Shown: piece after piece, positions 1-64,000 of the stretch
Numbering within the stretch: position 1 is the stretch's first letter
Layout of the letters: every line of letters begins with the position of its first letter
From: Micromonospora sp. KC606
GTDB lineage: Bacteria; Actinomycetota; Actinomycetes; Mycobacteriales; Micromonosporaceae
Direction of reading: 5' to 3'
Assembly (NCBI RefSeq): GCF_004348675.1
Contig: NZ_SMKN01000015.1
Span: forward strand, 1-64,000
DNA: 64,000 bases
The notes under the pieces: model-generated
What the model was told of the DNA's origin: nothing
The model's input: only the letters and a program-made list of their open reading frames with translations
Databases searched by the model: none
Made by a program: the position numbers and the translations under genes

Positions 1-1686
1 CGCCTGCACCACGGCAGCCGCGACACCTACTGCGCCGCCGCCCCCGCCTACCGTGCCGCCGCCCGCCGCATCGCCGGCGTGCTCGCCGACCGGTACGCCG
101 AACACCCGGCCCTGGCCATGTGGCACGTGCACAACGAGTACGGCACCAGCTGCCACTGCGAACACACCGCGGCGGCCTTCCGCACCTGGCTGGCCCACCG
201 CCACGGCGACCTCGACGCGCTCAACGCCGCCTGGGTGACCAGCTTCTGGAGCCAGCACTACTCGGACTGGGCCCAGATCGGCACCCCCCGCGCCACCCAG
301 TACCTGGCCAACCCCGGCCAACTGCTCGACTTCCGCCGGTTCTGGTCCGACACCCTGCTCGCCGCCTACGTCGAGCAGCGGGACCTGCTGCGCGCCGCCA
401 ACCCCCGGGTGCCGATCACCACCAACTACGTCCTCGGCGACTGGGTGCCGGTCGACCATGCCCGCTGGGCGCAGGAGGTCGACCTGGTGGCGATCGACCA
501 CTACCCGTCGGCCGTCGACAGCGGCGCCGAGGAACAGACCGCGCTCGCCGCCGACCTGGCCCGAGGCTGGGCCCGACACGCCGCCGGCGGCGGATCGCCT
601 GCCTGGCTGCTGATGGAGAGCGCCGCGAACCAGATCTACACGCGCCGGCGGATGCACACCAAGGAACCGGGCCGGATGATCCGGCACAGCCTCTCCCACG
701 TCGCGCGCGGCTCGCGCGGGGCGATGTTCTTCCAGTGGCGGGCCCCGGCCGGCGGGGCCGAACGCTTCCACGCCGCGCTGGTGCCGCACGCCGGCCCGGA
801 CAGCCGGGTCTTCCGGGAGGCGGTGGAGTTCGGCGGGACACTGGAGCGGATCGGCGAGTGCGACGCGGGAGCCGTCGAGGCCTCCGTTGCGATCGTCCAC
901 GACGCGGCCAGCAACTGGGCGTTGCAGCACCCCGGCCTGCCGTCCGAGGAACTCGACCACCAGGCCGAGGTCGCCGCCGCGCACCGGGCGCTGTGGAGCG
1001 CCGGGTACGCCTGCGACATGGTCGTCCCGGGAGACGCCGTCGAGGCGTACCGGCTGCTGGTGCTGCCCGCGCTCTACCTGGCCTCCGACGCCACCGCCGA
1101 CTGGGTCCGCGGGCACGTCGCGCGTGGCGGACACCTGCTGGTGACCTGGCTCAGCGGCGTCGCCGACGAACACGCCCGGGTCCGCCTCGGCGGCTACCCG
1201 GGCGCCTTCCGGGACGTGCTGGGGGTCCGGGTGGAGGAGTTCCATCCCCTCGCCGACGGCGAGCAGGTGCCGCTGTCGCGGGGCGGCACCGGGCGGATCT
1301 GGGCCGAGACGGTGCACCTGGCCGGCGCGGAGATTGTCACCGCGTACGTCGGCGGGACGCTGGACGGCCAGCCGGCGGTGACCCGGCACCGGTCCGGCGC
1401 GGGCGCCGCCTGGTACGTCTCGACCCGTCCCGACGACGAGACGTACCGACAGTTGATGGTCGAGGCCGCTCGCGCGGCCGGCGTTCACCCGGTCTGCCCG
1501 GACGCGCCACCCGGCGTCGAGGCAGTCCGCCGCCGCGCCGGCCAGACGAGTTGGCTGTTCCTGATCAACCACACCGACCGGCCGCAACCGGTCCCGGCCG
1601 ACGGGGTGGACCTGCTCACCGACACGGCGGTCGACGGCAAGGTGATGGTGCCGGCCGGCGGTGCCGCCGTAATCCGCGAGACCTGA
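1..1686 (+). CDS. Beta-galactosidase, GH42 family (5' end outside window)
   Basis: The reading frame is open from base 1, so the N-terminal part lies upstream; it ends with TGA at 1684-1686. GH42 enzymes hydrolyse terminal beta-D-galactosides by a retaining mechanism with two glutamates. The likely acid/base Glu is codon 136-138 in the segment MWHVHNEYG, a hallmark of the family. The likely nucleophile is the Glu at 616-618 in LLMES. The C-terminal half (about 850-1680) fits the trimerisation and small beta domains. No signal peptide can be judged because the start is missing. It is isolated from its neighbours: the next gene is on the opposite strand. Confidence 0.9.
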   Translation, partial: RLHHGSRDTYCAAAPAYRAAARRIAGVLADRYAEHPALAMWHVHNEYGTSCHCEHTAAAFRTWLAHRHGDLDALNAAWVTSFWSQHYSDWAQIGTPRATQYLANPGQLLDFRRFWSDTLLAAYVEQRDLLRAANPRVPITTNYVLGDWVPVDHARWAQEVDLVAIDHYPSAVDSGAEEQTALAADLARGWARHAAGGGSPAWLLMESAANQIYTRRRMHTKEPGRMIRHSLSHVARGSRGAMFFQWRAPAGGAERFHAALVPHAGPDSRVFREAVEFGGTLERIGECDAGAVEASVAIVHDAASNWALQHPGLPSEELDHQAEVAAAHRALWSAGYACDMVVPGDAVEAYRLLVLPALYLASDATADWVRGHVARGGHLLVTWLSGVADEHARVRLGGYPGAFRDVLGVRVEEFHPLADGEQVPLSRGGTGRIWAETVHLAGAEIVTAYVGGTLDGQPAVTRHRSGAGAAWYVSTRPDDETYRQLMVEAARAAGVHPVCPDAPPGVEAVRRRAGQTSWLFLINHTDRPQPVPADGVDLLTDTAVDGKVMVPAGGAAVIRET

Positions 1687-1708
1687 CCCCCGGGTCGCCC
1701 GGACGAGG

Positions 1709-2359
1709 TCAGGGCACCGCGACGGCGGCGCGGGAGCGGTCCGCGGCGATACGCACCGCAAGGCCCGCCAACACGGTGCCCATCACGTACCGCTGCGCCC
1801 GCGCCCACCCGGGCCGCCGGGTCAGGAACGCCGACACCGACCCGGCGGTCGTCACGATCAGCCCGTTGACCGTCAGCGCGACCGCGATCTGGGTGAGGCC
1901 GAGCAGCAGGCTCTGCACCGCCACCTGCCCGCGCGCCGGGTCGACGAACTGCGGCAGCAGCGACACGTACAGGATCGCGATCTTCGGGTTGAGCAGGTTG
2001 GTGACCAGACCCATGGTGAACAGCCGGCGGGGCCGGTCCGGCGGCAACGGCGTCGGCGTGAACGCCGAGCCGCCGCCCGGGCGCAGCGTCCGCCACGCCA
2101 GCCAGAGCAGGTACGCCGCCCCGGCCAGCTTAACCGCCGTGTACAGCGGTGGCACCAGCACGAACACCGTGGCGATGCCGGCCACCGCGGCCGCCAGGTA
2201 GACCAGGAAACCGACGGCCACCCCGAGCAGGGAGACGAACCCGGCCCGCCGGCCCTGGGTCACCGACCGGGACACCAGGTAGACCATGTTCGGCCCGGGC
2301 GTGAGCACCAGGCCCAGCGCCACCAGGCCGATCCCCGCCAGCGCACCCACCGTGACCAT
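1709..2359 (-). CDS. LysE family translocator (amino acid exporter)
   Basis: A 216-residue inner-membrane protein of the LysE/RhtB superfamily, which exports amino acids or related small metabolites. The N-terminus carries the family motif GLVLTPGPNMVYLVSR in the first membrane segment, and NPKIAILYVSLLPQFV follows mid-protein; five or six hydrophobic segments fill the usual length. I chose the ATG at 2359 because the hydrophobic segment begins directly after it and everything upstream in the frame is Arg/Pro-rich and non-homologous. It is divergent from the acetyltransferase at 2467. The substrate cannot be read from the sequence. Confidence 0.88.
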   Translation of the reverse strand: MVTVGALAGIGLVALGLVLTPGPNMVYLVSRSVTQGRRAGFVSLLGVAVGFLVYLAAAVAGIATVFVLVPPLYTAVKLAGAAYLLWLAWRTLRPGGGSAFTPTPLPPDRPRRLFTMGLVTNLLNPKIAILYVSLLPQFVDPARGQVAVQSLLLGLTQIAVALTVNGLIVTTAGSVSAFLTRRPGWARAQRYVMGTVLAGLAVRIAADRSRAAVAVP

Positions 2360-2466
2360 CAGCGCCCCCGTCCTCGTTGGGCGTGACCATAACCCGCCCC
2401 ACCGCGGCGACCCGACAGCCAATTCGGGACTGCCGGCCCGGGGTGACGGTGGGTCACACTGCACGG

Positions 2467-3087
2467 ATGTCGATGACGTTGCCTGTCCCGGCCACCGGGT
2501 CCACCCCCGCGCTCGTCCTGCGCCCGTGGCGGGCCGACGACGTCGAGGCGCTGGTGGCGGCGCACCGTGACCCGGTGCTGCGATCACATACCCGGCACCC
2601 GCTGCGGGACGCCACGGAGGCGCGCCGCTGGGTGATCCGCGCCGGCCAGGGTTGGGCGGCGGGACGCCGGTTCAGCTTCGCGGTCTGCGAGGTGACCGGC
2701 ACCTCCGAGCGCCTGGTCGCCCACGTCCTGCTCAAGGAGGTCGTGCCCGGCCGGCCGGACGCGGAGGTGGGCTACTGGACCGCCGCCGACGCCCGCGGCC
2801 GGGGGGTGGCCTCCCGAGCGCTGGAGGCGCTCTCCGACTGGGCGTTCACCCGGTTCGCGGCCGCCGGGCTGACCCGGCTCGAACTGCTCCACCAGATCGA
2901 CAACCCGGCCTCCTGTCGGGTGGCGGAGAAGACCGGGTACGCCTTCGTCGAGGTGCTGCCGGCCCGGCCGCCGTGGCCGTTGGACGGGCACCGCCACGTA
3001 CGCCTGCGCCGTACACCTCCGGCCTCGACGGCTGCTCCGGCCTCCGGTCGCTGCCCCGCCCCCGCCGTCCCGTCGACGGCCCGATGA
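2467..3087 (+). CDS. GNAT family N-acetyltransferase
   Basis: A 206-residue RimJ/RimL-like acetyltransferase. The N-terminal LRPWRADDVEALVAAHRDP is the usual opening of the fold. The acetyl-CoA loop is seen in GRGVASRALEALSDWAF, and the C-terminal NPASCRVAEKTGYAFVE is typical for transfer to alpha-amino groups of proteins or small amines. The start at 2467 places the conserved strand about 18 residues in. The last 25 residues (Ala/Pro/Ser-rich) are probably a non-conserved tail. It is divergent from the LysE gene; the acceptor is unknown. Confidence 0.85.
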   Translation: MSMTLPVPATGSTPALVLRPWRADDVEALVAAHRDPVLRSHTRHPLRDATEARRWVIRAGQGWAAGRRFSFAVCEVTGTSERLVAHVLLKEVVPGRPDAEVGYWTAADARGRGVASRALEALSDWAFTRFAAAGLTRLELLHQIDNPASCRVAEKTGYAFVEVLPARPPWPLDGHRHVRLRRTPPASTAAPASGRCPAPAVPSTAR

Positions 3088-3116
3088 CCACGAGCTGACG
3101 GCTGGCCTGCCGACGG

Positions 3117-3512
3117 TCAGGCCGGTGCCGGGCCGAGCAGACGCAGCAGCAGTCGCGGCTCGCCGGGCCAGGCGGCCAGCAGCACCTCACGGGGCACCTG
3201 CCGCCCGGCGTAGCGCAGCGCCAGGGCCACCACGACGATGTCGTCCAGCGGCCCGATGACCGGTAGGAACTCCGGGATGAGGTCGATCGGGCTGGCGAGC
3301 CACAGCCCGGCCAGCACGATTGCCACCCTGGCCCGCCGAGGCACGCGCGGGTCGGCGCGCAGTCGCCGCACCGTGGTCAGGCAGTCGGGGATGAACGCCG
3401 CCAGATCCCGCAGCACGCCCGGGGGCAGCCGCCGGGCGAGCAGCACCAGCATCGCCCAGCTGGCGACCACGCACCCCGTTGCCACACCGAGGCCCGCCAG
3501 CCAGTCCCGCAT
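3117..3512 (-). CDS. YkvA/DUF1232 family small membrane protein
   Basis: A 131-residue protein. A first hydrophobic segment at about residues 8-27 is followed by the DUF1232 core: IPDCLTTVRRLRADPRVPRRAR, then LWLASPIDLIPEFLPVIGPLDD, the diagnostic sequence of the family. The function of YkvA proteins is not established. Start ATG at 3510-3512. It is tail-to-tail with the acetyltransferase and divergent from the DUF1992 gene. Confidence 0.85.
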   Translation of the reverse strand: MRDWLAGLGVATGCVVASWAMLVLLARRLPPGVLRDLAAFIPDCLTTVRRLRADPRVPRRARVAIVLAGLWLASPIDLIPEFLPVIGPLDDIVVVALALRYAGRQVPREVLLAAWPGEPRLLLRLLGPAPA

Positions 3513-3646
3513 GTGCCCTCCTCCACCGGTCCCGGCCGGAATCTACGCCGTGTCCTCCCGTCCTTGGTCCGGCCGGGGATGCCCGCAGACCGCGGCGGTG
3601 CCGCGCGTCCCGGGTGGTGGCTACCGTGGGAGCGGGAGGTGTCGGG

Positions 3647-4132
3647 GTGAGCAGCGGCATAGAGGCGAGAGTCGAGGCGCAGATCCGCTCCGCGCTGGAG
3701 CGCGGCGAGTTCAACAATCTGCCAGGCGCGGGCAAGCCGATTCCCGGCCGGGATCTGCCCTACGACGAGTCGTGGTGGATCAAGAGCTTCCTGGAGCGCG
3801 AGGCGCTGCCGACCGACCTGCTGTTGCCCACGCCGCTGCAGTTACGTCGCAAGATCGAGAAGCTTCCCGACGAGGTTCGCGACGTGCCCACCGAGCAGGC
3901 CGTCCGGGCGGTCGTCGCCGACCTCAACGCCCAGATCGTCGCCTGGCTGCGCAACCCGGACGGGCCCCGTGTCGTCGTGCGTCCGGTCGACGTCGAGGAC
4001 GTGGTACGGCGGTGGCGCGCACAGCGGCAGCCGCCGGCGACGGCACCGACCGCGACGACGACCGCGCCGCCGGCCACCGCCGCACTCGCCCGCCGGCGGT
4101 GGTCGTGGCGGCTGCCTTGGCGCCGCCGCTGA
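3647..4132 (+). CDS. DUF1992 (DnaJ-C28-like) domain protein
   Basis: A 161-residue protein with the compact DUF1992 region near the N-terminus: IEARVEAQIRSALERGEFNNLPGAGKP, then the aromatic/basic WWIKSFLERE segment. The family resembles the conserved region of DNAJC28; its bacterial role is unknown. I chose GTG 3647 because a good ribosome binding site (GGGAGG, 3634-3639) precedes it and the conserved domain starts within five residues. The C-terminus is a Thr/Pro/Ala linker ending in a very basic Arg/Trp tail that could touch membrane or nucleic acid. Confidence 0.82.
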   Translation: MSSGIEARVEAQIRSALERGEFNNLPGAGKPIPGRDLPYDESWWIKSFLEREALPTDLLLPTPLQLRRKIEKLPDEVRDVPTEQAVRAVVADLNAQIVAWLRNPDGPRVVVRPVDVEDVVRRWRAQRQPPATAPTATTTAPPATAALARRRWSWRLPWRRR

Positions 4133-4470
4133 CCAGCGGCATCGCGGGCCACGCGGCGCTGATGGACAGCACGCCTGACGGCAGCAAGATCTCGACCGGC
4201 CTGCTGCGGCGGAGGATCGCGGCCGAGGTCGGCCTGTGGCCTGTCACGGCATCGCTGCGACGTTCGGGATAAAGAGGGGGGACGCCCCGAGCAGGTTGTT
4301 GCTAGGGCTGGGTACGGACCATGCTCGCCGAGTTCCGCGCCGTTTCCCAGCGCCTCCCTCGCGGACCGCACCTCGTCCACGGCACCACAAAAATGGAGAG
4401 CGAGCGCCGCGCGATATCGCCTAGCCTCGCGAGGAGAACCACGCCCACCGGCACGAAGAGGAGACGGGTC
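4133..4470. other. Gene-poor interval before the ABC exporter
   Basis: No convincing gene on either strand. Codon-position bias is weak and the short frames present have no recognisable domain. A locally AT-richer patch near 4386-4430 could hold the promoter of the downstream peptide/ABC unit, but I cannot assign -35/-10 boxes with confidence. Confidence 0.5.
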
Positions 4471-4560
4471 ATGAGGACATCCGGCGGTTTCCCCGGTTCC
4501 CTGTCTGTCTCCACCGCCGGAAAGGCCCTTCGTGCTAGGTCTGTTCGAAAACCCTGTTGA
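4471..4560 (+). CDS. Putative 29-residue leader peptide overlapping the ABC exporter start
   Basis: ATG 4471 is preceded at ideal spacing by a strong purine-rich ribosome binding site (GAAGAGGAGA, 4455-4464). The peptide is rich in Ser, Thr, Arg and Gly and ends in Lys-Pro-Cys. It overlaps the ABC exporter start by 29 bases in another frame, so its translation could open or attenuate the downstream start. A small secreted or modified peptide exported by the transporter is a weaker alternative. It resembles no family I know and could be spurious. Confidence 0.35.
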   Translation: MRTSGGFPGSLSVSTAGKALRARSVRKPC

Positions 4561-6454
4561 TCCCTTCCCGACCGGCGACAACCGCACCCCGGCCGCCGAC
4601 GTCCGACGGTTCCTCCTGACCGAACTCCGGCCGCTACGACCGGTCGTCGCCGCGGCCGTCGCCACCACGATCCTGTGCGCCGCGATCGAGGTGTGGCTCA
4701 TCGGGTACGCCGGCCGCCTGGTCGACACGCTCGCCGCCGGAAGCCCGGACACACTCTGGGCCGACCACGGCACCGAGCTGCTCATCGTCGCCACGTTCGT
4801 ACTGCTGATCAGGCCCCTGATCAATCTGGCCGGCGAGGCGCTGGACGACATCGCGTTCCGCGCCAACGCCCGCCCGCTCGCCCGCTGGCGGGCACACCGG
4901 CACGTGTCCAGGCAGTCCGTCGGCTGGTTCCGTGACGACCTCGCCGGACGGATCGCCAGCTGGGTCCGCGACGGCGGCGACGCCGCCAGCACCGCCGCGT
5001 ACTCGGTCGTCCACACGCTGGTGTTCGTGATCGCCTACATAGCCGGCTCGGTGTGGTTGATGTCCGCGATCGACGTACGCCTGCTGCTCCCGCTGGGCGC
5101 CTGGATCCTGGCGTACGCGCTGCTCATGTGGTGGGCGGTGCCGCGCTACCGGCGCGCGTCGGAGCGCCTGCAGGACGCGGAGTCCGCGCTGACCGGCCTG
5201 CTCGTCGACTCGTACGCGAACGTCGACACGCTCGCGCTGCTCGGCGACCCGGACTCTCGTACCGAGCACGACCGCCGGGTGTTCGCGGCGGCCAGGCGCG
5301 CGCACCTGGACGTGCAGCGGGTCGAGGTGACGATCAACAGCAGCATGATGGCGCTCGGCAGCGCGCTGCTCGTCGGACTCGTCGGGTACGGGATCGCGCT
5401 CTGGCGTACCGATGCGGCGCCCATGGGTCTGGTCGCCGCCGCGCTGGCGCTCAGTTTCCGGATCACCGCCATGGCGGAGTGGCTGCTGGATGCCGTGTCG
5501 TCGTTGTTCGGCTCCGTCGGCGCGCTGCGACGGGCCCTGCGGACCATCGCGCAGCCGCTCGCGGTCGCCGACAAACCTCAGGCAACCCCGCTGCGGATAC
5601 GGGGTGGAGCCATCAGCTTCTCGCAGGTCAGCCACCACTATGGCCGACGCGGGGGTGGGCTCGACCGGCTGAGCCTCGACGTGGCCGCCGGTGAGCGCGT
5701 GGGCATCGTCGGCAGGTCCGGTGCGGGCAAGTCCACGCTGGTCGGCCTGCTGCTGCGGTTCCATGACGCGGAGTCCGGCAAAATCATGATCGACGGCACC
5801 GACATCACGGACGTGACACAGGAGAGCCTGCGAGGCCATATTGCGATGGTCGCCCAGGAAGCCACGCTGCTACACCGCTCCGTGCGGGAGAACATCGCCG
5901 GCCCCGGCAGCGCCGACGACGCACAGGTCGAAACGGCGCTGCGCCGGGCATCCGCCGACGGATTCGTCGCCGCACTGCGGGACGCGGACGGCCGGACCGG
6001 CTTGGACGCGCACGTCGGTGAGCGCGGCGTGCGCCTGTCCGGGGGGCAGCGGCAGCGGATCGCACTGGCCCGCGCGTTCTACCGGAACGCGCAGATCCTG
6101 GTCCTGGACGAGGCCACGTCCGCGCTCGACTCCGAGGCAGAGGCCGCCATCCACGACACGCTGGACGAGGTGATGACGGGCCGTACGGTGATCGCGATCG
6201 CGCACCGGCTCTCCACCATCGCCCGCATGGACCGGATCGTGGTCCTCGACGCCGGCCGGATCGCCGAGCAGGGCACCCACGCCGAGCTACTGGGACGCGG
6301 CAGACGCTACGCGGACCTGTGGTCGCGGCAGTCCGGTGGATTCCTCGGCACGGCCGCCGGCCAGGATGGACACGGGCGCGTCCGACAGATCCTCGAATCC
6401 GAGGCCGAGCGGCATACCGTCGCCGGTCCCAGCGAGTCCCCAAGTCGCCCATGA
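4532..6454 (+). CDS. ABC transporter, fused permease and ATPase (exporter type)
   Basis: A 640-residue half-transporter. Residues about 30-330 form a six-helix exporter-type membrane domain, and about 355-600 the nucleotide-binding domain. Visible ATPase motifs are Walker A GRSGAGKST (about 394-402), signature LSGGQRQRIALARA (about 504), Walker B ILVLDEATSALD (about 520-531) and the H-loop AHRLST (about 558). Such proteins work as homo- or heterodimers; no partner lies adjacent, so it is probably a homodimer. GTG 4532 follows GGAAAGG (4519-4525). A hydrolase gene follows 29 bases downstream, suggesting one transcript. Substrate unknown. Confidence 0.92.
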   Translation: MLGLFENPVDPFPTGDNRTPAADVRRFLLTELRPLRPVVAAAVATTILCAAIEVWLIGYAGRLVDTLAAGSPDTLWADHGTELLIVATFVLLIRPLINLAGEALDDIAFRANARPLARWRAHRHVSRQSVGWFRDDLAGRIASWVRDGGDAASTAAYSVVHTLVFVIAYIAGSVWLMSAIDVRLLLPLGAWILAYALLMWWAVPRYRRASERLQDAESALTGLLVDSYANVDTLALLGDPDSRTEHDRRVFAAARRAHLDVQRVEVTINSSMMALGSALLVGLVGYGIALWRTDAAPMGLVAAALALSFRITAMAEWLLDAVSSLFGSVGALRRALRTIAQPLAVADKPQATPLRIRGGAISFSQVSHHYGRRGGGLDRLSLDVAAGERVGIVGRSGAGKSTLVGLLLRFHDAESGKIMIDGTDITDVTQESLRGHIAMVAQEATLLHRSVRENIAGPGSADDAQVETALRRASADGFVAALRDADGRTGLDAHVGERGVRLSGGQRQRIALARAFYRNAQILVLDEATSALDSEAEAAIHDTLDEVMTGRTVIAIAHRLSTIARMDRIVVLDAGRIAEQGTHAELLGRGRRYADLWSRQSGGFLGTAAGQDGHGRVRQILESEAERHTVAGPSESPSRP

Positions 6455-6483
6455 GCTCTGACATGGGCCGGTAGCGTTACGGG

Positions 6484-7434
6484 ATGTTGGCGCTGCCACA
6501 ACTCCTTGCCGAGACCGGCTACCGCCCCGACGAACCTGTCGTGGTCGGCCTGGACACCACCAGCGCGATCGTCCTACAGGCGTCGGCTGGTGAACAGCTT
6601 GGGCCGGACACCCTCACCTACACCGCATCGCTGGCCAAGCAGTTCACCGGCGCGAGCGCCGCCCTTCTCGTCCAACGTGGGCTTCTTGATATCGATGCAC
6701 CGCTGGCCCGTTGGCTACCGGAATTGCCCAGCTGGGCGCAGCACGTGCGCCTGCGCCATCTGCTGCACCACACAGCGGCACTGCCAGCCGAGTCCCAGAT
6801 ACGGGCTGCGTTAGCCACCGCCGGCCAGATCGACTGGACCAGTCAGGCGGTGCTCACCGCGTTGGCCACCTGCCTGACATTGCCCGGGGTCCCAGGAAGC
6901 GAACACGCGTACTCCAACATCGGCTACATCTGCCTGGCCGCGACCCTCGAACGAGCTACACAAGTGCCACTTTCGACGTTTGCGCACCAAGAGCTGTTCG
7001 CAAAGCTGAACATGACGAAAACCCGATTCTGGTCAGGGCCAGCACCCGCACCGCCGGGTGCGACGCCGTTTCCGGCTCGACCCGCACCATTGTCGGTCGG
7101 CGACGGCGGCCTGTGGAGCACCGTGGGAGACCTGCTGCGCTGGAACCAGGCGCTGCACACCGACGAACTCGGGATCTCCGCACTCCTGCACAGCACCGGC
7201 ACCCTCGACGACGGCACTCCGTTAAAGTATGGATGGGGCGTCGCGGTCCGCGAGCACAACGGCTACACCGTTCACTCCCACGGCGGGGCATGGCCCACCC
7301 TGACCAGCAAACTCGTCCGGCTCCCCACAACCGGCCAGAGTGTCGCCGTCATCGCGGCGGCCGACGGCATCGAACGAATGGTCACCCTCACCGACCGCCT
7401 GCTGGACCTCCTGGCCGCCGACATCAGACGCTGA
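6484..7434 (+). CDS. Serine hydrolase, class C beta-lactamase fold
   Basis: A 316-residue protein of the beta-lactamase/D-alanyl-D-alanine carboxypeptidase superfamily. The three active-site elements are present: S49-L-A-K52, Y143-S-N145, and H266-G-G268 in place of the KTG triad. There is no obvious signal peptide, so it probably acts in the cytoplasm as an esterase or peptidase on a small molecule. It lies 29 bases after the ABC exporter on the same strand, so the two may share a transcript. The mobile-element island starts about 90 bases downstream. Confidence 0.85.
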   Translation: MLALPQLLAETGYRPDEPVVVGLDTTSAIVLQASAGEQLGPDTLTYTASLAKQFTGASAALLVQRGLLDIDAPLARWLPELPSWAQHVRLRHLLHHTAALPAESQIRAALATAGQIDWTSQAVLTALATCLTLPGVPGSEHAYSNIGYICLAATLERATQVPLSTFAHQELFAKLNMTKTRFWSGPAPAPPGATPFPARPAPLSVGDGGLWSTVGDLLRWNQALHTDELGISALLHSTGTLDDGTPLKYGWGVAVREHNGYTVHSHGGAWPTLTSKLVRLPTTGQSVAVIAAADGIERMVTLTDRLLDLLAADIRR

Positions 7435-7526
7435 ACCAGCACGCACACCACCAAGCTCAGAGTTTCCTCGAACCCAGGGATCCGTCAGCGCTGCCAGACA
7501 CCACAGACACCCGGGTTGCCCCCGAA

Positions 7527-7564
7527 GGGGCGCCCGTAGCTTCCAGCGAGAAAACAACGCTAAG
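7527..7564 (+). repeat. 38-bp Tn3-type terminal inverted repeat (copy A, subtype CCAGCGA)
   Basis: Exactly 38 bases beginning GGGG and ending AACGCTAAG, the length and terminal pattern of Tn3-family repeats. The middle reads TTCCAGCGAGAAAACAACG. It matches the reverse complement of 32137-32174 better than the other three copies. The 5-base flank (CCGAA) does not match the flank of that copy (TCCGG). Confidence 0.75.
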
Positions 7565-7696
7565 GATCTGAGCGGACGGTGCTGGACTGGGTGTTGCCAG
7601 CCGGTCACGATGGGGTGATGGGTGAGGTACGTCCGCGGTGGGCGAAGGCTGTCACCGGCAGAACGCGAACGTCGTCTGGCGCAGAGCGCCGCTGAT

Positions 7697-7734
7697 GGCC
7701 CGTCCGTAGTTTTCAGACCAAAAACAACGCTAGG
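7697..7734 (+). repeat. 38-bp Tn3-type terminal inverted repeat (copy B, subtype CAGACCA)
   Basis: Same 38-bp architecture as the ends of the complete transposon at 38151-44682, including the internal CAGACCAAAAACAACG. The inside-adjacent bases AACTGAGGG also match those inside the left end at 38189. This end therefore belonged to an element of the same kind, inserted 132 bases inside repeat copy A. Its partner is missing; an IS256-type remnant begins about 26 bases further in. Confidence 0.75.
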
Positions 7735-7760
7735 AACTGAGGGGGTTGAGGGAGTGTGTC

Positions 7761-8193
7761 GATTTCCGTGTTTGGGCCTGTGGTGTGATCGAGATTGTCA
7801 GATGGCGATCCGGTCGCTGTAGGCGAGGATCAGGGCGTTGAGGGCTTTGGCCCAACCGTGGACCCGGTCGGTGGTGCTGCCGCCGCCTCGGCGTTTCTGT
7901 TGGACGGCGAGGTAGAGGATCTTCATGGCGGCCTGCTCGGTGGGGAAGTGTCCGCGTCGTCGGGCGGCTTGCCGGAACCGGGCGTTCAGGGACTCGATGA
8001 TGTTGGTGGTGTAGAGAACCTTGCGGACCTCGTGGTCGTTGTCCAGGAACGGCACGAACTGCGGCCAGGAGGCCCGCCACAGTTTGATGACGGCCGGGTA
8101 CTGGTCGCCGAACTCGGCGGCGAACGTCTCGAAGCGGGCTTCTGCGGCGGCGACGGTGGGGGCGGTACCACACCCAGGTCAAACACGGAAATC
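7761..8193 (-). mobile_element. Internally deleted IS256-family element with both inverted repeats
   Basis: The ends carry matching inverted repeats: GATTTCCGTGTTTG at 7761-7774 and its reverse complement at 8180-8193, with similarity continuing about 12 bases inward (GGCCTGTGGTGTG versus ACCTGGGTGTGG). Between them lies only the C-terminal third of a transposase, so about two thirds of a normal IS256-type element is gone while both ends remain. I found no matching 8-base target duplication. Confidence 0.7.
7801..8163 (-). pseudogene. IS256-family transposase, C-terminal fragment
   Basis: About 120 residues remain of a roughly 400-residue mutator-type transposase. The segment EVRKVLYTTNIIESLNARFR is the well-known IS256 C-terminal signature, followed by the TEQAAMKILYLAV region and the native C-terminus. 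Reading from about 8163 gives an open frame with VAAAEARFETFAAEFGDQYP. The N-terminal catalytic Asp residues are absent because the frame runs into the inverted repeat. It cannot encode an active enzyme. Confidence 0.8.
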
Positions 8194-8366
8194 TACGCAG
8201 TCCCGCCACCGACCGCTGCGGCTGACCGAGGTCGCCCCGGCAAACAGCTGATCACCTGGGTTGAGGAAGATCGGTACTGCGTCTAGCGGTAGTGATGATC
8301 TTGCTCGTTAGCCGATCGGCGTGCGTGATGCGCCGGGTGTCACTGCTCAGCTACCGTGACCGCGCC

Positions 8367-8640
8367 ATGAGCGACACGGCTCACCAGCAGCGGCAGCGGG
8401 ACGCCGAACGAGAGGCGGAACGAATCCGCAGCCTGCTCCGACAGCACGGCGGCCACGAGTACGACCCCAGCCGCGAAGAGGAACACTACGAAGGCGGCTT
8501 CGAGGTCGCAGTCGGGAAAATGGAGGCCCCCATCGCGTTGGCGGCTTCCAGTCGAAGAGATCTTCGCCGCTGTTGCCGACGATCCGTTCGACGAGTGGGT
8601 ACAGAAGCCGCCAGACATCTTCCACCTCACCCAAGCGTGA
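8367..8640 (+). pseudogene. Frameshifted small hypothetical gene
   Basis: The ATG at 8367 opens a charged, helical N-terminus (RQRDAEREAERIRSLLRQHG). The sensible continuation, LPVEEIFAAVADDPFDEWVQ to a TGA at 8638-8640, lies in another frame, with the shift near 8535. Rejoined, this would be about 90 residues. I recognise no family. It sits between an IS256-type remnant and a winged-helix gene, consistent with decay in the island. Confidence 0.35.
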
Positions 8641-8908
8641 CGATACCTCCCGCGAGGTCGTTGCGCTAAGCCATGTCGAGCTGCCCCCGGAAGCACCCGC
8701 GATGAACGAAAGGCGTACGGCAGGCTTCTTCAGCACCAGGTCCAGCGTGACTGCCGCGGCCGATCGACAAGGTCTGGCGATGGTCACCAAGTACGAGCAG
8801 TTACTTCGGCAGCCACTTCGTCGCCGAACTCCGCCGTGGAGCAGCGTTTCGCTACCAGTTCCCGAGACGGTCACGTCACCTACATAACCGGCCCGGCCGG
8901 CCTGCGCT

Positions 8909-10003
8909 CTACGGTTCGATGAGTGCGGTGGAGCGCAGGAAGCGCACGACGGCAGCGGTTTCCGTGTCGACTTCGGTCTGGATCTGAGGTGGCCAGGGCT
9001 GGAACGGCTCCACCTGGATCGTGCGTCCGCCGGAGCGGCGCGTCCAGGTGGCGACGGCCAGGCCGTCGGCGACTACGGTAGCTCGGATGGTTCCGCCTCC
9101 GGGCCAGACCCGGGCTTGGTGGGCCGCGGGGACGGAGCCCTCGCGGGTTCGGGAGCCGGTCAGGTAATTGTCGTAGGCCGGGAGCAGACGTACGTCGGGC
9201 GTGCGGGGCGTGTCCAGGGGCTGGTGGCCGTGTCGGGCGAGCGCGGTCAATCCGGCGTCCGTGGTGATCGTGCCGGATTGCGCGAGTTTCTTCCATGTGC
9301 TGCGTGCCCAGGTGATGGGTAGCCCTGACCAGGCTGCGAAGTCTTCGACGCCTGCGGGCGCGAAGGCGATCAGGTAGCGGCGGGCAAGCTCGGCGAGGGC
9401 GGCGTCCTGCTCGAGGTGACTTCCGGTGCTGGGCAGCCAGTCGTCGAGCAGGACGTAGGTGGCGTCTGCGGCGCGCTGCGGGCCGTGGCAGATGATGCCG
9501 GCGAGTGCCGCGTGGCGGATCAAGTGGAAGGGCGCCTGTCCGTCAGGGGAAATGCCGAGGGCGGTGAGGTGTTCGGTCAGCTCGGCTCGAGTCAGCGGCC
9601 CGTGCGTGCCCAGTACGCGTCGGATCAGGTGGTCGGCGCGCTGGCGTAGGTCGTCGTCCAGGCCGAGCTGCTGGTAGCGGCGGCTCGTCGCCGCGAGGAA
9701 ATGCGGGCCGAGCAGGCGCAGCGCCCAGCGGGCGTCCTCGCCGGGGATGGTGTGCAGGGTGCCGCGCATGAACCAGTTGCGGACGATGCTTCTCTCGTCC
9801 TCGTACGCGGTGCGAATGGCGCTGGCCGTGATGTCGCGGCCGCGCGCGCGGATGCCGAGGTCGGCTGCCGTGGCGTCCTGCGCTTGGATGGCGAAGACCC
9901 GCCGCACGACCGCCGCGGCGCAGTCCTCCCGGACGCCGTCGGCCAGTGCTTGCGCGCGGGCGCGCATCCGGCGGACGCGCTCCTGGTGAAGCATCGGATG
10001 CAT
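8909..10003 (-). CDS. Winged-helix DNA-binding domain protein (HTH_42 type)
   Basis: A 364-residue protein of the large actinobacterial winged-helix family with the opening pattern ERVRRMRARAQALADG and the motif VRNWFMRGTLHTIPGEDARWALRLLGP; the second half contains YDNYLTGSR and the closing WPPQIQTEVDTETAAVVRFL. Relatives include DNA-glycosylase-like proteins with stacked winged helices, so a role in DNA binding or lesion handling is plausible but unproven. I chose ATG 10003, which leaves 16 bases to the stop of the hydrolase gene upstream on the same strand; the two probably form an operon. Confidence 0.8.
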   Translation of the reverse strand: MHPMLHQERVRRMRARAQALADGVREDCAAAVVRRVFAIQAQDATAADLGIRARGRDITASAIRTAYEDERSIVRNWFMRGTLHTIPGEDARWALRLLGPHFLAATSRRYQQLGLDDDLRQRADHLIRRVLGTHGPLTRAELTEHLTALGISPDGQAPFHLIRHAALAGIICHGPQRAADATYVLLDDWLPSTGSHLEQDAALAELARRYLIAFAPAGVEDFAAWSGLPITWARSTWKKLAQSGTITTDAGLTALARHGHQPLDTPRTPDVRLLPAYDNYLTGSRTREGSVPAAHQARVWPGGGTIRATVVADGLAVATWTRRSGGRTIQVEPFQPWPPQIQTEVDTETAAVVRFLRSTALIEP

Positions 10004-10019
10004 CTGCTGCTCTGCGCCG

Positions 10020-10754
10020 TCAGGAGACGGCCGAGCCGAGAACGTGTGCGAGTTCGGCTGGGGCCGACAACATAGGCCAATGCCCCGTCGACAGGTCGAA
10101 ACGCCGCCACGGCGGCTGGTTGAGGAACGCCAACATCGGCACCCCGGCGTCCAGCAGGTTCTTGAAGTCGTTGCAAGCGACCAGGACGCGGTCGACGTCT
10201 GGGCTGGGTTCGGCCGGGCCGGCGAGCCGCTGCTCGAAGGTGCCGAACGGCTGGGAGGTGGCACCTGCGCGCAGAAGCCCCCGCTTGTTCTCGTCGAGTC
10301 CGTAGAGGCTGCTGGACAAGCCCAGGACGTCAAAGGGCGGCATCGGCAGTCGCCACCCGTCGCCGAACTCTGCTACCTGCTGGCGCAGCTGGTCGACAGC
10401 CTCGGGTGGCATGAGGTCAAGCATGCACATGCCAGCGGCGAACGGGGCGCTGTCCACGTAGACCACACGCTCCAGCCGATCGCCAAGGCGCCCGGTGGCC
10501 CCGGTGACGGGAGCAGCTGCGTAGCTGTGGGCGACCAAAGTGACTTCGCGCAGATCGCGTCGCTCGACGAAGTCAGTGATGTCCGCAATATGGGTTTCCA
10601 GGTCCGTCTCCGGGGTGCCCCGGTCGGCGTACTCGCCGAGACCGGTCAGCGTCAGCGGCAGCGCCGTATGCCCGCGCTCACGCAGAGCCTGCGCGGTGTC
10701 TTCCCAGGCCCACGCGCCGAGCCAGGCGCCGGGAACGAGTACGAAGGTAGCCAT
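10020..10754 (-). CDS. Alpha/beta hydrolase (esterase-like)
   Basis: A 244-residue alpha/beta hydrolase of the EstC/salicylate-esterase-like group, in which the fold starts directly with TFVLVPGAWLGAWAWED. The nucleophile is Ser77 in VAHSYAAAP, and the catalytic His is near the end in LSTGHWPML. No signal peptide, hence cytoplasmic. It is followed by the winged-helix gene 16 bases later and is divergent from the WYL-type regulator at 10836, which is the obvious candidate to control it. Confidence 0.85.
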   Translation of the reverse strand: MATFVLVPGAWLGAWAWEDTAQALRERGHTALPLTLTGLGEYADRGTPETDLETHIADITDFVERRDLREVTLVAHSYAAAPVTGATGRLGDRLERVVYVDSAPFAAGMCMLDLMPPEAVDQLRQQVAEFGDGWRLPMPPFDVLGLSSSLYGLDENKRGLLRAGATSQPFGTFEQRLAGPAEPSPDVDRVLVACNDFKNLLDAGVPMLAFLNQPPWRRFDLSTGHWPMLSAPAELAHVLGSAVS

Positions 10755-10835
10755 GTGATCTCCCTGAAGTGAGGTGCCGCCGCGAGCGTAGGATCAATAC
10801 AGGACAAGTTCCGCCCTGAAATGGTCGAGTGATCC

Positions 10836-11807
10836 ATGTCGCATCCCCTCACCCGCGTATTGACCCTGCTGGAACTCCTCCAGTCGCACACGCGGCTTCC
10901 CGGCTCCGAGCTGGCCGATCGGCTCGGCACCGACGTCCGCACCGTGCGCCGGTACGCCGCGCACCTGCGCGAACTTGGCATCCCGGTGGAGGCCGAACGA
11001 GGACGCCACGGCGGCTACCGCCTGGCCCGCGGCTACCGGATGCCACCCTTGGTGCTCACCAACGACGAGGCCCTCGCCGTCGTCGTGGGCCTGCTTGCCG
11101 CTGAGCGGCTGGGCATGAGCATGACCACCCCCGCGAATTCGGGCGCACTGGCCAAGATCGAACGCGTCCTACCGCACAGCCTGCGGGAGCCGCTGGCCGC
11201 CATGCGAGAGACCTTGTCCTTCACGACGAACGCGGTGACCGCACAGGCACCCGAGACGAGTGTGCTGCTGGCCCTGGCCCAGGCGTCGCGCGCCCGCACC
11301 ACCGTCGGCATCAGCTACCTGTCCTGGCACCAGGACCAGACCGAACGTGACCTCGATCCCTACGGCGTCGTCTTCCATCGCGGCCGCTGGTACGCCGTCG
11401 GCCGCGACCACCGGCACGACAGCCTACGGACCTTCCGCATCGACCGCATCGCATCAGTCACGACCCGCACGCAGACCTTCACCGCCCCCGACGACTTCGA
11501 CCCCGTCACCCACCTGACCTCGGCACTGGCTCAAGTGCCCTACCGCTGGGACGTCGAGGTTCTCATCCACGGCCCGCTGGACGACATCGCCCGCCGACTG
11601 CCCCGCTCCGCCGTGACACTCACCGCAGACACCGCCGGTGTCTTGATGCACGCAAGGGCAGAGCGCCTGGACGGAATGGCCCACCTGCTCGCCTCCCTGG
11701 AATGGCCCTTCACCATCCACCGACCCGACGAACTACGGCAGGCCCTGAAGAACCTGGCCGACCAGCTCACAGCAGCCGCAGAGCGAGCACCGGGACAACC
11801 GTCGTAG
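10836..11807 (+). CDS. WYL-domain transcriptional regulator with DeoR-type HTH
   Basis: A 323-residue regulator. Residues 1-60 form the HTH (SELADRLGTDVRTVRRYAAHL) followed by the wing RGRHGGYRLARGYRMPPL. The middle and C-terminal parts carry the WYL domain, seen in DPYGVVFHRGRWYAVGRDH and LRTFRIDRI. WYL proteins sense ligands or single-stranded nucleic acid. The gene is divergent from the hydrolase/winged-helix pair with 81 bases between starts, the classical arrangement for a local regulator. ATG 10836 directly precedes the HTH. Confidence 0.88.
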   Translation: MSHPLTRVLTLLELLQSHTRLPGSELADRLGTDVRTVRRYAAHLRELGIPVEAERGRHGGYRLARGYRMPPLVLTNDEALAVVVGLLAAERLGMSMTTPANSGALAKIERVLPHSLREPLAAMRETLSFTTNAVTAQAPETSVLLALAQASRARTTVGISYLSWHQDQTERDLDPYGVVFHRGRWYAVGRDHRHDSLRTFRIDRIASVTTRTQTFTAPDDFDPVTHLTSALAQVPYRWDVEVLIHGPLDDIARRLPRSAVTLTADTAGVLMHARAERLDGMAHLLASLEWPFTIHRPDELRQALKNLADQLTAAAERAPGQPS

Positions 11808-11936
11808 CGGGATGCCGCGACCAGCTCACGCCCGAGCCCTGGCTCGATCATGAAGGTGCCGGAGCTCGGACAGAATCGCGCGATGAGCAGGCAGTCGCCG
11901 ATCAACGGCACACGAGGGCGTCTCCCACGGGCGGAT

Positions 11937-12300
11937 TGACAAACGAGCTGGTTGAGCTGGCCGCGACACGGCGGTCAACGCACCTGCTTCGGGTGGCGAT
12001 CGACGCACCGGACACCGCCAGCAAGACAACCCTCGCAGACGAGGCGGCCGATAAGCTCACCGCGCAGGCGGCAAGGTGATCCGGGTCGGCGTCGATGGCT
12101 TCCAGCAGCTACGAGCCGTGCGACACCGGCGCAGCCTGCCCGCGGAAGGGGCTTCTACCAGGACTCGTTCGACTACGCGGCCCTACGCGGGTTGCTATTG
12201 GACCCGTTGGGCCGGGGCGGTAATCGTCGCTACGGACCAGATGCGACCAGTCGTTCGGTGGTCGGACTCCCAGGACGCTCGTTGGATCAGGGGAGCGGCC
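11937..12300 (+). pseudogene. Uridine kinase-like gene, multiply frameshifted
   Basis: Three consecutive frames reconstruct an actinobacterial uridine kinase-like P-loop protein: LTNELVELAATRRSTHLLRV and AIDAPDTASKTTLADE first, then VIRVGVDGFQQLRAVRHRR, then YQDSFDYAALRGLLLDPLG. The Walker A reads APDTASKTT instead of the usual GPDxAGKTT, so even the P-loop is damaged. Stop and frame changes at about 12079 and 12150 prevent a full product. Confidence 0.6.
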
Positions 12301-12453
12301 CGATGAGCTGCACGAACGCAGGTTGGAACAGTTAAAACTCTCCTGACCCTCAGCTCGGCCAGTTCGCTGTGCCTCGCCGCCTCGCTGATGGAAATTCTCG
12401 GCGTGAACTCGAAGTGGGGCTAAGTGGCGATACATGGGTGAGAGCCGGCAGGT

Positions 12454-13095
12454 ATGGAGGGTCTGACATGGGGCGAACTGGTGGGTGTGCCGTACATGCT
12501 GGTTGATCAGCAGATCGTCGCAGAGCAGGAATCGGATGCCTGGTACGTGGAGGCTTCTCTGGTCGACCACTCCTTGTTCACGGTCCTCTACGACCGGCAT
12601 GCGGCGGCCCTGTACCGGTACGCCCACGGGCGCGTTGGTGCCGACGTCGTGGACGACGTGGTGTCTGAGACGTTCCTGGTCGCCTTCCGCCGTCGTCACC
12701 GCTACGACGTGTCCCGGCCAGATGCGCGGCCGTGGCTGTTCGGGATCCTGACCGAGGAAATTTCGCACTATCGGCGGCGGGAACGGGCGCACTACCGGGC
12801 GATAGCTCGCTGCGGTCCGGTCGATGTCGCCCCCGATTTGGCAGAGCAGGCGGTGGCAGGCGCGGCCGCTTACGCGCTGCGGGTACCGCTGGCGCGGGCC
12901 ATGGCCGACCTGCCGGCCAGAGACCGCGATGTCCTGCTGCTCATCGCGTGGGGTGGGCTCAGCTACGAGGAGACCGCCCAGGCAATCGGCATCCCGGTGG
13001 GAACAGTGCGGTCACGGCTCAGCCGTGCCCGACGCAAAGTCAGCAGTGCGCTCGGCGGCGACGACCCGACGCGCGCGGTGGAGGAGACGATGTGA
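12454..13095 (+). CDS. ECF-type RNA polymerase sigma factor
   Basis: A 213-residue sigma factor. Region 2 is seen in FTVLYDRHAAALYRYAHGRV and DVVSETFLVAFRRRHRYDVS with ARPWLFGILTEE; region 4 in LPARDRDVLLLIAWGGLSYEETAQAIGIPVGTVRSRLSRARRK. ECF factors are usually held by an anti-sigma protein encoded next door. Here the downstream membrane gene overlaps in ATGTGA but is broken, so the sigma factor may be unrestrained if expressed. The start is uncertain: ATG 12454 or ATG 12496. Confidence 0.85.
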   Translation: MEGLTWGELVGVPYMLVDQQIVAEQESDAWYVEASLVDHSLFTVLYDRHAAALYRYAHGRVGADVVDDVVSETFLVAFRRRHRYDVSRPDARPWLFGILTEEISHYRRRERAHYRAIARCGPVDVAPDLAEQAVAGAAAYALRVPLARAMADLPARDRDVLLLIAWGGLSYEETAQAIGIPVGTVRSRLSRARRKVSSALGGDDPTRAVEETM

Positions 13096-14034
13096 ACGAC
13101 CGGCAGCTCATTGATCAGGTTAGGACGTTGCTCGAACCAGTGGAGCCGCCACCACACCTACGGGGCAAGGTAGACCGAATGATCGCCGGTACCGCAAGGC
13201 CGGCGGTCCTGGAGGCTTGCTACGGTCGGTGCTACGGCGACCGTCGGAGTGCTTGCGCTGCTGGTCAGCTCGGTGGTGAGCATCGATGGAAAACCGCCGG
13301 CTGCCACTGCCCAGGCAGCAGAGATCCTCCACCGGGCCGCTGACACTGCTCGGGCCGACCGGACTCCGGCCCCCCGCGGCGACCAGTTCATCCTGACCAC
13401 GACGAAAGGCTTCGCCCCTGTCGCCGGACAAAACGAGCCCGCGACGACTCTCACCCGCTCGTGGAAGTCCGTCGACGGCACCCACGACAGCCTGATCTAG
13501 GAAAGCGACCCGCCGGCCGGCGGCCGGCAGTCAACGGTGATTCCCGGGTGCCGGAATGGGCGGGCCAAAGAGTGGGGGCCGGACGGCAGCCTGCTGAACG
13601 CCACCCGGCCATGCACGCCAACCCCGGCCTACCTGAAAAATCTGCCGACCGACGCCACCAGCATGCTCAACTATCTGCGGCGGATGAATGGCCGCACCAC
13701 GGCGAGCAACGAAGAAATCTTCGCCAACATGGGTGAGCTGATCCGAGGATACTTGCCCGCACAATCGCGAGCCGCTCTGTACGAGGCGGTGACGAAGATT
13801 CCCGGAGTGGTGGCCTCTGGGTCCATGACGGACGCTGCAGGTCGGTCCGGCATCGCCGTTTCCCTCGTGGGGAACATCGACCGGTACGACCTGATCTTCG
13901 AGCCGCAGACGTACCGGTTCCTCGGCTGGCAAGTCGTACCGAAGGACGAGAGCCGTGGGCCAGTCCGATCACAGGTGATCTTGAACGTGACCGTCGTCGA
14001 CCGTGCCGGTCAGGTCTCGAAGTACCCAGACTAG
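13092..14034 (+). pseudogene. CU044_5270-type anti-sigma-like membrane protein, disrupted
   Basis: GTG 13092 overlaps the sigma-factor stop and starts a short cytoplasmic N-terminus (NDRQLIDQVRTLLEPVEPPP). The frame then shifts near 13235 into a membrane segment (VLALLVSSVVSI) and the extracytoplasmic part continues. An amber codon at 13498-13500 replaces what looks like a Trp codon, because the same frame continues sensibly to the TAG at 14032-14034. Proteins of this group pair with ECF sigma factors. Two independent lesions make it non-functional unless they are sequence errors. Confidence 0.65.
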
Positions 14035-14048
14035 GCGTCGACAGCGCG

Positions 14049-14083
14049 CAGGGGGCGGCCGCCGGGGCGTTGGCCGCCCCCTG
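14049..14083 (+). terminator. Strong hairpin after the sigma/anti-sigma unit
   Basis: CAGGGGGCGGCC (14049-14060) pairs perfectly with GGCCGCCCCCTG (14072-14083) across an 11-base loop, 15 bases after the stop of the anti-sigma-like pseudogene. There is no T-tract, as is usual in actinobacteria. Confidence 0.6.
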
Positions 14084-14705
14084 CTCACGCGCGGGGTCCC
14101 GGCCGACGGCGCGCGGAGTACAAGTCCGATCACGGCGGTGTCGGGGGTGTAGGACTGGTAGCTGAAGCCGGCGATCTGGCTTAAGGTGCCCGGCTCGGAC
14201 GGACCGGCGTCAGTGGCACGCAGCGTGGCTAACATGCGGTCCCGGTCGGCGCTGGGGACGAACTGCTGCTCGATGGTGGGTTCCCAGTAGTTCCGGCCAA
14301 GGGAGTAGCTGGACCTCATGCCGATCTGCGCGGCGGCGATCAGGGCGCCTTCGGGGGTGTGCGCGAAGCCGGACGCGGTGGTTCCCGTGGCTCGTTTCGG
14401 GCCGGCGGTGGCGCTGACCGGCACGGCGAGCGGACCGACTAGTTCCCACCGGACGCCGGCCGGTGCGGTGGTCGGCACAGCGGTCGGCAGCGCCTGCGGG
14501 GCGCTGCTGTCAGCCGGCGTCGGGTTCGTCGGCGGCGTATCGCCACCGACGTTGTCGCCGTCATTTCCTCGGGGGAGCACGGCGATTAGTAGCCCGGCGA
14601 CGATGACCACCAGGACCAGCGCGGCGGAGGCGATGAAGCCGGGTCGGGTCCAGGGGGCCGGTCGGCGAAGTCCTGGGTGGTAGACGAGCGCAACATCGGT
14701 GTTCC
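14084..14705 (-). pseudogene. Truncated membrane-anchored protein of integrative-element type
   Basis: Reading leftward, the frame begins near the IS5-type element with ALVYHPGLRRPAPWTRPGFI, then a membrane segment (ASAALVLVVIVAGLLIAVL), a Thr/Pro linker and the folded region GFAHTPEGALIAAAQIGMRSSY. I recall such proteins from actinomycete integrative conjugative elements, often labelled only as DUF domains. The extreme N-terminus is cut off by the insertion element and the C-terminus loses similarity after about 14120. No start codon with a ribosome binding site remains. Confidence 0.5.
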
Positions 14706-14707
14706 TC

Positions 14708-15694
14708 CTAGACGAGTAGTCCCGAAGTCAGGGGTCGATGTCTGGGCATGAGGAGAGGGCATCCAAGATCATGTTGTGACGCAAGACCTGGATACCCTCT
14801 TGACCGCACTGTACGTGAAGATCGACGACAGCATCCGCACGCCCCGGTGGCGTGGCAGGCCGCCGCTGTTGACCGACTCCGAGTTGGTGTGCCTGGCCGT
14901 GGCGCAGGTCCTGCTCGGCGCCCGGTCGGAAGCGCACTGGATCCGCTATGCCCGCATCCACCTGCGCGCCTGGTTCCCGTACCTGCCGCAGCGGCCGGGC
15001 TACAACAAGCGGCTGCGCGCCGCACTGCCGCTGGTCAAGAAGGCGATCCGGGACCTGGCCCGGGATAGTGACTTCTGGTTCGACAACCACTGGATCGTCG
15101 ACTCCACCCCGATCCCGTGCGGCATGTCCCGCCCCACCACCCAGCGCTCGGACCTGGCCGGGTGGGCTGGGTATGGCTATTGCGCCTCGCACTCCCGGTT
15201 CTTCTGGGGGCTACGCCTGTACCTGGTGTGCACCCCGACCGGGATGCCGATCCTGTGGGCCCTGGCGAACCCGAAGATGGCGAACGGGAAGTCCTCGCCG
15301 CGATGGTGGACCTCGAGGCGGACGTGGTGGCCGAGCACGACGGGATCCTGCTGATCAGCGACAAGGGATTCGCGTCCAAGCCGTTCGAACGGCAGTTGGC
15401 CGAGCAGGGCATCTGAACTGCTCCGCCCGTCACGCAAGAAGGAGAAGGCCCGCTACGGCGAGGCGATACTCAAGAAGGTCCGCCAGCTCATCGAGTCGGT
15501 CAACGACACCCTCAAAGGCCAGCTTGACCTGGAACAACACGGCGGACGGACCTTCGCCGGCGTCGCCGTACGCGTCGCCCAACGCCTCCTCGCCATGACC
15601 GCCGCGATCTGGCACAACAACAAGACCGGCGCACCCGTCACCCGGTCACTGATCGCCTACGACCACTGACCGAACTTCGGAACAACTCGTCTAG
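14708..15694 (+). mobile_element. IS5-family insertion sequence (CTAG-flanked)
   Basis: Inverted ends: ACGAGTAGTCCCGAAGT just inside the left CTAG (14708-14711) and the reverse complement of ACGAGTTGTTCCGAAGT just inside the right CTAG (15691-15694). CTAG/YTAR target duplication is known for part of the IS5 family. About 980 bp with a single transposase region. On the right it interrupts the tnpI copy; on the left it abuts the truncated membrane protein, so the two flanks do not come from one gene. Confidence 0.75.
14776..15669 (+). pseudogene. IS5-family transposase, two frameshifts
   Basis: The opening part (LDTLLTALYVKIDD, RGRPPLLTDSELVCLAVAQ) and the DDE core WIVDSTPIPCGMSR are intact in the first frame. 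The product continues after a frame change near 15290 (VVAEHDGILLISDKGFASKP) and again near 15414 (ELLRPSRKKEKARYGEAILK) to the TGA at 15667-15669. IS5 elements sometimes use one programmed frameshift, but two shifts plus a stop argue for inactivity or sequencing error. Asp in VDSTP and Asp in ISDKGF would be catalytic. Confidence 0.75.
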
Positions 15695-16111
15695 GAAAAC
15701 AGTGCCCGTACAGCGGGTTGCGGTCGTCGGCGAACAGCCGGTCGAGCCGGGTACGGGGGGATGGCCTTGTCCCGGGTTCGGGTGACCCTGCATGCGTTCC
15801 AGGCGCCGGCCGGGGTCGGTGGTCAACCAGTCCTGGCGGTGGCAGTAGACGCTGAACGAGGTCAGCGCGGACAGGCGCTTGTTCCAGGTGTTCGCGGCCC
15901 CCTCGCCCCAGCGGGCCATCGTCTGCTCGTAGATTTCCGGGACCAGCGCAGCAACCGGCAGTTGGTCGCCGGCGGTCTCGCGCAGCCGGCGCAGGGTCTC
16001 GGTGTAGGTGGCGCGGGTGGCCGATCGTCGGCGAAACCGGTCGAGGAACGCGTCGACGGCGACCACGAGCGCCACCGGGCGGCGAGCGGTCGGCAGCGGG
16101 ATCACGGACAC
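15695..16111 (-). pseudogene. Tyrosine recombinase (TnpI-like), 3' truncated by the IS5-type element
   Basis: From GTG 16111 the product follows the intact recombinase at 43596-44543 closely for about 100 residues (VSVIPLPTARRPVALVVAVD, then NTWNKRLSALTSFSVYCHRQ). It then shifts frame near 15790, and the DNA similarity stops at the CTAG of the insertion element. The whole catalytic half is missing. It belongs to a degraded second copy of the Tn3-type element. Confidence 0.8.
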
Positions 16112-16134
16112 CTCGGCGGCTCCTTGCGGTGATG

Positions 16135-16231
16135 TGACACAGAATGGGGCCGAGTGGCCCTCGCCGTGGTGACGGCGTCCCGCAGGTAGCGGCGGATGGA
16201 TCATTGGCTCTGTGACAGACAAAACGGGATT
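16135..16231 (-). other. Predicted TnpI recombination site, second copy
   Basis: Contains TGACACAGAAT (16135-16145), the half-site TGACAGACAAA (16213-16223) and the conserved core ACGGGATT (16224-16231). Read on the minus strand it aligns with 43476-43572 from AATCCCGT onward. The outer half-site expected beyond the core is replaced by unrelated sequence from the 3' end of the LysR gene. Confidence 0.55.
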
Positions 16232-17139
16232 GCTCCCTCGAGGGGGAGAGCCGGCTGGGCCTCATCGATGGAGAGATTGAGCTCGGTGAGGAATGCTTTC
16301 GCTGCCGGGGTGAGCGAAGAGCGGTTCCAGATCAGGTGCTCGATGCGGGTGGGTGCGTCGCGGACCGGGACTGTGGCTACTCCGGTCAGGTGCGGGGTGT
16401 ACATCGAGGCGAGCAGGGCGACGGCCAGGTTCTCCCGGATGAGCCGGAGCATCAGGACGTCGACTGTGGTGACCTCGAACGCGACGTCCCGGTGTACTCC
16501 CGCGGCGGCGAAGGCGAGGTCGGACTGAGCGCGCCCGGCTGTTCCCGCCGGGAGATCCACGAACGCCTCCGTGGCCAGCCGGGCCAAATCGATCTCGGTT
16601 TCCGCGACGAGCGGATGATCGGGGGCGACCACCGCTACCAACCGATCTTCGGCCAGCTGCTTGCTGCCGACTCCTTCGGGCCGCCTGGTCACCGGCAGGC
16701 CGAGGAAGGCGAGGTCGATCGCGCCGACCTTGACGTCTTCGATGAGCTGCTCGCTGCTGCCGACACGTAGGCCGATCCGGACCTGCGGGTACTTCTTGTG
16801 GAAGGTGTGCAGCGCGGATGGGATGTCGACCGCCGCGACGGTGGGGATCAATCCGACGGCAAGCCGTCCCCGAACCTCGCCGATGGTGGCGGCGACCTCG
16901 GCCGCGGCACGCTCAGCCGCGTCGAGGCACTGCCGCGCCACCGGCAGGAACGCCTGTCCCGCAAGAGTCAGCCGTACCCGCCGGCTGGTGCGCTCGAATA
17001 GCCGGGTCCCGAGTTCGCGTTCCAGTCGGGCGATCTGGTGGCTGAGGGCGGACTGCACAACGAGGCATCGTCCGGCGGCCCGCGTGAAGCTGTTCGTCTC
17101 CGCGACAGCGACCACGTACCGCATCTGCTGAAGTTCCAT
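16201..17139 (-). CDS. LysR family transcriptional regulator
   Basis: A 312-residue LTTR. HTH: MRYVVAVAETNSFTRAAGRC and SALSHQIARLERELGTRLFER. The periplasmic-binding-protein-like effector domain spans about residues 90-295. Divergent from the EamA permease (80 bases between starts), so it probably controls that exporter. The last residues, GAIPFCLSQSQ, are encoded by the recombination core of the transposon backbone, so the native C-terminus has been replaced at that junction. Start at the ATG of MELQQMRYV, a typical LTTR N-terminus. Confidence 0.9.
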   Translation of the reverse strand: MELQQMRYVVAVAETNSFTRAAGRCLVVQSALSHQIARLERELGTRLFERTSRRVRLTLAGQAFLPVARQCLDAAERAAAEVAATIGEVRGRLAVGLIPTVAAVDIPSALHTFHKKYPQVRIGLRVGSSEQLIEDVKVGAIDLAFLGLPVTRRPEGVGSKQLAEDRLVAVVAPDHPLVAETEIDLARLATEAFVDLPAGTAGRAQSDLAFAAAGVHRDVAFEVTTVDVLMLRLIRENLAVALLASMYTPHLTGVATVPVRDAPTRIEHLIWNRSSLTPAAKAFLTELNLSIDEAQPALPLEGAIPFCLSQSQ

Positions 17140-17218
17140 TTATCCATCTTGATTCACGATGGCTGGTGTGACAACGATGTGTTGGACTCATCGCTGCCGT
17201 GCGTCGAGGCTTGAACGC

Positions 17219-18094
17219 ATGAACATCTTGGTTACCTCGGTGACCGCCCTCGCCCCTCTGGTGTGGGGAACAACCTACGTCGTCACCACCGAACTGCTGC
17301 CGCCGGGCCATCCGCTGTTCGCCGCGCTCGTGCGGGCGCTGCCGGCCGGGCTGATCGCGATCGCTCTCACCCGTACGCTGCCGCGGGGAACCTGGTGGCT
17401 GAGGGCCACCACGCTGGGGCTCCTCAACATCGGACTGTTCCTACCCCTGCTGTTCGTCAGCGCCGAACGACTTCCCGGTGGCGTGGCCGCCACCTTGGGC
17501 GCCGCGCAGCCGCTGATCGTGGCGGTCCTGGCTGTGGCAGTGCTGCGCCAGAACCCGTCGGCGTGGCACTTCGCCTGGGGGATCGTAGGGGTAGCCGGCG
17601 TCGGCCTGGTGGTGATCGGACCGGACGCGGGCTTCGACCCGGTCGGCGTCGCGGCCGGTCTCGCCGGGACGAGCGCGATGGCGCTCGGCGTGATCCTCAC
17701 CAAGCGCTGGGGCCGCCCGGACGGGGTCGGCCCGACGGCGTACGCGGGCTGGCAACTCACCGCGGGCGGGTTGTTCCTGCTACCGGTGACCTCGATATTC
17801 GAGGGTGCCCCACCCGCGGTCGACGGACCCGCCGCGCTCGGCTACCTCTGGCTGGGACTGCCGGGCTGCCTGATCGCCTACATCCTGTGGTTCCGCGGCA
17901 TCACCATGCTGCCGGTCACCTCCGTCGCCGTACTGGGCCTGCTGTCGCCGATGATGGCCGCATTGCTAGGCGCGGTGCTGCTCGACCAGTTGCTGAGTCC
18001 GACCCAACTGCTCGGCTTCGCCCTCGCCCTCGCAGCGATCGTCGCCGCCCAGCTCACCCCACGCAGCCTGAGTCAGCCCCCAACCCCCTCTGAA
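17219..18094 (+). CDS. EamA/DMT family permease (stop lost, reads into next gene)
   Basis: Ten hydrophobic segments, first VTALAPLVWGTTYVVTTELL and later GTSAMALGVILTKRWGRP and FALALAAIVAAQLTP, mark a drug/metabolite exporter of the RhaT/EamA type. The membrane part ends near residue 290, but no stop follows: the frame continues through the ATG of the next gene to a TGA at 18251-18253, giving a 344-residue predicted product. A one-base indel in the C-rich run near 18080-18090 would restore a TGA at 18091. Divergent from the LysR gene, its probable regulator. Confidence 0.82.
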
Positions 18095-18755
<661 letters not shown>

Positions 18756-18892
18756 CGACAGCAACGCACTCCTCCCGCCCGAGCGGGGGTGCGTCTCGCC
18801 GGAACGGCGATCCGTGAAGACCGCCGCGGAACGCGCTGTCGCACGGCCGGCAGCACAGCCTCCGGCGGCAGTAGCTTATCGCCGAGCCTCAC

Positions 18893-19351
18893 CGGCCAGA
18901 TGTGCGCCAGGACCTCGCCGTCGACGTCGCGACCGGTCCGGCGCAGGGCGGCCACGCCGAGGGCGTCATACTCCGTCGACCAGCAGACGATCGCGTTCGT
19001 GGCCAGTGTGAGGCACCACATCTGTTCGGTCTGCTGCTCGTGGTGCCGGCGTCGCAGCGCGCCCTCGCCGGCGTACGCGAGGAAGCGGCGCAGAGCGTGC
19101 AGGTTCTCGCCCTTGTTCAGCTGCCGGGCGTTGCGCTGCCGGTAGGTCTCGTCGACCAGGTGGCGGGCGGAGTAGACGGTACGGCGCAGCGCCCCGTACT
19201 CCTCGAGCGCGGACGTGAGCGCGTTCTGCTGCCGCTTCGACGAGCACAGCTTCCCGACGACCAGCGCCGCAGTGGCGTGCCCGCCCTGCACGAACGCGGC
19301 GACCCGCGGCAGGTCGTCCCACATGTTCGTGATCAGGTCCAGGTTCGCCAC
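18893..19351 (-). pseudogene. Tn3 family transposase TnpA, internal C-terminal fragment
   Basis: About 153 residues aligning with residues about 822-974 of the intact transposase at 38269-41295, roughly 85-90% identical by eye (LDLITNMWDDLPRVAAFVQG, NKGENLHALRRFLAYAGEGA). It retains the third catalytic acid (Glu of KGENLHAL) but lacks both catalytic Asp residues and the last 34 residues. Similarity stops abruptly after HIWP at 18893 and near 19345 on the other side. Confidence 0.85.
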
Positions 19352-19375
19352 CCCGGCTTCGACGAGAGCCCCAGC

Positions 19376-19705
19376 TCAACGGTTGTCGCCGCTGCCGCCC
19401 AGCACGCCACGGCCCTGGCGGCTGGCCAGCTTGGCCATGTTGGCAGTCGCGATGTCGTCCAGCGAAAGATCGAGATAATCGGCGAGCACCGCCACGTACC
19501 AGAGCACGTCACCGAGTTCCTTGGCGATGTCGGCCCGGTCGATCCGCGACTCGTCGCTGTCGAGGTCCCGAACCCACTTCTTGAACTTCTCGGCGATCTC
19601 TCCCGACTCGCCGACCAGCCCGAGCACCAGGTGCAGCAGCTCGTTCTTCTTGTCACGCGGAGCGGCAGTACGAAGGGCGCCGCGCTGATACTCGTCCAGG
19701 TCCAT
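19376..19705 (-). CDS. MazG-like nucleotide pyrophosphohydrolase
   Basis: A 109-residue all-alpha NTP-PPase. The metal-binding pattern GEIAEKFKKWVRD with KELGDVLWYVAVLADYLDLS is characteristic of the MazG/dUTPase-like superfamily, which hydrolyses (deoxy)nucleoside triphosphates to the monophosphate. Start chosen at ATG 19705 (MDLDEYQRGA), where family similarity begins; an in-frame ATG at 19729 is an alternative. It stands alone next to the tnpA fragment, so it may be a passenger or a remnant of chromosome. Confidence 0.8.
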   Translation of the reverse strand: MDLDEYQRGALRTAAPRDKKNELLHLVLGLVGESGEIAEKFKKWVRDLDSDESRIDRADIAKELGDVLWYVAVLADYLDLSLDDIATANMAKLASRQGRGVLGGSGDNR

Positions 19706-19905
19706 GGCGGACCAGTATGTCGAACCCCTCATACGAGTTCGACCACGACGCCCCGCCACGAGCCCTCCGCACAGGGCAGCGCCCTCATCGCGCCCATCAA
19801 CCTCGCGTGGGATCCCGCCACCGGGCTCGCCACCCAGGCGCAAGACTCGCCAGTTTGCCTGAGAGGCGTTCCAGTTTGGGGGGCCGGTGAGATCGGCCCG
19901 CATTA

Positions 19906-20362
19906 TTGAATTATCGATAACACTAATCCATCAACTCTTCCGGACCTAGCGGACATATCGGTGCCACACCATAATGACTGTTCTGTTGCAGTCCGCAGCG
20001 CGAGGGCCGCAGAGGAGAATGGGGCACCTGTCCTGGGCTGGCGAAGCTGATGCGGTCTGCCCAGATTCCTCGGGCGCACGGCTTCGATCGATGGACACCC
20101 CGGCGTGGCGCGTTGGTGGATGTCGAGATCGACGCCGACCGCCTGTGTAGCAGCGGGGCCGGCGGTGCTGGGCTGCGCCGCAGGGCAGCGGTCCGCCGGA
20201 GCCGTTGATGCCGGCGCGGGAACAACCGGCCCGGTAGCCCGGTGCGCTGCAGGTAGAGCCGAGCAGCGCGAGGTGGCTGCAGTCGTCGAGCAGCGCGGTG
20301 CGCACGGCGCCGCCCTTGTCGAAGATCCAAGCCGAGGAACGGTTCAACGTGCTACTTGGTGC
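19906..20362. other. Gene-poor interval
   Basis: No supported gene. A locally AT-rich patch (about 19903-19930, with TTATTGAATTATCGATAAC) could be a promoter but no gene follows it. Frames on the minus strand are Arg/Pro-rich shadows without domain signal. Confidence 0.5.
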
Positions 20363-20396
20363 TACCGTATAGCGGTACTCGGTAGTACGAGGTACC
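20363..20396 (+). promoter_or_regulatory. Candidate PadR operator/promoter
   Basis: TACCG-TATAG-CGGTA (20363-20377) is a perfect 5-base dyad. It is followed immediately by GGTACTCG...CGAGGTACC (20374-20396), an imperfect inverted repeat, just upstream of the padR start and its AGAGGAG ribosome binding site. Autoregulation is typical of PadR proteins. Confidence 0.45.
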
Positions 20397-20418
20397 GGGG
20401 GATCGAAGAGGAGCCGCG

Positions 20419-20745
20419 ATGGACGACCTGACGGAGATGCTCAAGGGCACGCTCGAAGGCTGCGTGCTCGAGATCATCGGCGGCGAGGAGACCTACGGGT
20501 ACGCCATCACGCGTCGATTGAACGAGCTCGGCTTCACCGACGTCATCGAGGGGACGGTGTACACCATCTTGCTGCGACTGGAGCGGAACGGACTCGTCGA
20601 GGTGACGAAACGACCGTCCGAGGTGGGCCCGCCGCGCAAGTTCTACGCGCTCAACGACGCCGGGCGTGAGGAGCTCGCGAGGTTCTGGGCGAAGTGGCAG
20701 TACGTCTCGTCACGCATCGACAGGCTCAAGGAGGGCGGGAGATGA
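20419..20745 (+). CDS. PadR family transcriptional regulator
   Basis: A 108-residue PadR-s1 type repressor. Winged-helix motif: LEGCVLEIIGGEETYGYAIT, then EGTVYTILLRLERNGLVEVT with GPPRKFYALNDAGREEL. The gene overlaps the next ORF by ATGA (20742-20745), giving translational coupling to two DUF1048 proteins. PadR plus DUF1048 is a recurrent Gram-positive pair whose ligand is mostly unknown. A dyad directly upstream suggests autoregulation. Confidence 0.9.
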   Translation: MDDLTEMLKGTLEGCVLEIIGGEETYGYAITRRLNELGFTDVIEGTVYTILLRLERNGLVEVTKRPSEVGPPRKFYALNDAGREELARFWAKWQYVSSRIDRLKEGGR

Positions 20746-21098
20746 GCTTCTGGGAGACCATCACAGGCAGCGATCTCACCAGGGAATGGAAGGTGTTCGA
20801 AGCCCGGGCAGAGGAATTGCCGGGCGACTACCGGGCAGCGTGGGAACAGATCAAGGTGCATCTGTTCCGCTACGCGGGCTTCACGGGTCGCAACCTGATG
20901 CCGATCGTCGACGCCGCCCTGGGGCTGCTCGAAGAAGCATCGGCGGACGACCGGAGCATCCACGAGGTGCTCGGCGACGACATCCCCGGCTTTTGTACGG
21001 CGCTCGCCGGCGGAGAGGGAGCCCGGACCTATCGCGACCGGTGGCGCGAGCAGTTGAACAGGAACCTGGCAAGGAAATTGGGCCGGCTGGGAGGCTGA
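20742..21098 (+). CDS. DUF1048 family protein (first copy)
   Basis: A 118-residue small alpha-helical protein with the DUF1048 pattern ALPxDY-like (EELPGDYRAAWEQIKVHLFR) and the closing FCTALAGGEGARTYRDRWRE. Function unknown. Translation is coupled to padR by a 4-base overlap. Paralogous with the following gene, with which it could form a heteromer. Confidence 0.8.
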   Translation: MSFWETITGSDLTREWKVFEARAEELPGDYRAAWEQIKVHLFRYAGFTGRNLMPIVDAALGLLEEASADDRSIHEVLGDDIPGFCTALAGGEGARTYRDRWREQLNRNLARKLGRLGG

Positions 21099-21099
21099 C

Positions 21100-21426
21100 G
21101 TGGGCATCCAAGACATCATCGAGGGCAAGAAGCAGTGGTGGGCGCACGCGGCTCGGGTCAAGGCGCTCCCGCCGGACTACCAGATCGTCTACAAGGAGGT
21201 GCAGAGGTACCTGTTCAAGGTCGGACCGATCGACCTGCCTGACGGGCGCCTGCTCCCCGGGATCGTCGACTTCTTCGAGGAGGGCGTCGCGGCCGGCAAG
21301 GGCGTTGTGGAACTTATCGGCACCGACGTCGCCGCCTTCTGCGACGACCTGGTCAGGGACTCACGCACCTACGCGGACGTCTATCAGGAGTCCATCAGCG
21401 GGAACCCCGGCACCGACGAGAAGTAA
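21100..21426 (+). CDS. DUF1048 family protein (second copy)
   Basis: A 108-residue paralogue of the preceding protein: KALPPDYQIVYKEVQRYLFK, then DGRLLPGIVDFFEEGVAAGK and DVAAFCDDLVRDSRTYADVY. It starts at GTG 21100, one base after the stop of the first copy. The three-gene padR-DUF1048-DUF1048 operon appears intact inside an otherwise decayed island. Confidence 0.82.
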   Translation: MGIQDIIEGKKQWWAHAARVKALPPDYQIVYKEVQRYLFKVGPIDLPDGRLLPGIVDFFEEGVAAGKGVVELIGTDVAAFCDDLVRDSRTYADVYQESISGNPGTDEK

Positions 21427-21729
21427 CACCCGCCGTCATCATGCCAGCGGGCACAATCCCGCACGCGCCTGGCGAGCTGGGTACCCGCCGGCCGAGACCG
21501 CCGACGGGCATCTCGTGCTTGCTGCGGCCGGGAAGGGTTCACCGCAGAGCCCCGCAGGTGAATGTTGATCGTGGTTGGGCCTGCACGGGTACGGTAAGCC
21601 GGTCGCTGGCAAGCCGGGAAGAGGACGGGTAGAGGAAGATCAGTGAGCGATTACGGGACGGCCTGTGGAGGATCCGGCTCGCGATCGCCGGGGGTGCCAT
21701 CGCTTACCGGCCGCTCGCAACTCGCCAAC

Positions 21730-21948
21730 GAAGCCACGCGCGGGCGAGGCTCCATACCCCTGGAACAGCTGCCCCACCGGCTCGCCGAGCTGCCCGGCGA
21801 CGTCGAGGTCGTCGCGTACTGCCGCGGCGCGTACTGCGTGCTTTCCCATGACGCCGTGCGGCTGCTCACCGCCAGCGGTCGCCGCGCCGCCCGGCTGGTC
21901 GACGGCATGCTCGAGTGGCGCCTGGCCGACCTGCCCGTCGCCGCGTGA
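21730..21948 (+). pseudogene. Rhodanese domain, C-terminal part (5' truncated)
   Basis: From about 21757 the frame encodes the second half of a rhodanese: SIPLEQLPHRLAELPGDVEV, then VAYCRGAYCVLSHDAVRLL with the catalytic Cys loop, and GMLEWRLADLPVAA. This is the form usually fused behind an ArsR repressor, but the N-terminal domain is missing and upstream sequence is unrelated. Possible starts upstream (21643) would give a foreign 30-residue N-terminus, so a short protein cannot be excluded. Confidence 0.65.
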
Positions 21949-22295
21949 GCGACTCCGTCGTGCTCGACGGCGGCGACCGCCGCTGCGTGCAGTTGCTCAT
22001 CGAGCTGCGCCGTCTCACCCTCACGGTCGAGGCCGGTACGCTCATCCACCTCATCGCCACCGACCCCGCCGCGCCGCTGGACCTGCCCGCCTGGTGCCAC
22101 CTCACCGGCCACACCTACCTCGGCGCGGTAGACGGCCGGCAGCGCCCCACCATGCGATACACACCGCCGCAGCACCGGCAGCACACATCCGAACCGACCG
22201 TGGCACGCCCCGCCGGCCACGCCGTGACCGATCGTCGGCCGGCCCGCCGATCCCGGAAGGCGGCGGGGTGTCCGTCCCCATCCGAAGGAGCGTGA
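21945..22295 (+). CDS. TusA-like sulfurtransferase family protein
   Basis: A 116-residue protein starting at GTG 21945, overlapping the rhodanese stop by ATGA-type coupling (GTGA). The TusA-like core is visible: CVQLLIELRR, then GTLIHLIATDPAAPLDLPAW and CHLTGHTYLGAV. TusA proteins carry sulfur as a persulfide; here the Cys in DRRCVQLL is the candidate. The C-terminal 40 residues are low-complexity and may be an artefact of a lost stop. Placed between rhodanese and a MalY-type lyase, it fits a sulfur-relay group. Confidence 0.68.
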   Translation: MSDSVVLDGGDRRCVQLLIELRRLTLTVEAGTLIHLIATDPAAPLDLPAWCHLTGHTYLGAVDGRQRPTMRYTPPQHRQHTSEPTVARPAGHAVTDRRPARRSRKAAGCPSPSEGA

Positions 22296-22298
22296 CCG

Positions 22299-23546
22299 GT
22301 GGCATCCACCGCGTGGGAGCCGACTGAGCCCGACGGCGTCGTGGCGAATCCGTTGGAACAGCTGACGCTCGAGCAGCTGCGCACCAGGACCAGCATGAAG
22401 TGGACCGCCTACCCGACCGACGTGTTGCCGCTGTGGGTAGCCGAGATGGACGTCCTACTCGCTCCTGCGGTGGCCGACACCCTGCACCGCGCTGTCGCCG
22501 CCGGTGACACCGGCTATCCCAGCGGGCACGCCTACGCCGACGCGCTGGCCGGCTTCGCCGCGGACCGCTGGCAGTGGGACGGGATCGCCGTCGAGCGCAC
22601 CGCGATCGTCGCGGACGTGATGGTGGGCATCGTCGAGACCTTACGGTTGCTCACCGATCCCGGCGACGTAGTGGTCGTCTGCGCCCCGGTCTATCCGCCC
22701 TTTTACGCCTTCGTCACCCACGCCGACCGCCGTGTGATCGAGGCGCCGCTCACCGTCGGCGGACGGCTCGACATCGACGCGCTCGCCGACGCGTTCACCG
22801 CGGCGCGCCGGCTGTCGCAGCGTCCGGTGCTGCTGTTGTGCAACCCACACAACCCGACCGGCGCCGTGCACACCAGCAGCGAGTTGATCGCCGTCGCCGC
22901 CTTGGCCCGCCACCACGGGGTGCGGGTCGTCTCCGACGAGATCCACGCGCCCCTGGTTCTTCCCGGCGCCGAGTTCGTCTCCTACCTCAGCGTTCCCGGA
23001 GCCGAGGACGCGTTCGCGCTGTTCTCCGCCTCCAAAGGGTGGAACCTGGCCGGGCTGAAAGCCGCCCTGCTCGTCGCCGGGCCCGAGGCCGCCGCCGATC
23101 TGGCTCGCCTGCCCGAGGAGGTCAGCCACGGCCCCAGCCACCTGGGCATCCTGGCCCACACCGCAGCATTCACCCACGGCCGTACGTGGCTCGACGCCCT
23201 GCTCGCCGGTCTCGGCCGCAACCGCAGCCTGCTCGCGTCACTGGTGACCGAGCATCTGCCGCAGGTCGACATGATGCACCCGCAGGCCACCTACCTGGCC
23301 TGGCTGGACTGCCGCCGGCTCGGCTTGCACTCGAGCAACCCGCAGAACGGGCCCGGTGTGGTCAGTGAACTAGCCGGGCCCGCCCGGATGTTCCTCGACC
23401 AGGCCCGCGTCGCGCTCAGCTCCGGACACGTGTTCGGCACCGGCGGCGCCGGCTTCGTCCGGATCAACTACGCCACCTCACATGCCATCCTGCACGACGC
23501 CGTGCAGCGCATGGGTGCAGCCGTCGCCACGACCCAGACCAGATAG
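22299..23546 (+). CDS. MalY/PatB family PLP-dependent C-S lyase (aminotransferase class I/II)
   Basis: A 415-residue fold-type I PLP enzyme. MalY/PatB landmarks are [19 protein letters not shown] near the N-terminus, the [11 protein letters not shown] motif (about 181-191), [11 protein letters not shown] and the Schiff-base Lys246 in [12 protein letters not shown]. These enzymes cleave cystathionine or cysteine conjugates to pyruvate, ammonia and thiol. GTG 22299 has GAAGGAG 10 bases upstream. It follows the TusA-like gene by 3 bases, hence co-transcribed with the sulfurtransferases. It could provide sulfide for metal sequestration; this is inference. Confidence 0.88.
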
Positions 23547-23561
23547 GGCTAACCGACCACG

Positions 23562-23690
23562 GACCCCGTCGCCGCAGGCGCCGCGTACGACGCCGCCGAC
23601 GGCAACGAGACGGTCCCCACCGTCCACGTCGCCGGGCAGTGGCTGGTCAACCCCCGCGCCACCATCGTCGAACACCTCGCCCGACGCTGA
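23562..23690 (+). pseudogene. Glutaredoxin/mycoredoxin-like C-terminal fragment
   Basis: A 42-residue tail in frame to the TGA at 23688-23690: AADGNETVPTVHVAGQWLVN, the cis-Pro (TVPT) and following strand of glutaredoxin-like proteins. The N-terminal CxxC half is absent and there is no start codon with a ribosome binding site. Confidence 0.5.
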
Positions 23691-23711
23691 CTCATCCGGA
23701 GCGAACCAGAC

Positions 23712-23744
23712 TTGCATCCTGTACCCGGGTACAGGCTTACCGTC
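23712..23744 (+). promoter_or_regulatory. MerR-type promoter with perfect 18-bp palindrome
   Basis: A TTGCAT -35 element (23712-23717) is followed at once by the perfect palindrome CCTGTACCCGGGTACAGG (23718-23735) and a weak -10 (TTACCG, 23737-23742), giving the 19-bp spacer typical of MerR-activated promoters. Transcription would start at or next to ATG 23750, so the first gene may be leaderless. Confidence 0.75.
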
Positions 23745-23749
23745 GTGGC

Positions 23750-24082
23750 ATGACCAGCGATGACCCGGCGTGGGCGCCCGAGGCGTGCACCCTACCGACC
23801 GTGGACCGACCGCTACGGCTGGCCGAGTTCGATGACCTGTTCGCCGCCGCCCTGCACCGGCAGCAGCGGCTCTCGCCGACGGCACTGCGGTGGCATCTCG
23901 ACCCGGCCGCCGAGGCGACCGCCCGGGATCTGACCGACCGGGAGAGTTCCTGCTGCTCCTTCTTCTCCTTCACCTTCACCGCGGACGGCCCGGTCCTGCG
24001 GCTGGACGTCGAGGTGCCGGCCACGCACGTCGACGTCCTCGACGCGCTCGCCGCCCGGGCGGCCGCGATGGTGCCGGCGTGA
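23750..24082 (+). CDS. Small protein with Cys pair, under a MerR-type promoter
   Basis: A 110-residue protein: [20 protein letters not shown] is the conserved-looking centre, with adjacent cysteines that could bind a thiophilic metal, followed by an amphipathic C-terminal helix ([18 protein letters not shown]). I have seen such proteins next to MerR regulators of heavy-metal operons but cannot name the family. ATG 23750 lies directly after the MerR-type promoter; the next gene (merR fragment) overlaps at GTGA. Confidence 0.7.
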
Positions 24083-24288
24083 GCGGGCTGCGCAGCAGCC
24101 AGATCGCCACGGCGGCCGGGGTCAACCTGCAAACGCTGCGCTACTACGAACGCCGCGGCCTGCTGGCCGAGCCGCAGCGCAGCCTGGGCGGGCACCGGCT
24201 CTACCCACCGGAATCCGTCGCCCTCCGGTGGGTGCGGCGGTGGGACCTGCGGATGCTGACCCGCTGGTGTGCTGCCACAACCCTATGA
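24079..24288 (+). pseudogene. MerR family regulator, truncated after the HTH
   Basis: GTG 24079 opens a normal MerR N-terminus: [20 protein letters not shown] and [20 protein letters not shown], then runs out of family similarity near residue 55 and stops at 24288 (69 residues). The dimerisation helix and metal-binding Cys are lost. It overlaps the upstream gene and also the start of the YnfA-like gene, so it still sits in the operon. A free HTH stub might bind weakly to the 23718-23735 palindrome. Confidence 0.7.
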
Positions 24289-24647
24289 TGATCATTCGGT
24301 CCATCCTGCTGTTCGTCGTCGCGGCGCTCGCCGAGATCGGCGGCGCCTGGCTGATCTGGCAAGGCGTACGCGAGCACAGGGGCTTGGTGTGGGTCGGCGC
24401 CGGCATCGCCGCCCTCGGCGCCTACGGCTTCGTCGCCACCTTCCAGCCCGACCCCAACTTCGGCCGGATCCTGGCCGCCTACGGCGGCGTCTTCGTCGCC
24501 GGCTCCCTGGCCTGGGGCATGGTTGTCGACAAGTTCCGCCCCGACCGGTGGGACATCATCGGCGCCGTCATCTGCCTGCTCGGCGTCGCCGTGATCATGT
24601 ACGCCCCACGCCACGCCGCAGCTGACGGCGGCTGGGGGTCACTGTGA
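24285..24647 (+). CDS. YnfA/UPF0060 family membrane protein
   Basis: A 120-residue protein with four transmembrane segments. Signature: [20 protein letters not shown] near the N-terminus, then [20 protein letters not shown] and [20 protein letters not shown], the conserved end of UPF0060. These are SMR-like small transporters of uncertain substrate. ATG 24285 overlaps the merR fragment stop by four bases. Confidence 0.9.
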
Positions 24648-24671
24648 GCCCACCCGCACACCCCTGCCGTT

Positions 24672-24691
24672 AGTACAGCATCGGATGTACT
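24672..24691 (+). promoter_or_regulatory. CmtR/ArsR-type operator
   Basis: AGTACA (24672-24677) and TGTACT (24686-24691) form a perfect inverted repeat with an 8-base spacer, ending 3 bases before the cmtR-like start. Occupancy would block a leaderless or very short-leader promoter. Confidence 0.65.
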
Positions 24692-24694
24692 GTC

Positions 24695-25030
24695 TTGGAT
24701 GTGGAGACGTTGACGTACGGGCAGGTGCTGGCTCGCTTCGGCCATGCCCTGTCGGATCCGACCCGGGCGCGGCTGCTGCTGGCGCTGCGCGATGGGCCCG
24801 GCTATCCCGCGCAGCTGGCTGAGCTGCTGGGCACGACCCGGCAGAACCTGTCCAACCATCTCACCTGCCTGCGCGGCTGCGGCCTGGTCGTCGCCGCGCC
24901 CGAGGGCCGGCGCACCCGCTACGAGCTGGCCGACCCGCGGCTGGCGCACGCCCTGGGTGACCTGCTCAGCCTGGTTCTCGCGGTCGACCCGGCCGCGTGC
25001 ACGGACTCCGACGTGAAGGGCTGCTGCTGA
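24695..25030 (+). CDS. cmtR: CmtR-type Cd(II)/Pb(II)-sensing ArsR family repressor
   Basis: A 111-residue ArsR/SmtB repressor. The CmtR metal site is present: Cys58 and Cys62 in NLSNHLTCLRGCGLV within the recognition helix, plus Cys102 in the C-terminal tail, with an additional terminal Cys-Cys (110-111). Metal binding in CmtR releases DNA. The start is TTG 24695 or GTG 24701; both follow the operator directly. The stop overlaps the start of the CDF transporter (TGATG), so repressor and exporter are coupled. Confidence 0.9.
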   Translation: MDVETLTYGQVLARFGHALSDPTRARLLLALRDGPGYPAQLAELLGTTRQNLSNHLTCLRGCGLVVAAPEGRRTRYELADPRLAHALGDLLSLVLAVDPAACTDSDVKGCC

Positions 25031-25809
25031 TGGGCCTGCCGCTGATCCAGCTGGCCCCGACCGGTCCCACACCGGCGCGGCGCGCGGTGCTCGCGCGGCG
25101 GGTGCGGCTGTTCGTCGCCGCCACGATCACTTACAACGTCATCGAGGCGGTCGTGGCGATCACCGCGGGCACCCTGGCGTCGTCGACGGCGCTGATCGGC
25201 TTCGGCCTGGACTCGATCATCGAGGTGGCCTCGGCGGCGGCGGTGGCATGGCAGTTCGCCGGCCGCGACCCCGAGGCCCGCGAGAACGTGGCGCTGCGCA
25301 TCATCGCCGTGTCGTTCTTCGCCCTCGCCGCCTACGTCTCCGTCGAGTCGGTGCGCGCCCTGATCGGCGGCGCCGAGGCCGAGCACTCCTCCATCGGCCT
25401 GGTCCTGGCCGCGGTGTCCCTTGCGGTGATGCCGGTGCTGTCGTACGCGCAGCGCCGCGCCGGTCGCGAACTCGGCTCCCGCTCAGCGGTAGCCGACTCC
25501 AAGCAGACCCTGCTGTGCACCTACCTGTCCGCGGTCCTGCTCGTCGGCCTGGCGGTCAACAGCTTGTTCGGCTGGTCCTGGGCCGACCCGATCGCCGCCC
25601 TGGTCATCGCCGCCGTTGCGGTCAAGGAAGGCCGCGAGGCCTGGAAGGGAGACAACTGCTGCGCCCCGAACGCCGCCCTGCACGCGACCGCGAGCGCCAG
25701 CACCGCGAACGTCGCCACCGGTGACGCGCCGGCTGAGACGGCCGCCGCCGGTGAGGCGGACGCGTGCGGCTGTCGCCCCGGCTGCTCCTGCTGCGAAACG
25801 CCGTCATGA
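25030..25809 (+). CDS. Cation diffusion facilitator (CDF) family metal exporter with Cys-rich tail
   Basis: A 259-residue, six-TM cation exporter. The Asp of the transport site lies in IGFGLDSIIEVASAAAVAWQ and a second in WADPIAALVIAA. After the last membrane segment comes GDNCCAPN and, unusually, an Ala-rich linker ending in a cysteine cluster CGCRPGCSCC at the C-terminus, which could act as a metallothionein-like acceptor. It is translationally coupled to cmtR upstream and to the DUF3703 gene downstream, so Cd/Pb/Zn efflux is the likely role. Confidence 0.88.
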   Translation: MGLPLIQLAPTGPTPARRAVLARRVRLFVAATITYNVIEAVVAITAGTLASSTALIGFGLDSIIEVASAAAVAWQFAGRDPEARENVALRIIAVSFFALAAYVSVESVRALIGGAEAEHSSIGLVLAAVSLAVMPVLSYAQRRAGRELGSRSAVADSKQTLLCTYLSAVLLVGLAVNSLFGWSWADPIAALVIAAVAVKEGREAWKGDNCCAPNAALHATASASTANVATGDAPAETAAAGEADACGCRPGCSCCETPS

Positions 25810-26219
25810 TGCTGCGCCGGATGCCCGAGCCGGTGCGCGCCGCGTTCGCGGCCGAGTTGCACACCGCCCGCACCGCCGCTGAACCGGCGAAGGCGTGGCA
25901 GGCCGCCGAACGCGCGCACATCCTGTCGCAGCCCTGGCCGTGGCCGCACACCGTCACCCACGCCGTCATGCTGCGCCGCGCGCTGCGCGAACGCGATCCG
26001 GTCGAGGCCGTCGGACAGGTCATCCGCCTCGCCGTCGCCGGGCCCGGCTCAGCGGCCGGGCGCTATCCGGCCGGCAACACCGGCCGTGCCCGGGTGCCGC
26101 TGACCGCGCCGATGCCAATCCCCGTCGACCTAGCCGCTGTCCTCACCGGCGCCGCCATCGCCACCCCCGCACCGGCCGCCGGCTCGGCCTCTGCCGTCGA
26201 GGGAGAACGTCGTGGGTGA
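25806..26219 (+). CDS. DUF3703 family protein
   Basis: A 137-residue soluble protein: AFAAELHTARTAAEPAKAWQ, then AAERAHILSQPWPWPHTVTH and closing RYPAGNTGRARVPLTAPMPI, the DUF3703 pattern. The family is often found beside ArsR/CmtR repressors and CDF or P-type metal exporters; its biochemical role is unknown. Its repeated His residues could be metal ligands. ATG 25806 overlaps the CDF stop (ATGA). The last 30 residues are low-complexity. Confidence 0.8.
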   Translation: MMLRRMPEPVRAAFAAELHTARTAAEPAKAWQAAERAHILSQPWPWPHTVTHAVMLRRALRERDPVEAVGQVIRLAVAGPGSAAGRYPAGNTGRARVPLTAPMPIPVDLAAVLTGAAIATPAPAAGSASAVEGERRG

Positions 26220-26343
26220 CGACTGCTGCGGCGGCGACCGCGGCAGCGACGACGACACCGTCTCGACCCGCACCGTCTGGATCATCATCGGCGTCGTCAT
26301 GCTGATCGGCTGGGGCGCCCTGGCCGGCATCCTGCTCACCTGA
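26212..26343 (+). CDS. 43-residue single-TM protein with N-terminal Cys-Cys
   Basis: GTG 26212 follows GGGAGAA (26200-26206) and overlaps the DUF3703 stop by eight bases. The product begins VGDDCCGGDRGSDDD, then has one membrane helix (TVWIIIGVVMLIGWGALAGI) and stops at 26341-26343. The vicinal cysteines in an acidic head suggest metal binding at the cytoplasmic face, matching the CDF tail two genes upstream. Recognised here from the ribosome binding site, coupling and hydrophobicity only. Confidence 0.6.
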   Translation: MGDDCCGGDRGSDDDTVSTRTVWIIIGVVMLIGWGALAGILLT

Positions 26344-26366
26344 CCCGTGACCACCGGCGCCGACAG

Positions 26367-27262
26367 CTACGGCCGGACCGGCGAGCCGGACGCTTGCGGC
26401 ACAGCTGCGTCGCCGCGTAGCTCCAGCCGCTTGGTCATGTTCAGCTTGACCTCGCCGTACGGGGCGACGTGTGTCCAGAACAGCGGGGTCAGCCCACGCC
26501 GGTCCTCCGGGGCGAGCGCGTCGGCCCAGCCGGGTTGAGCCAGCACGTCCTGCACGAGCAGGGTGTTGACGTAGGCGACGGCGGCCTGCAGGACGTGCAG
26601 GCAGGCCACGGACAGTTCCTGTTCGTCGCGGCGATTGGTGGCGATGTCGCCGCCCTTGCCGTAGAACAGCACCTGGTTGCCACCGTTCCAGCCCTCGGCC
26701 ACGTTCAGTCCGTCATGGATCTCGCGTTGCAGATCCCGGTCGCGCAGGTACCGGGCCACAAAGGCCGTCTTCACGGCGCGGCCGACCTCCAGCATCGCCT
26801 GGTACGTGGGATGGGAGGCGGCGCGGGTGAAGCGGCGCAGGATGGCCTCGGTCGACGCGGTCCCCGTGCGGATCGCGGTCGCGTACTTGATTATCTGGTC
26901 GTACTGCTCGGCGACCAGATCCCAGCGGATCGCGCGGCCCATCATCGCCGGCGCCAGCCCCGGCCAGGCACCGGCCTGCCCAGCGACGGGGCGGTAGAGC
27001 TTGACGTGGTTGATCCGCTTGATCCGCGGGTGCAGGTCGAAGCCGAGCAGCCGAGTGATCCCGAAGCCGATCTCGGACTGGCCGTGGCTGTCGGTGTAGT
27101 TCGCCTCCACCTGCATCGTGGTGCCGTGGCGCACCGCGCCCTCCACCATCGCCGCGACCGCGGCATCCCCACTCGGTCGGCGCCGCGCGGACGAAGTCGA
27201 GCAGGGACCGCTGGGAGCGGGCAGGCAGGTGCTCGTGGTGGACCCGGCTGTCAGTTTCCGAA
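26367..27262 (-). pseudogene. Tn3-family transposase of a second clade, C-terminal fragment
   Basis: About 290 residues of a TnpA clearly different from the one at 38269. The motif EANYTDSHGQSEIGFGI carries the second catalytic Asp, and DGLNVAEGWNGGNQVLFYGK the catalytic Glu; the first Asp and about 700 N-terminal residues are gone. A frameshift near 27180 separates HLPARSQRSLLDFVRAAP from DAAVAAMVEGAVRHG. It ends upstream at the 27-bp inverted repeat at 27249. It cannot be active. Confidence 0.85.
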
Positions 27263-27275
27263 GTCGTGTGCACGG
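27249..27275 (+). repeat. 27-bp inverted repeat, left copy (TetR-hydrolase cassette)
   Basis: TGTCAGTTTCCGAAGTCGTG followed by TGCACGG; identical to the reverse complement of 29274-29300 except for one base. A further CCGAAGT-containing unit follows directly (to 27295) and another, inverted, at 27321-27346. Confidence 0.75.
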
Positions 27276-27394
27276 ATGTCCGAAGTTCTCTGCACCCAAC
27301 CGCGAATACGCTGGTCGGCCGTACAGAGGACTTCGGAAGCTGACACCAGCCACAGTCGCATCAGTTCGACTTCGGCGGTTCACGGATTCGCCGG

Positions 27395-28228
27395 CTACTC
27401 GGTGCCGCGAATGAAGTCGCGGATCAGCTCGGCGGTGCGTTGCGGTTGGTCGCGCATGACCCAGGTGCGGCTCCGTTCGATCAACACAACGCGAGCGTCG
27501 GGCAGGGCCAAGGCGAGGCGTTCGGCATGGCTGACCGGGAAGAGTCTGTCATCGGCGGCCCATGCCACGAGGGCCGGTTTGGTAAAGCCTGCGAGTTCCT
27601 CGGCGATGTCGCACAGGAGGTTCCGTTCGCCGAGAGAGGCGACGAAGGCGCGGGTGTCGCGCCGGATGCCGCTGTCGGAGAAGTAGGCGGCGATCCAGTC
27701 GTCGATGAGGTGGTGCGGAAGTGGCTCGTGGGTCAGCCGGCCGTAACCGCTGGGCAGACGACGCGGGGCCCGTGATCGTAGTGGCACCAGGATGACGCTG
27801 AGCACACCCACTCTGGCCGCAGGAGCCAGCATGCGGAAGATCGGGGGCGGGAAGTTGTCGAACGCCTCGCAGCTGGTGAGGACGAGACGGCCGATCCGCT
27901 CGGCGTGCCGGACGGCGACGATCTGGGCGATGGCACCGCCGGTGTCGTTGCCGACGAGTGTCACTTGGCGCACGCCGAGCGCCTCGATGAGGTCGGCGAC
28001 GACCTGACCGACGCCCTTGATACTCAGATCGACGTCAGGGCGCATCGGGGCGCGATGTGCACCGAGCGGCAGATCCGGGACGATGCAACGGAAGTCTGGG
28101 CGGAGCCGTTCAACGAGCGGCTCCCAGACTCGGCCGTCCTGGAGGAGACCGTGGAGAAAGACGACCGGTTCACCGCCGCCGGTGTCGCGGTATCGCAGGG
28201 CGCCGGCTGGCAACGTCAACTCGGCCAT
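27395..28228 (-). CDS. Alpha/beta hydrolase (haloalkane dehalogenase-like)
   Basis: A 277-residue alpha/beta hydrolase. HG oxyanion region: VVFLHGLLQDGRVWEPLVER. The nucleophile elbow reads VGNDTGGAIAQ, so Asp95 replaces Ser, as in dehalogenases and epoxide hydrolases. At the usual catalytic His the sequence is RSRTWVMRDQP, without His, as in a recurrent actinobacterial subgroup of unknown reaction. Start ATG 28228 (MAELTLPAG). Divergent from the TetR gene with a perfect palindrome between them, so it is probably that regulator's target. Confidence 0.82.
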   Translation of the reverse strand: MAELTLPAGALRYRDTGGGEPVVFLHGLLQDGRVWEPLVERLRPDFRCIVPDLPLGAHRAPMRPDVDLSIKGVGQVVADLIEALGVRQVTLVGNDTGGAIAQIVAVRHAERIGRLVLTSCEAFDNFPPPIFRMLAPAARVGVLSVILVPLRSRAPRRLPSGYGRLTHEPLPHHLIDDWIAAYFSDSGIRRDTRAFVASLGERNLLCDIAEELAGFTKPALVAWAADDRLFPVSHAERLALALPDARVVLIERSRTWVMRDQPQRTAELIRDFIRGTE

Positions 28229-28268
28229 GAGACTCTCGTATGCAATCCATACAGCATGTACGGAATTT

Positions 28269-28285
28269 ACATACAGTCTGTATGT
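28269..28285 (+). promoter_or_regulatory. TetR operator (perfect 17-bp palindrome)
   Basis: ACATACAG-T-CTGTATGT lies between the divergent hydrolase and tetR genes; a weaker related site, CATACAGCATGTA, sits at 28248-28260. The AT-rich stretch around them is the only candidate for promoters of both genes. Confidence 0.75.
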
Positions 28286-28303
28286 AGAGCAAGGGGTGTG
28301 TTG

Positions 28304-28930
28304 ATGACAGGTGGAACGAAACACGGCCTGCGGTCGGCGGCGACCCGGGACCGCCTTGTGGCCGCAGCCCGCGTGCTCTTCGCGGAACGCGGGTACGCGG
28401 GCGTGGGCACCGAGGAGATCGTCGCGGCGGCCGGCGTGACCCGCGGCGCGCTCTACCACCAGTTCCGCGACAAGGCGGACCTGTTCACCAGCGTTGTCGA
28501 AGCCGTGGAGGCCCGGATGATCCAGCAGGTCGCCGAGGAGGTCGGCCACCATGTCGAGGATCCGGTCGCCGGACTGCTCGGTGGGGCCAGGGTGTTTCTC
28601 ACGGTGTGCGCGGAACCTGAGGTTGAACGCATCGTCCTGCGCGACGCCCCCGCCGTGCTGGGGGCCGTAGCCTGGCGGGAACTCAGCAACCGCTACAGCC
28701 TCGGCCTCATTCAGCAAACGCTGCGCAGCGCGATGGAGGCCGGTGCGATCACCCCTCAGCCGCTGGCTCCGCTCGCGCATGTGCTTATGGGCGCCCTCGA
28801 CGAGGCGAGCCGGTACGTTGCGACGGCCGATGATCCCGATTCCGCGCGGCAGGAGTGCCTCCACGCTCTCGCCCAGATCGTCCACGGGCTCCGAAGCGCG
28901 TCCACTCACCACCCCGACATCGCGGCGTGA
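28304..28930 (+). CDS. TetR/AcrR family transcriptional regulator
   Basis: A 208-residue TetR repressor. HTH: RDRLVAAARVLFAERGYAGV and AAAGVTRGALYHQFRDKADL. The C-terminal ligand domain contains AHVLMGALDEASRYVA, common in actinobacterial TetR proteins. ATG 28304 follows AAGGGG. The divergent arrangement with the hydrolase and the palindrome at 28269-28285 support local control of both genes. Confidence 0.92.
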   Translation: MTGGTKHGLRSAATRDRLVAAARVLFAERGYAGVGTEEIVAAAGVTRGALYHQFRDKADLFTSVVEAVEARMIQQVAEEVGHHVEDPVAGLLGGARVFLTVCAEPEVERIVLRDAPAVLGAVAWRELSNRYSLGLIQQTLRSAMEAGAITPQPLAPLAHVLMGALDEASRYVATADDPDSARQECLHALAQIVHGLRSASTHHPDIAA

Positions 28931-28968
28931 ACCGGTCACGGTCAGCACTCCACCACGGCGGGGCAGCA

Positions 28969-29160
28969 ACAGGTACAGAGGACACCTCCGACGCGGAGGC
29001 GCTGTATCGGCGGGCCGTCGACTGCGGCGCCACCGACGCGCTGCGAGAGCTGGCCCAGTTACGGGAACAGGCCGGGGACACCGCCGTCGCTGATCGGATA
29101 CGGAGGTTTGGGCTGACAGGAGCCGGTGTCGTCGCGGCCGAATTAGATTTCAGGTCGTAA
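28969..29160 (+). pseudogene. Tetratricopeptide-like C-terminal remnant
   Basis: An open stretch without its own start, encoding DAEALYRRAVDCGATDALRE, then LAQLREQAGDTAVADRIRRF and a stop at 29158-29160. The pattern is that of a Sel1/TPR repeat protein's last repeat. It is cut on its 5' side directly after the TetR gene. Confidence 0.45.
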
Positions 29161-29273
29161 ACCTGCGGGCAGGTGCCTGGCTGGGGTACGGGCCAAACGA
29201 CGGGTAGTGCACACGACTTCGGAGCAACCCGATGTCCGAAGTCGTCTGCACACGGGCCCTCCACCAGGGGACC

Positions 29274-29300
29274 CCGTGCAGACGACTTCGGAAACTGACA
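29274..29300 (-). repeat. 27-bp inverted repeat, right copy
   Basis: Reverse complement reads TGTCAGTTTCCGAAGTCGTC followed by TGCACGG, one mismatch from 27249-27275. Two more CGACTTCGG/CCGAAGTCG units lie at 29207-29252, mirroring the left cluster. Confidence 0.75.
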
Positions 29301-29324
29301 CTGGCCGCGACCGCAGATTAGGTC

Positions 29325-29350
29325 GTCCCGGAAACCCTCGTTTCCGGGAC
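29325..29350 (-). terminator. Hairpin after the dehydrogenase gene
   Basis: GTCCCGGAAA (29325-29334) pairs perfectly with TTTCCGGGAC (29341-29350) around a 6-base loop. On the minus strand it follows the stop of the dehydrogenase gene at 29413. Confidence 0.6.
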
Positions 29351-29412
29351 GGCCTCCGCGTGCTCGGCTCCGAACCTTGCAACCGGGTCGGGCCGAAGCG
29401 CGCCGCTGCCTA

Positions 29413-30291
29413 TCAGCCCGCCGCAGTGGTCCGGAACAGCTGGACGACTCCGGTGATGTTGTCCTGGCCGTGCCCTTGGCCGATCGCCTGCTCGTAGGTG
29501 CCGGCGGCGGCGTGGGTCAGGGGAACGGTGCAGAGGCGCGAGGCGGCGTCTGCGGCGGCGTATTGCAGATCCTTGGCTACCAATTCGATGGGGAAGGCGG
29601 CGGGGAAAGTGTGGCCGAGCATCGCGGTGGCGGCGGTGGCTACGGCCGGGCTTGCCACTGGGGTGGCGGCGAGTACCTCGATGGCGCGGGCCGCATGCAG
29701 GTCGGTGTCGTGTAGTGCGCCGAGCAGTTCGGCGACGGCGGCGATCTGGACGGCGAACAGGGAGTTGACGAGTAGCTTCATCTGCGAGCCGGTCCCGGCC
29801 GGTCCCATGTAGTGCACGGCGGCGCCGATCTGTCGCAGCACCGGCTCGACCCGGTGTGCAACCGCCGGCTGCCCGCCGACGAGGAAGATCAGTGTGCCGG
29901 CATCGGCCTGGGGGCGTGAGCCCAGCACCGGAGCGTCGAGGAAGTCCACACCGCGCTGTGCACACCGGCCGGCGAGCTCGGCGGCGAAGGCCGGGGTGAC
30001 GGTGGAACAGTCGACGGCGACCGTGCCCGGCGCTATCGCTGCCAGCGCGCCGATGTCCGGGGCCAGCCAGACGCTGCGGCCGGCGTCGTCATCGCGCAGC
30101 ATGCTGATCACGAGGTCGCGCTGCTGCGCGGCTGCCGCTGGCGTCGACGTCGAGGTGGCGCCCGCCTCGACCAAGGCCCGAGTCGCCTCGGCCGTGCGGT
30201 TCCACACGGTGAGGTCGTGTTCGCCGGTGGCGAGCAGTCGGCGGGCCATCCGCGAGCCCATCGCGCCCAGTCCCAGGACAGCGATCTTCAT
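29413..30291 (-). CDS. NAD(P)-dependent beta-hydroxyacid dehydrogenase/imine reductase-like
   Basis: A 292-residue protein of the 3-hydroxyisobutyrate dehydrogenase superfamily: Rossmann GLGAMGSRMARRLLATGEHD at the N-terminus, substrate-binding DFLDAPVLGSRPQADAGTLI, and the catalytic Lys in TGSQMKLLVNSLF (G-x-x-x-K pattern). Reactions in the family include oxidation of beta-hydroxyacids and reduction of imines or succinic semialdehyde. Followed by a hairpin; the SDR gene lies upstream on the same strand with 48 bases between, so an operon is likely. Confidence 0.87.
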   Translation of the reverse strand: MKIAVLGLGAMGSRMARRLLATGEHDLTVWNRTAEATRALVEAGATSTSTPAAAAQQRDLVISMLRDDDAGRSVWLAPDIGALAAIAPGTVAVDCSTVTPAFAAELAGRCAQRGVDFLDAPVLGSRPQADAGTLIFLVGGQPAVAHRVEPVLRQIGAAVHYMGPAGTGSQMKLLVNSLFAVQIAAVAELLGALHDTDLHAARAIEVLAATPVASPAVATAATAMLGHTFPAAFPIELVAKDLQYAAADAASRLCTVPLTHAAAGTYEQAIGQGHGQDNITGVVQLFRTTAAG

Positions 30292-30339
30292 TCATGCTCC
30301 TACGTAGGTCATGTGGTGGTGGGCGGTGCGCAACGATGT

Positions 30340-31053
30340 TCAGGCGCCCATGGTGGCGAACGCTGCGGTGAAGGCCTGCGGGTCGCGGTTCCACAGTTCG
30401 CCCATGTGCGCGGACGTCGGGTCCGGGTAGATGTCCTGGTCTCCGGCGGCGAGGCCGTCGCAGATCGCGTCGGCGACGGCCCGCGGCGCCGCTTTGGGCG
30501 CGTCCACACCGGCCAGCATGTCGGTGTCGATACCGCCGGGGTAGACGCCGTGCACGCTGACCCCGGCTCGGGTCAGTGCCGGTCGCAGGGCGAGGGTGAG
30601 CGAGTGCGCGGCGGCCTTGGACGCCGAGTAGCCCGCCATCGGCGGTGCCGGCGCGTACGCCAGCAGGGTGAGCACGTTGACCAGCGTGCCCTTGTTCTCA
30701 ACCAGCACCGGGGTGAACGCCCGGATCATGTCGTAGAGGCCGGTGAAGTTGACGGCGAACTCCCGGGCCAGCCCGTCGGGGTCAGCGTCCAGGGCCGCAG
30801 CGAAAGCCGCCGCGCCGGCGTTGTTGATTAGTAGGTCGGTGTCGGCAGCGATGGTGACGAGCTGCGCGATGGCGGCCCGGTCGGTGACGTCGAGGGCGAC
30901 GGGCGTGATCCGCTCATCGGCGCGGACCGTGCGCGGGTCGCGGGCACCCGCGTAGATACGCGCGGCGCCACGCTCCAGCAGGGCGTCGACGAGGGCGCGG
31001 CCCAGGCCTCGGTTGGCTCCGGTGACGACGGCGGTGCTTCCGGTGATCTCCAT
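30340..31053 (-). CDS. Short-chain dehydrogenase/reductase (SDR)
   Basis: A 237-residue classical SDR: cofactor motif TGANRGLGRALVDALLERGA, the NNAG motif in LLINNAGAAAF, and the catalytic Tyr-x-x-x-Lys in MAGYSASKAAAHSL. It acts on unknown alcohols or ketones. ATG 31053 chosen (MEITGSTAVVTG). Divergent from the AraC-type regulator at 31168, which probably controls this gene and the downstream dehydrogenase. Confidence 0.88.
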   Translation of the reverse strand: MEITGSTAVVTGANRGLGRALVDALLERGAARIYAGARDPRTVRADERITPVALDVTDRAAIAQLVTIAADTDLLINNAGAAAFAAALDADPDGLAREFAVNFTGLYDMIRAFTPVLVENKGTLVNVLTLLAYAPAPPMAGYSASKAAAHSLTLALRPALTRAGVSVHGVYPGGIDTDMLAGVDAPKAAPRAVADAICDGLAAGDQDIYPDPTSAHMGELWNRDPQAFTAAFATMGA

Positions 31054-31167
31054 GCCTGTAACCCTGCCGCTCATCGCTGAGGTAATGAATGCCTGCGCTA
31101 CTCGATTGTTTGTCCGTCAGTCTCAACGCACCCGATGGCTTGCCTATCACGGCCCTACGCTGTACGG

Positions 31168-32103
31168 GTGGATGTTCTTGGTGACGTACTGGCGCTGGCG
31201 CAGGTCGACGCGAGCCTCATGGCGACCTTCGACGCGCGAGCCCCCTGGGCCATCGAACTGCCGGCCCGCCACGGTGCCACGTTCCACGCCGTGGTCGCAG
31301 GCACCTGCTGGTTCACCGCCGACGGCGCGCCGGCGCGCCAACTGGCCCCGGGCGACCTCGTGCTGCTGCCCGCCGGCGCGCGCCACCAGTTGTCCACCCA
31401 CCCGGGCCTGCCGACGCGCCGTTTCGACGAAGACCTCAAGCGCAGCCTCATCCGACCCGACGGTGAACTGGTGCTCGACGGGCCGGGCGCACGGACCCGG
31501 ATCCTGTGCGCGGGCTACCACTACGCGACCGACATTCCCCATCCCGTGCTGGGTCTGCTGCCGCCGGTACTGCACGTTGCCACCGCCCAGCCGGAAAGCG
31601 GACCATGGCTACGCACGGTTCTCGACCTGCTGGCCCACGAGACCCGCAGCCGCGCCGCCACCGGCTCAGGCACCGCCGCGCTGCGCCTGCTTGACCTGCT
31701 GCTGATCCACGTCGTCCGGGCATGGCTAGACACCGAAGGTGACACCATGGACGCCTCGTGGCTGCGCGGCCTACGGGACCCGCTCACCGCTCGCGTCCTG
31801 GCCGTGCTGCACGAGCGACCCGGCCACGACTGGACCCTGGACACCCTCGCCGCGAAGGTCAACGTCTCCCGCGCCACCCTCGCCCGACGGTTCACCCACC
31901 ACGTCGGCGAACCCCCACTGACCTATCTCACCCGCTGGCGCCTCGACGTGGCCGCCCGCAAACTACGCGACACCACCCTCCCGGTCGCCGCCATCGCCCA
32001 CGACGTCGGCTACACCTCCGAATTCGCCTTCAACCGCGCCTTCACCCGCACCCACGGCCAACCACCCGGCCGCTACCGCCGACACGCCACCACAAAAGGG
32101 TAA
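31168..32103 (+). CDS. AraC family transcriptional regulator (cupin_6 type)
   Basis: A 311-residue regulator. The N-terminal cupin-like sensor is seen in FHAVVAGTCWFTADGAPARQ and LAPGDLVLLPAGARHQLSTH. The C-terminal pair of HTH motifs is DTLAAKVNVSRATLARRFTH and LPVAAIAHDVGYTSEFAFNR with the AraC signature ending GQPPGRYRR. GTG 31168 is the likely start. It is divergent from the SDR/dehydrogenase operon. Only 33 bases separate its stop from a transposon end, so this module lies at the island border. Confidence 0.9.
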   Translation: MDVLGDVLALAQVDASLMATFDARAPWAIELPARHGATFHAVVAGTCWFTADGAPARQLAPGDLVLLPAGARHQLSTHPGLPTRRFDEDLKRSLIRPDGELVLDGPGARTRILCAGYHYATDIPHPVLGLLPPVLHVATAQPESGPWLRTVLDLLAHETRSRAATGSGTAALRLLDLLLIHVVRAWLDTEGDTMDASWLRGLRDPLTARVLAVLHERPGHDWTLDTLAAKVNVSRATLARRFTHHVGEPPLTYLTRWRLDVAARKLRDTTLPVAAIAHDVGYTSEFAFNRAFTRTHGQPPGRYRRHATTKG

Positions 32104-32136
32104 CCACCAGACGGCAAGCCTCCGAGCTACCCACCT

Positions 32137-32174
32137 CTTAGCGTTGGTTTTTCGCTGGAAACTACGGACGGGCC
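32137..32174 (-). repeat. 38-bp Tn3-type terminal inverted repeat (copy C, subtype CCAGCGA)
   Basis: Starts CTTAGCGTTGG and ends ACGGACGGGCC; the reverse complement matches copy A at 7527 in the subtype-specific CCAGCGA segment. It marks the right edge of the 7.5-32.2 kb mosaic. The outside 5 bases (TCCGG) do not match those outside copy A. Confidence 0.75.
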
Positions 32175-32251
32175 TCCGGTGTCGACGCCGAGGCGCACCC
32201 GCCGGCGGTGAGGACACCGGCCACCGCGACTACGAGCAGGCGACACTTCAC
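32162..32251 (-). pseudogene. Lipoprotein gene cut after its signal peptide by the transposon end
   Basis: GTG 32251 starts KCRLLVVAVAGVLTAGGC, a signal peptide with a lipobox (LTAGGC) followed by Ala/Ser. After six to ten more residues the frame enters the terminal repeat and stops at TAG 32162-32164. Only the N-terminal 29 codons remain. It lies downstream of the erythromycin esterase gene on the same strand, perhaps once its operon partner. The missing body is not found at the other repeats in this window. Confidence 0.55.
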
Positions 32252-32289
32252 GAGGAAGTCCCTTCAACAAGAATCGGGCCGACTGCCGG

Positions 32290-33519
32290 TCAGGCGTCGC
32301 CGAACGTTGAGGGAGCCTGGCGCGGCGGGGTGTCCTTGACGAACACGACTCCGTCGATCCTGGTCAGGTGGTCCGGGTCCAGCGGGATGTAGCCGAACCA
32401 GGGGGACACGCGGGGCGTGGGCCTCACACCGCCGAGGGCGGCGGCCAGCCGGCGGGCGTCGACGAGGTAACGGTCCTCCGGCAGCGCGTACAGAAGCCCT
32501 TCGATGGTGTCCGGGGGTGGGGTGTCCACACCGTGGTGGCGGATCGTGCCGAGGGCCGTGGCCAGGAAGGCGTACCCCTCACCCAACCGGGCGCTGACGA
32601 GCGCCCCTGCGCTCCACCATTCCAGCGGCCGGTCGCCCATCCGCATCGTGCTCCTGTCCCGCTGGAGATGGCTGTTGTGGGCGTGCACCAGCGTCGGGCC
32701 CCGCTCGGCGATGGCGAGCAGGTTGGCGGCCATCATCGAATCCCGCACGCTCAGCAGCCGCGCCATGCGGCTCGGTGACGTGTCGGCCATCGCAGAGTGG
32801 TAGCGCAGCAGGCCGGTCGCGGTACGCGCGTACAGGAGCGCCCGCTCCCGGTCGTCCTCGGAGGAGGCCGCGATCAGGTGCGGCGTGTGCGCGTCGAGCA
32901 GCGCCACCATGTCGTCGGCGAGCAGTCGCAGCTGTGTGGCCTCGGGTGTCTGCCCCGCGGACTGGCACGGGTCCATCATCGCCGCGGGGTTGGTCCACCG
33001 GTCGTCGGCGCCGAGCAGGCGGTCGAGCGTCTCCCCGGTGCAGGGGAGCAGGTCGGCGTCCACCCGGGCCGCGAGGTAGCCGTGGAGTGCGGTGAGGGAC
33101 CGCCGAGGGCTCGCGGCGTGGGTGATCTCCAGTGGGCCGTCGAAACCGGCGAAGCGCAGCCGCTCGGCGGCAGGCCGACCGTCGTTGTACGCGCGCATCC
33201 AGCGCACCAGCTCACGATTGCCCGTGAAGGCGCCCCACCCGTGGCTGAATCCGCGTTGCATGACCTCGTCGAGGGTGCCCGTGCCCGAGGTGACGTAGTC
33301 GTCCACGACCAGGCCCGTCACGCAGTCGCTCTCGATCGCGATCGTCCGGTAGCCCCCCTGCTCGACGAGTTGCCGGAAGAGCTCGTTACGCACGTCGAGC
33401 AGGACGTCCTCGCCGTGGGTGGGCTCACCCAGGGCGAGCAGCCGCGGCCGGGCCGGGAGCAGTACCAGGAGGCTGGCGGCGTCGACGGCGTGGGTGGTGT
33501 CCTTGATACCAGCAGTCAT
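32290..33519 (-). CDS. Erythromycin esterase family protein
   Basis: A 409-residue protein of the Ere family, which hydrolyses the macrolide lactone ring in resistant strains; distant members act on other substrates. Family landmarks are LLALGEPTHGEDVLLDVRNE with the active-site His, YRTIAIESDCVTG, WMRAYNDGRP, RFAGFDGPLE, and VHAHNSHLQRD with the second conserved His. The usual length is about 400 residues, so it is complete. Divergent from the TioE-like regulator with a palindrome between the starts. Macrolide resistance is plausible but not proven. Confidence 0.88.
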   Translation of the reverse strand: MTAGIKDTTHAVDAASLLVLLPARPRLLALGEPTHGEDVLLDVRNELFRQLVEQGGYRTIAIESDCVTGLVVDDYVTSGTGTLDEVMQRGFSHGWGAFTGNRELVRWMRAYNDGRPAAERLRFAGFDGPLEITHAASPRRSLTALHGYLAARVDADLLPCTGETLDRLLGADDRWTNPAAMMDPCQSAGQTPEATQLRLLADDMVALLDAHTPHLIAASSEDDRERALLYARTATGLLRYHSAMADTSPSRMARLLSVRDSMMAANLLAIAERGPTLVHAHNSHLQRDRSTMRMGDRPLEWWSAGALVSARLGEGYAFLATALGTIRHHGVDTPPPDTIEGLLYALPEDRYLVDARRLAAALGGVRPTPRVSPWFGYIPLDPDHLTRIDGVVFVKDTPPRQAPSTFGDA

Positions 33520-33521
33520 GC

Positions 33522-33541
33522 GTTCAACGGTATCGTTGAAC
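33522..33541 (+). promoter_or_regulatory. Operator between erythromycin esterase and TioE-like regulator
   Basis: GTTCAACG-GTAT-CGTTGAAC, a perfect 8-base inverted repeat with a 4-base spacer, immediately upstream of the esterase start. A third half-site, GGTTGAAC, follows at 33545-33552. Positioned to control both divergent genes. Confidence 0.72.
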
Positions 33542-33577
33542 CATCGGTTGAACCCTCCCGGCGATATTGGCAGGACA

Positions 33578-34369
33578 TTGCGGCGGAACCTTCAAGACGG
33601 CGGACGGCTCAGGCCGGTTGACCTGGCGCGCGGGCATGGTCTGTCGACGCAGGCGATTAGGAACTACGAGGCGGCCGGCATCCTTCCGGGGGCTGAACGC
33701 ACCCCCACCGGGTACCGCGTCTACACGCCGTTGCACGCGAGGGCCCTGGACGCGTTCCTCGCGCTCGTGGCCGGACACGGCCACCCGACGGCCACGTCGA
33801 TCATGCAGGCGATCAACCGGGACGCGGTCGAGGCGGCACTCCGGCTCATCGACGAGAGCCACGCCCAGCTTCTCGACGCCCGCCGCACCCTCCAAGCCGT
33901 CGAAGCCGCGCTTCGCGACCTCGCGCCCGTGCCGCAGGAACGCGGCGGAACGTTCGTCGGTCCGCTGTCGAGTAGGCTCGGCATCCGCCCAGCCACCCTG
34001 CGTAAATGGGAACGCGCCGGATTGCTCCAACCCCTCCGCGACCCCCGGACGGGCTACCGGGTCTACCGCGCGGCCGACGTGCGCGACGCCCTGCTGGTCC
34101 AGCAGCTCAGGCGGGGCGGCTACCTGTTGGAGCAGATCGCCCCGCTGATCGCCCAGGTCCGCTCCGCCGGAGGCGTCGCACCGCTTGGGTCGATGCTGCG
34201 CGACTGGCGCACCCGCCTCTCGGCCCGCAGCCGCGCCATGCTCACCGGCGCCGCCGCACTCGACGCCTACCTCAACTGCCGAGCAACCCCGTCCGGAGGC
34301 AGGCCGAGTACCGACGCGACCGCTTCGTCAATCGCGGACGCGATTCGGCCGCTCAGCAGCTTCCGCTGA
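33578..34369 (+). CDS. TioE-like regulator with two MerR-type HTH domains
   Basis: About 264 residues. The first MerR-like HTH is RPVDLARGHGLSTQAIRNYE with GYRVYTPLHARALDAFLALV; a second, LGIRPATLRKWERAGLLQPL with GYRVYRAADVRDALLVQQLR, follows a helical linker. This double arrangement is that of the TioE group, named from the thiocoraline cluster. The start is uncertain: no ATG/GTG suits; TTG 33578 or TTG 33548 are candidates. It presumably regulates itself and the erythromycin esterase. Confidence 0.82.
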   Translation: MRRNLQDGGRLRPVDLARGHGLSTQAIRNYEAAGILPGAERTPTGYRVYTPLHARALDAFLALVAGHGHPTATSIMQAINRDAVEAALRLIDESHAQLLDARRTLQAVEAALRDLAPVPQERGGTFVGPLSSRLGIRPATLRKWERAGLLQPLRDPRTGYRVYRAADVRDALLVQQLRRGGYLLEQIAPLIAQVRSAGGVAPLGSMLRDWRTRLSARSRAMLTGAAALDAYLNCRATPSGGRPSTDATASSIADAIRPLSSFR

Positions 34370-34557
34370 CCGTCGCGACACCAACTCCGATCGCTTTCGA
34401 CCTTCGGCGTCATCCACCGTCTACCGGCACCTGGCGAGGTACGGGTCCCCTGGCCCGTTCGCCACGTCCACGACGGAGAGCGTGGAGCAGCGGACCGATC
34501 GGCCCCGCCCTGCACAATCCGATTGCGGCGACGGCGGGGGCCGCCTAACCTGCCGCG

Positions 34558-35043
34558 GTGCTGATCAGGGAATTCGACGAGGTTGACTGGCCGGCGGTGC
34601 GGACGATCGTCGAGGAGGTCGTCAGGGCCGGTGGCACCTTCCCGTACGACCCGGCATGGCCCGCCGAGGTGCTGCGGGAGGTGTGGGTGGAGGCCGCGCC
34701 GGGCCGTACCGTCGTCGCGGTCGACGGCGACCGTGTTCTCGGCACGGCGAAGATGGGCCGTAACCGTCCTGGCCCCGGCGGGCACGTCGCCACCGCCAGC
34801 TTCATGGTCGCGGCGCACGCGCGGGGTCGGGGCGTGGGCCACGCGTTGGCCGCGCACGCGCTGGCCTGGGCCCGCGAGCAGGGGTATGCGGCGATGCAGT
34901 TCAACGCGGTGGTCGAGGGCAACGAGGCCGCGGTGGGGCTGTACCGGCGGCTCGGGTTCGCCGTGATCGGCACGGTGCCGGAAGCCTTCGCCCACCCGAC
35001 CCGAGGGCGGGTGGGCCTGCACGTCATGCACCGCTTCCTGTGA
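34558..35043 (+). CDS. GNAT family N-acetyltransferase
   Basis: A 161-residue acetyltransferase: LIREFDEVDWPAVRTIVEEV opens the fold, the acetyl-CoA motif is VAAHARGRGVGHALAAHALA, and the final strand NEAAVGLYRRLGFAVIGTVP is typical of L-amino-acid or phosphinothricin-type acetyltransferases (YncA-like). GTG 34558 directly precedes the domain. Substrate unknown; a detoxification role would fit the neighbouring efflux and esterase genes. Confidence 0.87.
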   Translation: MLIREFDEVDWPAVRTIVEEVVRAGGTFPYDPAWPAEVLREVWVEAAPGRTVVAVDGDRVLGTAKMGRNRPGPGGHVATASFMVAAHARGRGVGHALAAHALAWAREQGYAAMQFNAVVEGNEAAVGLYRRLGFAVIGTVPEAFAHPTRGRVGLHVMHRFL

Positions 35044-35126
35044 CTTGAGCTGGCAGGATGGGCCGGTGGGCACGTGTGGCACGCCCACCGTCACACCGAC
35101 GGTTCTTCCTGGTCCTTCTCTGAGCG

Positions 35127-36359
35127 TCACCGGGCCCCCGCCGTCAGGTCGGCGTCGGCGGGGGAGCCGGCCCGCCAGGTGAGCCGGCGGACACTGGGCA
35201 CGGCTGCGGTGCCGGCGCAGGCGACCCCGACGAGTACCGCTGCCCCGATCAGCGGCGCGGGGGTGCCCCAGGCCCGCGCGGCGAGCGGGGCGACGGCGTA
35301 ACCGAGCGGCATCGCGCCCAGCGACACCAACCAGTCGTACGAGGTGACCCGGGCCAACACGTGCGGCGGGAACTGTTCCTGCACCACGGTTTCCCAGATC
35401 GGGTTGAGGAAGCCCAGGGCCGCCAGCGCCAGGCCGTACGCGCCGATCACCACCGGTGCGGGGGCGGCCAGGGCGAGTAGCAGCAGCGGCGCCGCGTACG
35501 TGGCCAGGGCGAGGTTGCCGACGAGGACGGGCCTGCGGGGGCGTACCCGCGCGGCGAGCAGTGAGCCGGCCAGCAGCCCGACCGCGCCGGCCTGGAGCAG
35601 CAGGACCCAGACGCCTTCGCCACCGAGGTGGCCGACGGCGACGGCGGGGCCGAGGGTGGTCAGCACGGCGGCGGCGCCGTTCCACACGCCGTGTCCGACG
35701 AGGCTGGTCCAGTACCAGTTTCGGTCGCGCACCTCCCGCCAGCCGCGCGCCAGGTCGTCGCGGATCGACCGGCGTGGCACGGGCACGTGCCGTACCCGGA
35801 CGAGCGCCAGCAGCATGGCACTGGTCGCGAAGGTGAGCGCGTCGAGGACGAACGCCCAGCCGGGGCCGGCGCCCCAGATGAGCAGGCCGGCCAGGGCGGG
35901 TCCGGCGAGTCGACTGATGTTGGCGGTGACGCCCATCAGGGCGTTGGCGCGTTGCCGGGCGTCGGCGTGAACGGTGCCGGCGACCAGCGGGGAGGCGGTG
36001 GGGATGGCGAACGCCGAGGCGGCTCCGCCGACTGCGGAGGCCACCGCGATGTGGGTGAGGGACGGGCCGGCGTGGAGTAGTTCGACGCCGATGGCCAGGT
36101 GGGCGGCGCACCGTACCAGGTCGGTGGTGAGGGCGACCCGGCGTGCGTCGAAGCGGTCGGCCGCCACGCCGCCGAGTGGTAGCAGCAGCAGCCGGGGCAC
36201 CATCGCGCAGGCCAGCACCACGGCCAGTGCGCCGGTGGAACCGGTGGCCCGCAGGATCGCCAGGGTCAGGGCGGCGGGCACGACGGCGTCGCCGAGAGCG
36301 GAGATGGTGCGGCCCAGGAAGAGCAGCCGGAAGGCGGGGAGCCGCAGGGGTGAGGTCAC
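35127..36359 (-). CDS. MFS transporter (enterobactin/macrolide exporter-like)
   Basis: A 410-residue transporter with twelve hydrophobic segments of the DHA3 (MefA/EntS-like) type: SPLRLPAFRLLFLGRTISAL, then GALAVVLACAMVPRLLLLPL, GGVAADRFDARRVALTTDLV, and the mid-loop RRSIRDDLARGWREVRDR. Such proteins export macrolides, siderophores or other drugs. GTG 36359 is chosen because upstream codons are unrelated. Divergent from a MarR repressor with a palindrome between them. Confidence 0.88.
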   Translation of the reverse strand: MTSPLRLPAFRLLFLGRTISALGDAVVPAALTLAILRATGSTGALAVVLACAMVPRLLLLPLGGVAADRFDARRVALTTDLVRCAAHLAIGVELLHAGPSLTHIAVASAVGGAASAFAIPTASPLVAGTVHADARQRANALMGVTANISRLAGPALAGLLIWGAGPGWAFVLDALTFATSAMLLALVRVRHVPVPRRSIRDDLARGWREVRDRNWYWTSLVGHGVWNGAAAVLTTLGPAVAVGHLGGEGVWVLLLQAGAVGLLAGSLLAARVRPRRPVLVGNLALATYAAPLLLLALAAPAPVVIGAYGLALAALGFLNPIWETVVQEQFPPHVLARVTSYDWLVSLGAMPLGYAVAPLAARAWGTPAPLIGAAVLVGVACAGTAAVPSVRRLTWRAGSPADADLTAGAR

Positions 36360-36395
36360 GGCCCGAAAATTTACTTCGACACCGAACCTTTCGCT

Positions 36396-36410
36396 ACCGA
36401 TTAATTCGGT
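36396..36410 (+). promoter_or_regulatory. MarR operator
   Basis: ACCGA-TTAAT-TCGGT, a perfect dyad in an AT-rich gap between the divergent MFS and marR genes; a related half-site with ACCGAA lies at 36381-36386. Confidence 0.6.
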
Positions 36411-36429
36411 GCCGGCGTACAGTCTGCGC

Positions 36430-36921
36430 ATGTCCGAGCACGACCGCACCGACCAGCACGTCGCGCGTTGGCTGCCCGTGCTGCCCGATCTGGATCCGGA
36501 CGTCGAGGGTGCGGTCGTGCGTATGTCGGTTCTCACGAAGCACCTGCGGGCGGTCAAGGATCGATCGCTGGCCGACCGGAACCTTCCCGCCCACGAGTAC
36601 GACACCCTGCACGCGCTGGCCGGTCGGCGCGGTCGGGCCGCGCCCACCGAACTCGCCGACGACCTGCGGATGGCCCCTGCCTCCGTCACCGCCCGGGTCG
36701 ACGCACTGCTCCGTCGCGGGTTCGTCCGCCGGGTCCCGTCGGCGGTGGACCGTCGGCGGGTCGACGTCGAGCTGACCGAGGCGGGCCGCGCCGCCTGGCA
36801 GGCGGCCATCGCGGTGGTCGCGGGGGAGGAGCACCGGCTGCTCGGCGTGCTGACCGCCGATGAGCGGCGGCTGTTGGCCGACCTGCTGCGCCGGGTGGCG
36901 CGGGGCGCCGAGCGTAGGTAA
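36430..36921 (+). CDS. MarR family transcriptional regulator
   Basis: A 163-residue MarR repressor: helices at LPAHEYDTLHALAGRRGRAA, recognition helix DDLRMAPASVTARVDALLRR, and wing VRRVPSAVDRRRVDVELTEA. The conserved DRR of the wing is present. ATG 36430 lies 20 bases after the dyad. Divergence from the MFS exporter suggests repression of that pump, relieved by a ligand. Confidence 0.9.
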   Translation: MSEHDRTDQHVARWLPVLPDLDPDVEGAVVRMSVLTKHLRAVKDRSLADRNLPAHEYDTLHALAGRRGRAAPTELADDLRMAPASVTARVDALLRRGFVRRVPSAVDRRRVDVELTEAGRAAWQAAIAVVAGEEHRLLGVLTADERRLLADLLRRVARGAERR

Positions 36922-37085
36922 CCCTCGGTGGCTCCCGCGGCGCTGCGTGACGGCGTCACGGCTCGGACCACGTGGCGGTGCGCCGACGAGGGCCGCCCGC
37001 GACCACGGCCTCTGCCGGCGGGTCGGCCTCCTGTCGGCCAGCCGTCGAACGATCCGGTCCGAGACGATCTTGTTAGCCTTCGAGC

Positions 37086-37556
37086 ATGACCTCGTGCGCT
37101 CCGGGCGGCGGCCCCGACCTGATGTTCCTGCTCGCATGGGCCAGCAACGCGCTCATGGCCGAGCACGCCGCCGGCGTGGCGCGGATGGGCATCTCCCCAC
37201 GGGCGCACTGTGTGCTGCTCAAGGCGCGCCCGGGCGGGCTGACCCAGCGCCAGATCGGTGACCTGTGCGGCATCGACAAGACCACCATGGTCGTCACGCT
37301 CGACCAGTTGGAGGCTGCCGGTCTGGTGCGTCGCCGCCCGTCACCGACCGACCGCCGTGCCCGGCTGATCGAGGTCACCACCGAGGGAGAGCGGGTGCTC
37401 GGCCAGGCGCAGGAGATCGCCGCCAGGATCCAGCAGGATGTGCTGTCGGCGCTGCCGGAGGCTGACCGCGAGGTGTTCCTGCGGTCGATCAACAGCCTGG
37501 TCGCCGGCCGGCTCGCCGGTGGCGGGTGCGGCCCGGGGAGCCGGCCCGCCTGTTAG
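37086..37556 (+). CDS. MarR family transcriptional regulator
   Basis: A 156-residue MarR protein: ALMAEHAAGVARMGISPRAH, then LTQRQIGDLCGIDKTTMVVT as recognition region and RRRPSPTDRRARLIEVTTEG as wing. Cys residues near the HTH (LCGI) might allow redox sensing. It lies 73 bases upstream of the DUF6069 membrane gene, on the same strand, with an inverted repeat between them. Confidence 0.88.
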   Translation: MTSCAPGGGPDLMFLLAWASNALMAEHAAGVARMGISPRAHCVLLKARPGGLTQRQIGDLCGIDKTTMVVTLDQLEAAGLVRRRPSPTDRRARLIEVTTEGERVLGQAQEIAARIQQDVLSALPEADREVFLRSINSLVAGRLAGGGCGPGSRPAC

Positions 37557-37565
37557 TTGGGAGGA

Positions 37566-37589
37566 AGATAGTACTGAACAAGACTATCT
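37566..37589 (+). promoter_or_regulatory. Inverted repeat upstream of the DUF6069 gene
   Basis: AGATAGT (37566-37572) and ACTATCT (37583-37589) form a perfect 7-base inverted repeat with a 10-base spacer, an expected MarR operator geometry, in an AT-rich patch followed by GAGGAG before the ATG. Confidence 0.65.
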
Positions 37590-37629
37590 GATACGGTCGT
37601 ATGCGTCTTCCCCCGACCGAGGAGCACGC

Positions 37630-38043
37630 ATGACCGTGATCGCCCACCCCTCCACCGCGACCCCGTCACTGCGCCGCCGCGCGCTCGGCGTGGCCGCCGC
37701 CGTCCTGGCCCCCGCGCTCGTCTGGGTGATCGGCGCGATCGCCGGGGTCGACTACACCGTCGAGAACCCGGGGCAGCCGGCCTTCGTGGTCGGCCTCGCG
37801 CCCGTGGCGATCTTCTCTCTCGGCTCGGCGCTGGTCGGCTGGCTCGGGCTGGTCGCCCTGGAACGCCTGGCCCGTCGCCACGCCGCCACGACCTGGATCG
37901 TCCTCGCCGTGGCGCTGACCCTGCTCTCCCTCCTGCCCGTTGTCGCCGCCGAGGCCAGCATCGGCGCCAAGGTCGCGCTGGGTGTCGCGCACCTGGCCGT
38001 GGCCGCGCCACTGATCACGTTGCTGCCCACCCGCTCCCGCTGA
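37630..38043 (+). CDS. DUF6069 family four-TM membrane protein
   Basis: A 137-residue membrane protein with four helices: RRALGVAAAVLAPALVWVIG, then FVVGLAPVAIFSLGSALVGW, TWIVLAVALTLLSLLPVVAA and VAHLAVAAPLITLLPT. DUF6069 proteins are frequent beside MarR and TetR regulators in actinobacteria; function unknown. ATG 37630 has a GAGGAG-type ribosome binding site. Followed by a hairpin. Confidence 0.8.
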   Translation: MTVIAHPSTATPSLRRRALGVAAAVLAPALVWVIGAIAGVDYTVENPGQPAFVVGLAPVAIFSLGSALVGWLGLVALERLARRHAATTWIVLAVALTLLSLLPVVAAEASIGAKVALGVAHLAVAAPLITLLPTRSR

Positions 38044-38079
38044 ACACGGCACGGTGCGCCCCTGTCCCCGCGGGGACGC

Positions 38080-38114
38080 CTGGCGCCGGTGGTCACGACG
38101 GTCGCCGGCGCCAG
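38080..38114 (+). terminator. Hairpin after the DUF6069 gene
   Basis: CTGGCGCCGG (38080-38089) pairs perfectly with CCGGCGCCAG (38105-38114), 37 bases after the stop and 36 bases before the transposon end. Confidence 0.6.
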
Positions 38115-38145
38115 AACGTGCGGGACCAGGCTCGCGCACGTGGAC

Positions 38146-38150
38146 AGAAG
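38146..38150. repeat. Target site duplication, left copy (AGAAG)
   Basis: AGAAG precedes the left 38-bp end; the identical AGAAG follows the right end at 44683-44687. Five bases is the Tn3-family duplication length. Confidence 0.9.
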
Positions 38151-38188
38151 GGCCCGCCCGTAGTTTCCAGACCAAAAACAACGGTAAG
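38151..38188 (+). repeat. 38-bp terminal inverted repeat, left end of complete Tn3-family transposon (copy D)
   Basis: Begins GGCCCGCCCGTAG and ends AACGGTAAG. It is identical to the reverse complement of 44645-44682 except at one position near the inner end (GGTAAG versus GCTAAG). Confidence 0.92.
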
Positions 38189-38268
38189 AACTGAGGGTTG
38201 ATCAAGCTCTGTCCTGAGCCCTAGCGTGCCGTCCGTTTGGTGACGGTCGATGCTCAGGCGGTGGGTTC

Positions 38269-41200
38269 GTGGCGACTCAGGATGTGTTCTCGGCGGAGGA
38301 ACTGGCGCGGCTTCGGGGCTTCCCGGAGATCAACCGGGCTGAGCTGATCCGGTACTTCACGTTGACCGGTGCGGACGAGGCGTTCGTGCGCCAGTTCCGC
38401 ACTGGCCGCAACGTGCTGGGTGTGGCGGTCCAGCTGTGCTCGCTGCCGTGGCTGGGGTTCGTGCCCGATGAGGTGGCGTTGGCGCCGGATGCCGTGGTGG
38501 GCCGGTTGTCGCAGCGGCTCGGGATCGCGATGGGTGAGTTGCGCGGGTACGGCGAGCGGGAGCAGACCCGTACGGATCATCTGCGTGAGGTGGCCGGTTA
38601 CGCCGGCTGGCGGTCGATGAACACCGCCGAGTGGAAGGACCTCGACGAGTTCCTGTTCGCCAGGGCGATGGAGCATGACTCGCCGAAGCTGCTGTTCCGG
38701 TTGGCCTGCGAGTACCTGCTGTCGTCGCGGGTGCTCCGGCCCGGGGTGATCCTGTTGCTGCGGCGGGTGGCCGCGGCTCGGGCTCACGCGAGGACGGAGA
38801 CCTGGTCGCGGGTGCGGCATCTGCTCTCTGACCGGCGGTGCGCTGAGCTGGATCTGTTGCTGGTCCCGGATGCCTATCTCGGCCGGACGCCGCTGGCGTG
38901 GCTGGGTGTGGGGCCGACGTCGTCGAGTCCGGCGGCGGTGAAGGCGGAGTTGGAGAAGCTGGCCTATCTGCGGCGCCTGGACGCGCACACCGTGGACCTG
39001 TCGATGCTGCCGGTGGAGCGGCGCCGGTTCCTGGCCGGGGTCGGCCGGCGGTTGACGGGGCAGGCGTTGCAGCGGCGGGAGCCGGAGCGCCGGTATCCGA
39101 TCCTGCTCACGCTGCTGTCGCAGTCGGCCGTCGATGTGCTCGACGAGACGCTGCTGCTGTTCGACCAGGCGATCAGCGGCCGGGAGGCGGCGGCGAAGCA
39201 GAAGGTCGCCGAGGCCTTGGCCGAGCGGGCCAAGGGCGGCGAGAACCGGCAGGCGCTGCTGGACGAGATCCTGACCATCGTGCTCGATACCGGGATCGGT
39301 GACGAGCAGATCGGCGGCATGTTGCGCATGAGCATCGGCCTGGACCGGATGCGCGCCGCGTGGGCTGAGCGCCGCGAGCGGCTGCGCCGCGATCACGGTC
39401 AGCTGAGCATGCTGGATGCGTCGATGTCGTACCTGCGCCAATTTGCCCCGGCCGTGCTGGCCGCGGTCGGGTTCGACGGTGGGCCCGGCACCGAGCAGCT
39501 GATGCAGGCCGTGGGGATCCTGACGGGTCTGTACGCGGCCGGTGCCCGCAAGGTGCCGGCCGACGCGCCGGTCGGGTTCGTGCCGGTGAAGTGGGCCGGC
39601 TACCTGGTCGCCGCGGAGCAGGCCGGCGACGTTACTGCGTATCGCCGGTACTGGGAGCTGGCCGTGCTGGTGGGCCTGCGTGACGGGCTGCGTTCCGGTG
39701 ATGTGTTTGTGCCCGGGTCGCGCCGGTACGCCGATCCGGCGTCGTTCCTGCTCACCCCGCAGGCGTGGGCGCCGCAGAAGGTGGAGTTCTGCCACCTGGT
39801 CGGCAAACCGGTCGAGGCCGCCGACGCGCTCGCGGCGGCCCACGACGAGCTGCACACCGCCCTGGCCGATCTGGAGACCCAGCTGGCGAAGGGCAACCCG
39901 GGCGAGGTACGACTCACCGACGACGGCGAGCTGATCATCCCGCCGCTGACCGCGGAGGACGTACCCGCCGAGGCCGATGCGCTGCGCGCCGAGCTGGCCG
40001 CGATGCTGCCGCGGGTGCCCATCGCGTCGGTGCTGGTGGAGGTCGACGCGCGGACCGGTTTCACCGATCACCTGGTGCATGCCGGCGGGAAGGTCGCCCG
40101 GCCGGCCGAGCTCAAGCGCAACTTGATGTATGTGATCATCGCGGAGGCCACGAACATGGGCCTGTCCGCGATGGCCGAGTCCTGCGGCGTGCCGTACGAC
40201 GTGCTCGCCTGGACCGCCGAGTGGTACTTCCGGCCCGAAACCCTGGAGGCGGCCAACGCCGCGGTGGTCAACTACCACCATCTGCTGCCGCTGACCCGGG
40301 CGTTCGGCTCGGGCACCCTGTCCTCCTCGGACGGGCAGCGGTTCCCGGTCAAGGGCAAATCCATCACCGCCCGGCACCTGTCGCGGTACTTCGCCCGCGG
40401 CCAGGGCGTCTCCACGTACACCCACGTCTCGGACCAGCACTCGACCTTCGACACGAAGGTCATCGTCGCGACCGCGCCGGAGTCGCACTACGTGCTCGAC
40501 GGACTGCTCGGCAATGAGACCGACCTGCCCGTGTTCGAGCACGCCACCGACACCCACGGCGCAACCCTGGCGAACTTCGCCCTGTTCGACCTGGTCGGCA
40601 AACAGCTCTCGCCGCGCATCCGCGACCTCGGGAAGATCACCCTGTACCGGACCGGGCCCCGCGCTGACTTTATGGACCGCTACCCGCGCGCCGGGGCGCT
40701 GCTGACCCGGCGGCTGAACCTGGACCTGATCACGGACATGTGGGACGACCTGCTGCGGGTCGCCGCGTCGGTGCAGGGCGGGCACGCCACGGCGGCGCTG
40801 GTGGTCGGGAAGTTGTGCTCCTCGAAGCGGCAGCAGAACGCGCTGACCAGCGCGATCAAGGAGTACGGGGCGCTGCGCCGCACGGTCTACGCCACCCGAT
40901 ACGTGGCCGACGAGACCTACCGGCGGCGCATCGCCCGGCAGCTGAACAAGGGCGAGAACCTGCACGCCCTGCGCCGCTGCCTCGCGTACGCCGGCGAGGG
41001 CGCGTTGCGACGGCGGCACCACGAGCAGCAGAGCGAGCAGATGTGGTGCCTGACCGTGGCCACCAATGCGATCGTCTGCTGGTCCACGGAGTACCACGGT
41101 CTCGGCGTGGCCGCCCTGCGCAGAGGCGGCCGCGACGTCGACGACGAGGTCCTGGCACACATCTGGCCGACCCACCATGAGAACGTGCACTTCTACGGCA

Positions 41201-41295
41201 CCCACTCGGTCGACATCGACGGCGAGCTCGCTCAGCTCGACACCGACGGCTACCGGCCGCTACGGCTGATCGAGGCCACCTCGGCACGACGCTAA
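38269..41295 (+). CDS. tnpA: Tn3 family transposase TnpA
   Basis: A full-length 1008-residue Tn3 transposase that catalyses replicative transposition. The N-terminal DNA-binding region has FSAEELARLRGFPEINRAEL and RYFTLTGADEAFVRQFRTG. The DDE triad is Asp593 (LVEVDARTGF), Asp722 (THVSDQHSTF) and Glu896 (NKGENLHALRR). No stop or frameshift. GTG 38269 lies 80 bases inside the left end, a normal distance. A truncated relative (18893-19351) is nearly identical over 153 residues. The antisense strand is open by codon bias only. Confidence 0.95.
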   Translation: MATQDVFSAEELARLRGFPEINRAELIRYFTLTGADEAFVRQFRTGRNVLGVAVQLCSLPWLGFVPDEVALAPDAVVGRLSQRLGIAMGELRGYGEREQTRTDHLREVAGYAGWRSMNTAEWKDLDEFLFARAMEHDSPKLLFRLACEYLLSSRVLRPGVILLLRRVAAARAHARTETWSRVRHLLSDRRCAELDLLLVPDAYLGRTPLAWLGVGPTSSSPAAVKAELEKLAYLRRLDAHTVDLSMLPVERRRFLAGVGRRLTGQALQRREPERRYPILLTLLSQSAVDVLDETLLLFDQAISGREAAAKQKVAEALAERAKGGENRQALLDEILTIVLDTGIGDEQIGGMLRMSIGLDRMRAAWAERRERLRRDHGQLSMLDASMSYLRQFAPAVLAAVGFDGGPGTEQLMQAVGILTGLYAAGARKVPADAPVGFVPVKWAGYLVAAEQAGDVTAYRRYWELAVLVGLRDGLRSGDVFVPGSRRYADPASFLLTPQAWAPQKVEFCHLVGKPVEAADALAAAHDELHTALADLETQLAKGNPGEVRLTDDGELIIPPLTAEDVPAEADALRAELAAMLPRVPIASVLVEVDARTGFTDHLVHAGGKVARPAELKRNLMYVIIAEATNMGLSAMAESCGVPYDVLAWTAEWYFRPETLEAANAAVVNYHHLLPLTRAFGSGTLSSSDGQRFPVKGKSITARHLSRYFARGQGVSTYTHVSDQHSTFDTKVIVATAPESHYVLDGLLGNETDLPVFEHATDTHGATLANFALFDLVGKQLSPRIRDLGKITLYRTGPRADFMDRYPRAGALLTRRLNLDLITDMWDDLLRVAASVQGGHATAALVVGKLCSSKRQQNALTSAIKEYGALRRTVYATRYVADETYRRRIARQLNKGENLHALRRCLAYAGEGALRRRHHEQQSEQMWCLTVATNAIVCWSTEYHGLGVAALRRGGRDVDDEVLAHIWPTHHENVHFYGTHSVDIDGELAQLDTDGYRPLRLIEATSARR

Positions 41296-41344
41296 CCACG
41301 GGCTGGTGAGGTGACGACGACGTCGTCGGTGACGGTGGTGGGGG

Positions 41345-41416
41345 AAGTACGTGTTCCGCGACGGTGATGGCAACGAGATCGGCATCGGCGGCGACGTCTC
41401 CGCTGCCGGACGGTGA
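41345..41416 (+). pseudogene. Possible VOC/glyoxalase C-terminal remnant
   Basis: The frame KYVFRDGDGNEIGIGG resembles the closing strand of glyoxalase/bleomycin-resistance proteins (FRDPDGNxI) and ends at TGA 41414-41416. Only about 23 codons; no start. It may be the leftover of an earlier passenger next to tnpA. Confidence 0.3.
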
Positions 41417-41541
41417 CTGGTCGCTCGCCGCAGTGCCTACTGCCCGGTAAGTGCCTGTCTCGCTACTCCCAGAGCGGGTTAGGGGCCGGTTCTACGCTCG
41501 CGGGATGAGTGGGATCGAGGACTGACTCTTAAAGTGACGCC

Positions 41542-42147
41542 GTGAGAAACCAACCAATCCGTGACGCCTACTCGTACATGTCGGAGCAGTACATCGCCTT
41601 GTTCGATGGTGACTGGCAGGCCCACGCGGACGACGCGGCCCTCGTCCGAGGTCACCTCGTCGGTCTGGACGGCACGGTGCTCGATCTCGGTTGCGGCCCC
41701 GGCCATTGGAGCGCCTACCTGCATTCGCTCGGCGCCGACGTGACCGGCGTCGACTTGGTCCCCGAGTTCATCGACTACGCCCAGACCAACTTTCCCGGGC
41801 CAGAGTTCCAGCTCGGAGAGATGACCGACCTGGACCTTCCCGCCCATTCGGTGGCCGGCATCCTCTCCTGGTATTCAACCATTCACATACCGCCACCGGA
41901 GCTGGACGGTGTGCTAGCCCGGTTCCGCCGGATGCTGACCCCTTCCGGGAGGCTAGTAATCGGCTTCTTCGACAGCGACGACGGGGTGGCCGCGTTCGAT
42001 CACAAGGTCCACACCGCATACCGCTGGCCTGTGGACGAGTTCTCCGCCCGCCTGAGAGAAGCCGGTTTCACCGAACTTCAGCGTCTTAGGCAGCAGTTTC
42101 CGGGCCGCAAGTGTGCGGCCATCGCCGCAGCAGCCGCTGCGTCATAG
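41542..42147 (+). CDS. Class I SAM-dependent methyltransferase (transposon passenger)
   Basis: A 201-residue methyltransferase. Motif I is VLDLGCGPGHWSAYLHSLGA, motif II GVDLVPEFIDYA, and the later LPAHSVAGILSWYSTIHIPP and LTPSGRLVIGFFD complete the Rossmann pattern. Substrate unknown; it could methylate a small toxic compound. GTG 41542. It lies inside the transposon between tnpA and the ArsR/SRPBCC pair. Confidence 0.87.
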   Translation: MRNQPIRDAYSYMSEQYIALFDGDWQAHADDAALVRGHLVGLDGTVLDLGCGPGHWSAYLHSLGADVTGVDLVPEFIDYAQTNFPGPEFQLGEMTDLDLPAHSVAGILSWYSTIHIPPPELDGVLARFRRMLTPSGRLVIGFFDSDDGVAAFDHKVHTAYRWPVDEFSARLREAGFTELQRLRQQFPGRKCAAIAAAAAAS

Positions 42148-42240
42148 TGGCCGACTGACCAGCCCTGCGGCCGACGCGCATGCTCGGCGGCGACTGCTGC
42201 GCGCCGACGGTGCGGTCACCTCCGCGGTGGCGTTACTTCA

Positions 42241-42894
42241 TCACGCGTCCCCGGCGGGCTGGTAGAACGCGGTGGTGGCCTCGACCGCGGCCGCGACTTG
42301 GCTCGGTTCGCCGCCGCCGGCCAGGTGGGCCTCGCCCCAGGCGGCGGCGCTACGCCGGCTGAACTCGCGGCCGGCGGGCGATGCCCTGAACTCCTCGTGG
42401 TCAAGGACCTCGCCGTCGCCCAGGAAGCCGGCGAGGGTTAGCAGATGCAGGTCCCAGCCGACACCGCCGGCACCGGGACCGTAGGTGGGGAACATAGGTT
42501 CTCCGATGGCGGCAGCGTGGACCAGTTCGAACTCGGTGTCTCCGGCTGATCCGGGAGACAGTCGCACCTCGACCTCGCTTGTGCCGGGCCACTCGTCCGC
42601 GCCGGGCCCGAACATCCAGGACACCCGCAGCAAGCGCGGCGGCTCGCACCGGAGGATCTCGCCATGCTCGCCGCCGTCTAGCTCGAATGTCCCGCCGAGG
42701 CGAAGGTCGCCGGTGACCGGCTTCATCCAGCGACTCAGTCGCTCGGGGTTGGTGATGGCGTCCCACACGTCATCGAGGTGCGCGTTGTAGCGACGCCTCA
42801 GCTCCATCGTGTATGCCTCACCGGCGGGCAAAGTCGCCGTGCCCATCTTCCGGCGGGCCGCGGACAGCTCGTCGAGAACATCCTTCATCGTCAT
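42241..42894 (-). CDS. SRPBCC (AHSA1-like) domain protein, transposon passenger
   Basis: A 217-residue protein with the AHSA1/START-like fold: MELRRRYNAHLDDVWDAITN, then RLSRWMKPVTGDLRLGGTFE and LLRVSWMFGPGADEWPGTSE. These bind hydrophobic ligands; in ArsR-linked cases the ligand is usually unknown. The ArsR gene starts upstream with 28 bases between; the two form a common actinobacterial regulator-effector pair. Confidence 0.87.
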   Translation of the reverse strand: MTMKDVLDELSAARRKMGTATLPAGEAYTMELRRRYNAHLDDVWDAITNPERLSRWMKPVTGDLRLGGTFELDGGEHGEILRCEPPRLLRVSWMFGPGADEWPGTSEVEVRLSPGSAGDTEFELVHAAAIGEPMFPTYGPGAGGVGWDLHLLTLAGFLGDGEVLDHEEFRASPAGREFSRRSAAAWGEAHLAGGGEPSQVAAAVEATTAFYQPAGDA

Positions 42895-42922
42895 GCTCCG
42901 TTCGGTAGGGAACCCCTCGTGC

Positions 42923-43297
42923 CTACGCTTCTTCGTTGGGCCCGCCAGGCTCGTCGTTGGCGGGTTTCCGGGTCATACGCCTGCCGCGGGCGAGCTCGGT
43001 CTCCAGTGCGTCTAGTCGCTGGTCCCAGAGCCTGCGGAACCGGTCCAGCCACGAGTCAACCTCGCTCAACGGCCCGGCCTCCACGGCGTAGAACCGACGA
43101 GCCCCCTCAGCCCGGACCGACGCGAACCCGTGCTCACGGAGAACCCGCAGATGCTGGGAGACAGCCTGCTGCGACAGTGCGAACTCGACCCGGATCACAT
43201 CTGTGATTGCGCCAGCGGTCTGCTCACCGTCGGCGAGCAGCTCCAAGATCCGCCGACGCACCGGGTCGCCGAGGACGTCGAACGCGTTCACGACCAC
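42923..43297 (-). CDS. ArsR family repressor, transposon passenger
   Basis: A 124-residue ArsR/SmtB HTH protein: FDVLGDPVRRRILELLADGE and FALSQQAVSQHLRVLREHGF, RRFYAVEAGPLSEVDSWLDR. It lacks the Cys metal-site motif and belongs to the group that pairs with SRPBCC proteins rather than to metal sensors. A short palindrome CTTGTACAAG (43314-43323) lies just upstream and may be the operator. Confidence 0.88.
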   Translation of the reverse strand: MVVNAFDVLGDPVRRRILELLADGEQTAGAITDVIRVEFALSQQAVSQHLRVLREHGFASVRAEGARRFYAVEAGPLSEVDSWLDRFRRLWDQRLDALETELARGRRMTRKPANDEPGGPNEEA

Positions 43298-43467
43298 ATC
43301 TTACCATGGTTCACTTGTACAAGCCGACAGTGGTATTCCCCCGAGAGGCTTTCGCGGTATCGGCATCGAAATCCTCCTCGACGAATTCCGGGCACAACCG
43401 CCTCTTCCTGGGCGCGACAGCGCTACCGGACGCACTAGGCAAGTCGCCTGCTCCTGCAGGCCGTCTG

Positions 43468-43572
43468 TGACACAGAATCCCGTATTCTCTGTCATAGGGT
43501 CGACGATCCACCCGCCGCCACCTGCCGGACACCGTCATGGCGCAAAGGGTGACTCGGCCACATTCTGTGTCA
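43468..43572 (+). other. Predicted TnpI core recombination site with accessory half-site
   Basis: TGACACAGAAT (43468-43478) and ATTCTCTGTCA (43484-43494) are inverted 11-base arms around the 5-base centre CCCGT; a third copy, ATTCTGTGTCA, lies at 43562-43572, 24 bases before the recombinase start. This is the architecture of a tyrosine-recombinase core plus accessory site, as in the resolution site of Tn4430-type elements. Confidence 0.7.
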
Positions 43573-43595
43573 CATCGCCGCAAGGGGCCGCCGAG

Positions 43596-44543
43596 GTGTC
43601 CGTGATCCCGCTGCCGACCGCCCGGCGCCCGGTGGCGCTCGTGGTCGCCGTCGACGCGTTCCTCGACCGGTTCCGCGACGACCCCGCCACCCGCGCCACC
43701 TACATCGAGACCCTGCGCCGACTGCGCGAAACCGCCGGCGACCCACTGCCGGTCGCCGCTCTCACCCCGGAGCTCTACGAGCAGACGATGGCCCGCTGGG
43801 ACGAGCGGGCCGCGAACACCTGGAACAAGCATCTGTCCGCGCTGACCTCGTTCGCCGCCTACTGCCGCCGCCAGGACTGGCTGAGCACCGACCCCGGCCG
43901 CCGTCTGGAGCGGCGCAAGGTCACCCGGATCCGAGACAAGGCCATCCCCCGCACGCGGCTGGAGCGGCTGTTCACCGACGACCGCAACCCGCTGCGCGAG
44001 CGGGTGCTCTGGCGGATGCTCTACGAGACCTGCGCCCGCGCCGAAGAGATCCTCGGCCTCGACGTGCCCGACCTCGACATGGAGTTCCGCCGCGCCCTGG
44101 TCACCGAGAAAGGCGGCGACCGCGCCTACGTCCACTGGGAGACCCCCACCGCCCGCCTGCTGCCCCGGCTACTGGCCGGCCGCACCGCCGGCCCGGTGTT
44201 CCTCGCCGACCGGCGCGCACCCGCCGCCGGTCGCCGCGCACCAGCCCTGCGCGACATCTGCCCCGACACCGGCCGCGGCAGGCTGTCCTACCCGCGCGCC
44301 GAGTACCTGTTCAAACAGGCATCCCAGCTCCACGACCCCCACGGCACCGGGTACACCCTGCATCAACTGCGCCACTCCGGGCTGACGCACCTCGCGGCCA
44401 AGGGCCGCAGCGCCGCCGAACTCCAGGCCAAGTCCCGCCACCAGCACCTGGCCACCCTCGGCATATACGTCCGACTCGGCGAGGAGACCTCCGCCCGCAT
44501 CACCGCCGAAAACGACGAGCACCACCGCCGGCACCGGCGCTGA
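43596..44543 (+). CDS. tnpI: Tyrosine recombinase/cointegrate resolvase (TnpI-like)
   Basis: A 315-residue tyrosine recombinase. The N-terminal SAM-like domain spans about 15-105. Catalytic residues are Arg148 (CARAEEILGL), Lys172, His256-x-x-Arg259 (HQLRHSGLTH), a His in the KSRHQH segment and Tyr291 (LGIYVRLGEE). All are present, so it should be active. GTG 43596 was chosen because similarity with the truncated second copy and the site just upstream frame it. It probably resolves cointegrates at 43468-43572. Confidence 0.88.
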   Translation: MSVIPLPTARRPVALVVAVDAFLDRFRDDPATRATYIETLRRLRETAGDPLPVAALTPELYEQTMARWDERAANTWNKHLSALTSFAAYCRRQDWLSTDPGRRLERRKVTRIRDKAIPRTRLERLFTDDRNPLRERVLWRMLYETCARAEEILGLDVPDLDMEFRRALVTEKGGDRAYVHWETPTARLLPRLLAGRTAGPVFLADRRAPAAGRRAPALRDICPDTGRGRLSYPRAEYLFKQASQLHDPHGTGYTLHQLRHSGLTHLAAKGRSAAELQAKSRHQHLATLGIYVRLGEETSARITAENDEHHRRHRR

Positions 44544-44644
44544 TCCCGCATCCCACGTACCGGGATCATGAAAAGCGGCGAAGCGCCTCCCGCGCGACCC
44601 GCCACTCTGGGGCCGGCGTCCCTGGTACCGGCCTAGATCAACTG

Positions 44645-44682
44645 CTTAGCGTTGTTTTTGGTCTGGAAACTACGGGCGGGCC
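44645..44682 (-). repeat. 38-bp terminal inverted repeat, right end of complete Tn3-family transposon (copy E)
   Basis: Begins CTTAGCGTTG and ends ACGGGCGGGCC, pairing with 38151-38188. About 100 bases separate the recombinase stop from this end. Confidence 0.92.
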
Positions 44683-44687
44683 AGAAG
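44683..44687. repeat. Target site duplication, right copy (AGAAG)
   Basis: Identical to 38146-38150, directly outside the right terminal repeat. Confidence 0.9.
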
Positions 44688-44769
44688 GCGACGACGGAGG
44701 CGCCTGCGCCGAGAAGCTTCTCCCGTCGGGTTGACGGCGGCCGCTACGCGCGCTACACATGAGGAGGAA

Positions 44770-44790
44770 GTTGAGTCCCCCAGGCTCAAC
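44770..44790 (+). promoter_or_regulatory. HAIR/HspR-type operator before hsp20
   Basis: GTTGAGT-CCCCCAG-GCTCAAC differs from the HAIR consensus (CTTGAGT, seven bases, ACTCAAG) only at the arm ends. It lies 41 bases before the hsp20 start and 88 bases outside the transposon. Confidence 0.7.
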
Positions 44791-44830
44791 CCGAAAACCT
44801 TCGGCCCGAGGAACCGAGGAGGCACGACCA

Positions 44831-45262
44831 ATGTTGATGCGTACCGACCCCTTCCGTGAGATCGACCGGATCGCCGAGCAGTTCTTCGGCACCACCAGCC
44901 GACCGGCCATGATGCACATGGACGCCTACCGCGACGGCGACCACTTCTACGCCGCGTTCGACCTGCCCGGCGTCGACCCGGACAGCATCGACTGCACGGT
45001 GGAGCGCAACGTGCTGACCGTGCGCGCCGAACGTCGCCGCCCCACCAACGAGAAGGTGGAACTGGTCGCCGCCGAACGCCCGATGGGCACCTTCACCCGG
45101 CAACTCTTCCTCGGCGACACCCTCGACACCGACCGCCTGGAAGCCGGCTACGACAACGGGGTGCTGACACTGCGCATCCCGATCGCGGAGCGGGCCAAGC
45201 CGCGCCGGGTCACCATCACCGCGGGTGGCAACAGCAACGGCCACAAGCAGCTCACGGCGTGA
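44831..45262 (+). CDS. Hsp20/alpha-crystallin family small heat-shock protein
   Basis: A 143-residue chaperone. The alpha-crystallin domain spans about 30-125: DGDHFYAAFDLPGVDPDSID, then NVLTVRAERRRPTNEKVELV and the closing GYDNGVLTLRIPIAERAKPR with the conserved G-V-L-T-L. Length and domain layout match actinobacterial Hsp18. ATG 44831 has GAGGAGG nearby upstream. A HAIR-like element suggests HspR repression and heat induction. The transposon right next door may have separated it from upstream sequences. Confidence 0.93.
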   Translation: MLMRTDPFREIDRIAEQFFGTTSRPAMMHMDAYRDGDHFYAAFDLPGVDPDSIDCTVERNVLTVRAERRRPTNEKVELVAAERPMGTFTRQLFLGDTLDTDRLEAGYDNGVLTLRIPIAERAKPRRVTITAGGNSNGHKQLTA

Positions 45263-45574
45263 CCGCCACCACGACACCGGTCACCTGACCGACACCGACC
45301 GTACGTCGGTGCAGGTGTCGATGCTGACCCGCAGCTGCTGCGGCCAGCGCTGGTGGCACATCGACACCGTATGTCCACCGGGTCATCCTCGCCGCGCACT
45401 GCCGGCTCGGCGAGGATGACCGGGACCGGCTGGCGGACGCCGGCCCCGCTGATTCCAGGCCGGGCGAGAACTCAGGCGCGCCCAGCCGACGGTGGGGTCG
45501 GGCTGCCGGCCGGCTCACGCCTCCCTGGGCGCGCCTCGTGGTGAAACACCACCGCACCTGGGAACCTTTTTCAC
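45263..45574. other. Intergenic region with a strong hairpin
   Basis: No supported gene. It contains the hairpin at 45381-45421, and GC-rich sequence without promoter-like AT patches until near 45565 (CTTTTTCACATG), directly before the recombinase start. Confidence 0.5.
45381..45421 (+). terminator. 14-bp perfect hairpin downstream of hsp20
   Basis: GGTCATCCTCGCCG (45381-45394) pairs with CGGCGAGGATGACC (45408-45421) around a 13-base loop, about 120 bases after the hsp20 stop. A long stem for a terminator; a regulatory RNA structure is possible. Confidence 0.6.
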
Positions 45575-46567
45575 ATGCGTTCCGACCTTGTCCTGCCCGC
45601 CACCGCGAGCCGGCCGGCGCTGCCGAGCGCCCCGGTCGACTTCACCGAGGCGTGGCTGCGCAACCGGCGGCTGTCGGAGCACACCCGCGACGCCTACCGG
45701 CGGGACATCGCCGGTTGGCTGGCCTGGTGCGACGGGCGGGAGCTGGACCCGCTGGCAGCCAACTTCCTCGACGTCAACGCCTACGCTCGGCAGTTGGAGT
45801 CCACCGTGGGCGCGCGGAGCGGCCGCCCGCTGACCCCGGCGACCGTCGCCCGCAAGCTGTCCGCCCTGTCCAGCTGGTACGAGTTCCTGGTCAGGCTGCG
45901 GGCGGTCGAGGCGAACCCGGTCTCCGGCGCGGACCGGCCCCGTGTCGACCGGGACCACTCGGCCACGGTGGGGCTGACCCCGGAGGAGGTGGACGCCCTG
46001 CTGGCCGCCGCCGATGCGGACACCGGCCCGACCGCCGCCCGCAACCGGGCCGCGATCGCCCTGCTGGCCGACCTGGGGCTGCGGGTCGGGGAACTGGTCT
46101 CACTCGACCTGGCCGACCTCGGGGCCGAGCGGGGGCACCGCAGCGTGCGGTTCGTCGGCAAGGGCGGCAAGCCACGCCGCCGGGCGCTCACCCCGGGCAC
46201 CGCGTACGCCCTGGACGCGTACCTGGCTGCCCGGGCCGCCGCCGCGGCAGTGCCGGTCGAGCGGCTCACCGGGCCGCTGCTGGTCACCGCGACCGGTGCG
46301 CGACTGGACCGGCACTCGGTGTTCCGGCTGGTCCGCCGGCTGGCCATGGCGGCGAGGATCCCGGCGGCGGCGAGGTTGTCGCCGCACTCACTGCGGCACG
46401 CCTTCGCCACCACCGCCCGCGCCGAGGGTGTGCCGCTGGAGGACGTGCAGGACGCGATGGGCCACGCCGACCCGCGCACCACCCGGCGGTACGACCGGGA
46501 CCGGCACAACCTCGACCGCGACCCGGCGTACGTCATCTGGGCGGCCCGCGCCCGCCGTCGCGGCTGA
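45575..46567 (+). CDS. XerC/D-like tyrosine recombinase
   Basis: A 330-residue site-specific recombinase. The core-binding domain spans about 20-115 (RLSEHTRDAYRRDIAGWLAW). The catalytic set is complete: Arg170 (LGLRVGELVSLD), Lys196 (VGKGGKPRR), His271-x-x-Arg274 (HSLRHAFATT), His297 (MGHADPRTT) and Tyr306. It is not closely related to the transposon recombinase. No element ends are visible around it, so it is either an orphan integrase or a chromosomal Xer-like enzyme. Confidence 0.9.
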   Translation: MRSDLVLPATASRPALPSAPVDFTEAWLRNRRLSEHTRDAYRRDIAGWLAWCDGRELDPLAANFLDVNAYARQLESTVGARSGRPLTPATVARKLSALSSWYEFLVRLRAVEANPVSGADRPRVDRDHSATVGLTPEEVDALLAAADADTGPTAARNRAAIALLADLGLRVGELVSLDLADLGAERGHRSVRFVGKGGKPRRRALTPGTAYALDAYLAARAAAAAVPVERLTGPLLVTATGARLDRHSVFRLVRRLAMAARIPAAARLSPHSLRHAFATTARAEGVPLEDVQDAMGHADPRTTRRYDRDRHNLDRDPAYVIWAARARRRG

Positions 46568-46797
46568 GGCGGCCGGGCACCAGCGGCGCCGGGATGATCG
46601 ACTCCTGCACCGACACCTGGCACGAGCGACAGAGTGAGGCGTCACGAACCCGACGGCGGCGAGGGCGGCTGCTCGTGATTCTTCGATACCGCCTCGGCTC
46701 AGTTGTGGGTAGGTTGAGGCGGCCCAGTGCGCGGCCACGGGGGCTTCGTCAGGTGACCGTTCCTGGGTGGCGCTGAGCGGACAGGGGAGGCCCTCGG

Positions 46798-47526
46798 ATG
46801 AAGATCGTTGCGTTGTCCTGCACGCAGAAGCGTCTCCCATCGCTGACCGACGCGCTGCTCGACGCGGCGATTACCGGCGTCGTCCGGGAGGTCAGTGACG
46901 CGGAGATCCAGCGGATTCGGTTGATCGACCATCGCATCGCGATGTGCGAAGGCGAGGACACCTGCCTTGATCCCGAGGTCGGCCGGTGCACGCTCGACGA
47001 CGACTTCGAGCATGTCGTCGATCTGGCCGAGGGTGCGCAGGCGATGCTGCTCGCCATGCCGGTGTACGCGGGAAACGTACCCGCGGTGCTGAAGATCTTC
47101 CAGGAACGCTTGAAGAGCTTCATGAACGCCGGGCAACGCCCGTTCGGCAACCTGCTGGTGGGGACGATCGTGCATTCGCGCACGATGCTGACCGAGCCTG
47201 CACTGGGATCGTTGTTCCCGTGGTACCTGCGCCTACGGAACAAGAACGTGGCGTCGGCGTGCTTCACCCAGAACGATCATCAGGACCTGACCCGCACCGC
47301 GGCGCTCGACCTGTGTGTGGCCGTTGGCCGGCAACTCGGCATGACGCTCGACGGCAGCCGGTCGCCGGCCAACGGCCGCACGGCACTGCCACTGGTTCAA
47401 TCACCGGCTCGTCCGCGGTGCGGTGACCCGGCCGCGTCCTCTCCTGGAGCGTGCGGAGATTCCGCGCGCCAGGTGCACCCGTCGCCCGCCTGTTCGCACG
47501 ACACCGTGACGTCCGGTTCCACGTAG
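46798..47526 (+). CDS. Flavodoxin/NADPH-dependent FMN reductase family protein
   Basis: A 242-residue frame; about 190 residues belong to the FMN-binding fold. KIVALSCTQKRLPSLTDALL starts the flavodoxin-like beta-alpha unit; CEGEDTCLDPEVGRCTLDDD and AMLLAMPVYAGNVPAVLKIF are typical of iron-sulfur-flavoprotein-like reductases, with several Cys. The last 45 residues run antisense into the neighbouring Cys-rich gene and lack a fold, suggesting the native stop was lost. ATG 46798. Role unknown; it may reduce flavin or quinone. Confidence 0.78.
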   Translation: MKIVALSCTQKRLPSLTDALLDAAITGVVREVSDAEIQRIRLIDHRIAMCEGEDTCLDPEVGRCTLDDDFEHVVDLAEGAQAMLLAMPVYAGNVPAVLKIFQERLKSFMNAGQRPFGNLLVGTIVHSRTMLTEPALGSLFPWYLRLRNKNVASACFTQNDHQDLTRTAALDLCVAVGRQLGMTLDGSRSPANGRTALPLVQSPARPRCGDPAASSPGACGDSARQVHPSPACSHDTVTSGST

Positions 47527-47933
47527 CGGTCGGCGATGGCGGTGTTGAGTGCCTGGCAGTACGGGCACGGTGACGAGAAGGTCAGCACGACGCCGGCGAG
47601 AGCGGCCTGTTTGCGGTACCGGAGGATCCCACAGTCGGCGTTGCGCAGGACGGTGCCCGAGGGCTGGGGCTCACTGGTCACTGCCGAGTCGTACAGCAAC
47701 AGCTGACGCTGCAGCCGGGTCATGAAGTGATCGGAGGCGGATACCCCGGCGGGCCGTTGCGCCTGCAGCAGCTCCGCGGTGATGCGAGAGTTTGCCTGGA
47801 TCCACGCCGCCAGACCTTCTTCGCCGTGCTCTCCCAGGATGAACTCCTCTGCGGCCGCCTGGGCCTCGAAGAACCGCTGGCGCCACAGGTCGACCTTCTC
47901 GGCAGGGTCGAGGGGAGACGGTTCACTGGTCAT
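47397..47933 (-). CDS. Cys-containing hypothetical protein in the Rieske/glycosyltransferase operon
   Basis: A 178-residue soluble protein: an N-terminal helical half (KVDLWRQRFFEAQAAAEEFI and LQAQRPAGVSASDHFMTRLQ), then CGILRYRKQAALAGVVLTFS with SPCPYCQALNTAIADRY and VTVSCEQAGDGCTWRAESP. The CPYC and later Cys residues suggest a metal site, as in sulfur-amino-acid or vinyl-reductase-like accessory proteins. I cannot name the family with confidence. It is the last gene of the minus-strand operon, overlapping the CMD gene by 11 bases. Confidence 0.65.
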   Translation of the reverse strand: MTSEPSPLDPAEKVDLWRQRFFEAQAAAEEFILGEHGEEGLAAWIQANSRITAELLQAQRPAGVSASDHFMTRLQRQLLLYDSAVTSEPQPSGTVLRNADCGILRYRKQAALAGVVLTFSSPCPYCQALNTAIADRYVEPDVTVSCEQAGDGCTWRAESPHAPGEDAAGSPHRGRAGD

Positions 47934-48315
47934 GGTCCGCCTCCCCTCCGGTGGCGCCGTCCAGCTCGGCGAAGACCTCCTGGGCGACGCGCAGCCCGTT
48001 GTTGGCGACCGGCCAGCCGCCGTAGTAGGCGAGCTGAATGATGACTTCGACGATCTTCTCTCGCGGCATCCCGAGGTGCAGGGCGGCACCGATGTGGCCG
48101 CGCAACTCCCAATCGGTCCGCGCCAGCGTGACCGCGGTCAGCGCGACCAGTTCGCGCTCCTCGACACTCAGGTGCGGGCGGGTCCAGATCTCACCGAACA
48201 AGTGGTCGACAGTGATCTGCAGGAACTCCGGGTAGGAACCCGGGCGCGGTGCGCGGCCGAAGACCTGCTGGAACATGGCCTCACCCCGCTCATGTCGGGC
48301 AGACGGCTGATTCAT
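47923..48315 (-). CDS. Carboxymuconolactone decarboxylase (CMD) family protein
   Basis: A 130-residue CMD-like protein: YPEFLQITVDHLFGEIWTRP, then LSVEERELVALTAVTLARTD and HIGAALHLGMPREKIVEVII with AYYGGWPVANNGLRVAQEVF. The pattern resembles gamma-carboxymuconolactone decarboxylase (PcaC), without the Cys-x-x-Cys of AhpD peroxidases. Placed downstream of a ring-hydroxylating dioxygenase, a step on an oxidised ring or lactone is plausible. Confidence 0.85.
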   Translation of the reverse strand: MNQPSARHERGEAMFQQVFGRAPRPGSYPEFLQITVDHLFGEIWTRPHLSVEERELVALTAVTLARTDWELRGHIGAALHLGMPREKIVEVIIQLAYYGGWPVANNGLRVAQEVFAELDGATGGEADHDQ

Positions 48316-48318
48316 CGA

Positions 48319-48473
48319 TCAACTCCTTCGTGTTGGCCGAACAGGTGTCAACGTCCACGACGCCACGAAGGCGACGACCAGCAGCGCGGCGCCGCTGCCG
48401 AAGGCGGCCGGAACACCCACCCGCTCGGCGACGAGCCCAACGACGACCGGTCCGACCACGGCGTCGACATGAC
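48319..48473 (-). pseudogene. MFS transporter C-terminal remnant
   Basis: The frame VDAVVGPVVVGLVAERVGVP, AAFGSGAALLVVAFVASWTL ends at a TGA (48319-48321) and matches the last two helices of an MFS permease. The front is missing. It sits between the CMD and dioxygenase genes, so an exporter was once part of this operon. Confidence 0.55.
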
Positions 48474-48576
48474 GCAGCCGCCAACGACACTGAGGACGCA
48501 GACCTCGCGAGGGAGACTCGGCGGGGCGGCGGCAACGGGTGCGACGCTGCCAGGGCCGGCCGCCGTCACTGTCCGG

Positions 48577-49089
48577 TCACAGGATGATGCTGAGTTTCCC
48601 GTGCTCGTACAACGTCTCGTGGTCGAGCACCACGACCCGTCTCCGGACCCGGAACGACTCACCCTCGACGACGAGCTCGAACCGGCATTTTCCGACGTAG
48701 GCGTCAGAGCGCCCGTGCCCGAACCGGTACACGATGACATTCGCCGCCACCTCGAGGTGCGTGCCCAGATCGGTCAGGATCTCCACGTTGCTGATCATCC
48801 GATTCGTCCGCGACCGAGGGTTCTCGCACCACACCTCACCGTTGAGGAGTTGTTCGATCCGCTGGCGTAGCCGGGCAGCATCGTCGTCGATGAGCCCGAG
48901 CGCGTCGGCCGTCTCGCCGCGGACGTCGGTGGCCGGCACCGAGTAGCGGATGTCGTCGGTCAGCATCTCGTCGTACCACTCGAGCAGGCGCCACTCGTCG
49001 AGCAGCCGCGCCTCACGGAAAAGAAACTGGCTCACCCTGTGCCACAACCGCACCTGGGCCGCTTCGTCGACCGTCAGCTCGGTGGTCAT
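48577..49089 (-). CDS. Ring-hydroxylating dioxygenase, beta subunit
   Basis: A 170-residue cystatin-like-fold beta subunit: FLFREARLLDEWRLLEWYDE and MLTDDIRYSVPATDVRG, then SRTNRMISNVEILTDLGTHL with FRVRRRVVVLDHETLYEHGK, the family C-terminus. It supports the alpha hexamer structurally. The ATG overlaps the stop of the alpha-subunit gene (ATGA), so the two are translationally coupled. No ferredoxin or reductase gene is present nearby. Confidence 0.9.
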   Translation of the reverse strand: MTTELTVDEAAQVRLWHRVSQFLFREARLLDEWRLLEWYDEMLTDDIRYSVPATDVRGETADALGLIDDDAARLRQRIEQLLNGEVWCENPRSRTNRMISNVEILTDLGTHLEVAANVIVYRFGHGRSDAYVGKCRFELVVEGESFRVRRRVVVLDHETLYEHGKLSIIL

Positions 49090-50405
49090 CGTGGTCCTGC
49101 CCCTTGCATCTCGGCCCGGTGAGCGGCCTCGAGGTGACCGTCGTCGCCGTGCATCAGCCGGTCCCACTGCCGCCAGAACTCGCGGGCGGGAAGTTCGTCG
49201 GTCGTCTCCGGGATCTCCTTGTTCATACCGCGTGACAGATCCGAGTAGCGGACCGTGCGGTTGAGATAACCCCGCTGGCACGACTCGACGATCTCGATGT
49301 CGTCGGGAGTGGCGAAGCCGGCGGGACCGAGGAACGTCAGGTAGTGGCTCTTGCGGAGCTTACGGATGTCGGGATCCTCGTCCTTGGGGGCCAGGGCGAC
49401 CGAGGTGATGGCCAAGTGGCCGGCGCCGACCGGGTCGATCTTGCGTATCGTGATCGCGATCGCGTCGATGATCATCAAGTTGGGGAAGACCATCAGCGCA
49501 CGATTGGTGCCGGTGATCCGTTCGGCGCGTTCGGCGCCGAATCGGTCGACGAACCGTGCGGCCGTCGCCTCGATCCGCGGCCGGACCTCGGCGCCGAACA
49601 TCGGCGTCCAGTAGGCGAGCGGTCGGGCTGCCGCCGGTGGCAGCTCGTTGGCTCCATGCCCCAGTCCGAGGGCGCGGCCGAAGCCGCCTCGTCGTCGTGG
49701 TGGCGCCGACCCCAGCGACTCCATGTAGCTGACGTAACGCTTGTGCAGGGCTCGGAAGTGGTAGATGTCGACGCTGTTCTCCATCATGAGCTTCCAGTTG
49801 GCCCGAGCCCCGTGGAGCTGCGCACCTTGGATCACCTCCATCCCGACCTCGGACTGGTCGTCGATCAGATCGAGGTACTCCGCCGCACCCGCCAGGTACT
49901 CGGTCAAGGTGCGCGGCTGCTCCGGATCGAAGGTGACGAACACGAAACCGCGGTAACTGTCACTACGGTGCTGCGCCAGGCCGAAGTCCGCCTTCCGAAA
50001 GCCTGGCCCGTACCCGTCCGGGATCGGGACCCCGACGAGATCGCCCTGGGTGGAGAACGTCCAGTCGTGATACGGGCACCGAAACGATCTGGCCTGCCCG
50101 GCCGACTGCGAGCAGATCAGAGCCCCGCGGTGGGTGCAGCTGTTCGCGAACACCCGGATCACCCCGTCGGACCCGCGTGCCATGACCACCGGGCGCCCGC
50201 CGACGTCACGTGCCACGTAGGAGCCCCACCCGGGCACCTCCGATTCGTGCCCGACGTACAACCAGCAGCGATCGAAGATCCTGGTCATCTCCCGTGCGGC
50301 CAGGTCGTCGTCGGTGTAGGCGCGGCGATCCACCCGGAACGAGAGGCGCTCAGGATCATCGACCACGATCGGGTCACCCACCGGCCGCTGCAGTTCGATC
50401 GTCAC
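49086..50405 (-). CDS. Ring-hydroxylating dioxygenase, alpha subunit (Rieske)
   Basis: A 439-residue Rieske non-haem iron oxygenase. The [2Fe-2S] ligands are Cys90-x-His92 and Cys110-x-x-His113, exactly C-x-H-x17-C-x2-H. The mononuclear iron site is Asp213-x2-His216-x4-His221 in NSVDIYHFRALHKRY. It should hydroxylate an aromatic or other cyclic substrate with electrons from an external ferredoxin. GTG 50405 overlaps the glycosyltransferase stop. Whether catabolic or tailoring is unknown. Confidence 0.93.
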   Translation of the reverse strand: MTIELQRPVGDPIVVDDPERLSFRVDRRAYTDDDLAAREMTRIFDRCWLYVGHESEVPGWGSYVARDVGGRPVVMARGSDGVIRVFANSCTHRGALICSQSAGQARSFRCPYHDWTFSTQGDLVGVPIPDGYGPGFRKADFGLAQHRSDSYRGFVFVTFDPEQPRTLTEYLAGAAEYLDLIDDQSEVGMEVIQGAQLHGARANWKLMMENSVDIYHFRALHKRYVSYMESLGSAPPRRRGGFGRALGLGHGANELPPAAARPLAYWTPMFGAEVRPRIEATAARFVDRFGAERAERITGTNRALMVFPNLMIIDAIAITIRKIDPVGAGHLAITSVALAPKDEDPDIRKLRKSHYLTFLGPAGFATPDDIEIVESCQRGYLNRTVRYSDLSRGMNKEIPETTDELPAREFWRQWDRLMHGDDGHLEAAHRAEMQGAGPR

Positions 50406-51568
50406 TGCTCCCCCTTTCGCTGTAGCGTCTCGACCGTGCTGATGACCAGCTCGGCCGTGCGGACGGCAGAATCGCCGCACTCCGGCTGCGCAGCGCGCAG
50501 CCGGGCCCGGTAGTCCCGGGCGGGATCGAGCAGATCGGTGACGGCGTCAGCGACCGCCTGCTCGGTGACGCCGGCCGGCTCCAACGCCGTCCCGAAGCCC
50601 GCGCTTCCCACGAAGTACGCCTGGATAGGCTGATCCACAGCCAGCGGGATCACCAGCATCGGTGTCGCCGCCCGGATCGACTCCGCCACGGAGTTGTACC
50701 CGCCATGGGTGATGAACGCGTCGGCGCGCTCGAGCACCTCACGTTGCGGCAGATACGGGGCGGTGAGCACTTCGTCGGGCAGCGCGAGCTCCTCGGCGAG
50801 ATCTCCTACCGCAGCGATCACCTGTGCACCGGTCGCCGCCGCCCCGGTGATCACCGTGCGCAGCAGGTCCGGCCGCCGGTAGAAGATCGTGCCGAAGGAG
50901 ACGTACACCACCGGGCGGTCCGGGTCGATCCGATCCAGGCCCGAGAAGGCGACCTCGTCGCCGCGGGTCCCCGCCGCACCCGGCAACCCGACCAGCTGCA
51001 CACCGTCGTCGGTGACCGCGTCGTCCCCGACGAGAGCCGGAATCGTCGGCATCACATTGAGAATCGGCGAACGCGCCGAATGAGTCCGGCTCGACCACAA
51101 CACCCCGTGTTTGGTCAGATAGTCGCCGACCTGCTCGTCGTACGGCCAGCGACCTCGTCGATGCTCGCGTGGGCATACTCCACCCAGGTTGGCCCAGATC
51201 ATCCCGAACGGCACGCCGGAGGCGTGTGCGCCGACCATGGCCGACGCCGTGACCGGCAGCGAATCGACGAGCACGAAGTCCGGCGCCGTCGCACGGAGCG
51301 CGTCAGCTGTCTGGTCTGCCACCGGCGACGACTGGAGCATCGGGCCGATCTTCGCCGGGTCGCCGCTCCACGGCGCCATCTCGACCTGCCCGATCGCGTG
51401 GACCTGCACCTTGCCCAAGGCCTGGCGGCGCTGCTCGTCGAGCGCGCCACCGTCCGCGGACAACAGCAGCAACGCAACCTCACTGCCGGCAGTTTGGAGC
51501 GCATTGACCACCGGAACATACGGGTTCAGGTGACCATGTTGAGTCGTGGTGAGGAGGGCGACGCGCAT
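50402..51568 (-). CDS. GT1 family (macrolide-type) glycosyltransferase
   Basis: A 388-residue UGT-like enzyme. The N-terminal acceptor domain begins MRVALLTTTQHGHLNPYVPV. The donor domain has PVVYVSFGTIFYRRPDLLRT and the nucleotide-sugar motif LPQREVLERADAFITHGGYN, SVAESIRAATPMLVIPLAVD, typical of MGT enzymes. It glycosylates a lipophilic acceptor such as a macrolide, flavonoid or polyketide. First gene of the minus-strand operon; its stop overlaps the Rieske alpha start. It may inactivate or decorate the same compound that the oxygenase modifies. Confidence 0.9.
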   Translation of the reverse strand: MRVALLTTTQHGHLNPYVPVVNALQTAGSEVALLLLSADGGALDEQRRQALGKVQVHAIGQVEMAPWSGDPAKIGPMLQSSPVADQTADALRATAPDFVLVDSLPVTASAMVGAHASGVPFGMIWANLGGVCPREHRRGRWPYDEQVGDYLTKHGVLWSSRTHSARSPILNVMPTIPALVGDDAVTDDGVQLVGLPGAAGTRGDEVAFSGLDRIDPDRPVVYVSFGTIFYRRPDLLRTVITGAAATGAQVIAAVGDLAEELALPDEVLTAPYLPQREVLERADAFITHGGYNSVAESIRAATPMLVIPLAVDQPIQAYFVGSAGFGTALEPAGVTEQAVADAVTDLLDPARDYRARLRAAQPECGDSAVRTAELVISTVETLQRKGEQ

Positions 51569-52491
51569 CAGATCTCCGATCCATCGAAAGAAGACGACCA
51601 GGCCGACTCAAGATCTGACTCTGGATGGACCACAGCAGCCACGACCGCGACACCCCCACTGCCTTCAGAAACGAGTCGAGACGGCGACGCACGAACGGCA
51701 GAACTCCGCTTCCGGACAGGCGAGAACGCCCGGCAGGCGAAAGGGACATCGGCGTCCAGGTACTGCTATAATGATCTACGCATTCCCCACCATCGCTGAG
51801 GGGACACATCGGTCGACGCTACTCGGAACAACCTCGAAACAACCGGGTTCACCACCTCGCCCCAGGCAGTTTCGCAAAGCCTGCCGGGATGTGCAATCGA
51901 TGTCAATGCCTCGCAATTGTCAATGCCACCACCCTGCTGGACGCAACTTCGACCGTGCTCTGCCTCGGCCTCCAACCGGCGCCGCGCCGACTCGGCGTCG
52001 GCGGGCCGACGTCCGGCCCTTACCAGTGAGAATCTGGCCTAACGGGACTTCTCCGAGCATTAGCCCTCAAGGGCCACGCCATCCAGAATGTCGCGGAGCG
52101 CCCGGATGTAGAGGTCTCGATGAGCTGCGGCGGTGAGCCGCGGCCGGGCGCGTCGCCCTTCTTGGTCATATCGAGTGCCGTCGAATCCCAAGCCGTCGCA
52201 CGCCGACAATCTATGCAGTCACGACGAAGGCCGTTCAACACTCGAGACGGCCGAACGGCCTTTCGCGACCCTCTGTCACCAGCAGCCCCGCCGACCCTAT
52301 GTCCGTCCGCTGGGCATTCGACGCCCGACCGGGAGGATTCTCGGATCACCGCCGGCATGGTCGGCGGCCCCGGCCCGACCTGGGCTCACCAACCACCTTC
52401 GGTTCCCTACGTCCTCGACCCGGAGTGGCGGGCCAGGGCCGGTAGTGGTGCCTCGCACCGCTACCGGCGTACCTGACACCTCCTGCCAGGT
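51569..52491. other. Gene-poor interval with a regulator remnant
   Basis: No complete gene. On the minus strand around 52060-52160 a frame reading LTAAAHRDLYIRALRDILDG ends at a stop (52060-52062) and resembles the last helix of a TetR-type regulator; nothing upstream continues it. The region is less GC-rich than its surroundings (for instance 51765-51790) and probably contains the glycosyltransferase operon promoter near 51600. Confidence 0.45.
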
Positions 52492-52926
52492 TCAGGGTTT
52501 CCGGCGGCGGTGGTTGTCGTACTTGCGGACGGCGAACGCGTACGCCTCGACGAGCAGCTCCCGGACCAGGTCTGCGGTGTTCTCGCCGGGGGCGACCACG
52601 CACACCCAGTGCTGCGGCGCGTACACCGGGTGCGGCAGCAGGGTGTCCACCGCGTGGTGGTCCACGTCGACCGGGACGGTGGGAAACAACTGTGCGTACC
52701 GGTCCCGGGTCAGGCCGACGCTGAGCCGCCACGCGCCCGGTCGGTCCAGGGCCGAGAAGTTGTCGTACTCGTGGTCGCCGGTGACGATCGTGGCGAACGG
52801 CATCCGCCGCACGTCGGGCAGGTCCCGCTGCGGGTCGTAGATGAAGAAGGTGTCGCCGTGGGCCTCGGGCGCGTCGACCCCGGCGAAGGTGGCGTGGATG
52901 TAGCGGATCATCTCATCAGCGGTCAT
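52492..52926 (-). CDS. DUF6194 family protein
   Basis: A 144-residue actinobacterial protein of unknown function: MTADEMIRYIHATFAGVDAP, then FFIYDPQRDLPDVRRMPFAT, IVTGDHEYDNFSALDRPGAW. The fold is probably a small alpha/beta (YjbR-like) domain. ATG 52926; the leader contains an inverted GCTTCA...TGAAGC (52927-52948). It marks the return to ordinary chromosome. Confidence 0.82.
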   Translation of the reverse strand: MTADEMIRYIHATFAGVDAPEAHGDTFFIYDPQRDLPDVRRMPFATIVTGDHEYDNFSALDRPGAWRLSVGLTRDRYAQLFPTVPVDVDHHAVDTLLPHPVYAPQHWVCVVAPGENTADLVRELLVEAYAFAVRKYDNHRRRKP

Positions 52927-53016
52927 GCTTCAATTTTCTCTCTGAAGCTCCTTATGAGACTTGACTCGAAATGCGCGCACAGCTACCAGTTCAGGTCCCA
53001 ACTGCGGGGAAACCTG

Positions 53017-54726
<1,710 letters not shown>

Positions 54727-54834
54727 CCGTCGCTCCTTCTCCGGGTGTTCGCCGACGGTAGACGATCGCGTGGGCGGCGCGACAGCAGCGATGTGCCTGC
54801 GGGAGGGCACAACGGGCGCATACGGTCGCAGGTG

Positions 54835-55293
54835 ATGGGCGGCGAGCAGGGATGGACCCGACCGGCCCGGCCACGCCGGCCGGTGCGGACCTCTCTGCTG
54901 CTCGGTGGCTTCGCGATCATCCTGTGCCTGGTCGGGGTGGCCGGATTGGGCGCGTGGAACGTACAGGTGGTCACGGGGGCCAGCGGCCCGGTCCGGCAGA
55001 CCGTTGACGGGTTCCTGCGAGAGTTGTCCGCCGGTGAGGTCGAGCGGGCCTACGACCGGCTCTGCGCGCGGGCCCGCGAGCGGTGGAGCGAGGTCGGCTT
55101 CACCGGCTGGGTGCGTACCCCGCCGGTGGTCACCGGCTACGAGGTTCAGCGCGTGTCGGTGCGGACGAAGGCCGGCCGCCCGGTCGGCGAGGTGGCCGTC
55201 CGGTTGACCCGCGAGGGTGGGGCCGGTGAGCAGCGGACCGTGTCGGTGGTGAAGGAGGACGGCGGCTGGCGGGTGTGCGGGGATCCGTTCTAG
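54835..55293 (+). CDS. Membrane-anchored extracytoplasmic protein, unknown function
   Basis: A 152-residue protein: basic N-terminus, one TM helix (SLLLGGFAIILCLVGVAGLG), then an extracytoplasmic NTF2/DUF4878-like domain (VDGFLRELSAGEVERAYDRL, VSVRTKAGRPVGEVAVRLTR, VKEDGGWRVCGDPF). DUF4878-like domains are found in lipoproteins and anti-sigma-like proteins; the role here is not known. Its stop overlaps the thymidine kinase stop on the opposite strand by four bases. Confidence 0.75.
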   Translation: MGGEQGWTRPARPRRPVRTSLLLGGFAIILCLVGVAGLGAWNVQVVTGASGPVRQTVDGFLRELSAGEVERAYDRLCARARERWSEVGFTGWVRTPPVVTGYEVQRVSVRTKAGRPVGEVAVRLTREGGAGEQRTVSVVKEDGGWRVCGDPF

Positions 55294-56006
55294 GCGCGCG
55301 GGCCGAGGTCGCCGGAGCGGTAGTGGCGCCGGCACAGCACCTGGTAGCGCACCTCGGCGGTGTGCACGGTGTCGCCGATGACGACCTGCTCGCCCTCGCG
55401 GGCCACCCGCCCGCCGACGACCCGGGCGTTGAGCAGCCCTTCCCGGCCGCACCAGCACAGCACCTCGACCTGGATGCGCGCCACCTCGTCGGCCAGCTCG
55501 AACAGCCGCTGCGCGGCGGGGAACAGGCAGGAGCGGAAGTCGGTGGCCAGGCCGAAGGCGTACACGTCGACGTCGAAGCTGTCGACCAGCTCGGCCATCT
55601 GTTCGACGTGCGCGACGTTGTAGAACGACGCCTCGTCGCAGATCAGGTAGTCGACCCGTACCCCTTCGGCCCAGGTGTCGCGGACCAGGGCGCGCAGGTC
55701 GAGGGAGTCGGTGACCTCGACGGCGGAGTGGGCCAGACCGATGCGGCTGGTGACCTGTGGGCCCAGCGACCGGTCGATGCGGGTGGTGACCAGGCCGCGA
55801 CGGCCCTGCCGAGCGTGGTTGTAGTTCATCTGCAGGGCCATCGTGGACTTGCCGCAGTCCATCGGCCCCCAGAAGAACTTCAGGGCGGCGGCGTGCAGCG
55901 GTCGTCCGTCGACGCCCCGGGCGGCGGCGCATCCGGTGAGGCCCTCGTCCGGGCCCGGGAGCGGGCGGGCCAGGCAGGTCGGGGTGGCAGCGGCGTCGTC
56001 GGTCAC
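55290..56006 (-). CDS. tdk: Thymidine kinase
   Basis: A 238-residue type II thymidine kinase that phosphorylates thymidine with ATP. The P-loop is FFWGPMDCGKSTMAL, the Walker B-like DEASF follows (LICDEASFYNVAHVEQMAEL), and the lasso zinc site is CWCGREG with CRRHYR at the end. Start taken at GTG 56006; a non-conserved 40-residue N-terminal extension precedes the P-loop, so a later start is possible. Head-to-tail with the UMF1-type transporter gene. Confidence 0.9.
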   Translation of the reverse strand: MTDDAAATPTCLARPLPGPDEGLTGCAAARGVDGRPLHAAALKFFWGPMDCGKSTMALQMNYNHARQGRRGLVTTRIDRSLGPQVTSRIGLAHSAVEVTDSLDLRALVRDTWAEGVRVDYLICDEASFYNVAHVEQMAELVDSFDVDVYAFGLATDFRSCLFPAAQRLFELADEVARIQVEVLCWCGREGLLNARVVGGRVAREGEQVVIGDTVHTAEVRYQVLCRRHYRSGDLGPRA

Positions 56007-56059
56007 GTCGGGGCAGCCTAGCGGATCGACCCGGCCGATCAGGCCGCAGCGGTGTGTCG

Positions 56060-57445
56060 CTAGAGCACCCGGGGTGGGGTGTTGCCGGCGGCGATGATGG
56101 CTCGCCGCATCGGTACGGCGGCCAGCAGCGCGAACCCGACCACGAAGAAGATCAGCAGGGAGACCAGGCCCACCCGGTAGGAGGCGGTGAGCTGGAACAC
56201 CAGGCCGAAGGCGAGCGGTCCGAGCCAGCTGGTTCCCTTGTCGCTGATCTCGTAGAAGCCGTAGTACTCGCCCTCCTTGCCGGCGGGAATGAGCTGGCTG
56301 AACAGGGACCGGCTCAGCGCCTGGCTGCCACCGAGGACCAGGCCGATCGCGGCGCCGAGGAGCATGAACTGCAGCGGCGCCTCGGCGGGCAGCCGGAACG
56401 CGGCGATGATCACACCGGTCCACAGCGCCAGGGACAGCAGCACCGTCTTCCACGCGCCGATCCGCTGGGCCAGGGCGCCGAGCAGCAGCGCGCCACCGAA
56501 GGCGAGGAACTGCACCAGCAGGATGGTGACGATCAGGGTGCTCTGCTCCAGCCGCAGTTCCTTGGTGCCGTACTGGCTGGCCAGGGCGATGACGGTCTGG
56601 ATGCCGTCGTTGTAGACCAGGAACGCCAGCAGGAAGAACAGCGTCAACGGGTACGCCTTCATCTGGCGCACGGTGCGGCCGAGCTGGCGGAACCCGTCGG
56701 TGAGCGGGTTGCCGCCGGCCAGCGCGGCGGTGGTGGTGGGCTGTTCCCGCAGCCAGCGCAGCGGTACCAGGGTGAACACCGCCCACCACACTCCGGCCGA
56801 CACGATCGACCATCGCGCCAGGTCGAGGGTACGTGCCGGCTGCCCGTTGTCCAGGCTCTGCACGGCGACCAGGTTCAGCGCCAGCAGCAGACCACCGCCG
56901 AGGTAGCCCAACGCCCAGCCGCGGCTGGATATGCCGTCGCGGTCGTCCGGGCCGCCGAGCTGCGGCAGGAACGAGTTGTAGACGACCACCCCGGCGCCGA
57001 AGGCGACGTTGGCGACGACGAACAGTGCCCCGCCGAGCAGGTAGCGCTCGCCGGTGACGAACAGCATCGCGGTGGTCGCGCCGGCGCCGGTGAACGCGGC
57101 GACGGCCAGCAGCGGCTTCTTGTGCGCCGACCGGTCGGCGATGGCGCCGACGACCGGCAGCACGAACACGGTGAGGAACACCGACAGCGACACCAGGTAC
57201 GGGAAGTACGACCCGGCCGCCACTTTGATGCCCAACGGGTAGACGTGCCCGGCGCAGGTGTCGGCGCCGAGCTCGCAGCCGGCGGCGAGTTCGGTGACGG
57301 TGGTCAGGAAGGGGCCGAGGAAGACGGTGATGACCGTGGTGGAGAACGCCGACATCGCCCAGTCGTAGAAGTACCAACCGGTGCGTTCGCGGCGGGTGCT
57401 GCCCGGTGGCGGGTTCTGCACCCTAGGGGCAACGGTCTCGGCCAT
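56060..57445 (-). CDS. MFS/UMF1 family transporter (Atg22-like)
   Basis: A 461-residue twelve-TM permease of the UMF1 group: RTGWYFYDWAMSAFSTTVIT near the N-terminus, then PYLVSLSVFLTVFVLPVVGA, IADRSAHKKPLLAVAAFTGA, and GGSQALSRSLFSQLIPAGKE with GEYYGFYEISDKGTSWLGPL, the diagnostic end motif. Bacterial UMF1 proteins are thought to move amino acids or peptides; substrate unknown. ATG 57445. Confidence 0.9.
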   Translation of the reverse strand: MAETVAPRVQNPPPGSTRRERTGWYFYDWAMSAFSTTVITVFLGPFLTTVTELAAGCELGADTCAGHVYPLGIKVAAGSYFPYLVSLSVFLTVFVLPVVGAIADRSAHKKPLLAVAAFTGAGATTAMLFVTGERYLLGGALFVVANVAFGAGVVVYNSFLPQLGGPDDRDGISSRGWALGYLGGGLLLALNLVAVQSLDNGQPARTLDLARWSIVSAGVWWAVFTLVPLRWLREQPTTTAALAGGNPLTDGFRQLGRTVRQMKAYPLTLFFLLAFLVYNDGIQTVIALASQYGTKELRLEQSTLIVTILLVQFLAFGGALLLGALAQRIGAWKTVLLSLALWTGVIIAAFRLPAEAPLQFMLLGAAIGLVLGGSQALSRSLFSQLIPAGKEGEYYGFYEISDKGTSWLGPLAFGLVFQLTASYRVGLVSLLIFFVVGFALLAAVPMRRAIIAAGNTPPRVL

Positions 57446-57462
57446 CGGATCCTCCGCCGGGT

Positions 57463-58230
57463 TCAGGCAGCCCAGTGGCCGCGGCTGCGGTAGACGTCGC
57501 GCAGCACGCCGACGTGATCGGTCATGATGCCATCCACTCCGAGATCAAGTAAGTCGTGCATCCGGGCGGGGTCGTCGATCGTCCAGACGTGCACGTGCAG
57601 GCCGAGCCGGTGGCAGTAGGCGAGGAACCGGCGGTCGACCACCGGCACCCGGCCGTAGCGGGGCGGGACCTGCGCGGCGACGACCGACTCGGGCAGCCGT
57701 ATCCGTCGCCCGTGCAGGGACGCCATCCGCAGCCGCGCCACCCCGCGCATCCCGAGGCTGGTGGCGATCCGGCCTGCGGTCAGGGCCCGCAGCCGGGCCA
57801 GCCGGGCGTCGCTGAACGAGGCCAGCAGCACCCGGTCGGCCGCGCCCGCCCGGGTCACGGTCGCCACCGTCGGCGCCACGCCGCCGTCGGCCTTGACGTC
57901 GATGTTGAACCGGACCCGCGGCCAGGCCGCCAGGATCTCGTCGAGCCGGGGTACGACCGCCGCGCCGCCCACGCGTACCGAGGTCAGGTCCGCCCAACGC
58001 AGGTCGGCGAGGCGTCCCCGCCGCCCGGTGAGACGTTGCAGGGTGGCGTCGTGGAACGCCACCGCCACCCCGTCGGCGGTGGCGTGCACGTCGGTCTCCA
58101 CGTACCGGTAGCCGAGGCCGACCGCCCGGGCGAACGCTTCGGCGGTGTTCTCGTCACCGTCGGCGGCGCCGCCGCGGTGGGCGAAGGCCAGCGGCGTGGG
58201 GGAGTCGAGGTAGCCGGACCGGGTCAGCAC
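57463..58230 (-). CDS. Glycerophosphodiester phosphodiesterase (GDPD)
   Basis: A 255-residue enzyme: FAHRGGAADGDENTAEAFAR (HRG..P-like entry with first catalytic His), VETDVHATADGVAVAFHDAT (ExD and second His), and VHVWTIDDPARMHDLLDLGV, DGIMTDHVG at the C-terminus. It hydrolyses glycerophosphodiesters to glycerol 3-phosphate and alcohol. GTG 58230 chosen; no signal peptide, hence cytoplasmic. It lies 17 bases upstream of the UMF1 gene in the same direction, likely co-transcribed. Confidence 0.92.
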   Translation of the reverse strand: MLTRSGYLDSPTPLAFAHRGGAADGDENTAEAFARAVGLGYRYVETDVHATADGVAVAFHDATLQRLTGRRGRLADLRWADLTSVRVGGAAVVPRLDEILAAWPRVRFNIDVKADGGVAPTVATVTRAGAADRVLLASFSDARLARLRALTAGRIATSLGMRGVARLRMASLHGRRIRLPESVVAAQVPPRYGRVPVVDRRFLAYCHRLGLHVHVWTIDDPARMHDLLDLGVDGIMTDHVGVLRDVYRSRGHWAA

Positions 58231-58325
58231 GCGAGGCAGTATGCCCGCCTGTCGTGGCCGGCAGGTGACCGGCTGACGACCATTGCCGTCGCGCCGCCCG
58301 CCACACAAATTTCCCTATCACTCCT

Positions 58326-58331
58326 TATAAT
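58326..58331 (+). promoter_or_regulatory. TATAAT -10 element before the HTH gene
   Basis: A perfect TATAAT in an unusually AT-rich stretch (about 58303-58340), 18 bases before the ATG of the HTH gene. I do not see a good -35 hexamer at 17 bases. The leader would be about 10 bases, nearly leaderless. Confidence 0.5.
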
Positions 58332-58348
58332 GCTTCAATGACAGCCTG

Positions 58349-58804
58349 ATGAGTGACGACATGTATTCGGTGGAGCAGGTCGCGGAACGCCTCGGTCTGC
58401 ACGTTCGGACCGTTCGCGGCTACATCCGGTCCGGCCGGCTGAAGGCGACACGGATCGGCAAGCAGTACCGCATCGCCCGCGCCGACCTCGATACCCTGCT
58501 CGGCCGTGCGACCCCCGCCGCCCGAAACGCCGCCCCGGCCCTGGAGGTGGCCAGCATCGTCACGGTCGACGGGGTCGACCGGAGCACCGCCGACCGGCTG
58601 GCCACCCTCGTGCTGGCCAGCCTGAACAACCCCCGACCGGCCGCGCGCCCGCTGCGCGCCCAGACCGTCCACGACGAGCAGCGGCACCGGATGAAGTTCG
58701 TGCTGATGGGCGACGCGGCCGCCACCGCCGAGGTCCTGCACCTGCTCGACGCCGTGCTCGCCGACGGCGCCGGCCTGCTGACCGGGGAGGACGAGAACGC
58801 CTGA
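58349..58804 (+). CDS. Helix-turn-helix (excisionase/MerR-type) DNA-binding protein
   Basis: A 151-residue protein. The N-terminal excisionase-type HTH is MYSVEQVAERLGLHVRTVRG, YIRSGRLKATRIGKQYRIAR. The C-terminal half (VASIVTVDGVDRSTADRLAT, then MKFVLMGDAAATAEVLHLLD) looks like a small ligand-binding or oligomerisation domain. Likely a transcription factor rather than a phage excisionase because of its length. Its target is unknown; it may be autoregulated. ATG 58349. Confidence 0.85.
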   Translation: MSDDMYSVEQVAERLGLHVRTVRGYIRSGRLKATRIGKQYRIARADLDTLLGRATPAARNAAPALEVASIVTVDGVDRSTADRLATLVLASLNNPRPAARPLRAQTVHDEQRHRMKFVLMGDAAATAEVLHLLDAVLADGAGLLTGEDENA

Positions 58805-59375
58805 CGTGCTGCAGGACCGGGCCGGGGGTGCGGGTCCTGGTCTGCGGCGGTCGTCGGTGACATCTCCCGACACCTGGCCACCAGCGCCGCCCTGCGCGCC
58901 CTGGTCCACGAGTCCAACCGCGCCGACCACGTCTGGTTCGTCCCCGACCTCGACGCCCTCGACGCCAGGCTGACGGCCACGGCATCCTGATCGGTCAGCC
59001 CCGAAAGCAGGCCCGGCCACCGTTGCGGGGCAACCGGGGCCGAACCTGCCTGGCGGTGCCCGGTGAAGCCGGCGGGGCGCGCACCGAGGTGACCGACGAC
59101 GGACGGCACGGCGATTGACCGGGGCGCCAACCGGGACCTAGGGTCGACGCCGTGACTGCCGGGTCGGCCATCAGAGGCCATCAGCGGACAGGGCACCCGG
59201 CTGGCACGTGAGCCACGGGTGGGCCCGCGGCCCGCCGACCACCGCCGCTGACCGCTCGTTGCGGGCGTCTCACTCTTCCCGTCGCCGACGCACGTCGTCG
59301 GCCGCGTCTTCGTGCCTTCCTCCACCCACCGCGCCGCCGCGCGGCGCCCACGCCTTCCCGGGAGTACCCACGCGC
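58805..59375. other. Gene-poor interval with a possible gene fragment
   Basis: At 58856-58990 the plus strand encodes ISRHLATSAALRALVHESNR and ADHVWFVPDLDALDARLTAT to a TGA, without a start codon in a sensible place; this may be the tail of a decayed gene. The remainder holds no gene I can support. A short direct duplication GGCCATCAG occurs twice near 59166-59184. Confidence 0.4.
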
Positions 59376-60209
59376 ATGCCGAACGACGTCAATCACGCTG
59401 TCATCGAGGAGTTCCGCGCCAACGCCGGCCGAGTCGGGGGCTGGTTCGAGGGAGCACGCCTGTTGCTGCTCACCACCACCGGAACGCGCACCCGCGCCCC
59501 ACACACCACCCCGCTGGGCTACCTGCCCGACGGCGGGCAGCGGGTGCTGGTGATCGCCTCCGCCGGCGGCTCCCCGGAGAACCCGCAGTGGTTCCGCAAC
59601 CTGCTGGCCCACCCGTTGGTCACCGTCGAGGACGGGGTCTTCACCTACCCGGCCCGGGCCGAGGTGCTCACCGGCGACGACCGAGACCGCGCCTTCGCCC
59701 GCGCTGCGGAGGCCGACCCGGGCTGGGCCGAGTACGAGCGTCAGTCCGGCCGAACCCTGCCGGTGGTGGCGCTGTCACCCGTGCCGGGCCCGCCCACGCC
59801 GCCGCCCGGCCCGCCCGGCGCCGCGCTGACGGCGGTGCACGACGCGTTCCGGCGGGAACTGGCGCTGATCCGGCAGGAGGTGGCCACGGCCGGGCCGACG
59901 GTCGGCGCGCAGCTACGGGTGACCTGCCTGACCCTGTGCGAAGGGCTGCGCGGGCACCACCAGCGCGAGGACGCCGGCATATTCCCCTGGCTGGCAACCC
60001 GCCGCCCGGATCTCGCCCCGGTGCTGGCCCGTCTCGACGCCGAGCACCGGGCGATGGCCGCGCTGCTGGACGAGCTGCGCAGCGTCCTGGCCACCCCGGC
60101 GGTGGACCGGCAGGTACTGCGCGCCGAGGTGGAGCGCCTCACCGGCCAGGTGGAGGCACACCTGGCGTACGAGGAGGAGCACCTCGTACCGATCCTGGAC
60201 GCCGGCTGA
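59376..60209 (+). CDS. F420-dependent nitroreductase (Ddn family) fused to hemerythrin domain
   Basis: A 277-residue fusion. Residues about 1-135 are the Ddn-like split-barrel domain: NHAVIEEFRANAGRVGGWFE, LLLTTTGTRTRAPHTTPLGY, NPQWFRNLLAHPLVTVEDGV. After a Pro-rich linker (about 137-150), residues about 153-277 form a hemerythrin-like four-helix bundle with ligands in LRGHHQREDAGIFPWL, DAEHRAMA and EEEHLVPIL. This would couple deazaflavin-dependent reduction with a di-iron sensor or oxygen-binding domain. ATG 59376. Confidence 0.85.
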   Translation: MPNDVNHAVIEEFRANAGRVGGWFEGARLLLLTTTGTRTRAPHTTPLGYLPDGGQRVLVIASAGGSPENPQWFRNLLAHPLVTVEDGVFTYPARAEVLTGDDRDRAFARAAEADPGWAEYERQSGRTLPVVALSPVPGPPTPPPGPPGAALTAVHDAFRRELALIRQEVATAGPTVGAQLRVTCLTLCEGLRGHHQREDAGIFPWLATRRPDLAPVLARLDAEHRAMAALLDELRSVLATPAVDRQVLRAEVERLTGQVEAHLAYEEEHLVPILDAG

Positions 60210-60235
60210 CCATGGCCGCCGACGCCCGCCGGGAC

Positions 60236-61009
60236 TCAGCCCGGTGGGCGTCGGCGGTGGGCGCGGCTGGTGTCGACCGGGCGGCCCGGGTCCACGTGCC
60301 GGGGCCGGTCCGGTTCGTGCGGGCGCAGCGGCACGAGGGTGTCGGTGATCGCGTCGATGATCCGGTCGGTGCCGAGCCGGGCGACGCCGGGCGCACCGGG
60401 GGACAGGTCACGCAGGTCGAGGGGGTCACCGAAACGGACCCGGATCACCGGGCGGCGCAGCAGCGCGCGAGTGATGCCGCGCAGCATTCCCTTCGGCGCC
60501 CGGTAGGGGAGTACCTCGTGGGAGCCCCAGTGGGCGACCGGCACGATCGGGGCGCCGCTGGCGAGGGCGAGCCGGGCGGCGCCGGTCTTGCCGCGTTCGG
60601 GCCACATACCGGGGTCGAGTCCGATCCGCCCCTCGGGGTAGACCAGTACGACCGATCCGGCGGCGACGGCCACGCTGGCCTCGTCGAGGGCCCGGTGCGC
60701 GGCGGCGGTGCCCCGGTCGACGCGCAGGTGGCCGGCGTGACGCATGAGCGGGCCGATCACGGGAGCGCGGAACAGCCCGCCGGTGGCCATGATCCGTGGT
60801 GCGACGTCCCGGGTGCGGCAGGCCGCGGCGAGCACGATCGGGTCGAACGGGCTGATGTGGTTGGCGGCCAGGATCAGCGGACCACGGCGCAGACACCGCG
60901 GTACGTCGCCGGTGACCTCGAGCCGGGCGAGCAGGGCGACGGCGGCGAGGGCGAGGGCCTGTGCGGCACGCCAGAACAGCGGCGGCCGCCATGCGGTGGG
61001 GGTCTCCAT
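60236..61009 (-). CDS. 1-acyl-sn-glycerol-3-phosphate acyltransferase (PlsC-like)
   Basis: A 257-residue acyltransferase. Motif I is NHISPFDPIVLAA (H-x4-D), motif III is VYPEGRIGLDPGMWPERGKT, followed by GAARLALASGAPIVPVAHWG. An N-terminal hydrophobic segment anchors it to the membrane. I chose ATG 61009 (METPTAWRPPLFWRAAQ) over upstream alternatives because the family typically begins near the first hydrophobic helix. Role in phosphatidic acid synthesis or acylation of another glycolipid. Confidence 0.88.
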   Translation of the reverse strand: METPTAWRPPLFWRAAQALALAAVALLARLEVTGDVPRCLRRGPLILAANHISPFDPIVLAAACRTRDVAPRIMATGGLFRAPVIGPLMRHAGHLRVDRGTAAAHRALDEASVAVAAGSVVLVYPEGRIGLDPGMWPERGKTGAARLALASGAPIVPVAHWGSHEVLPYRAPKGMLRGITRALLRRPVIRVRFGDPLDLRDLSPGAPGVARLGTDRIIDAITDTLVPLRPHEPDRPRHVDPGRPVDTSRAHRRRPPG

Positions 61010-61141
61010 CAGGAGTGGATGGTCGCACGGCGTGTCGACGAGCGGAGAGCACTCCGGGCCGCGCGCGGCAGAGGTGATCAAGGTCATTGGTCCCGGACCG
61101 GTTCGAACCCTCCGACCCCGCCGCATCCGCTACGACAGCAA

Positions 61142-61166
61142 GTAGTATTTACTACGTCTTGTAGTA
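61142..61166 (+). promoter_or_regulatory. Three GTAGTA/TACTAC half-sites upstream of cydA
   Basis: GTAGTA-TT-TACTAC (61142-61155) is a perfect palindrome, and a further GTAGTA at 61161-61166 makes a second dyad with TACTAC around GTCTT. It lies 21 bases before the cydA start. The half-sites recall BlaI/MecI-type TACTAC motifs; the regulator is unknown. Confidence 0.6.
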
Positions 61167-61186
61167 CGACTTTCAGGGGGTCACCG

Positions 61187-62599
61187 GTGGACGCGTTGGA
61201 CGTCGCCCGCTGGCAGTTCGGTGTCACCACCGTCTACCACTTCCTCTTCGTGCCATTGACCATCGGACTGTCGGTCCTGGTGGCGATCCTGCAAACGCTC
61301 TGGCACCGCACCAGCAACGAGCGCTACCTCAAGCTCACCAGGTTCTACGGCAAGCTCTTCCTGATCAACTTCGCGATGGGGGTCGTCACCGGCATCGTGC
61401 AGGAATTCCAGTTCGGCATGAACTGGAGCGACTACTCCCGGTTCGTCGGCGACATCTTCGGCGCCCCGCTGGCGATCGAAGCCCTCGTCGCGTTCTTCCT
61501 CGAATCCACCTTCATCGGCCTGTGGATCTTCGGCTGGGACCGGCTGCCCCCACGACTACACCTGGCCAGCATCTGGGCCGCCGCCATCGGCACCAACCTC
61601 AGCGCCTACTTCATCCTCGCCGCGAACTCCTTCATGCAGAACCCGGTCGGCTACCGGATCAACCCCGACACCGGCCGCGCCGAACTGACCGACTTCCTCG
61701 CCGTACTCACCAACAAGGTCGCGCTGATCACCTTCCCGCACACCCTCGCCGGCTCCTTCCTCGTCGCCGGCTCACTCGTGCTCACCGTCGGCCTCTGGCA
61801 CGTCATGCGCCACCGCGACAGCGCCGACACCAGCACCTACCGCTTCGCCACCAGATTCGGCGCCTGGGTCGTCATGGCCTCCACCGCACTGGTCCTGATC
61901 ACCGGCGACATCCAGGGCAAAATCATGACCCAGGTCCAGCCGATGAAGATGGCAGCCGCCGAAGGCCTCTACACCACCGAAAGCCCCGCCTCATTCTCCG
62001 TACTCACCATCGGCAGCCTCGACGGCAGCCGCGAACTGTTCGCCATCAAGATCCCCTACCTGCTGTCGTACCTGGGCACCGGCGACCCCCACGGCACCGT
62101 GCACGGCATCAACGACCTCCAGGCCCAGTACGCCAACCAGTACGGCCCCGGCAGCTACACCCCGATCATCCCGGTGACCTACTGGAGCTTCCGATTCATG
62201 GTCGGCTTCGGGCTGGCCGCCGCCGCCATCGCCCTGCTGGTCCTCTGGACCCACCGCAAGGGCCGCACCCCCACCAGCCCCTGGCTGCTACGCGCCGGCC
62301 TCATCCTGCCCGTGCTGCCCCTGCTGGCCAACTCCTTCGGCTGGATCTTCACCGAGATGGGCCGCCAACCCTGGATCGTCTTCGGCGAGATGCTCACCCG
62401 CAACGGCGTGTCCCGCAGCGTCTCCCTGACCGAAGTCCTCACCTCCTTCACCGCCTTCACCCTCATCTACGCCACCCTCGCCGTCGTCGAGTGCAAACTG
62501 CTGATCCGCTACGCCCGCGCCGGCGTCCCCGACGTCACCCCCACACCCGTGACCGACGACAACGACGACACCGAGCGCCCCCTCGCCTTCGCCTACTGA
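61187..62599 (+). CDS. cydA: Cytochrome bd ubiquinol oxidase subunit I
   Basis: A 470-residue haem-bearing subunit of the bd oxidase, which reduces oxygen to water with quinol at high affinity. RWQFGVTTVYHFLFVPLTIG carries the His ligand of the high-spin haem region, the Q-loop spans the middle, and GWIFTEMGRQPWIVFG is the conserved helix near the quinol site; MNWSDYSRFVGDIFG and FLESTFIGLWIFGWDRL fit the usual helices. GTG 61187. The short form, as in other actinobacteria. cydB follows after 14 bases; no cydCD in this window. Confidence 0.95.
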   Translation: MDALDVARWQFGVTTVYHFLFVPLTIGLSVLVAILQTLWHRTSNERYLKLTRFYGKLFLINFAMGVVTGIVQEFQFGMNWSDYSRFVGDIFGAPLAIEALVAFFLESTFIGLWIFGWDRLPPRLHLASIWAAAIGTNLSAYFILAANSFMQNPVGYRINPDTGRAELTDFLAVLTNKVALITFPHTLAGSFLVAGSLVLTVGLWHVMRHRDSADTSTYRFATRFGAWVVMASTALVLITGDIQGKIMTQVQPMKMAAAEGLYTTESPASFSVLTIGSLDGSRELFAIKIPYLLSYLGTGDPHGTVHGINDLQAQYANQYGPGSYTPIIPVTYWSFRFMVGFGLAAAAIALLVLWTHRKGRTPTSPWLLRAGLILPVLPLLANSFGWIFTEMGRQPWIVFGEMLTRNGVSRSVSLTEVLTSFTAFTLIYATLAVVECKLLIRYARAGVPDVTPTPVTDDNDDTERPLAFAY

Positions 62600-62613
62600 C
62601 CCCGGAGCCCACC

Positions 62614-63612
62614 GTGGACCTGACCACCATCTGGTTTCTCCTCGTGGCCGTACTCTTCACCGGCTACTTCATCCTCGAAGGCTTCGACTTCGGCGTCGGC
62701 ATGCTGCTGCCCGTCCTCGGCCGCGACGACCGGGAACGCCGCGTCCTGATCAACACCATCGGCCCGGTCTGGGACGGCAACGAGGTCTGGCTGATCACCG
62801 CGGTCGGCGCCATGTTCGCCGCCTTCCCCGAGTGGTACGCCACCCTCCTCTCCGGCTTCTACCTGCCACTGCTGCTGATCCTGCTCGCCCTCATCGCCCG
62901 CGGCGTCGCCTTCGAATACCGGCACAAGCGTCCCGAACCGCAATGGAAACACCGCTGGGACACCGCGATCTTCGTCGGCTCCCTCGTCCCGGCGCTCCTG
63001 TGGGGCCTCACCTTCGCCAACATCCTGCGCGGCGTACCCCTGGACCCCGACCACGAATACGTCGGCGGACTGCTCGACCTGCTCAACCCCTACGCCCTGC
63101 TCGGCGCAGCGACCACCGCAGCGCTCTTCCTCACCCACGGCGCGGTGTTCATCGCCCTCAAGACCACCGGCGACATCCGGGAACGAGCCGGCACCCTCGC
63201 CGTGCGCCTCGGCACCGGCACCGCCGCCGCCGCTGTCGCGTTCCTGACCTGGACGCTGACCATCCGCGCCAGCGCCGCCGCCGTCGTGCTCGCCGTCGGC
63301 GCGGCCCTCGCCCTGCTCGGCGGACTCGCCGCCGCCCGGGTACGCCGCGAAGGCTGGGCCTTCACCGGCACCGCCGTGGCCATCGGCCTCACCGTGGCCA
63401 CCCTGTTCGCCGCCCTGTTCCCGACCGTGCTCCCATCCACCCTCGACGCCGCCGGCACCCTGACCGCCACCAACGCCGCCTCCACCCCCTACACCCTGAC
63501 AATCATGACCTGGGTGGCGGTCGTGTTCACCCCGATCGTCCTGGCCTACCAGGGCTGGACCTACTGGGTGTTCCGCAAACGAATCGGCGTCGGAAACATC
63601 CCACAACACTGA
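62614..63612 (+). CDS. cydB: Cytochrome bd ubiquinol oxidase subunit II
   Basis: A 332-residue membrane subunit: IWFLLVAVLFTGYFILEGFD, FGVGMLLPVLGRDDRERRVL, NTIGPVWDGNEVWLITAVGA and the C-terminal WVAVVFTPIVLAYQGWTYWV are the CydB signature regions. It assembles with CydA in the plasma membrane. GTG 62614 after GGAG. Followed by a long hairpin terminator shared with the convergent gene. Confidence 0.95.
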   Translation: MDLTTIWFLLVAVLFTGYFILEGFDFGVGMLLPVLGRDDRERRVLINTIGPVWDGNEVWLITAVGAMFAAFPEWYATLLSGFYLPLLLILLALIARGVAFEYRHKRPEPQWKHRWDTAIFVGSLVPALLWGLTFANILRGVPLDPDHEYVGGLLDLLNPYALLGAATTAALFLTHGAVFIALKTTGDIRERAGTLAVRLGTGTAAAAVAFLTWTLTIRASAAAVVLAVGAALALLGGLAAARVRREGWAFTGTAVAIGLTVATLFAALFPTVLPSTLDAAGTLTATNAASTPYTLTIMTWVAVVFTPIVLAYQGWTYWVFRKRIGVGNIPQH

Positions 63613-63638
63613 TCCGACCCCGGCCACCCGCACCGAAC

Positions 63639-63681
63639 GGCAGGTGGCGGTGTCCCCAGACCAGAGACACCGCCACCTGCC
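63639..63681. terminator. 16-bp perfect hairpin, bidirectional terminator
   Basis: GGCAGGTGGCGGTGTC (63639-63654) pairs without mismatch with GACACCGCCACCTGCC (63666-63681) around an 11-base loop, between the convergent cydB and coiled-coil genes. Confidence 0.8.
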
Positions 63682-63719
63682 GCGATCCAGAACCGATCAA
63701 CCACCCACCGGCGGAACGG

Positions 63720-64000
63720 TCAACCCGCCTCGCGCAACTCCGCCAACCGCGCCTCGATCTCGGCCAGCTCAGCGCGCAGCTTCTCCGCCTGCTGCTCGGC
63801 CTCGGCCCGCTCCGCGGTGAGAATCTGCTCCACCGCCTCCTGCACCCCCGGCACGTCCACCAACGCCACCATCCGCAACGCCTCGGCCGGCTTCACCACG
63901 TACGGCTTGGCGAGCGCCTTCGCGCCCTGCTGCGCCGCCACCGTCCACTCACCTTCGGCGTAGGCGAGCGTGACCGTCAAACCCGCCGGACCCTTCGGCT
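63720..64000 (-). CDS. DUF6319-like protein with C-terminal coiled coil (5' end outside window)
   Basis: The frame is open to the window edge, so the N-terminus lies to the right of 64000. Visible: TVTLAYAEGEWTVAAQQGAK, ALAKPYVVKPAEALRMVALV, then an acidic heptad-like coiled coil (AERAEAEQQAEKLRAELAEI) to the end. I recall such proteins as DUF6319 of actinobacteria, function unknown. Convergent with cydB. Confidence 0.65.
   Translation of the reverse strand, partial: PKGPAGLTVTLAYAEGEWTVAAQQGAKALAKPYVVKPAEALRMVALVDVPGVQEAVEQILTAERAEAEQQAEKLRAELAEIEARLAELREAG

Follow-up and report, generated by a model that had tools for sequence, protein, structure and literature searches.

A probable transposase-less Tn402-type element with a divergent TetR/hydrolase pair in Micromonospora sp. 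KC606

In Micromonospora sp. KC606 a divergent gene pair encoding a TetR-family regulator and an alpha/beta hydrolase lies between 27-bp inverted repeats, within the 64,000-nucleotide stretch analysed here (contig NZ_SMKN01000015.1, positions 1 to 64,000; hereafter the window). What kind of unit do these repeats bound? A sequence-only reading had offered two answers: a non-autonomous mobile cassette, or a segment inverted by recombination at the repeats. We consider it very probable that positions 27249-29300 (2,052 bp) are a transposase-less, defective and non-autonomous element of the Tn402/Tn5053 'res-site hunter' type with the divergent pair as its cargo. This assignment is based on the layout of the ends, on the absence of tni genes from the element and the window, and on complete and tni-less relatives with target duplications. 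The features are as follows.

27244..27248, no strand: CCGGC, which may be the left copy of a 5-bp target duplication, a weak 4/5 match to 29301-29305
27249..27273, + strand: type B (IRi/IRo-like) terminal inverted repeat of the left end, 25 bp, 0 mismatches to TGTCAGTTTCMGAAGTCGTSTGCAC, aligned with the integron-side end of R751 Tn402
27279..27295, + strand: second left-end site, transposase-binding-like, 22 bp from the first, 2 mismatches (Tn402 counterpart at 23 bp)
27321..27345, - strand: extra internal IRt-type terminal repeat, 3 mismatches, with 27279-27295 as its +42 site
27395..28228, - strand: alpha/beta hydrolase cargo, 277 aa (Abhydrolase_1, E 1.3e-21)
28268..28286, no strand: 19-bp palindrome TACATACAGTCTGTATGTA between the divergent genes, perfect about its central base
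28304..28930, + strand: TetR-family regulator cargo, 208 aa (TetR_N, E 1.1e-17; TetR_C_41, E 1.9e-32)
29207..29223, - strand: third right-end site (forward, +69), 0 mismatches, position identical in Tn402
29235..29251, + strand: second right-end site (reverse, +41), 0 mismatches (+42 in Tn402)
29276..29300, - strand: type A (IRt-like) terminal inverted repeat of the right end, 25 bp, 0 mismatches, in alignment with the tniA-side ends of R751 Tn402 and the complete relatives
29301..29305, no strand: CTGGC, which may be the right copy of that duplication, weak

The inverted arms (27249-27275 and 29274-29300; 27 nt) are complementary at 26 of 27 positions (96%), with the single differing base noted earlier; 60 dinucleotide shuffles of 26500-30200 yielded no inverted 27-mer match better than 24/27. 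A 21-bp core pattern was matched three times in the window and not once in 100 shuffles. Two further related units at each end, which the sequence-only reading had also reported, were recovered as 17-bp sites (27279-27295 and 27321-27337 on the left; 29235-29251 and 29207-29223 on the right), but its description of the two ends as similarly arranged was not borne out. Read inwards, the left end consists of a forward unit, a second forward unit (+22) and a unit in the opposite orientation, a terminal repeat in its own right; the right end consists of forward, reverse (+41) and forward (+69) units.

Both layouts are found in the R751 element, which we take to be Tn402 (Tn5090) and whose genes are annotated: its integron-side sites are 23 bp apart and its tniA-side sites lie at 0, +42, +69 and +101. 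The outer 25-bp terminal inverted repeats of the window element showed no mismatch to the consensus used, and its two unlike arrays of predicted transposase-binding sites retain 2/2 of the R751 sites at the B end and 3/4 at the A end; a counterpart of the fourth tniA-side site (+101) was not recognisable in the window. The unlike layouts are the diagnostic feature of Tn402-type ends, and as judged from sequence the 27-bp repeats are transposon ends and not recombinase or Tn3 sites. Arrays of this kind are described as transposase-binding sites in Tn402/Tn5053 in a passage of PMC8649781.

Between its ends R751 Tn402 has tniA, tniB, tniQ, a resolvase gene and an integron, whereas no match to tniA, tniB or tniQ was obtained by tblastn in the element, in agreement with the earlier remark that it holds no transposase; the window gave only a 12-aa TniB piece (E 0.91). 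TniA had no match in the draft genome (G000), and neither had PF09299, with the controls silent and the model matching 8/23 other records. No tniR/resolvase match was found in the element, PF00239 was without a match on the window's contig and the best resolvase tblastn result in the window had an E value of 0.05. The element, with both ends retained and the tni genes lost, has the make-up of a defective (tni-less) Tn402-type element and is best grouped with class 1 integrons among elements of this defective kind. Class 1 integrons and Tn6606 likewise retain their ends without a working tni module (for the integrons, according to a section of PMC7765201, which adds that In0 and In2, with tniA only, are mobile once tni genes are supplied in trans). 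The window element might move if tni genes were supplied. Its cargo is a TetR/hydrolase pair instead of an integron or a mer remnant, and, unlike class 1 integrons and Tn6606, it has an actinobacterial host and no tni remnant that could be found.

The same end types occur in Arthrobacter-type bacteria (L117, L118, L091, L073 and others). Two relatives are complete, with a B end, an A end and tniA beside the A end: L117 (8,960 bp, duplication TTCGA) and L118 (9,764 bp, duplication ATGCA). L117 contains Pfam matches to Mu-transpos_C, TniB, TniQ and resolvase, and its TniA is 64.3-67.6% identical to gammaproteobacterial plasmid TniA (ten full-length alignments among the best 40 of 4,847 records). 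The loci examined contained 15 inverted end pairs, of which seven were flanked by 5/5 duplications and eight lacked a perfect duplication; five of those seven were without tniA, tniB and tniQ (1.0-5.0 kb, Arthrobacter-type bacteria). Other genes are thus carried between such ends in elements with perfect 5-bp duplications, as the sequence-only reading had proposed to check. In many tni-less cassettes a resolvase gene lies immediately inward of the IRt end, and in the smallest such element (1,027 bp) it is the only identified gene. Eight tni-less elements besides that of the window were examined, and seven of them have a resolvase gene or part of one; the window element has none. A sibling from another species of the genus (L157; 3,474 bp) resembles the window element in having B and A ends and no tniA, tniB or tniQ match and differs in cargo, which comprises an ORF for a 557-aa repeat protein together with a resolvase gene; a partial resolvase gene lies outside its B end and its flanks (GCCAC and CAGGT) form no duplication. 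In G413, inverted copies of a 6.3-kb block contain two A-type ends, which were rejected as evidence of transposition: the block starts ~37 bp outside the end, which indicates duplication of a larger stretch.

Are the repeats instead sites at which a site-specific (serine) recombinase inverts or excises the cassette? Facing repeats with repeated units, and the many repeat relatives that adjoin resolvase genes, would suit such a system. However, a resolvase match within 300 bp outside the B end was found in 14 of 49 cases (13 of 48 once L142, a duplicate of L052, is discounted) and beside 3 of 27 A ends; all 14 B-end genes read away from the end, as target genes would, and in 12 of 28 cases a resolvase gene lies inside the element near the A end. 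Outward resolvases at B ends fit res-site hunters inserted with IRo nearest the target resolvase gene, the rule given in a passage of PMC7765201. We had entertained the arrays as serine-recombinase res sites on account of their many matches beside recombinase genes; this was dropped because tniA loci bear the A-type array, complete elements have both ends and duplications, and the R751 layout is identical. With two ends of unlike, Tn402-type layout and no resolvase match on the contig, inversion at the repeats is very unlikely. Still less credence is given to the view that the operon is a passenger of a Tn3-type element, represented by the tnpA fragment at 26367-27159, and that the repeats are native ends or res sites of that element. 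A repeat unit does adjoin the fragment, and on a Streptomyces plasmid (L151) a fragment of the same tnpA family (73% over 509 bp) lies beside a B-type end, but the tnpA breakpoint differs there, and such adjacency equally fits nesting in a Tn3-type carrier. Both the repeat and its layout match Tn402, the same ends bound tniABQR elements, and no such end occurs in the 8.7-kb locus of a Pseudonocardia tnpA homologue (L121; its own element ends are unmapped). It was not confirmed that the element begins exactly where tnpA is cut, as had been stated: similarity stops ~85-89 bp before it, at 27152-27163 in DNA comparisons with other tnpA genes (best 30 of 286 records) and at ~27159 in the pairwise alignment. 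A 30-aa reading of the intervening, unassigned ~89 bp gave two matches (E 2), and only short stretches of these 89 bp match among the loci examined.

A further explanation concerns history rather than kind, and so overlaps the defective Tn402-type reading, which states only the kind: a complete Tn402-type transposon may have decayed in place, its tni genes being deleted after insertion, so that the 2,052-bp unit was never mobile as such. We regard this as a serious possibility, though somewhat short of even. It accords with the unrecognisable fourth right-end site, with the imperfect duplication and with a locus of the same genus (G152) in which a 5' tniA fragment has a B-type end on one side and degraded A-type sites on the other. 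Against it are the lack of any tni remnant in the window and the tni-less relatives with perfect duplications, which show that small units do exist as inserted elements. The flanks of the window element match at 4/5 positions, a level reached by ~3% of 5-mer pairs drawn at random from 22-34 kb (single comparison), and both of its end pairs score 4/5. For the empty site, 27160-27248 was joined to 29306-29400, one presumed copy of the duplication being dropped. Matches at E <= 0.01, all short among those listed, were obtained in 124 of 160 genus genomes, but they were too weak and too GC-rich to be convincing; some crossed the junction, for example in G028 (positions 59-109, 80% over ~51 positions, E 1.9e-4), G007 and G033, and the joined flanks match the window itself over each half. 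No second copy of the element was found in the 160 genomes. The proposal of a non-autonomous mobile cassette therefore stands as regards kind, on the end layout and the relatives that carry other genes with perfect 5-bp duplications, but not as regards movement of this copy as a 2,052-bp unit, given the 4/5 duplication and the lack of a convincing empty site or second copy. Arrival as such a unit and shrinkage in place are both compatible with a defective Tn402-type element.

The absence of detectable tni genes, the imperfect duplication, the unrecognisable fourth right-end site and the lack of an adjoining resolvase make the element look stranded in Micromonospora sp. KC606, and it is probably no longer self-mobile. 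No target resolvase was found adjoining its B end, where one would be expected had the element entered a res site with IRo on the side of the resolvase gene; insertion at non-res sites also happens, inefficiently, according to a part of PMC7765201.

For a defective Tn402-type element the following course may be proposed. The ends would be arrays of TniA-binding-type sites, IRi/IRo-type on the left and IRt-type on the right, between which the TetR/hydrolase pair takes the place of the tniA-tniB-tniQ-tniR genes. TniA, TniB and TniQ supplied by another element in the cell would allow TniA to bind and pair the unlike ends and attach them to a target, with a preference for a res site to which its resolvase is bound. 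Insertion would create a 5-bp duplication, and either host recombination or the resolvase of the target would then resolve the cointegrate. The left end holds a third terminal repeat where two are expected, which counts against this explanation. Together 27249-27273 and 27321-27345 form a 97-bp ends-only pair, and the internal repeat fits the ends-only scar of an earlier element, which may have shrunk via deletion between direct TniA sites.

As previously described, the cargo is a divergent pair (TetR on the + strand, hydrolase on the - strand) with a palindrome of its own. The palindrome at 28268-28286 is a likely TetR operator, through which the regulator may control the hydrolase. Among solved structures the hydrolase matched 7dq9 best, followed mostly by haloalkane dehalogenases. 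Relatives of the cargo genes in G048 and G040 are arranged in tandem, not divergently.

The defective-element class of the class 1 integrons is thereby extended to an actinobacterial genome and to ordinary regulatory and metabolic cargo, and what appeared to be an inversion cassette becomes a testable case of mobilization in trans. The two unlike site arrays provide a sequence signature for finding transposase-less members; the survey in PMC8649781, as described in a part of that paper, scans around tnsB and by design omits elements without a transposase. Speculatively, and with little confidence, actinobacteria may hold a sizeable population of transposase-less Tn402-type cassettes with varied small gene sets, stacking at res sites and driven in trans by TniABQ. 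Because res sites are what the family targets, every cassette that inserts would offer a landing site to the one after it. If this is true, cassettes would stack side by side and could capture host genes caught between one scar and another end, a course suggested by the three-repeat structure in the window; the outcome would be an analogue of integron arrays seeded by serine resolvases.

In the open-licence PMC literature we found no account of actinobacterial Tn402-type cassettes that lack tni genes; Tn7-like transposons of actinobacteria are catalogued in a part of PMC8649781, which also notes exchange between Micrococcales and Proteobacteria. TnRErm46 of Prescottella equi was considered as an actinobacterial relative and rejected, as it has an IS481-family transposase and different repeats (from a portion of PMC6794481). 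A B-type end is also present in the TnRErm46-bearing plasmid of P. equi.

The element (window 27249-29300, 2,052 bp) contains the following features.

27249-27275: left end of the terminal inverted repeat
27321-27345: extra IRt-type terminal repeat, paired in inverted orientation with the left end
27395-28228: gene of the hydrolase
28268-28286: palindrome, likely an operator
28855-29160: downstream of the TetR gene, C-terminal section of an open frame
29274-29300: right end of the terminal inverted repeat

As the sequence-only reading had it, the two ends form a 27-nt inverted repeat, complementary at 26 of 27 positions; 60 dinucleotide shuffles gave no 27-nt inverted match better than 24/27. 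A 21-bp core pattern occurred three times in the window and not once in 100 shuffles. Six 17-bp units akin to TCCGAAGTCGTSTGCAC were counted over both ends, which bears out the further related units claimed at each. The draft genome (6.66 Mb, 429 contigs, with the window in the 69,237 bp contig C66) was searched with TCCGAAGTCGTCTGCAC at up to two mismatches, yielding the six window units and one place on contig C111 only. Of the matches elsewhere that the same reading had proposed to look for, this genome has, at that threshold, only the one on C111; others came from further actinobacteria in the scan described below.

The units had been thought similarly arranged at both ends, and this did not hold. 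Going inward from the terminal TGTC, one meets at the left end a second unit at +22 that keeps the direction of the first; at the right end the unit at +41 is reversed and the one at +69 again has the direction of the first. This unlike layout is the key to identity. Both ends of Tn402, carried by R751, were aligned with the ends of the window's element and with relatives; R751 31911-38967 is annotated with intI1, resolvase, TniQ, TniB and Mu-transposase-C genes. Its integron-side end is of type B (IRi/IRo-like), with sites 23 bp apart compared with 22 bp in the window. Its tniA-side end is of type A (IRt-like), with sites at 0, +42, +69 and +101 compared with +41 and +69 in the window, where the fourth site is not recognizable. 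Transposase-binding site arrays at both ends are described for Tn7, Tn5090, Tn5053 and Tn552 (PMC8649781). The element's ends are, with near certainty, of Tn402 type.

The whole collection was scanned for TGTCAGTTTCMGAAGTCGT, giving 60 stretches, 46 of which (counted by record titles) came from Arthrobacter and other Micrococcaceae and the remainder from Nonomuraea, Brevibacterium and others. At least one type B end (+22/23) was present in 41/60 and at least one type A end (+40-42, mostly with +68-70) in 14/60; either class was found in 48 stretches and neither in 12. Some of these 12, L074, L075 and L083 among them, contained no 17-bp unit at three mismatches or fewer and look like chance matches. 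The terminal repeat was matched at up to three mismatches in three of 159 other genomes of the window's genus, and at up to two in four of 397 genomes of an order-level sample, the window's own included. At four variant ends (L018:6802, L046:5895, L064:3514 and L097:3397) the +42/+69 pair is missing and the second same-direction unit sits at +31/32; a deletion between direct units seems to have removed the +42 and +69 sites from what were IRt ends.

Complete elements could be delimited in two Arthrobacter-type loci. In that of L117 (8,960 bp, 5-bp duplication TTCGA) Pfam recognized Mu-transpos_C, TniB, TniQ, a resolvase and an RHS cargo protein; that of L118 (9,764 bp, 5-bp duplication ATGCA) encodes TniA, TniB and TniQ sharing 87-97% identity with their L117 counterparts. 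The TniA of L117 has matches in 4,847 plasmid records. An evenly spaced set of 40 of these includes ten full-length matches (64.3-67.6% identity); the others are partial or more distant, one partial match (74% covered, 67.7%) being annotated as a Tn402-like transposase.

Fifteen inverted end pairs were present in the loci examined (13 excluding the window's two). The target duplication was 5/5 in seven, 4/5 in four (both window pairs, L020 and a 3,567-bp pair on one Arthrobacter contig) and 3/5 or 1/5 in four. TniA, TniB and TniQ had no match in five of the seven perfect-duplication elements (1,027, 2,897, 4,250, 4,483 and 4,996 bp), in three further long pairs tested (3,567, 2,505 and 5,014 bp) or inside the window element. 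Seven of the eight non-window tni-less elements hold a resolvase gene, whole or in part. Their cargo varies and includes an MFS transporter accompanied by an ArsR-type regulator, PadR and NERD proteins and a sigma factor; no Pfam match was obtained for three of eight cargo proteins scanned. The search for other genes between such repeats succeeded, in five cases with 5/5 duplications. L157, from one of the three other genomes of the window's genus that have a terminal repeat, has B and A ends 3,474 bp apart; between them lie a resolvase gene and an ORF for a 557-aa repeat protein, with no tni match. A partial resolvase gene is present at the outer side of its B end, and its flanks show no target duplication. 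No description of tni-less Tn402-type cassettes in actinobacteria was found in the searches made of open-licence PMC papers. The 1,027 bp unit L073:6185-7211 (A and B ends, perfect duplication GCCTT, resolvase as the only identified gene) is a resolvase-only Tn402-type unit.

The window unit is very probably a defective Tn402-type element, a further example, in an actinobacterium, of elements already known. The draft genome gave no match to Mu-transpos_C (the controls were silent as well; the same model was positive in 8/23 other records) and none to TniA. The duplication CCGGC/CTGGC is 4/5, a level equalled by ~3% of random nearby pairs. Given these absences, the imperfect duplication and the unrecognizable fourth site of the right end, the element looks stranded. 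In the genus, TniA matched in 12 of 160 genomes; the nearest matches by identity (46-50%: G152, G103 and G192) are short pieces, and the remainder, at 26-34%, are distant. An overlapping explanation is that a complete transposon lost its tni genes in place after insertion, the unit never having moved as 2,052 bp; weighed with the same decayed features and with the tni-less relatives in perfect duplications, it is a tentative alternative, somewhat short of an even chance.

For the defective element, the repeat at 27321-27345 suggests a more detailed history. Its +42 site coincides with the +22 site of the left end. In a complete element both inner sites lie on the one strand as direct repeats, and a deletion between them would therefore leave exactly a 97-bp remnant. 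The 97 bp may be the scar of such a deletion; we infer from the sequence that the cargo would then lie between this scar, whose outer repeat serves as left end, and the IRt of a second element. Two tiny end pairs, L089:2725-2799 (75 bp) and L060:255-468 (214 bp), neither with a matching duplication, seem to be ends-only remnants, as does the 97-bp pair. G152:C131 (L129, L159; window's genus), with a B-type end, a 5' tniA fragment and degraded A-type sites within ~0.7 kb, is an internally deleted Tn402-type remnant.

Relatives of both cargo proteins adjoin in four of seven loci tested (40-46% identity), divergently as in the window in G043 (L005) and in tandem on one strand in G048, G040 and G056 (L002, L003 and L007); no end unit closer than three mismatches was found in these loci (~3.1-3.3 kb each). 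Aligned with 7dq9, the nearest solved structure, the hydrolase has Asp at the usual nucleophile Ser and Thr at the catalytic His position. Its activity is therefore uncertain, and the product may not be a standard hydrolase. The frame section at 28855-29160 had no Pfam match but resembles the end of a tetratricopeptide-type protein, which suggests that the cargo region is a mosaic.

A resolvase match lay within 300 bp outside 14/49 B ends, reading away from the element in 14/14, and outside 3/27 A ends; L142 is the same place as L052, so that 13/48 is the fairer B count, and several loci share strains. Within 300 bp inside, the figures were 6/47 for B and 12/28 for A ends. By the published rule (PMC7765201), these transposons insert at res, with IRo on the side closest to the target resolvase gene, and produce 5-bp direct repeats, insertion elsewhere being inefficient. 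The window element, with no resolvase match in either flank, departs from this rule today. To its left lies the C-terminal portion of a Tn3-type tnpA, whose similarity stops ~85-89 bp short of the left end, and not exactly at it as had been stated. The carrier transposon Tn6603 is of Tn3 type. Nesting of res-site hunters in the res of carrier transposons, e.g. Tn6603, is described in PMC7765201. The window element may plausibly have landed in such a carrier, which would later have lost its res and resolvase.

A Streptomyces linear plasmid (L151:3194-3993) also has a piece of a tnpA from the left neighbour's family next to a B-type end, oriented as in the window, but with a different tnpA breakpoint. 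The window has three Tn3-type transposase regions (18887-19360, 26451-27158 and 40030-41202), two of them partial and the other within a long open frame of 1025 aa, and is a layered mobile region. Tn402-type ends and resolvase genes follow each other by turns in L018:5379-6802 and L064:1928-3514, with an IRt end ~20 bp or less from where the next resolvase match starts; the arrangement looks like insertions piled up on one another's resolvase/res units.
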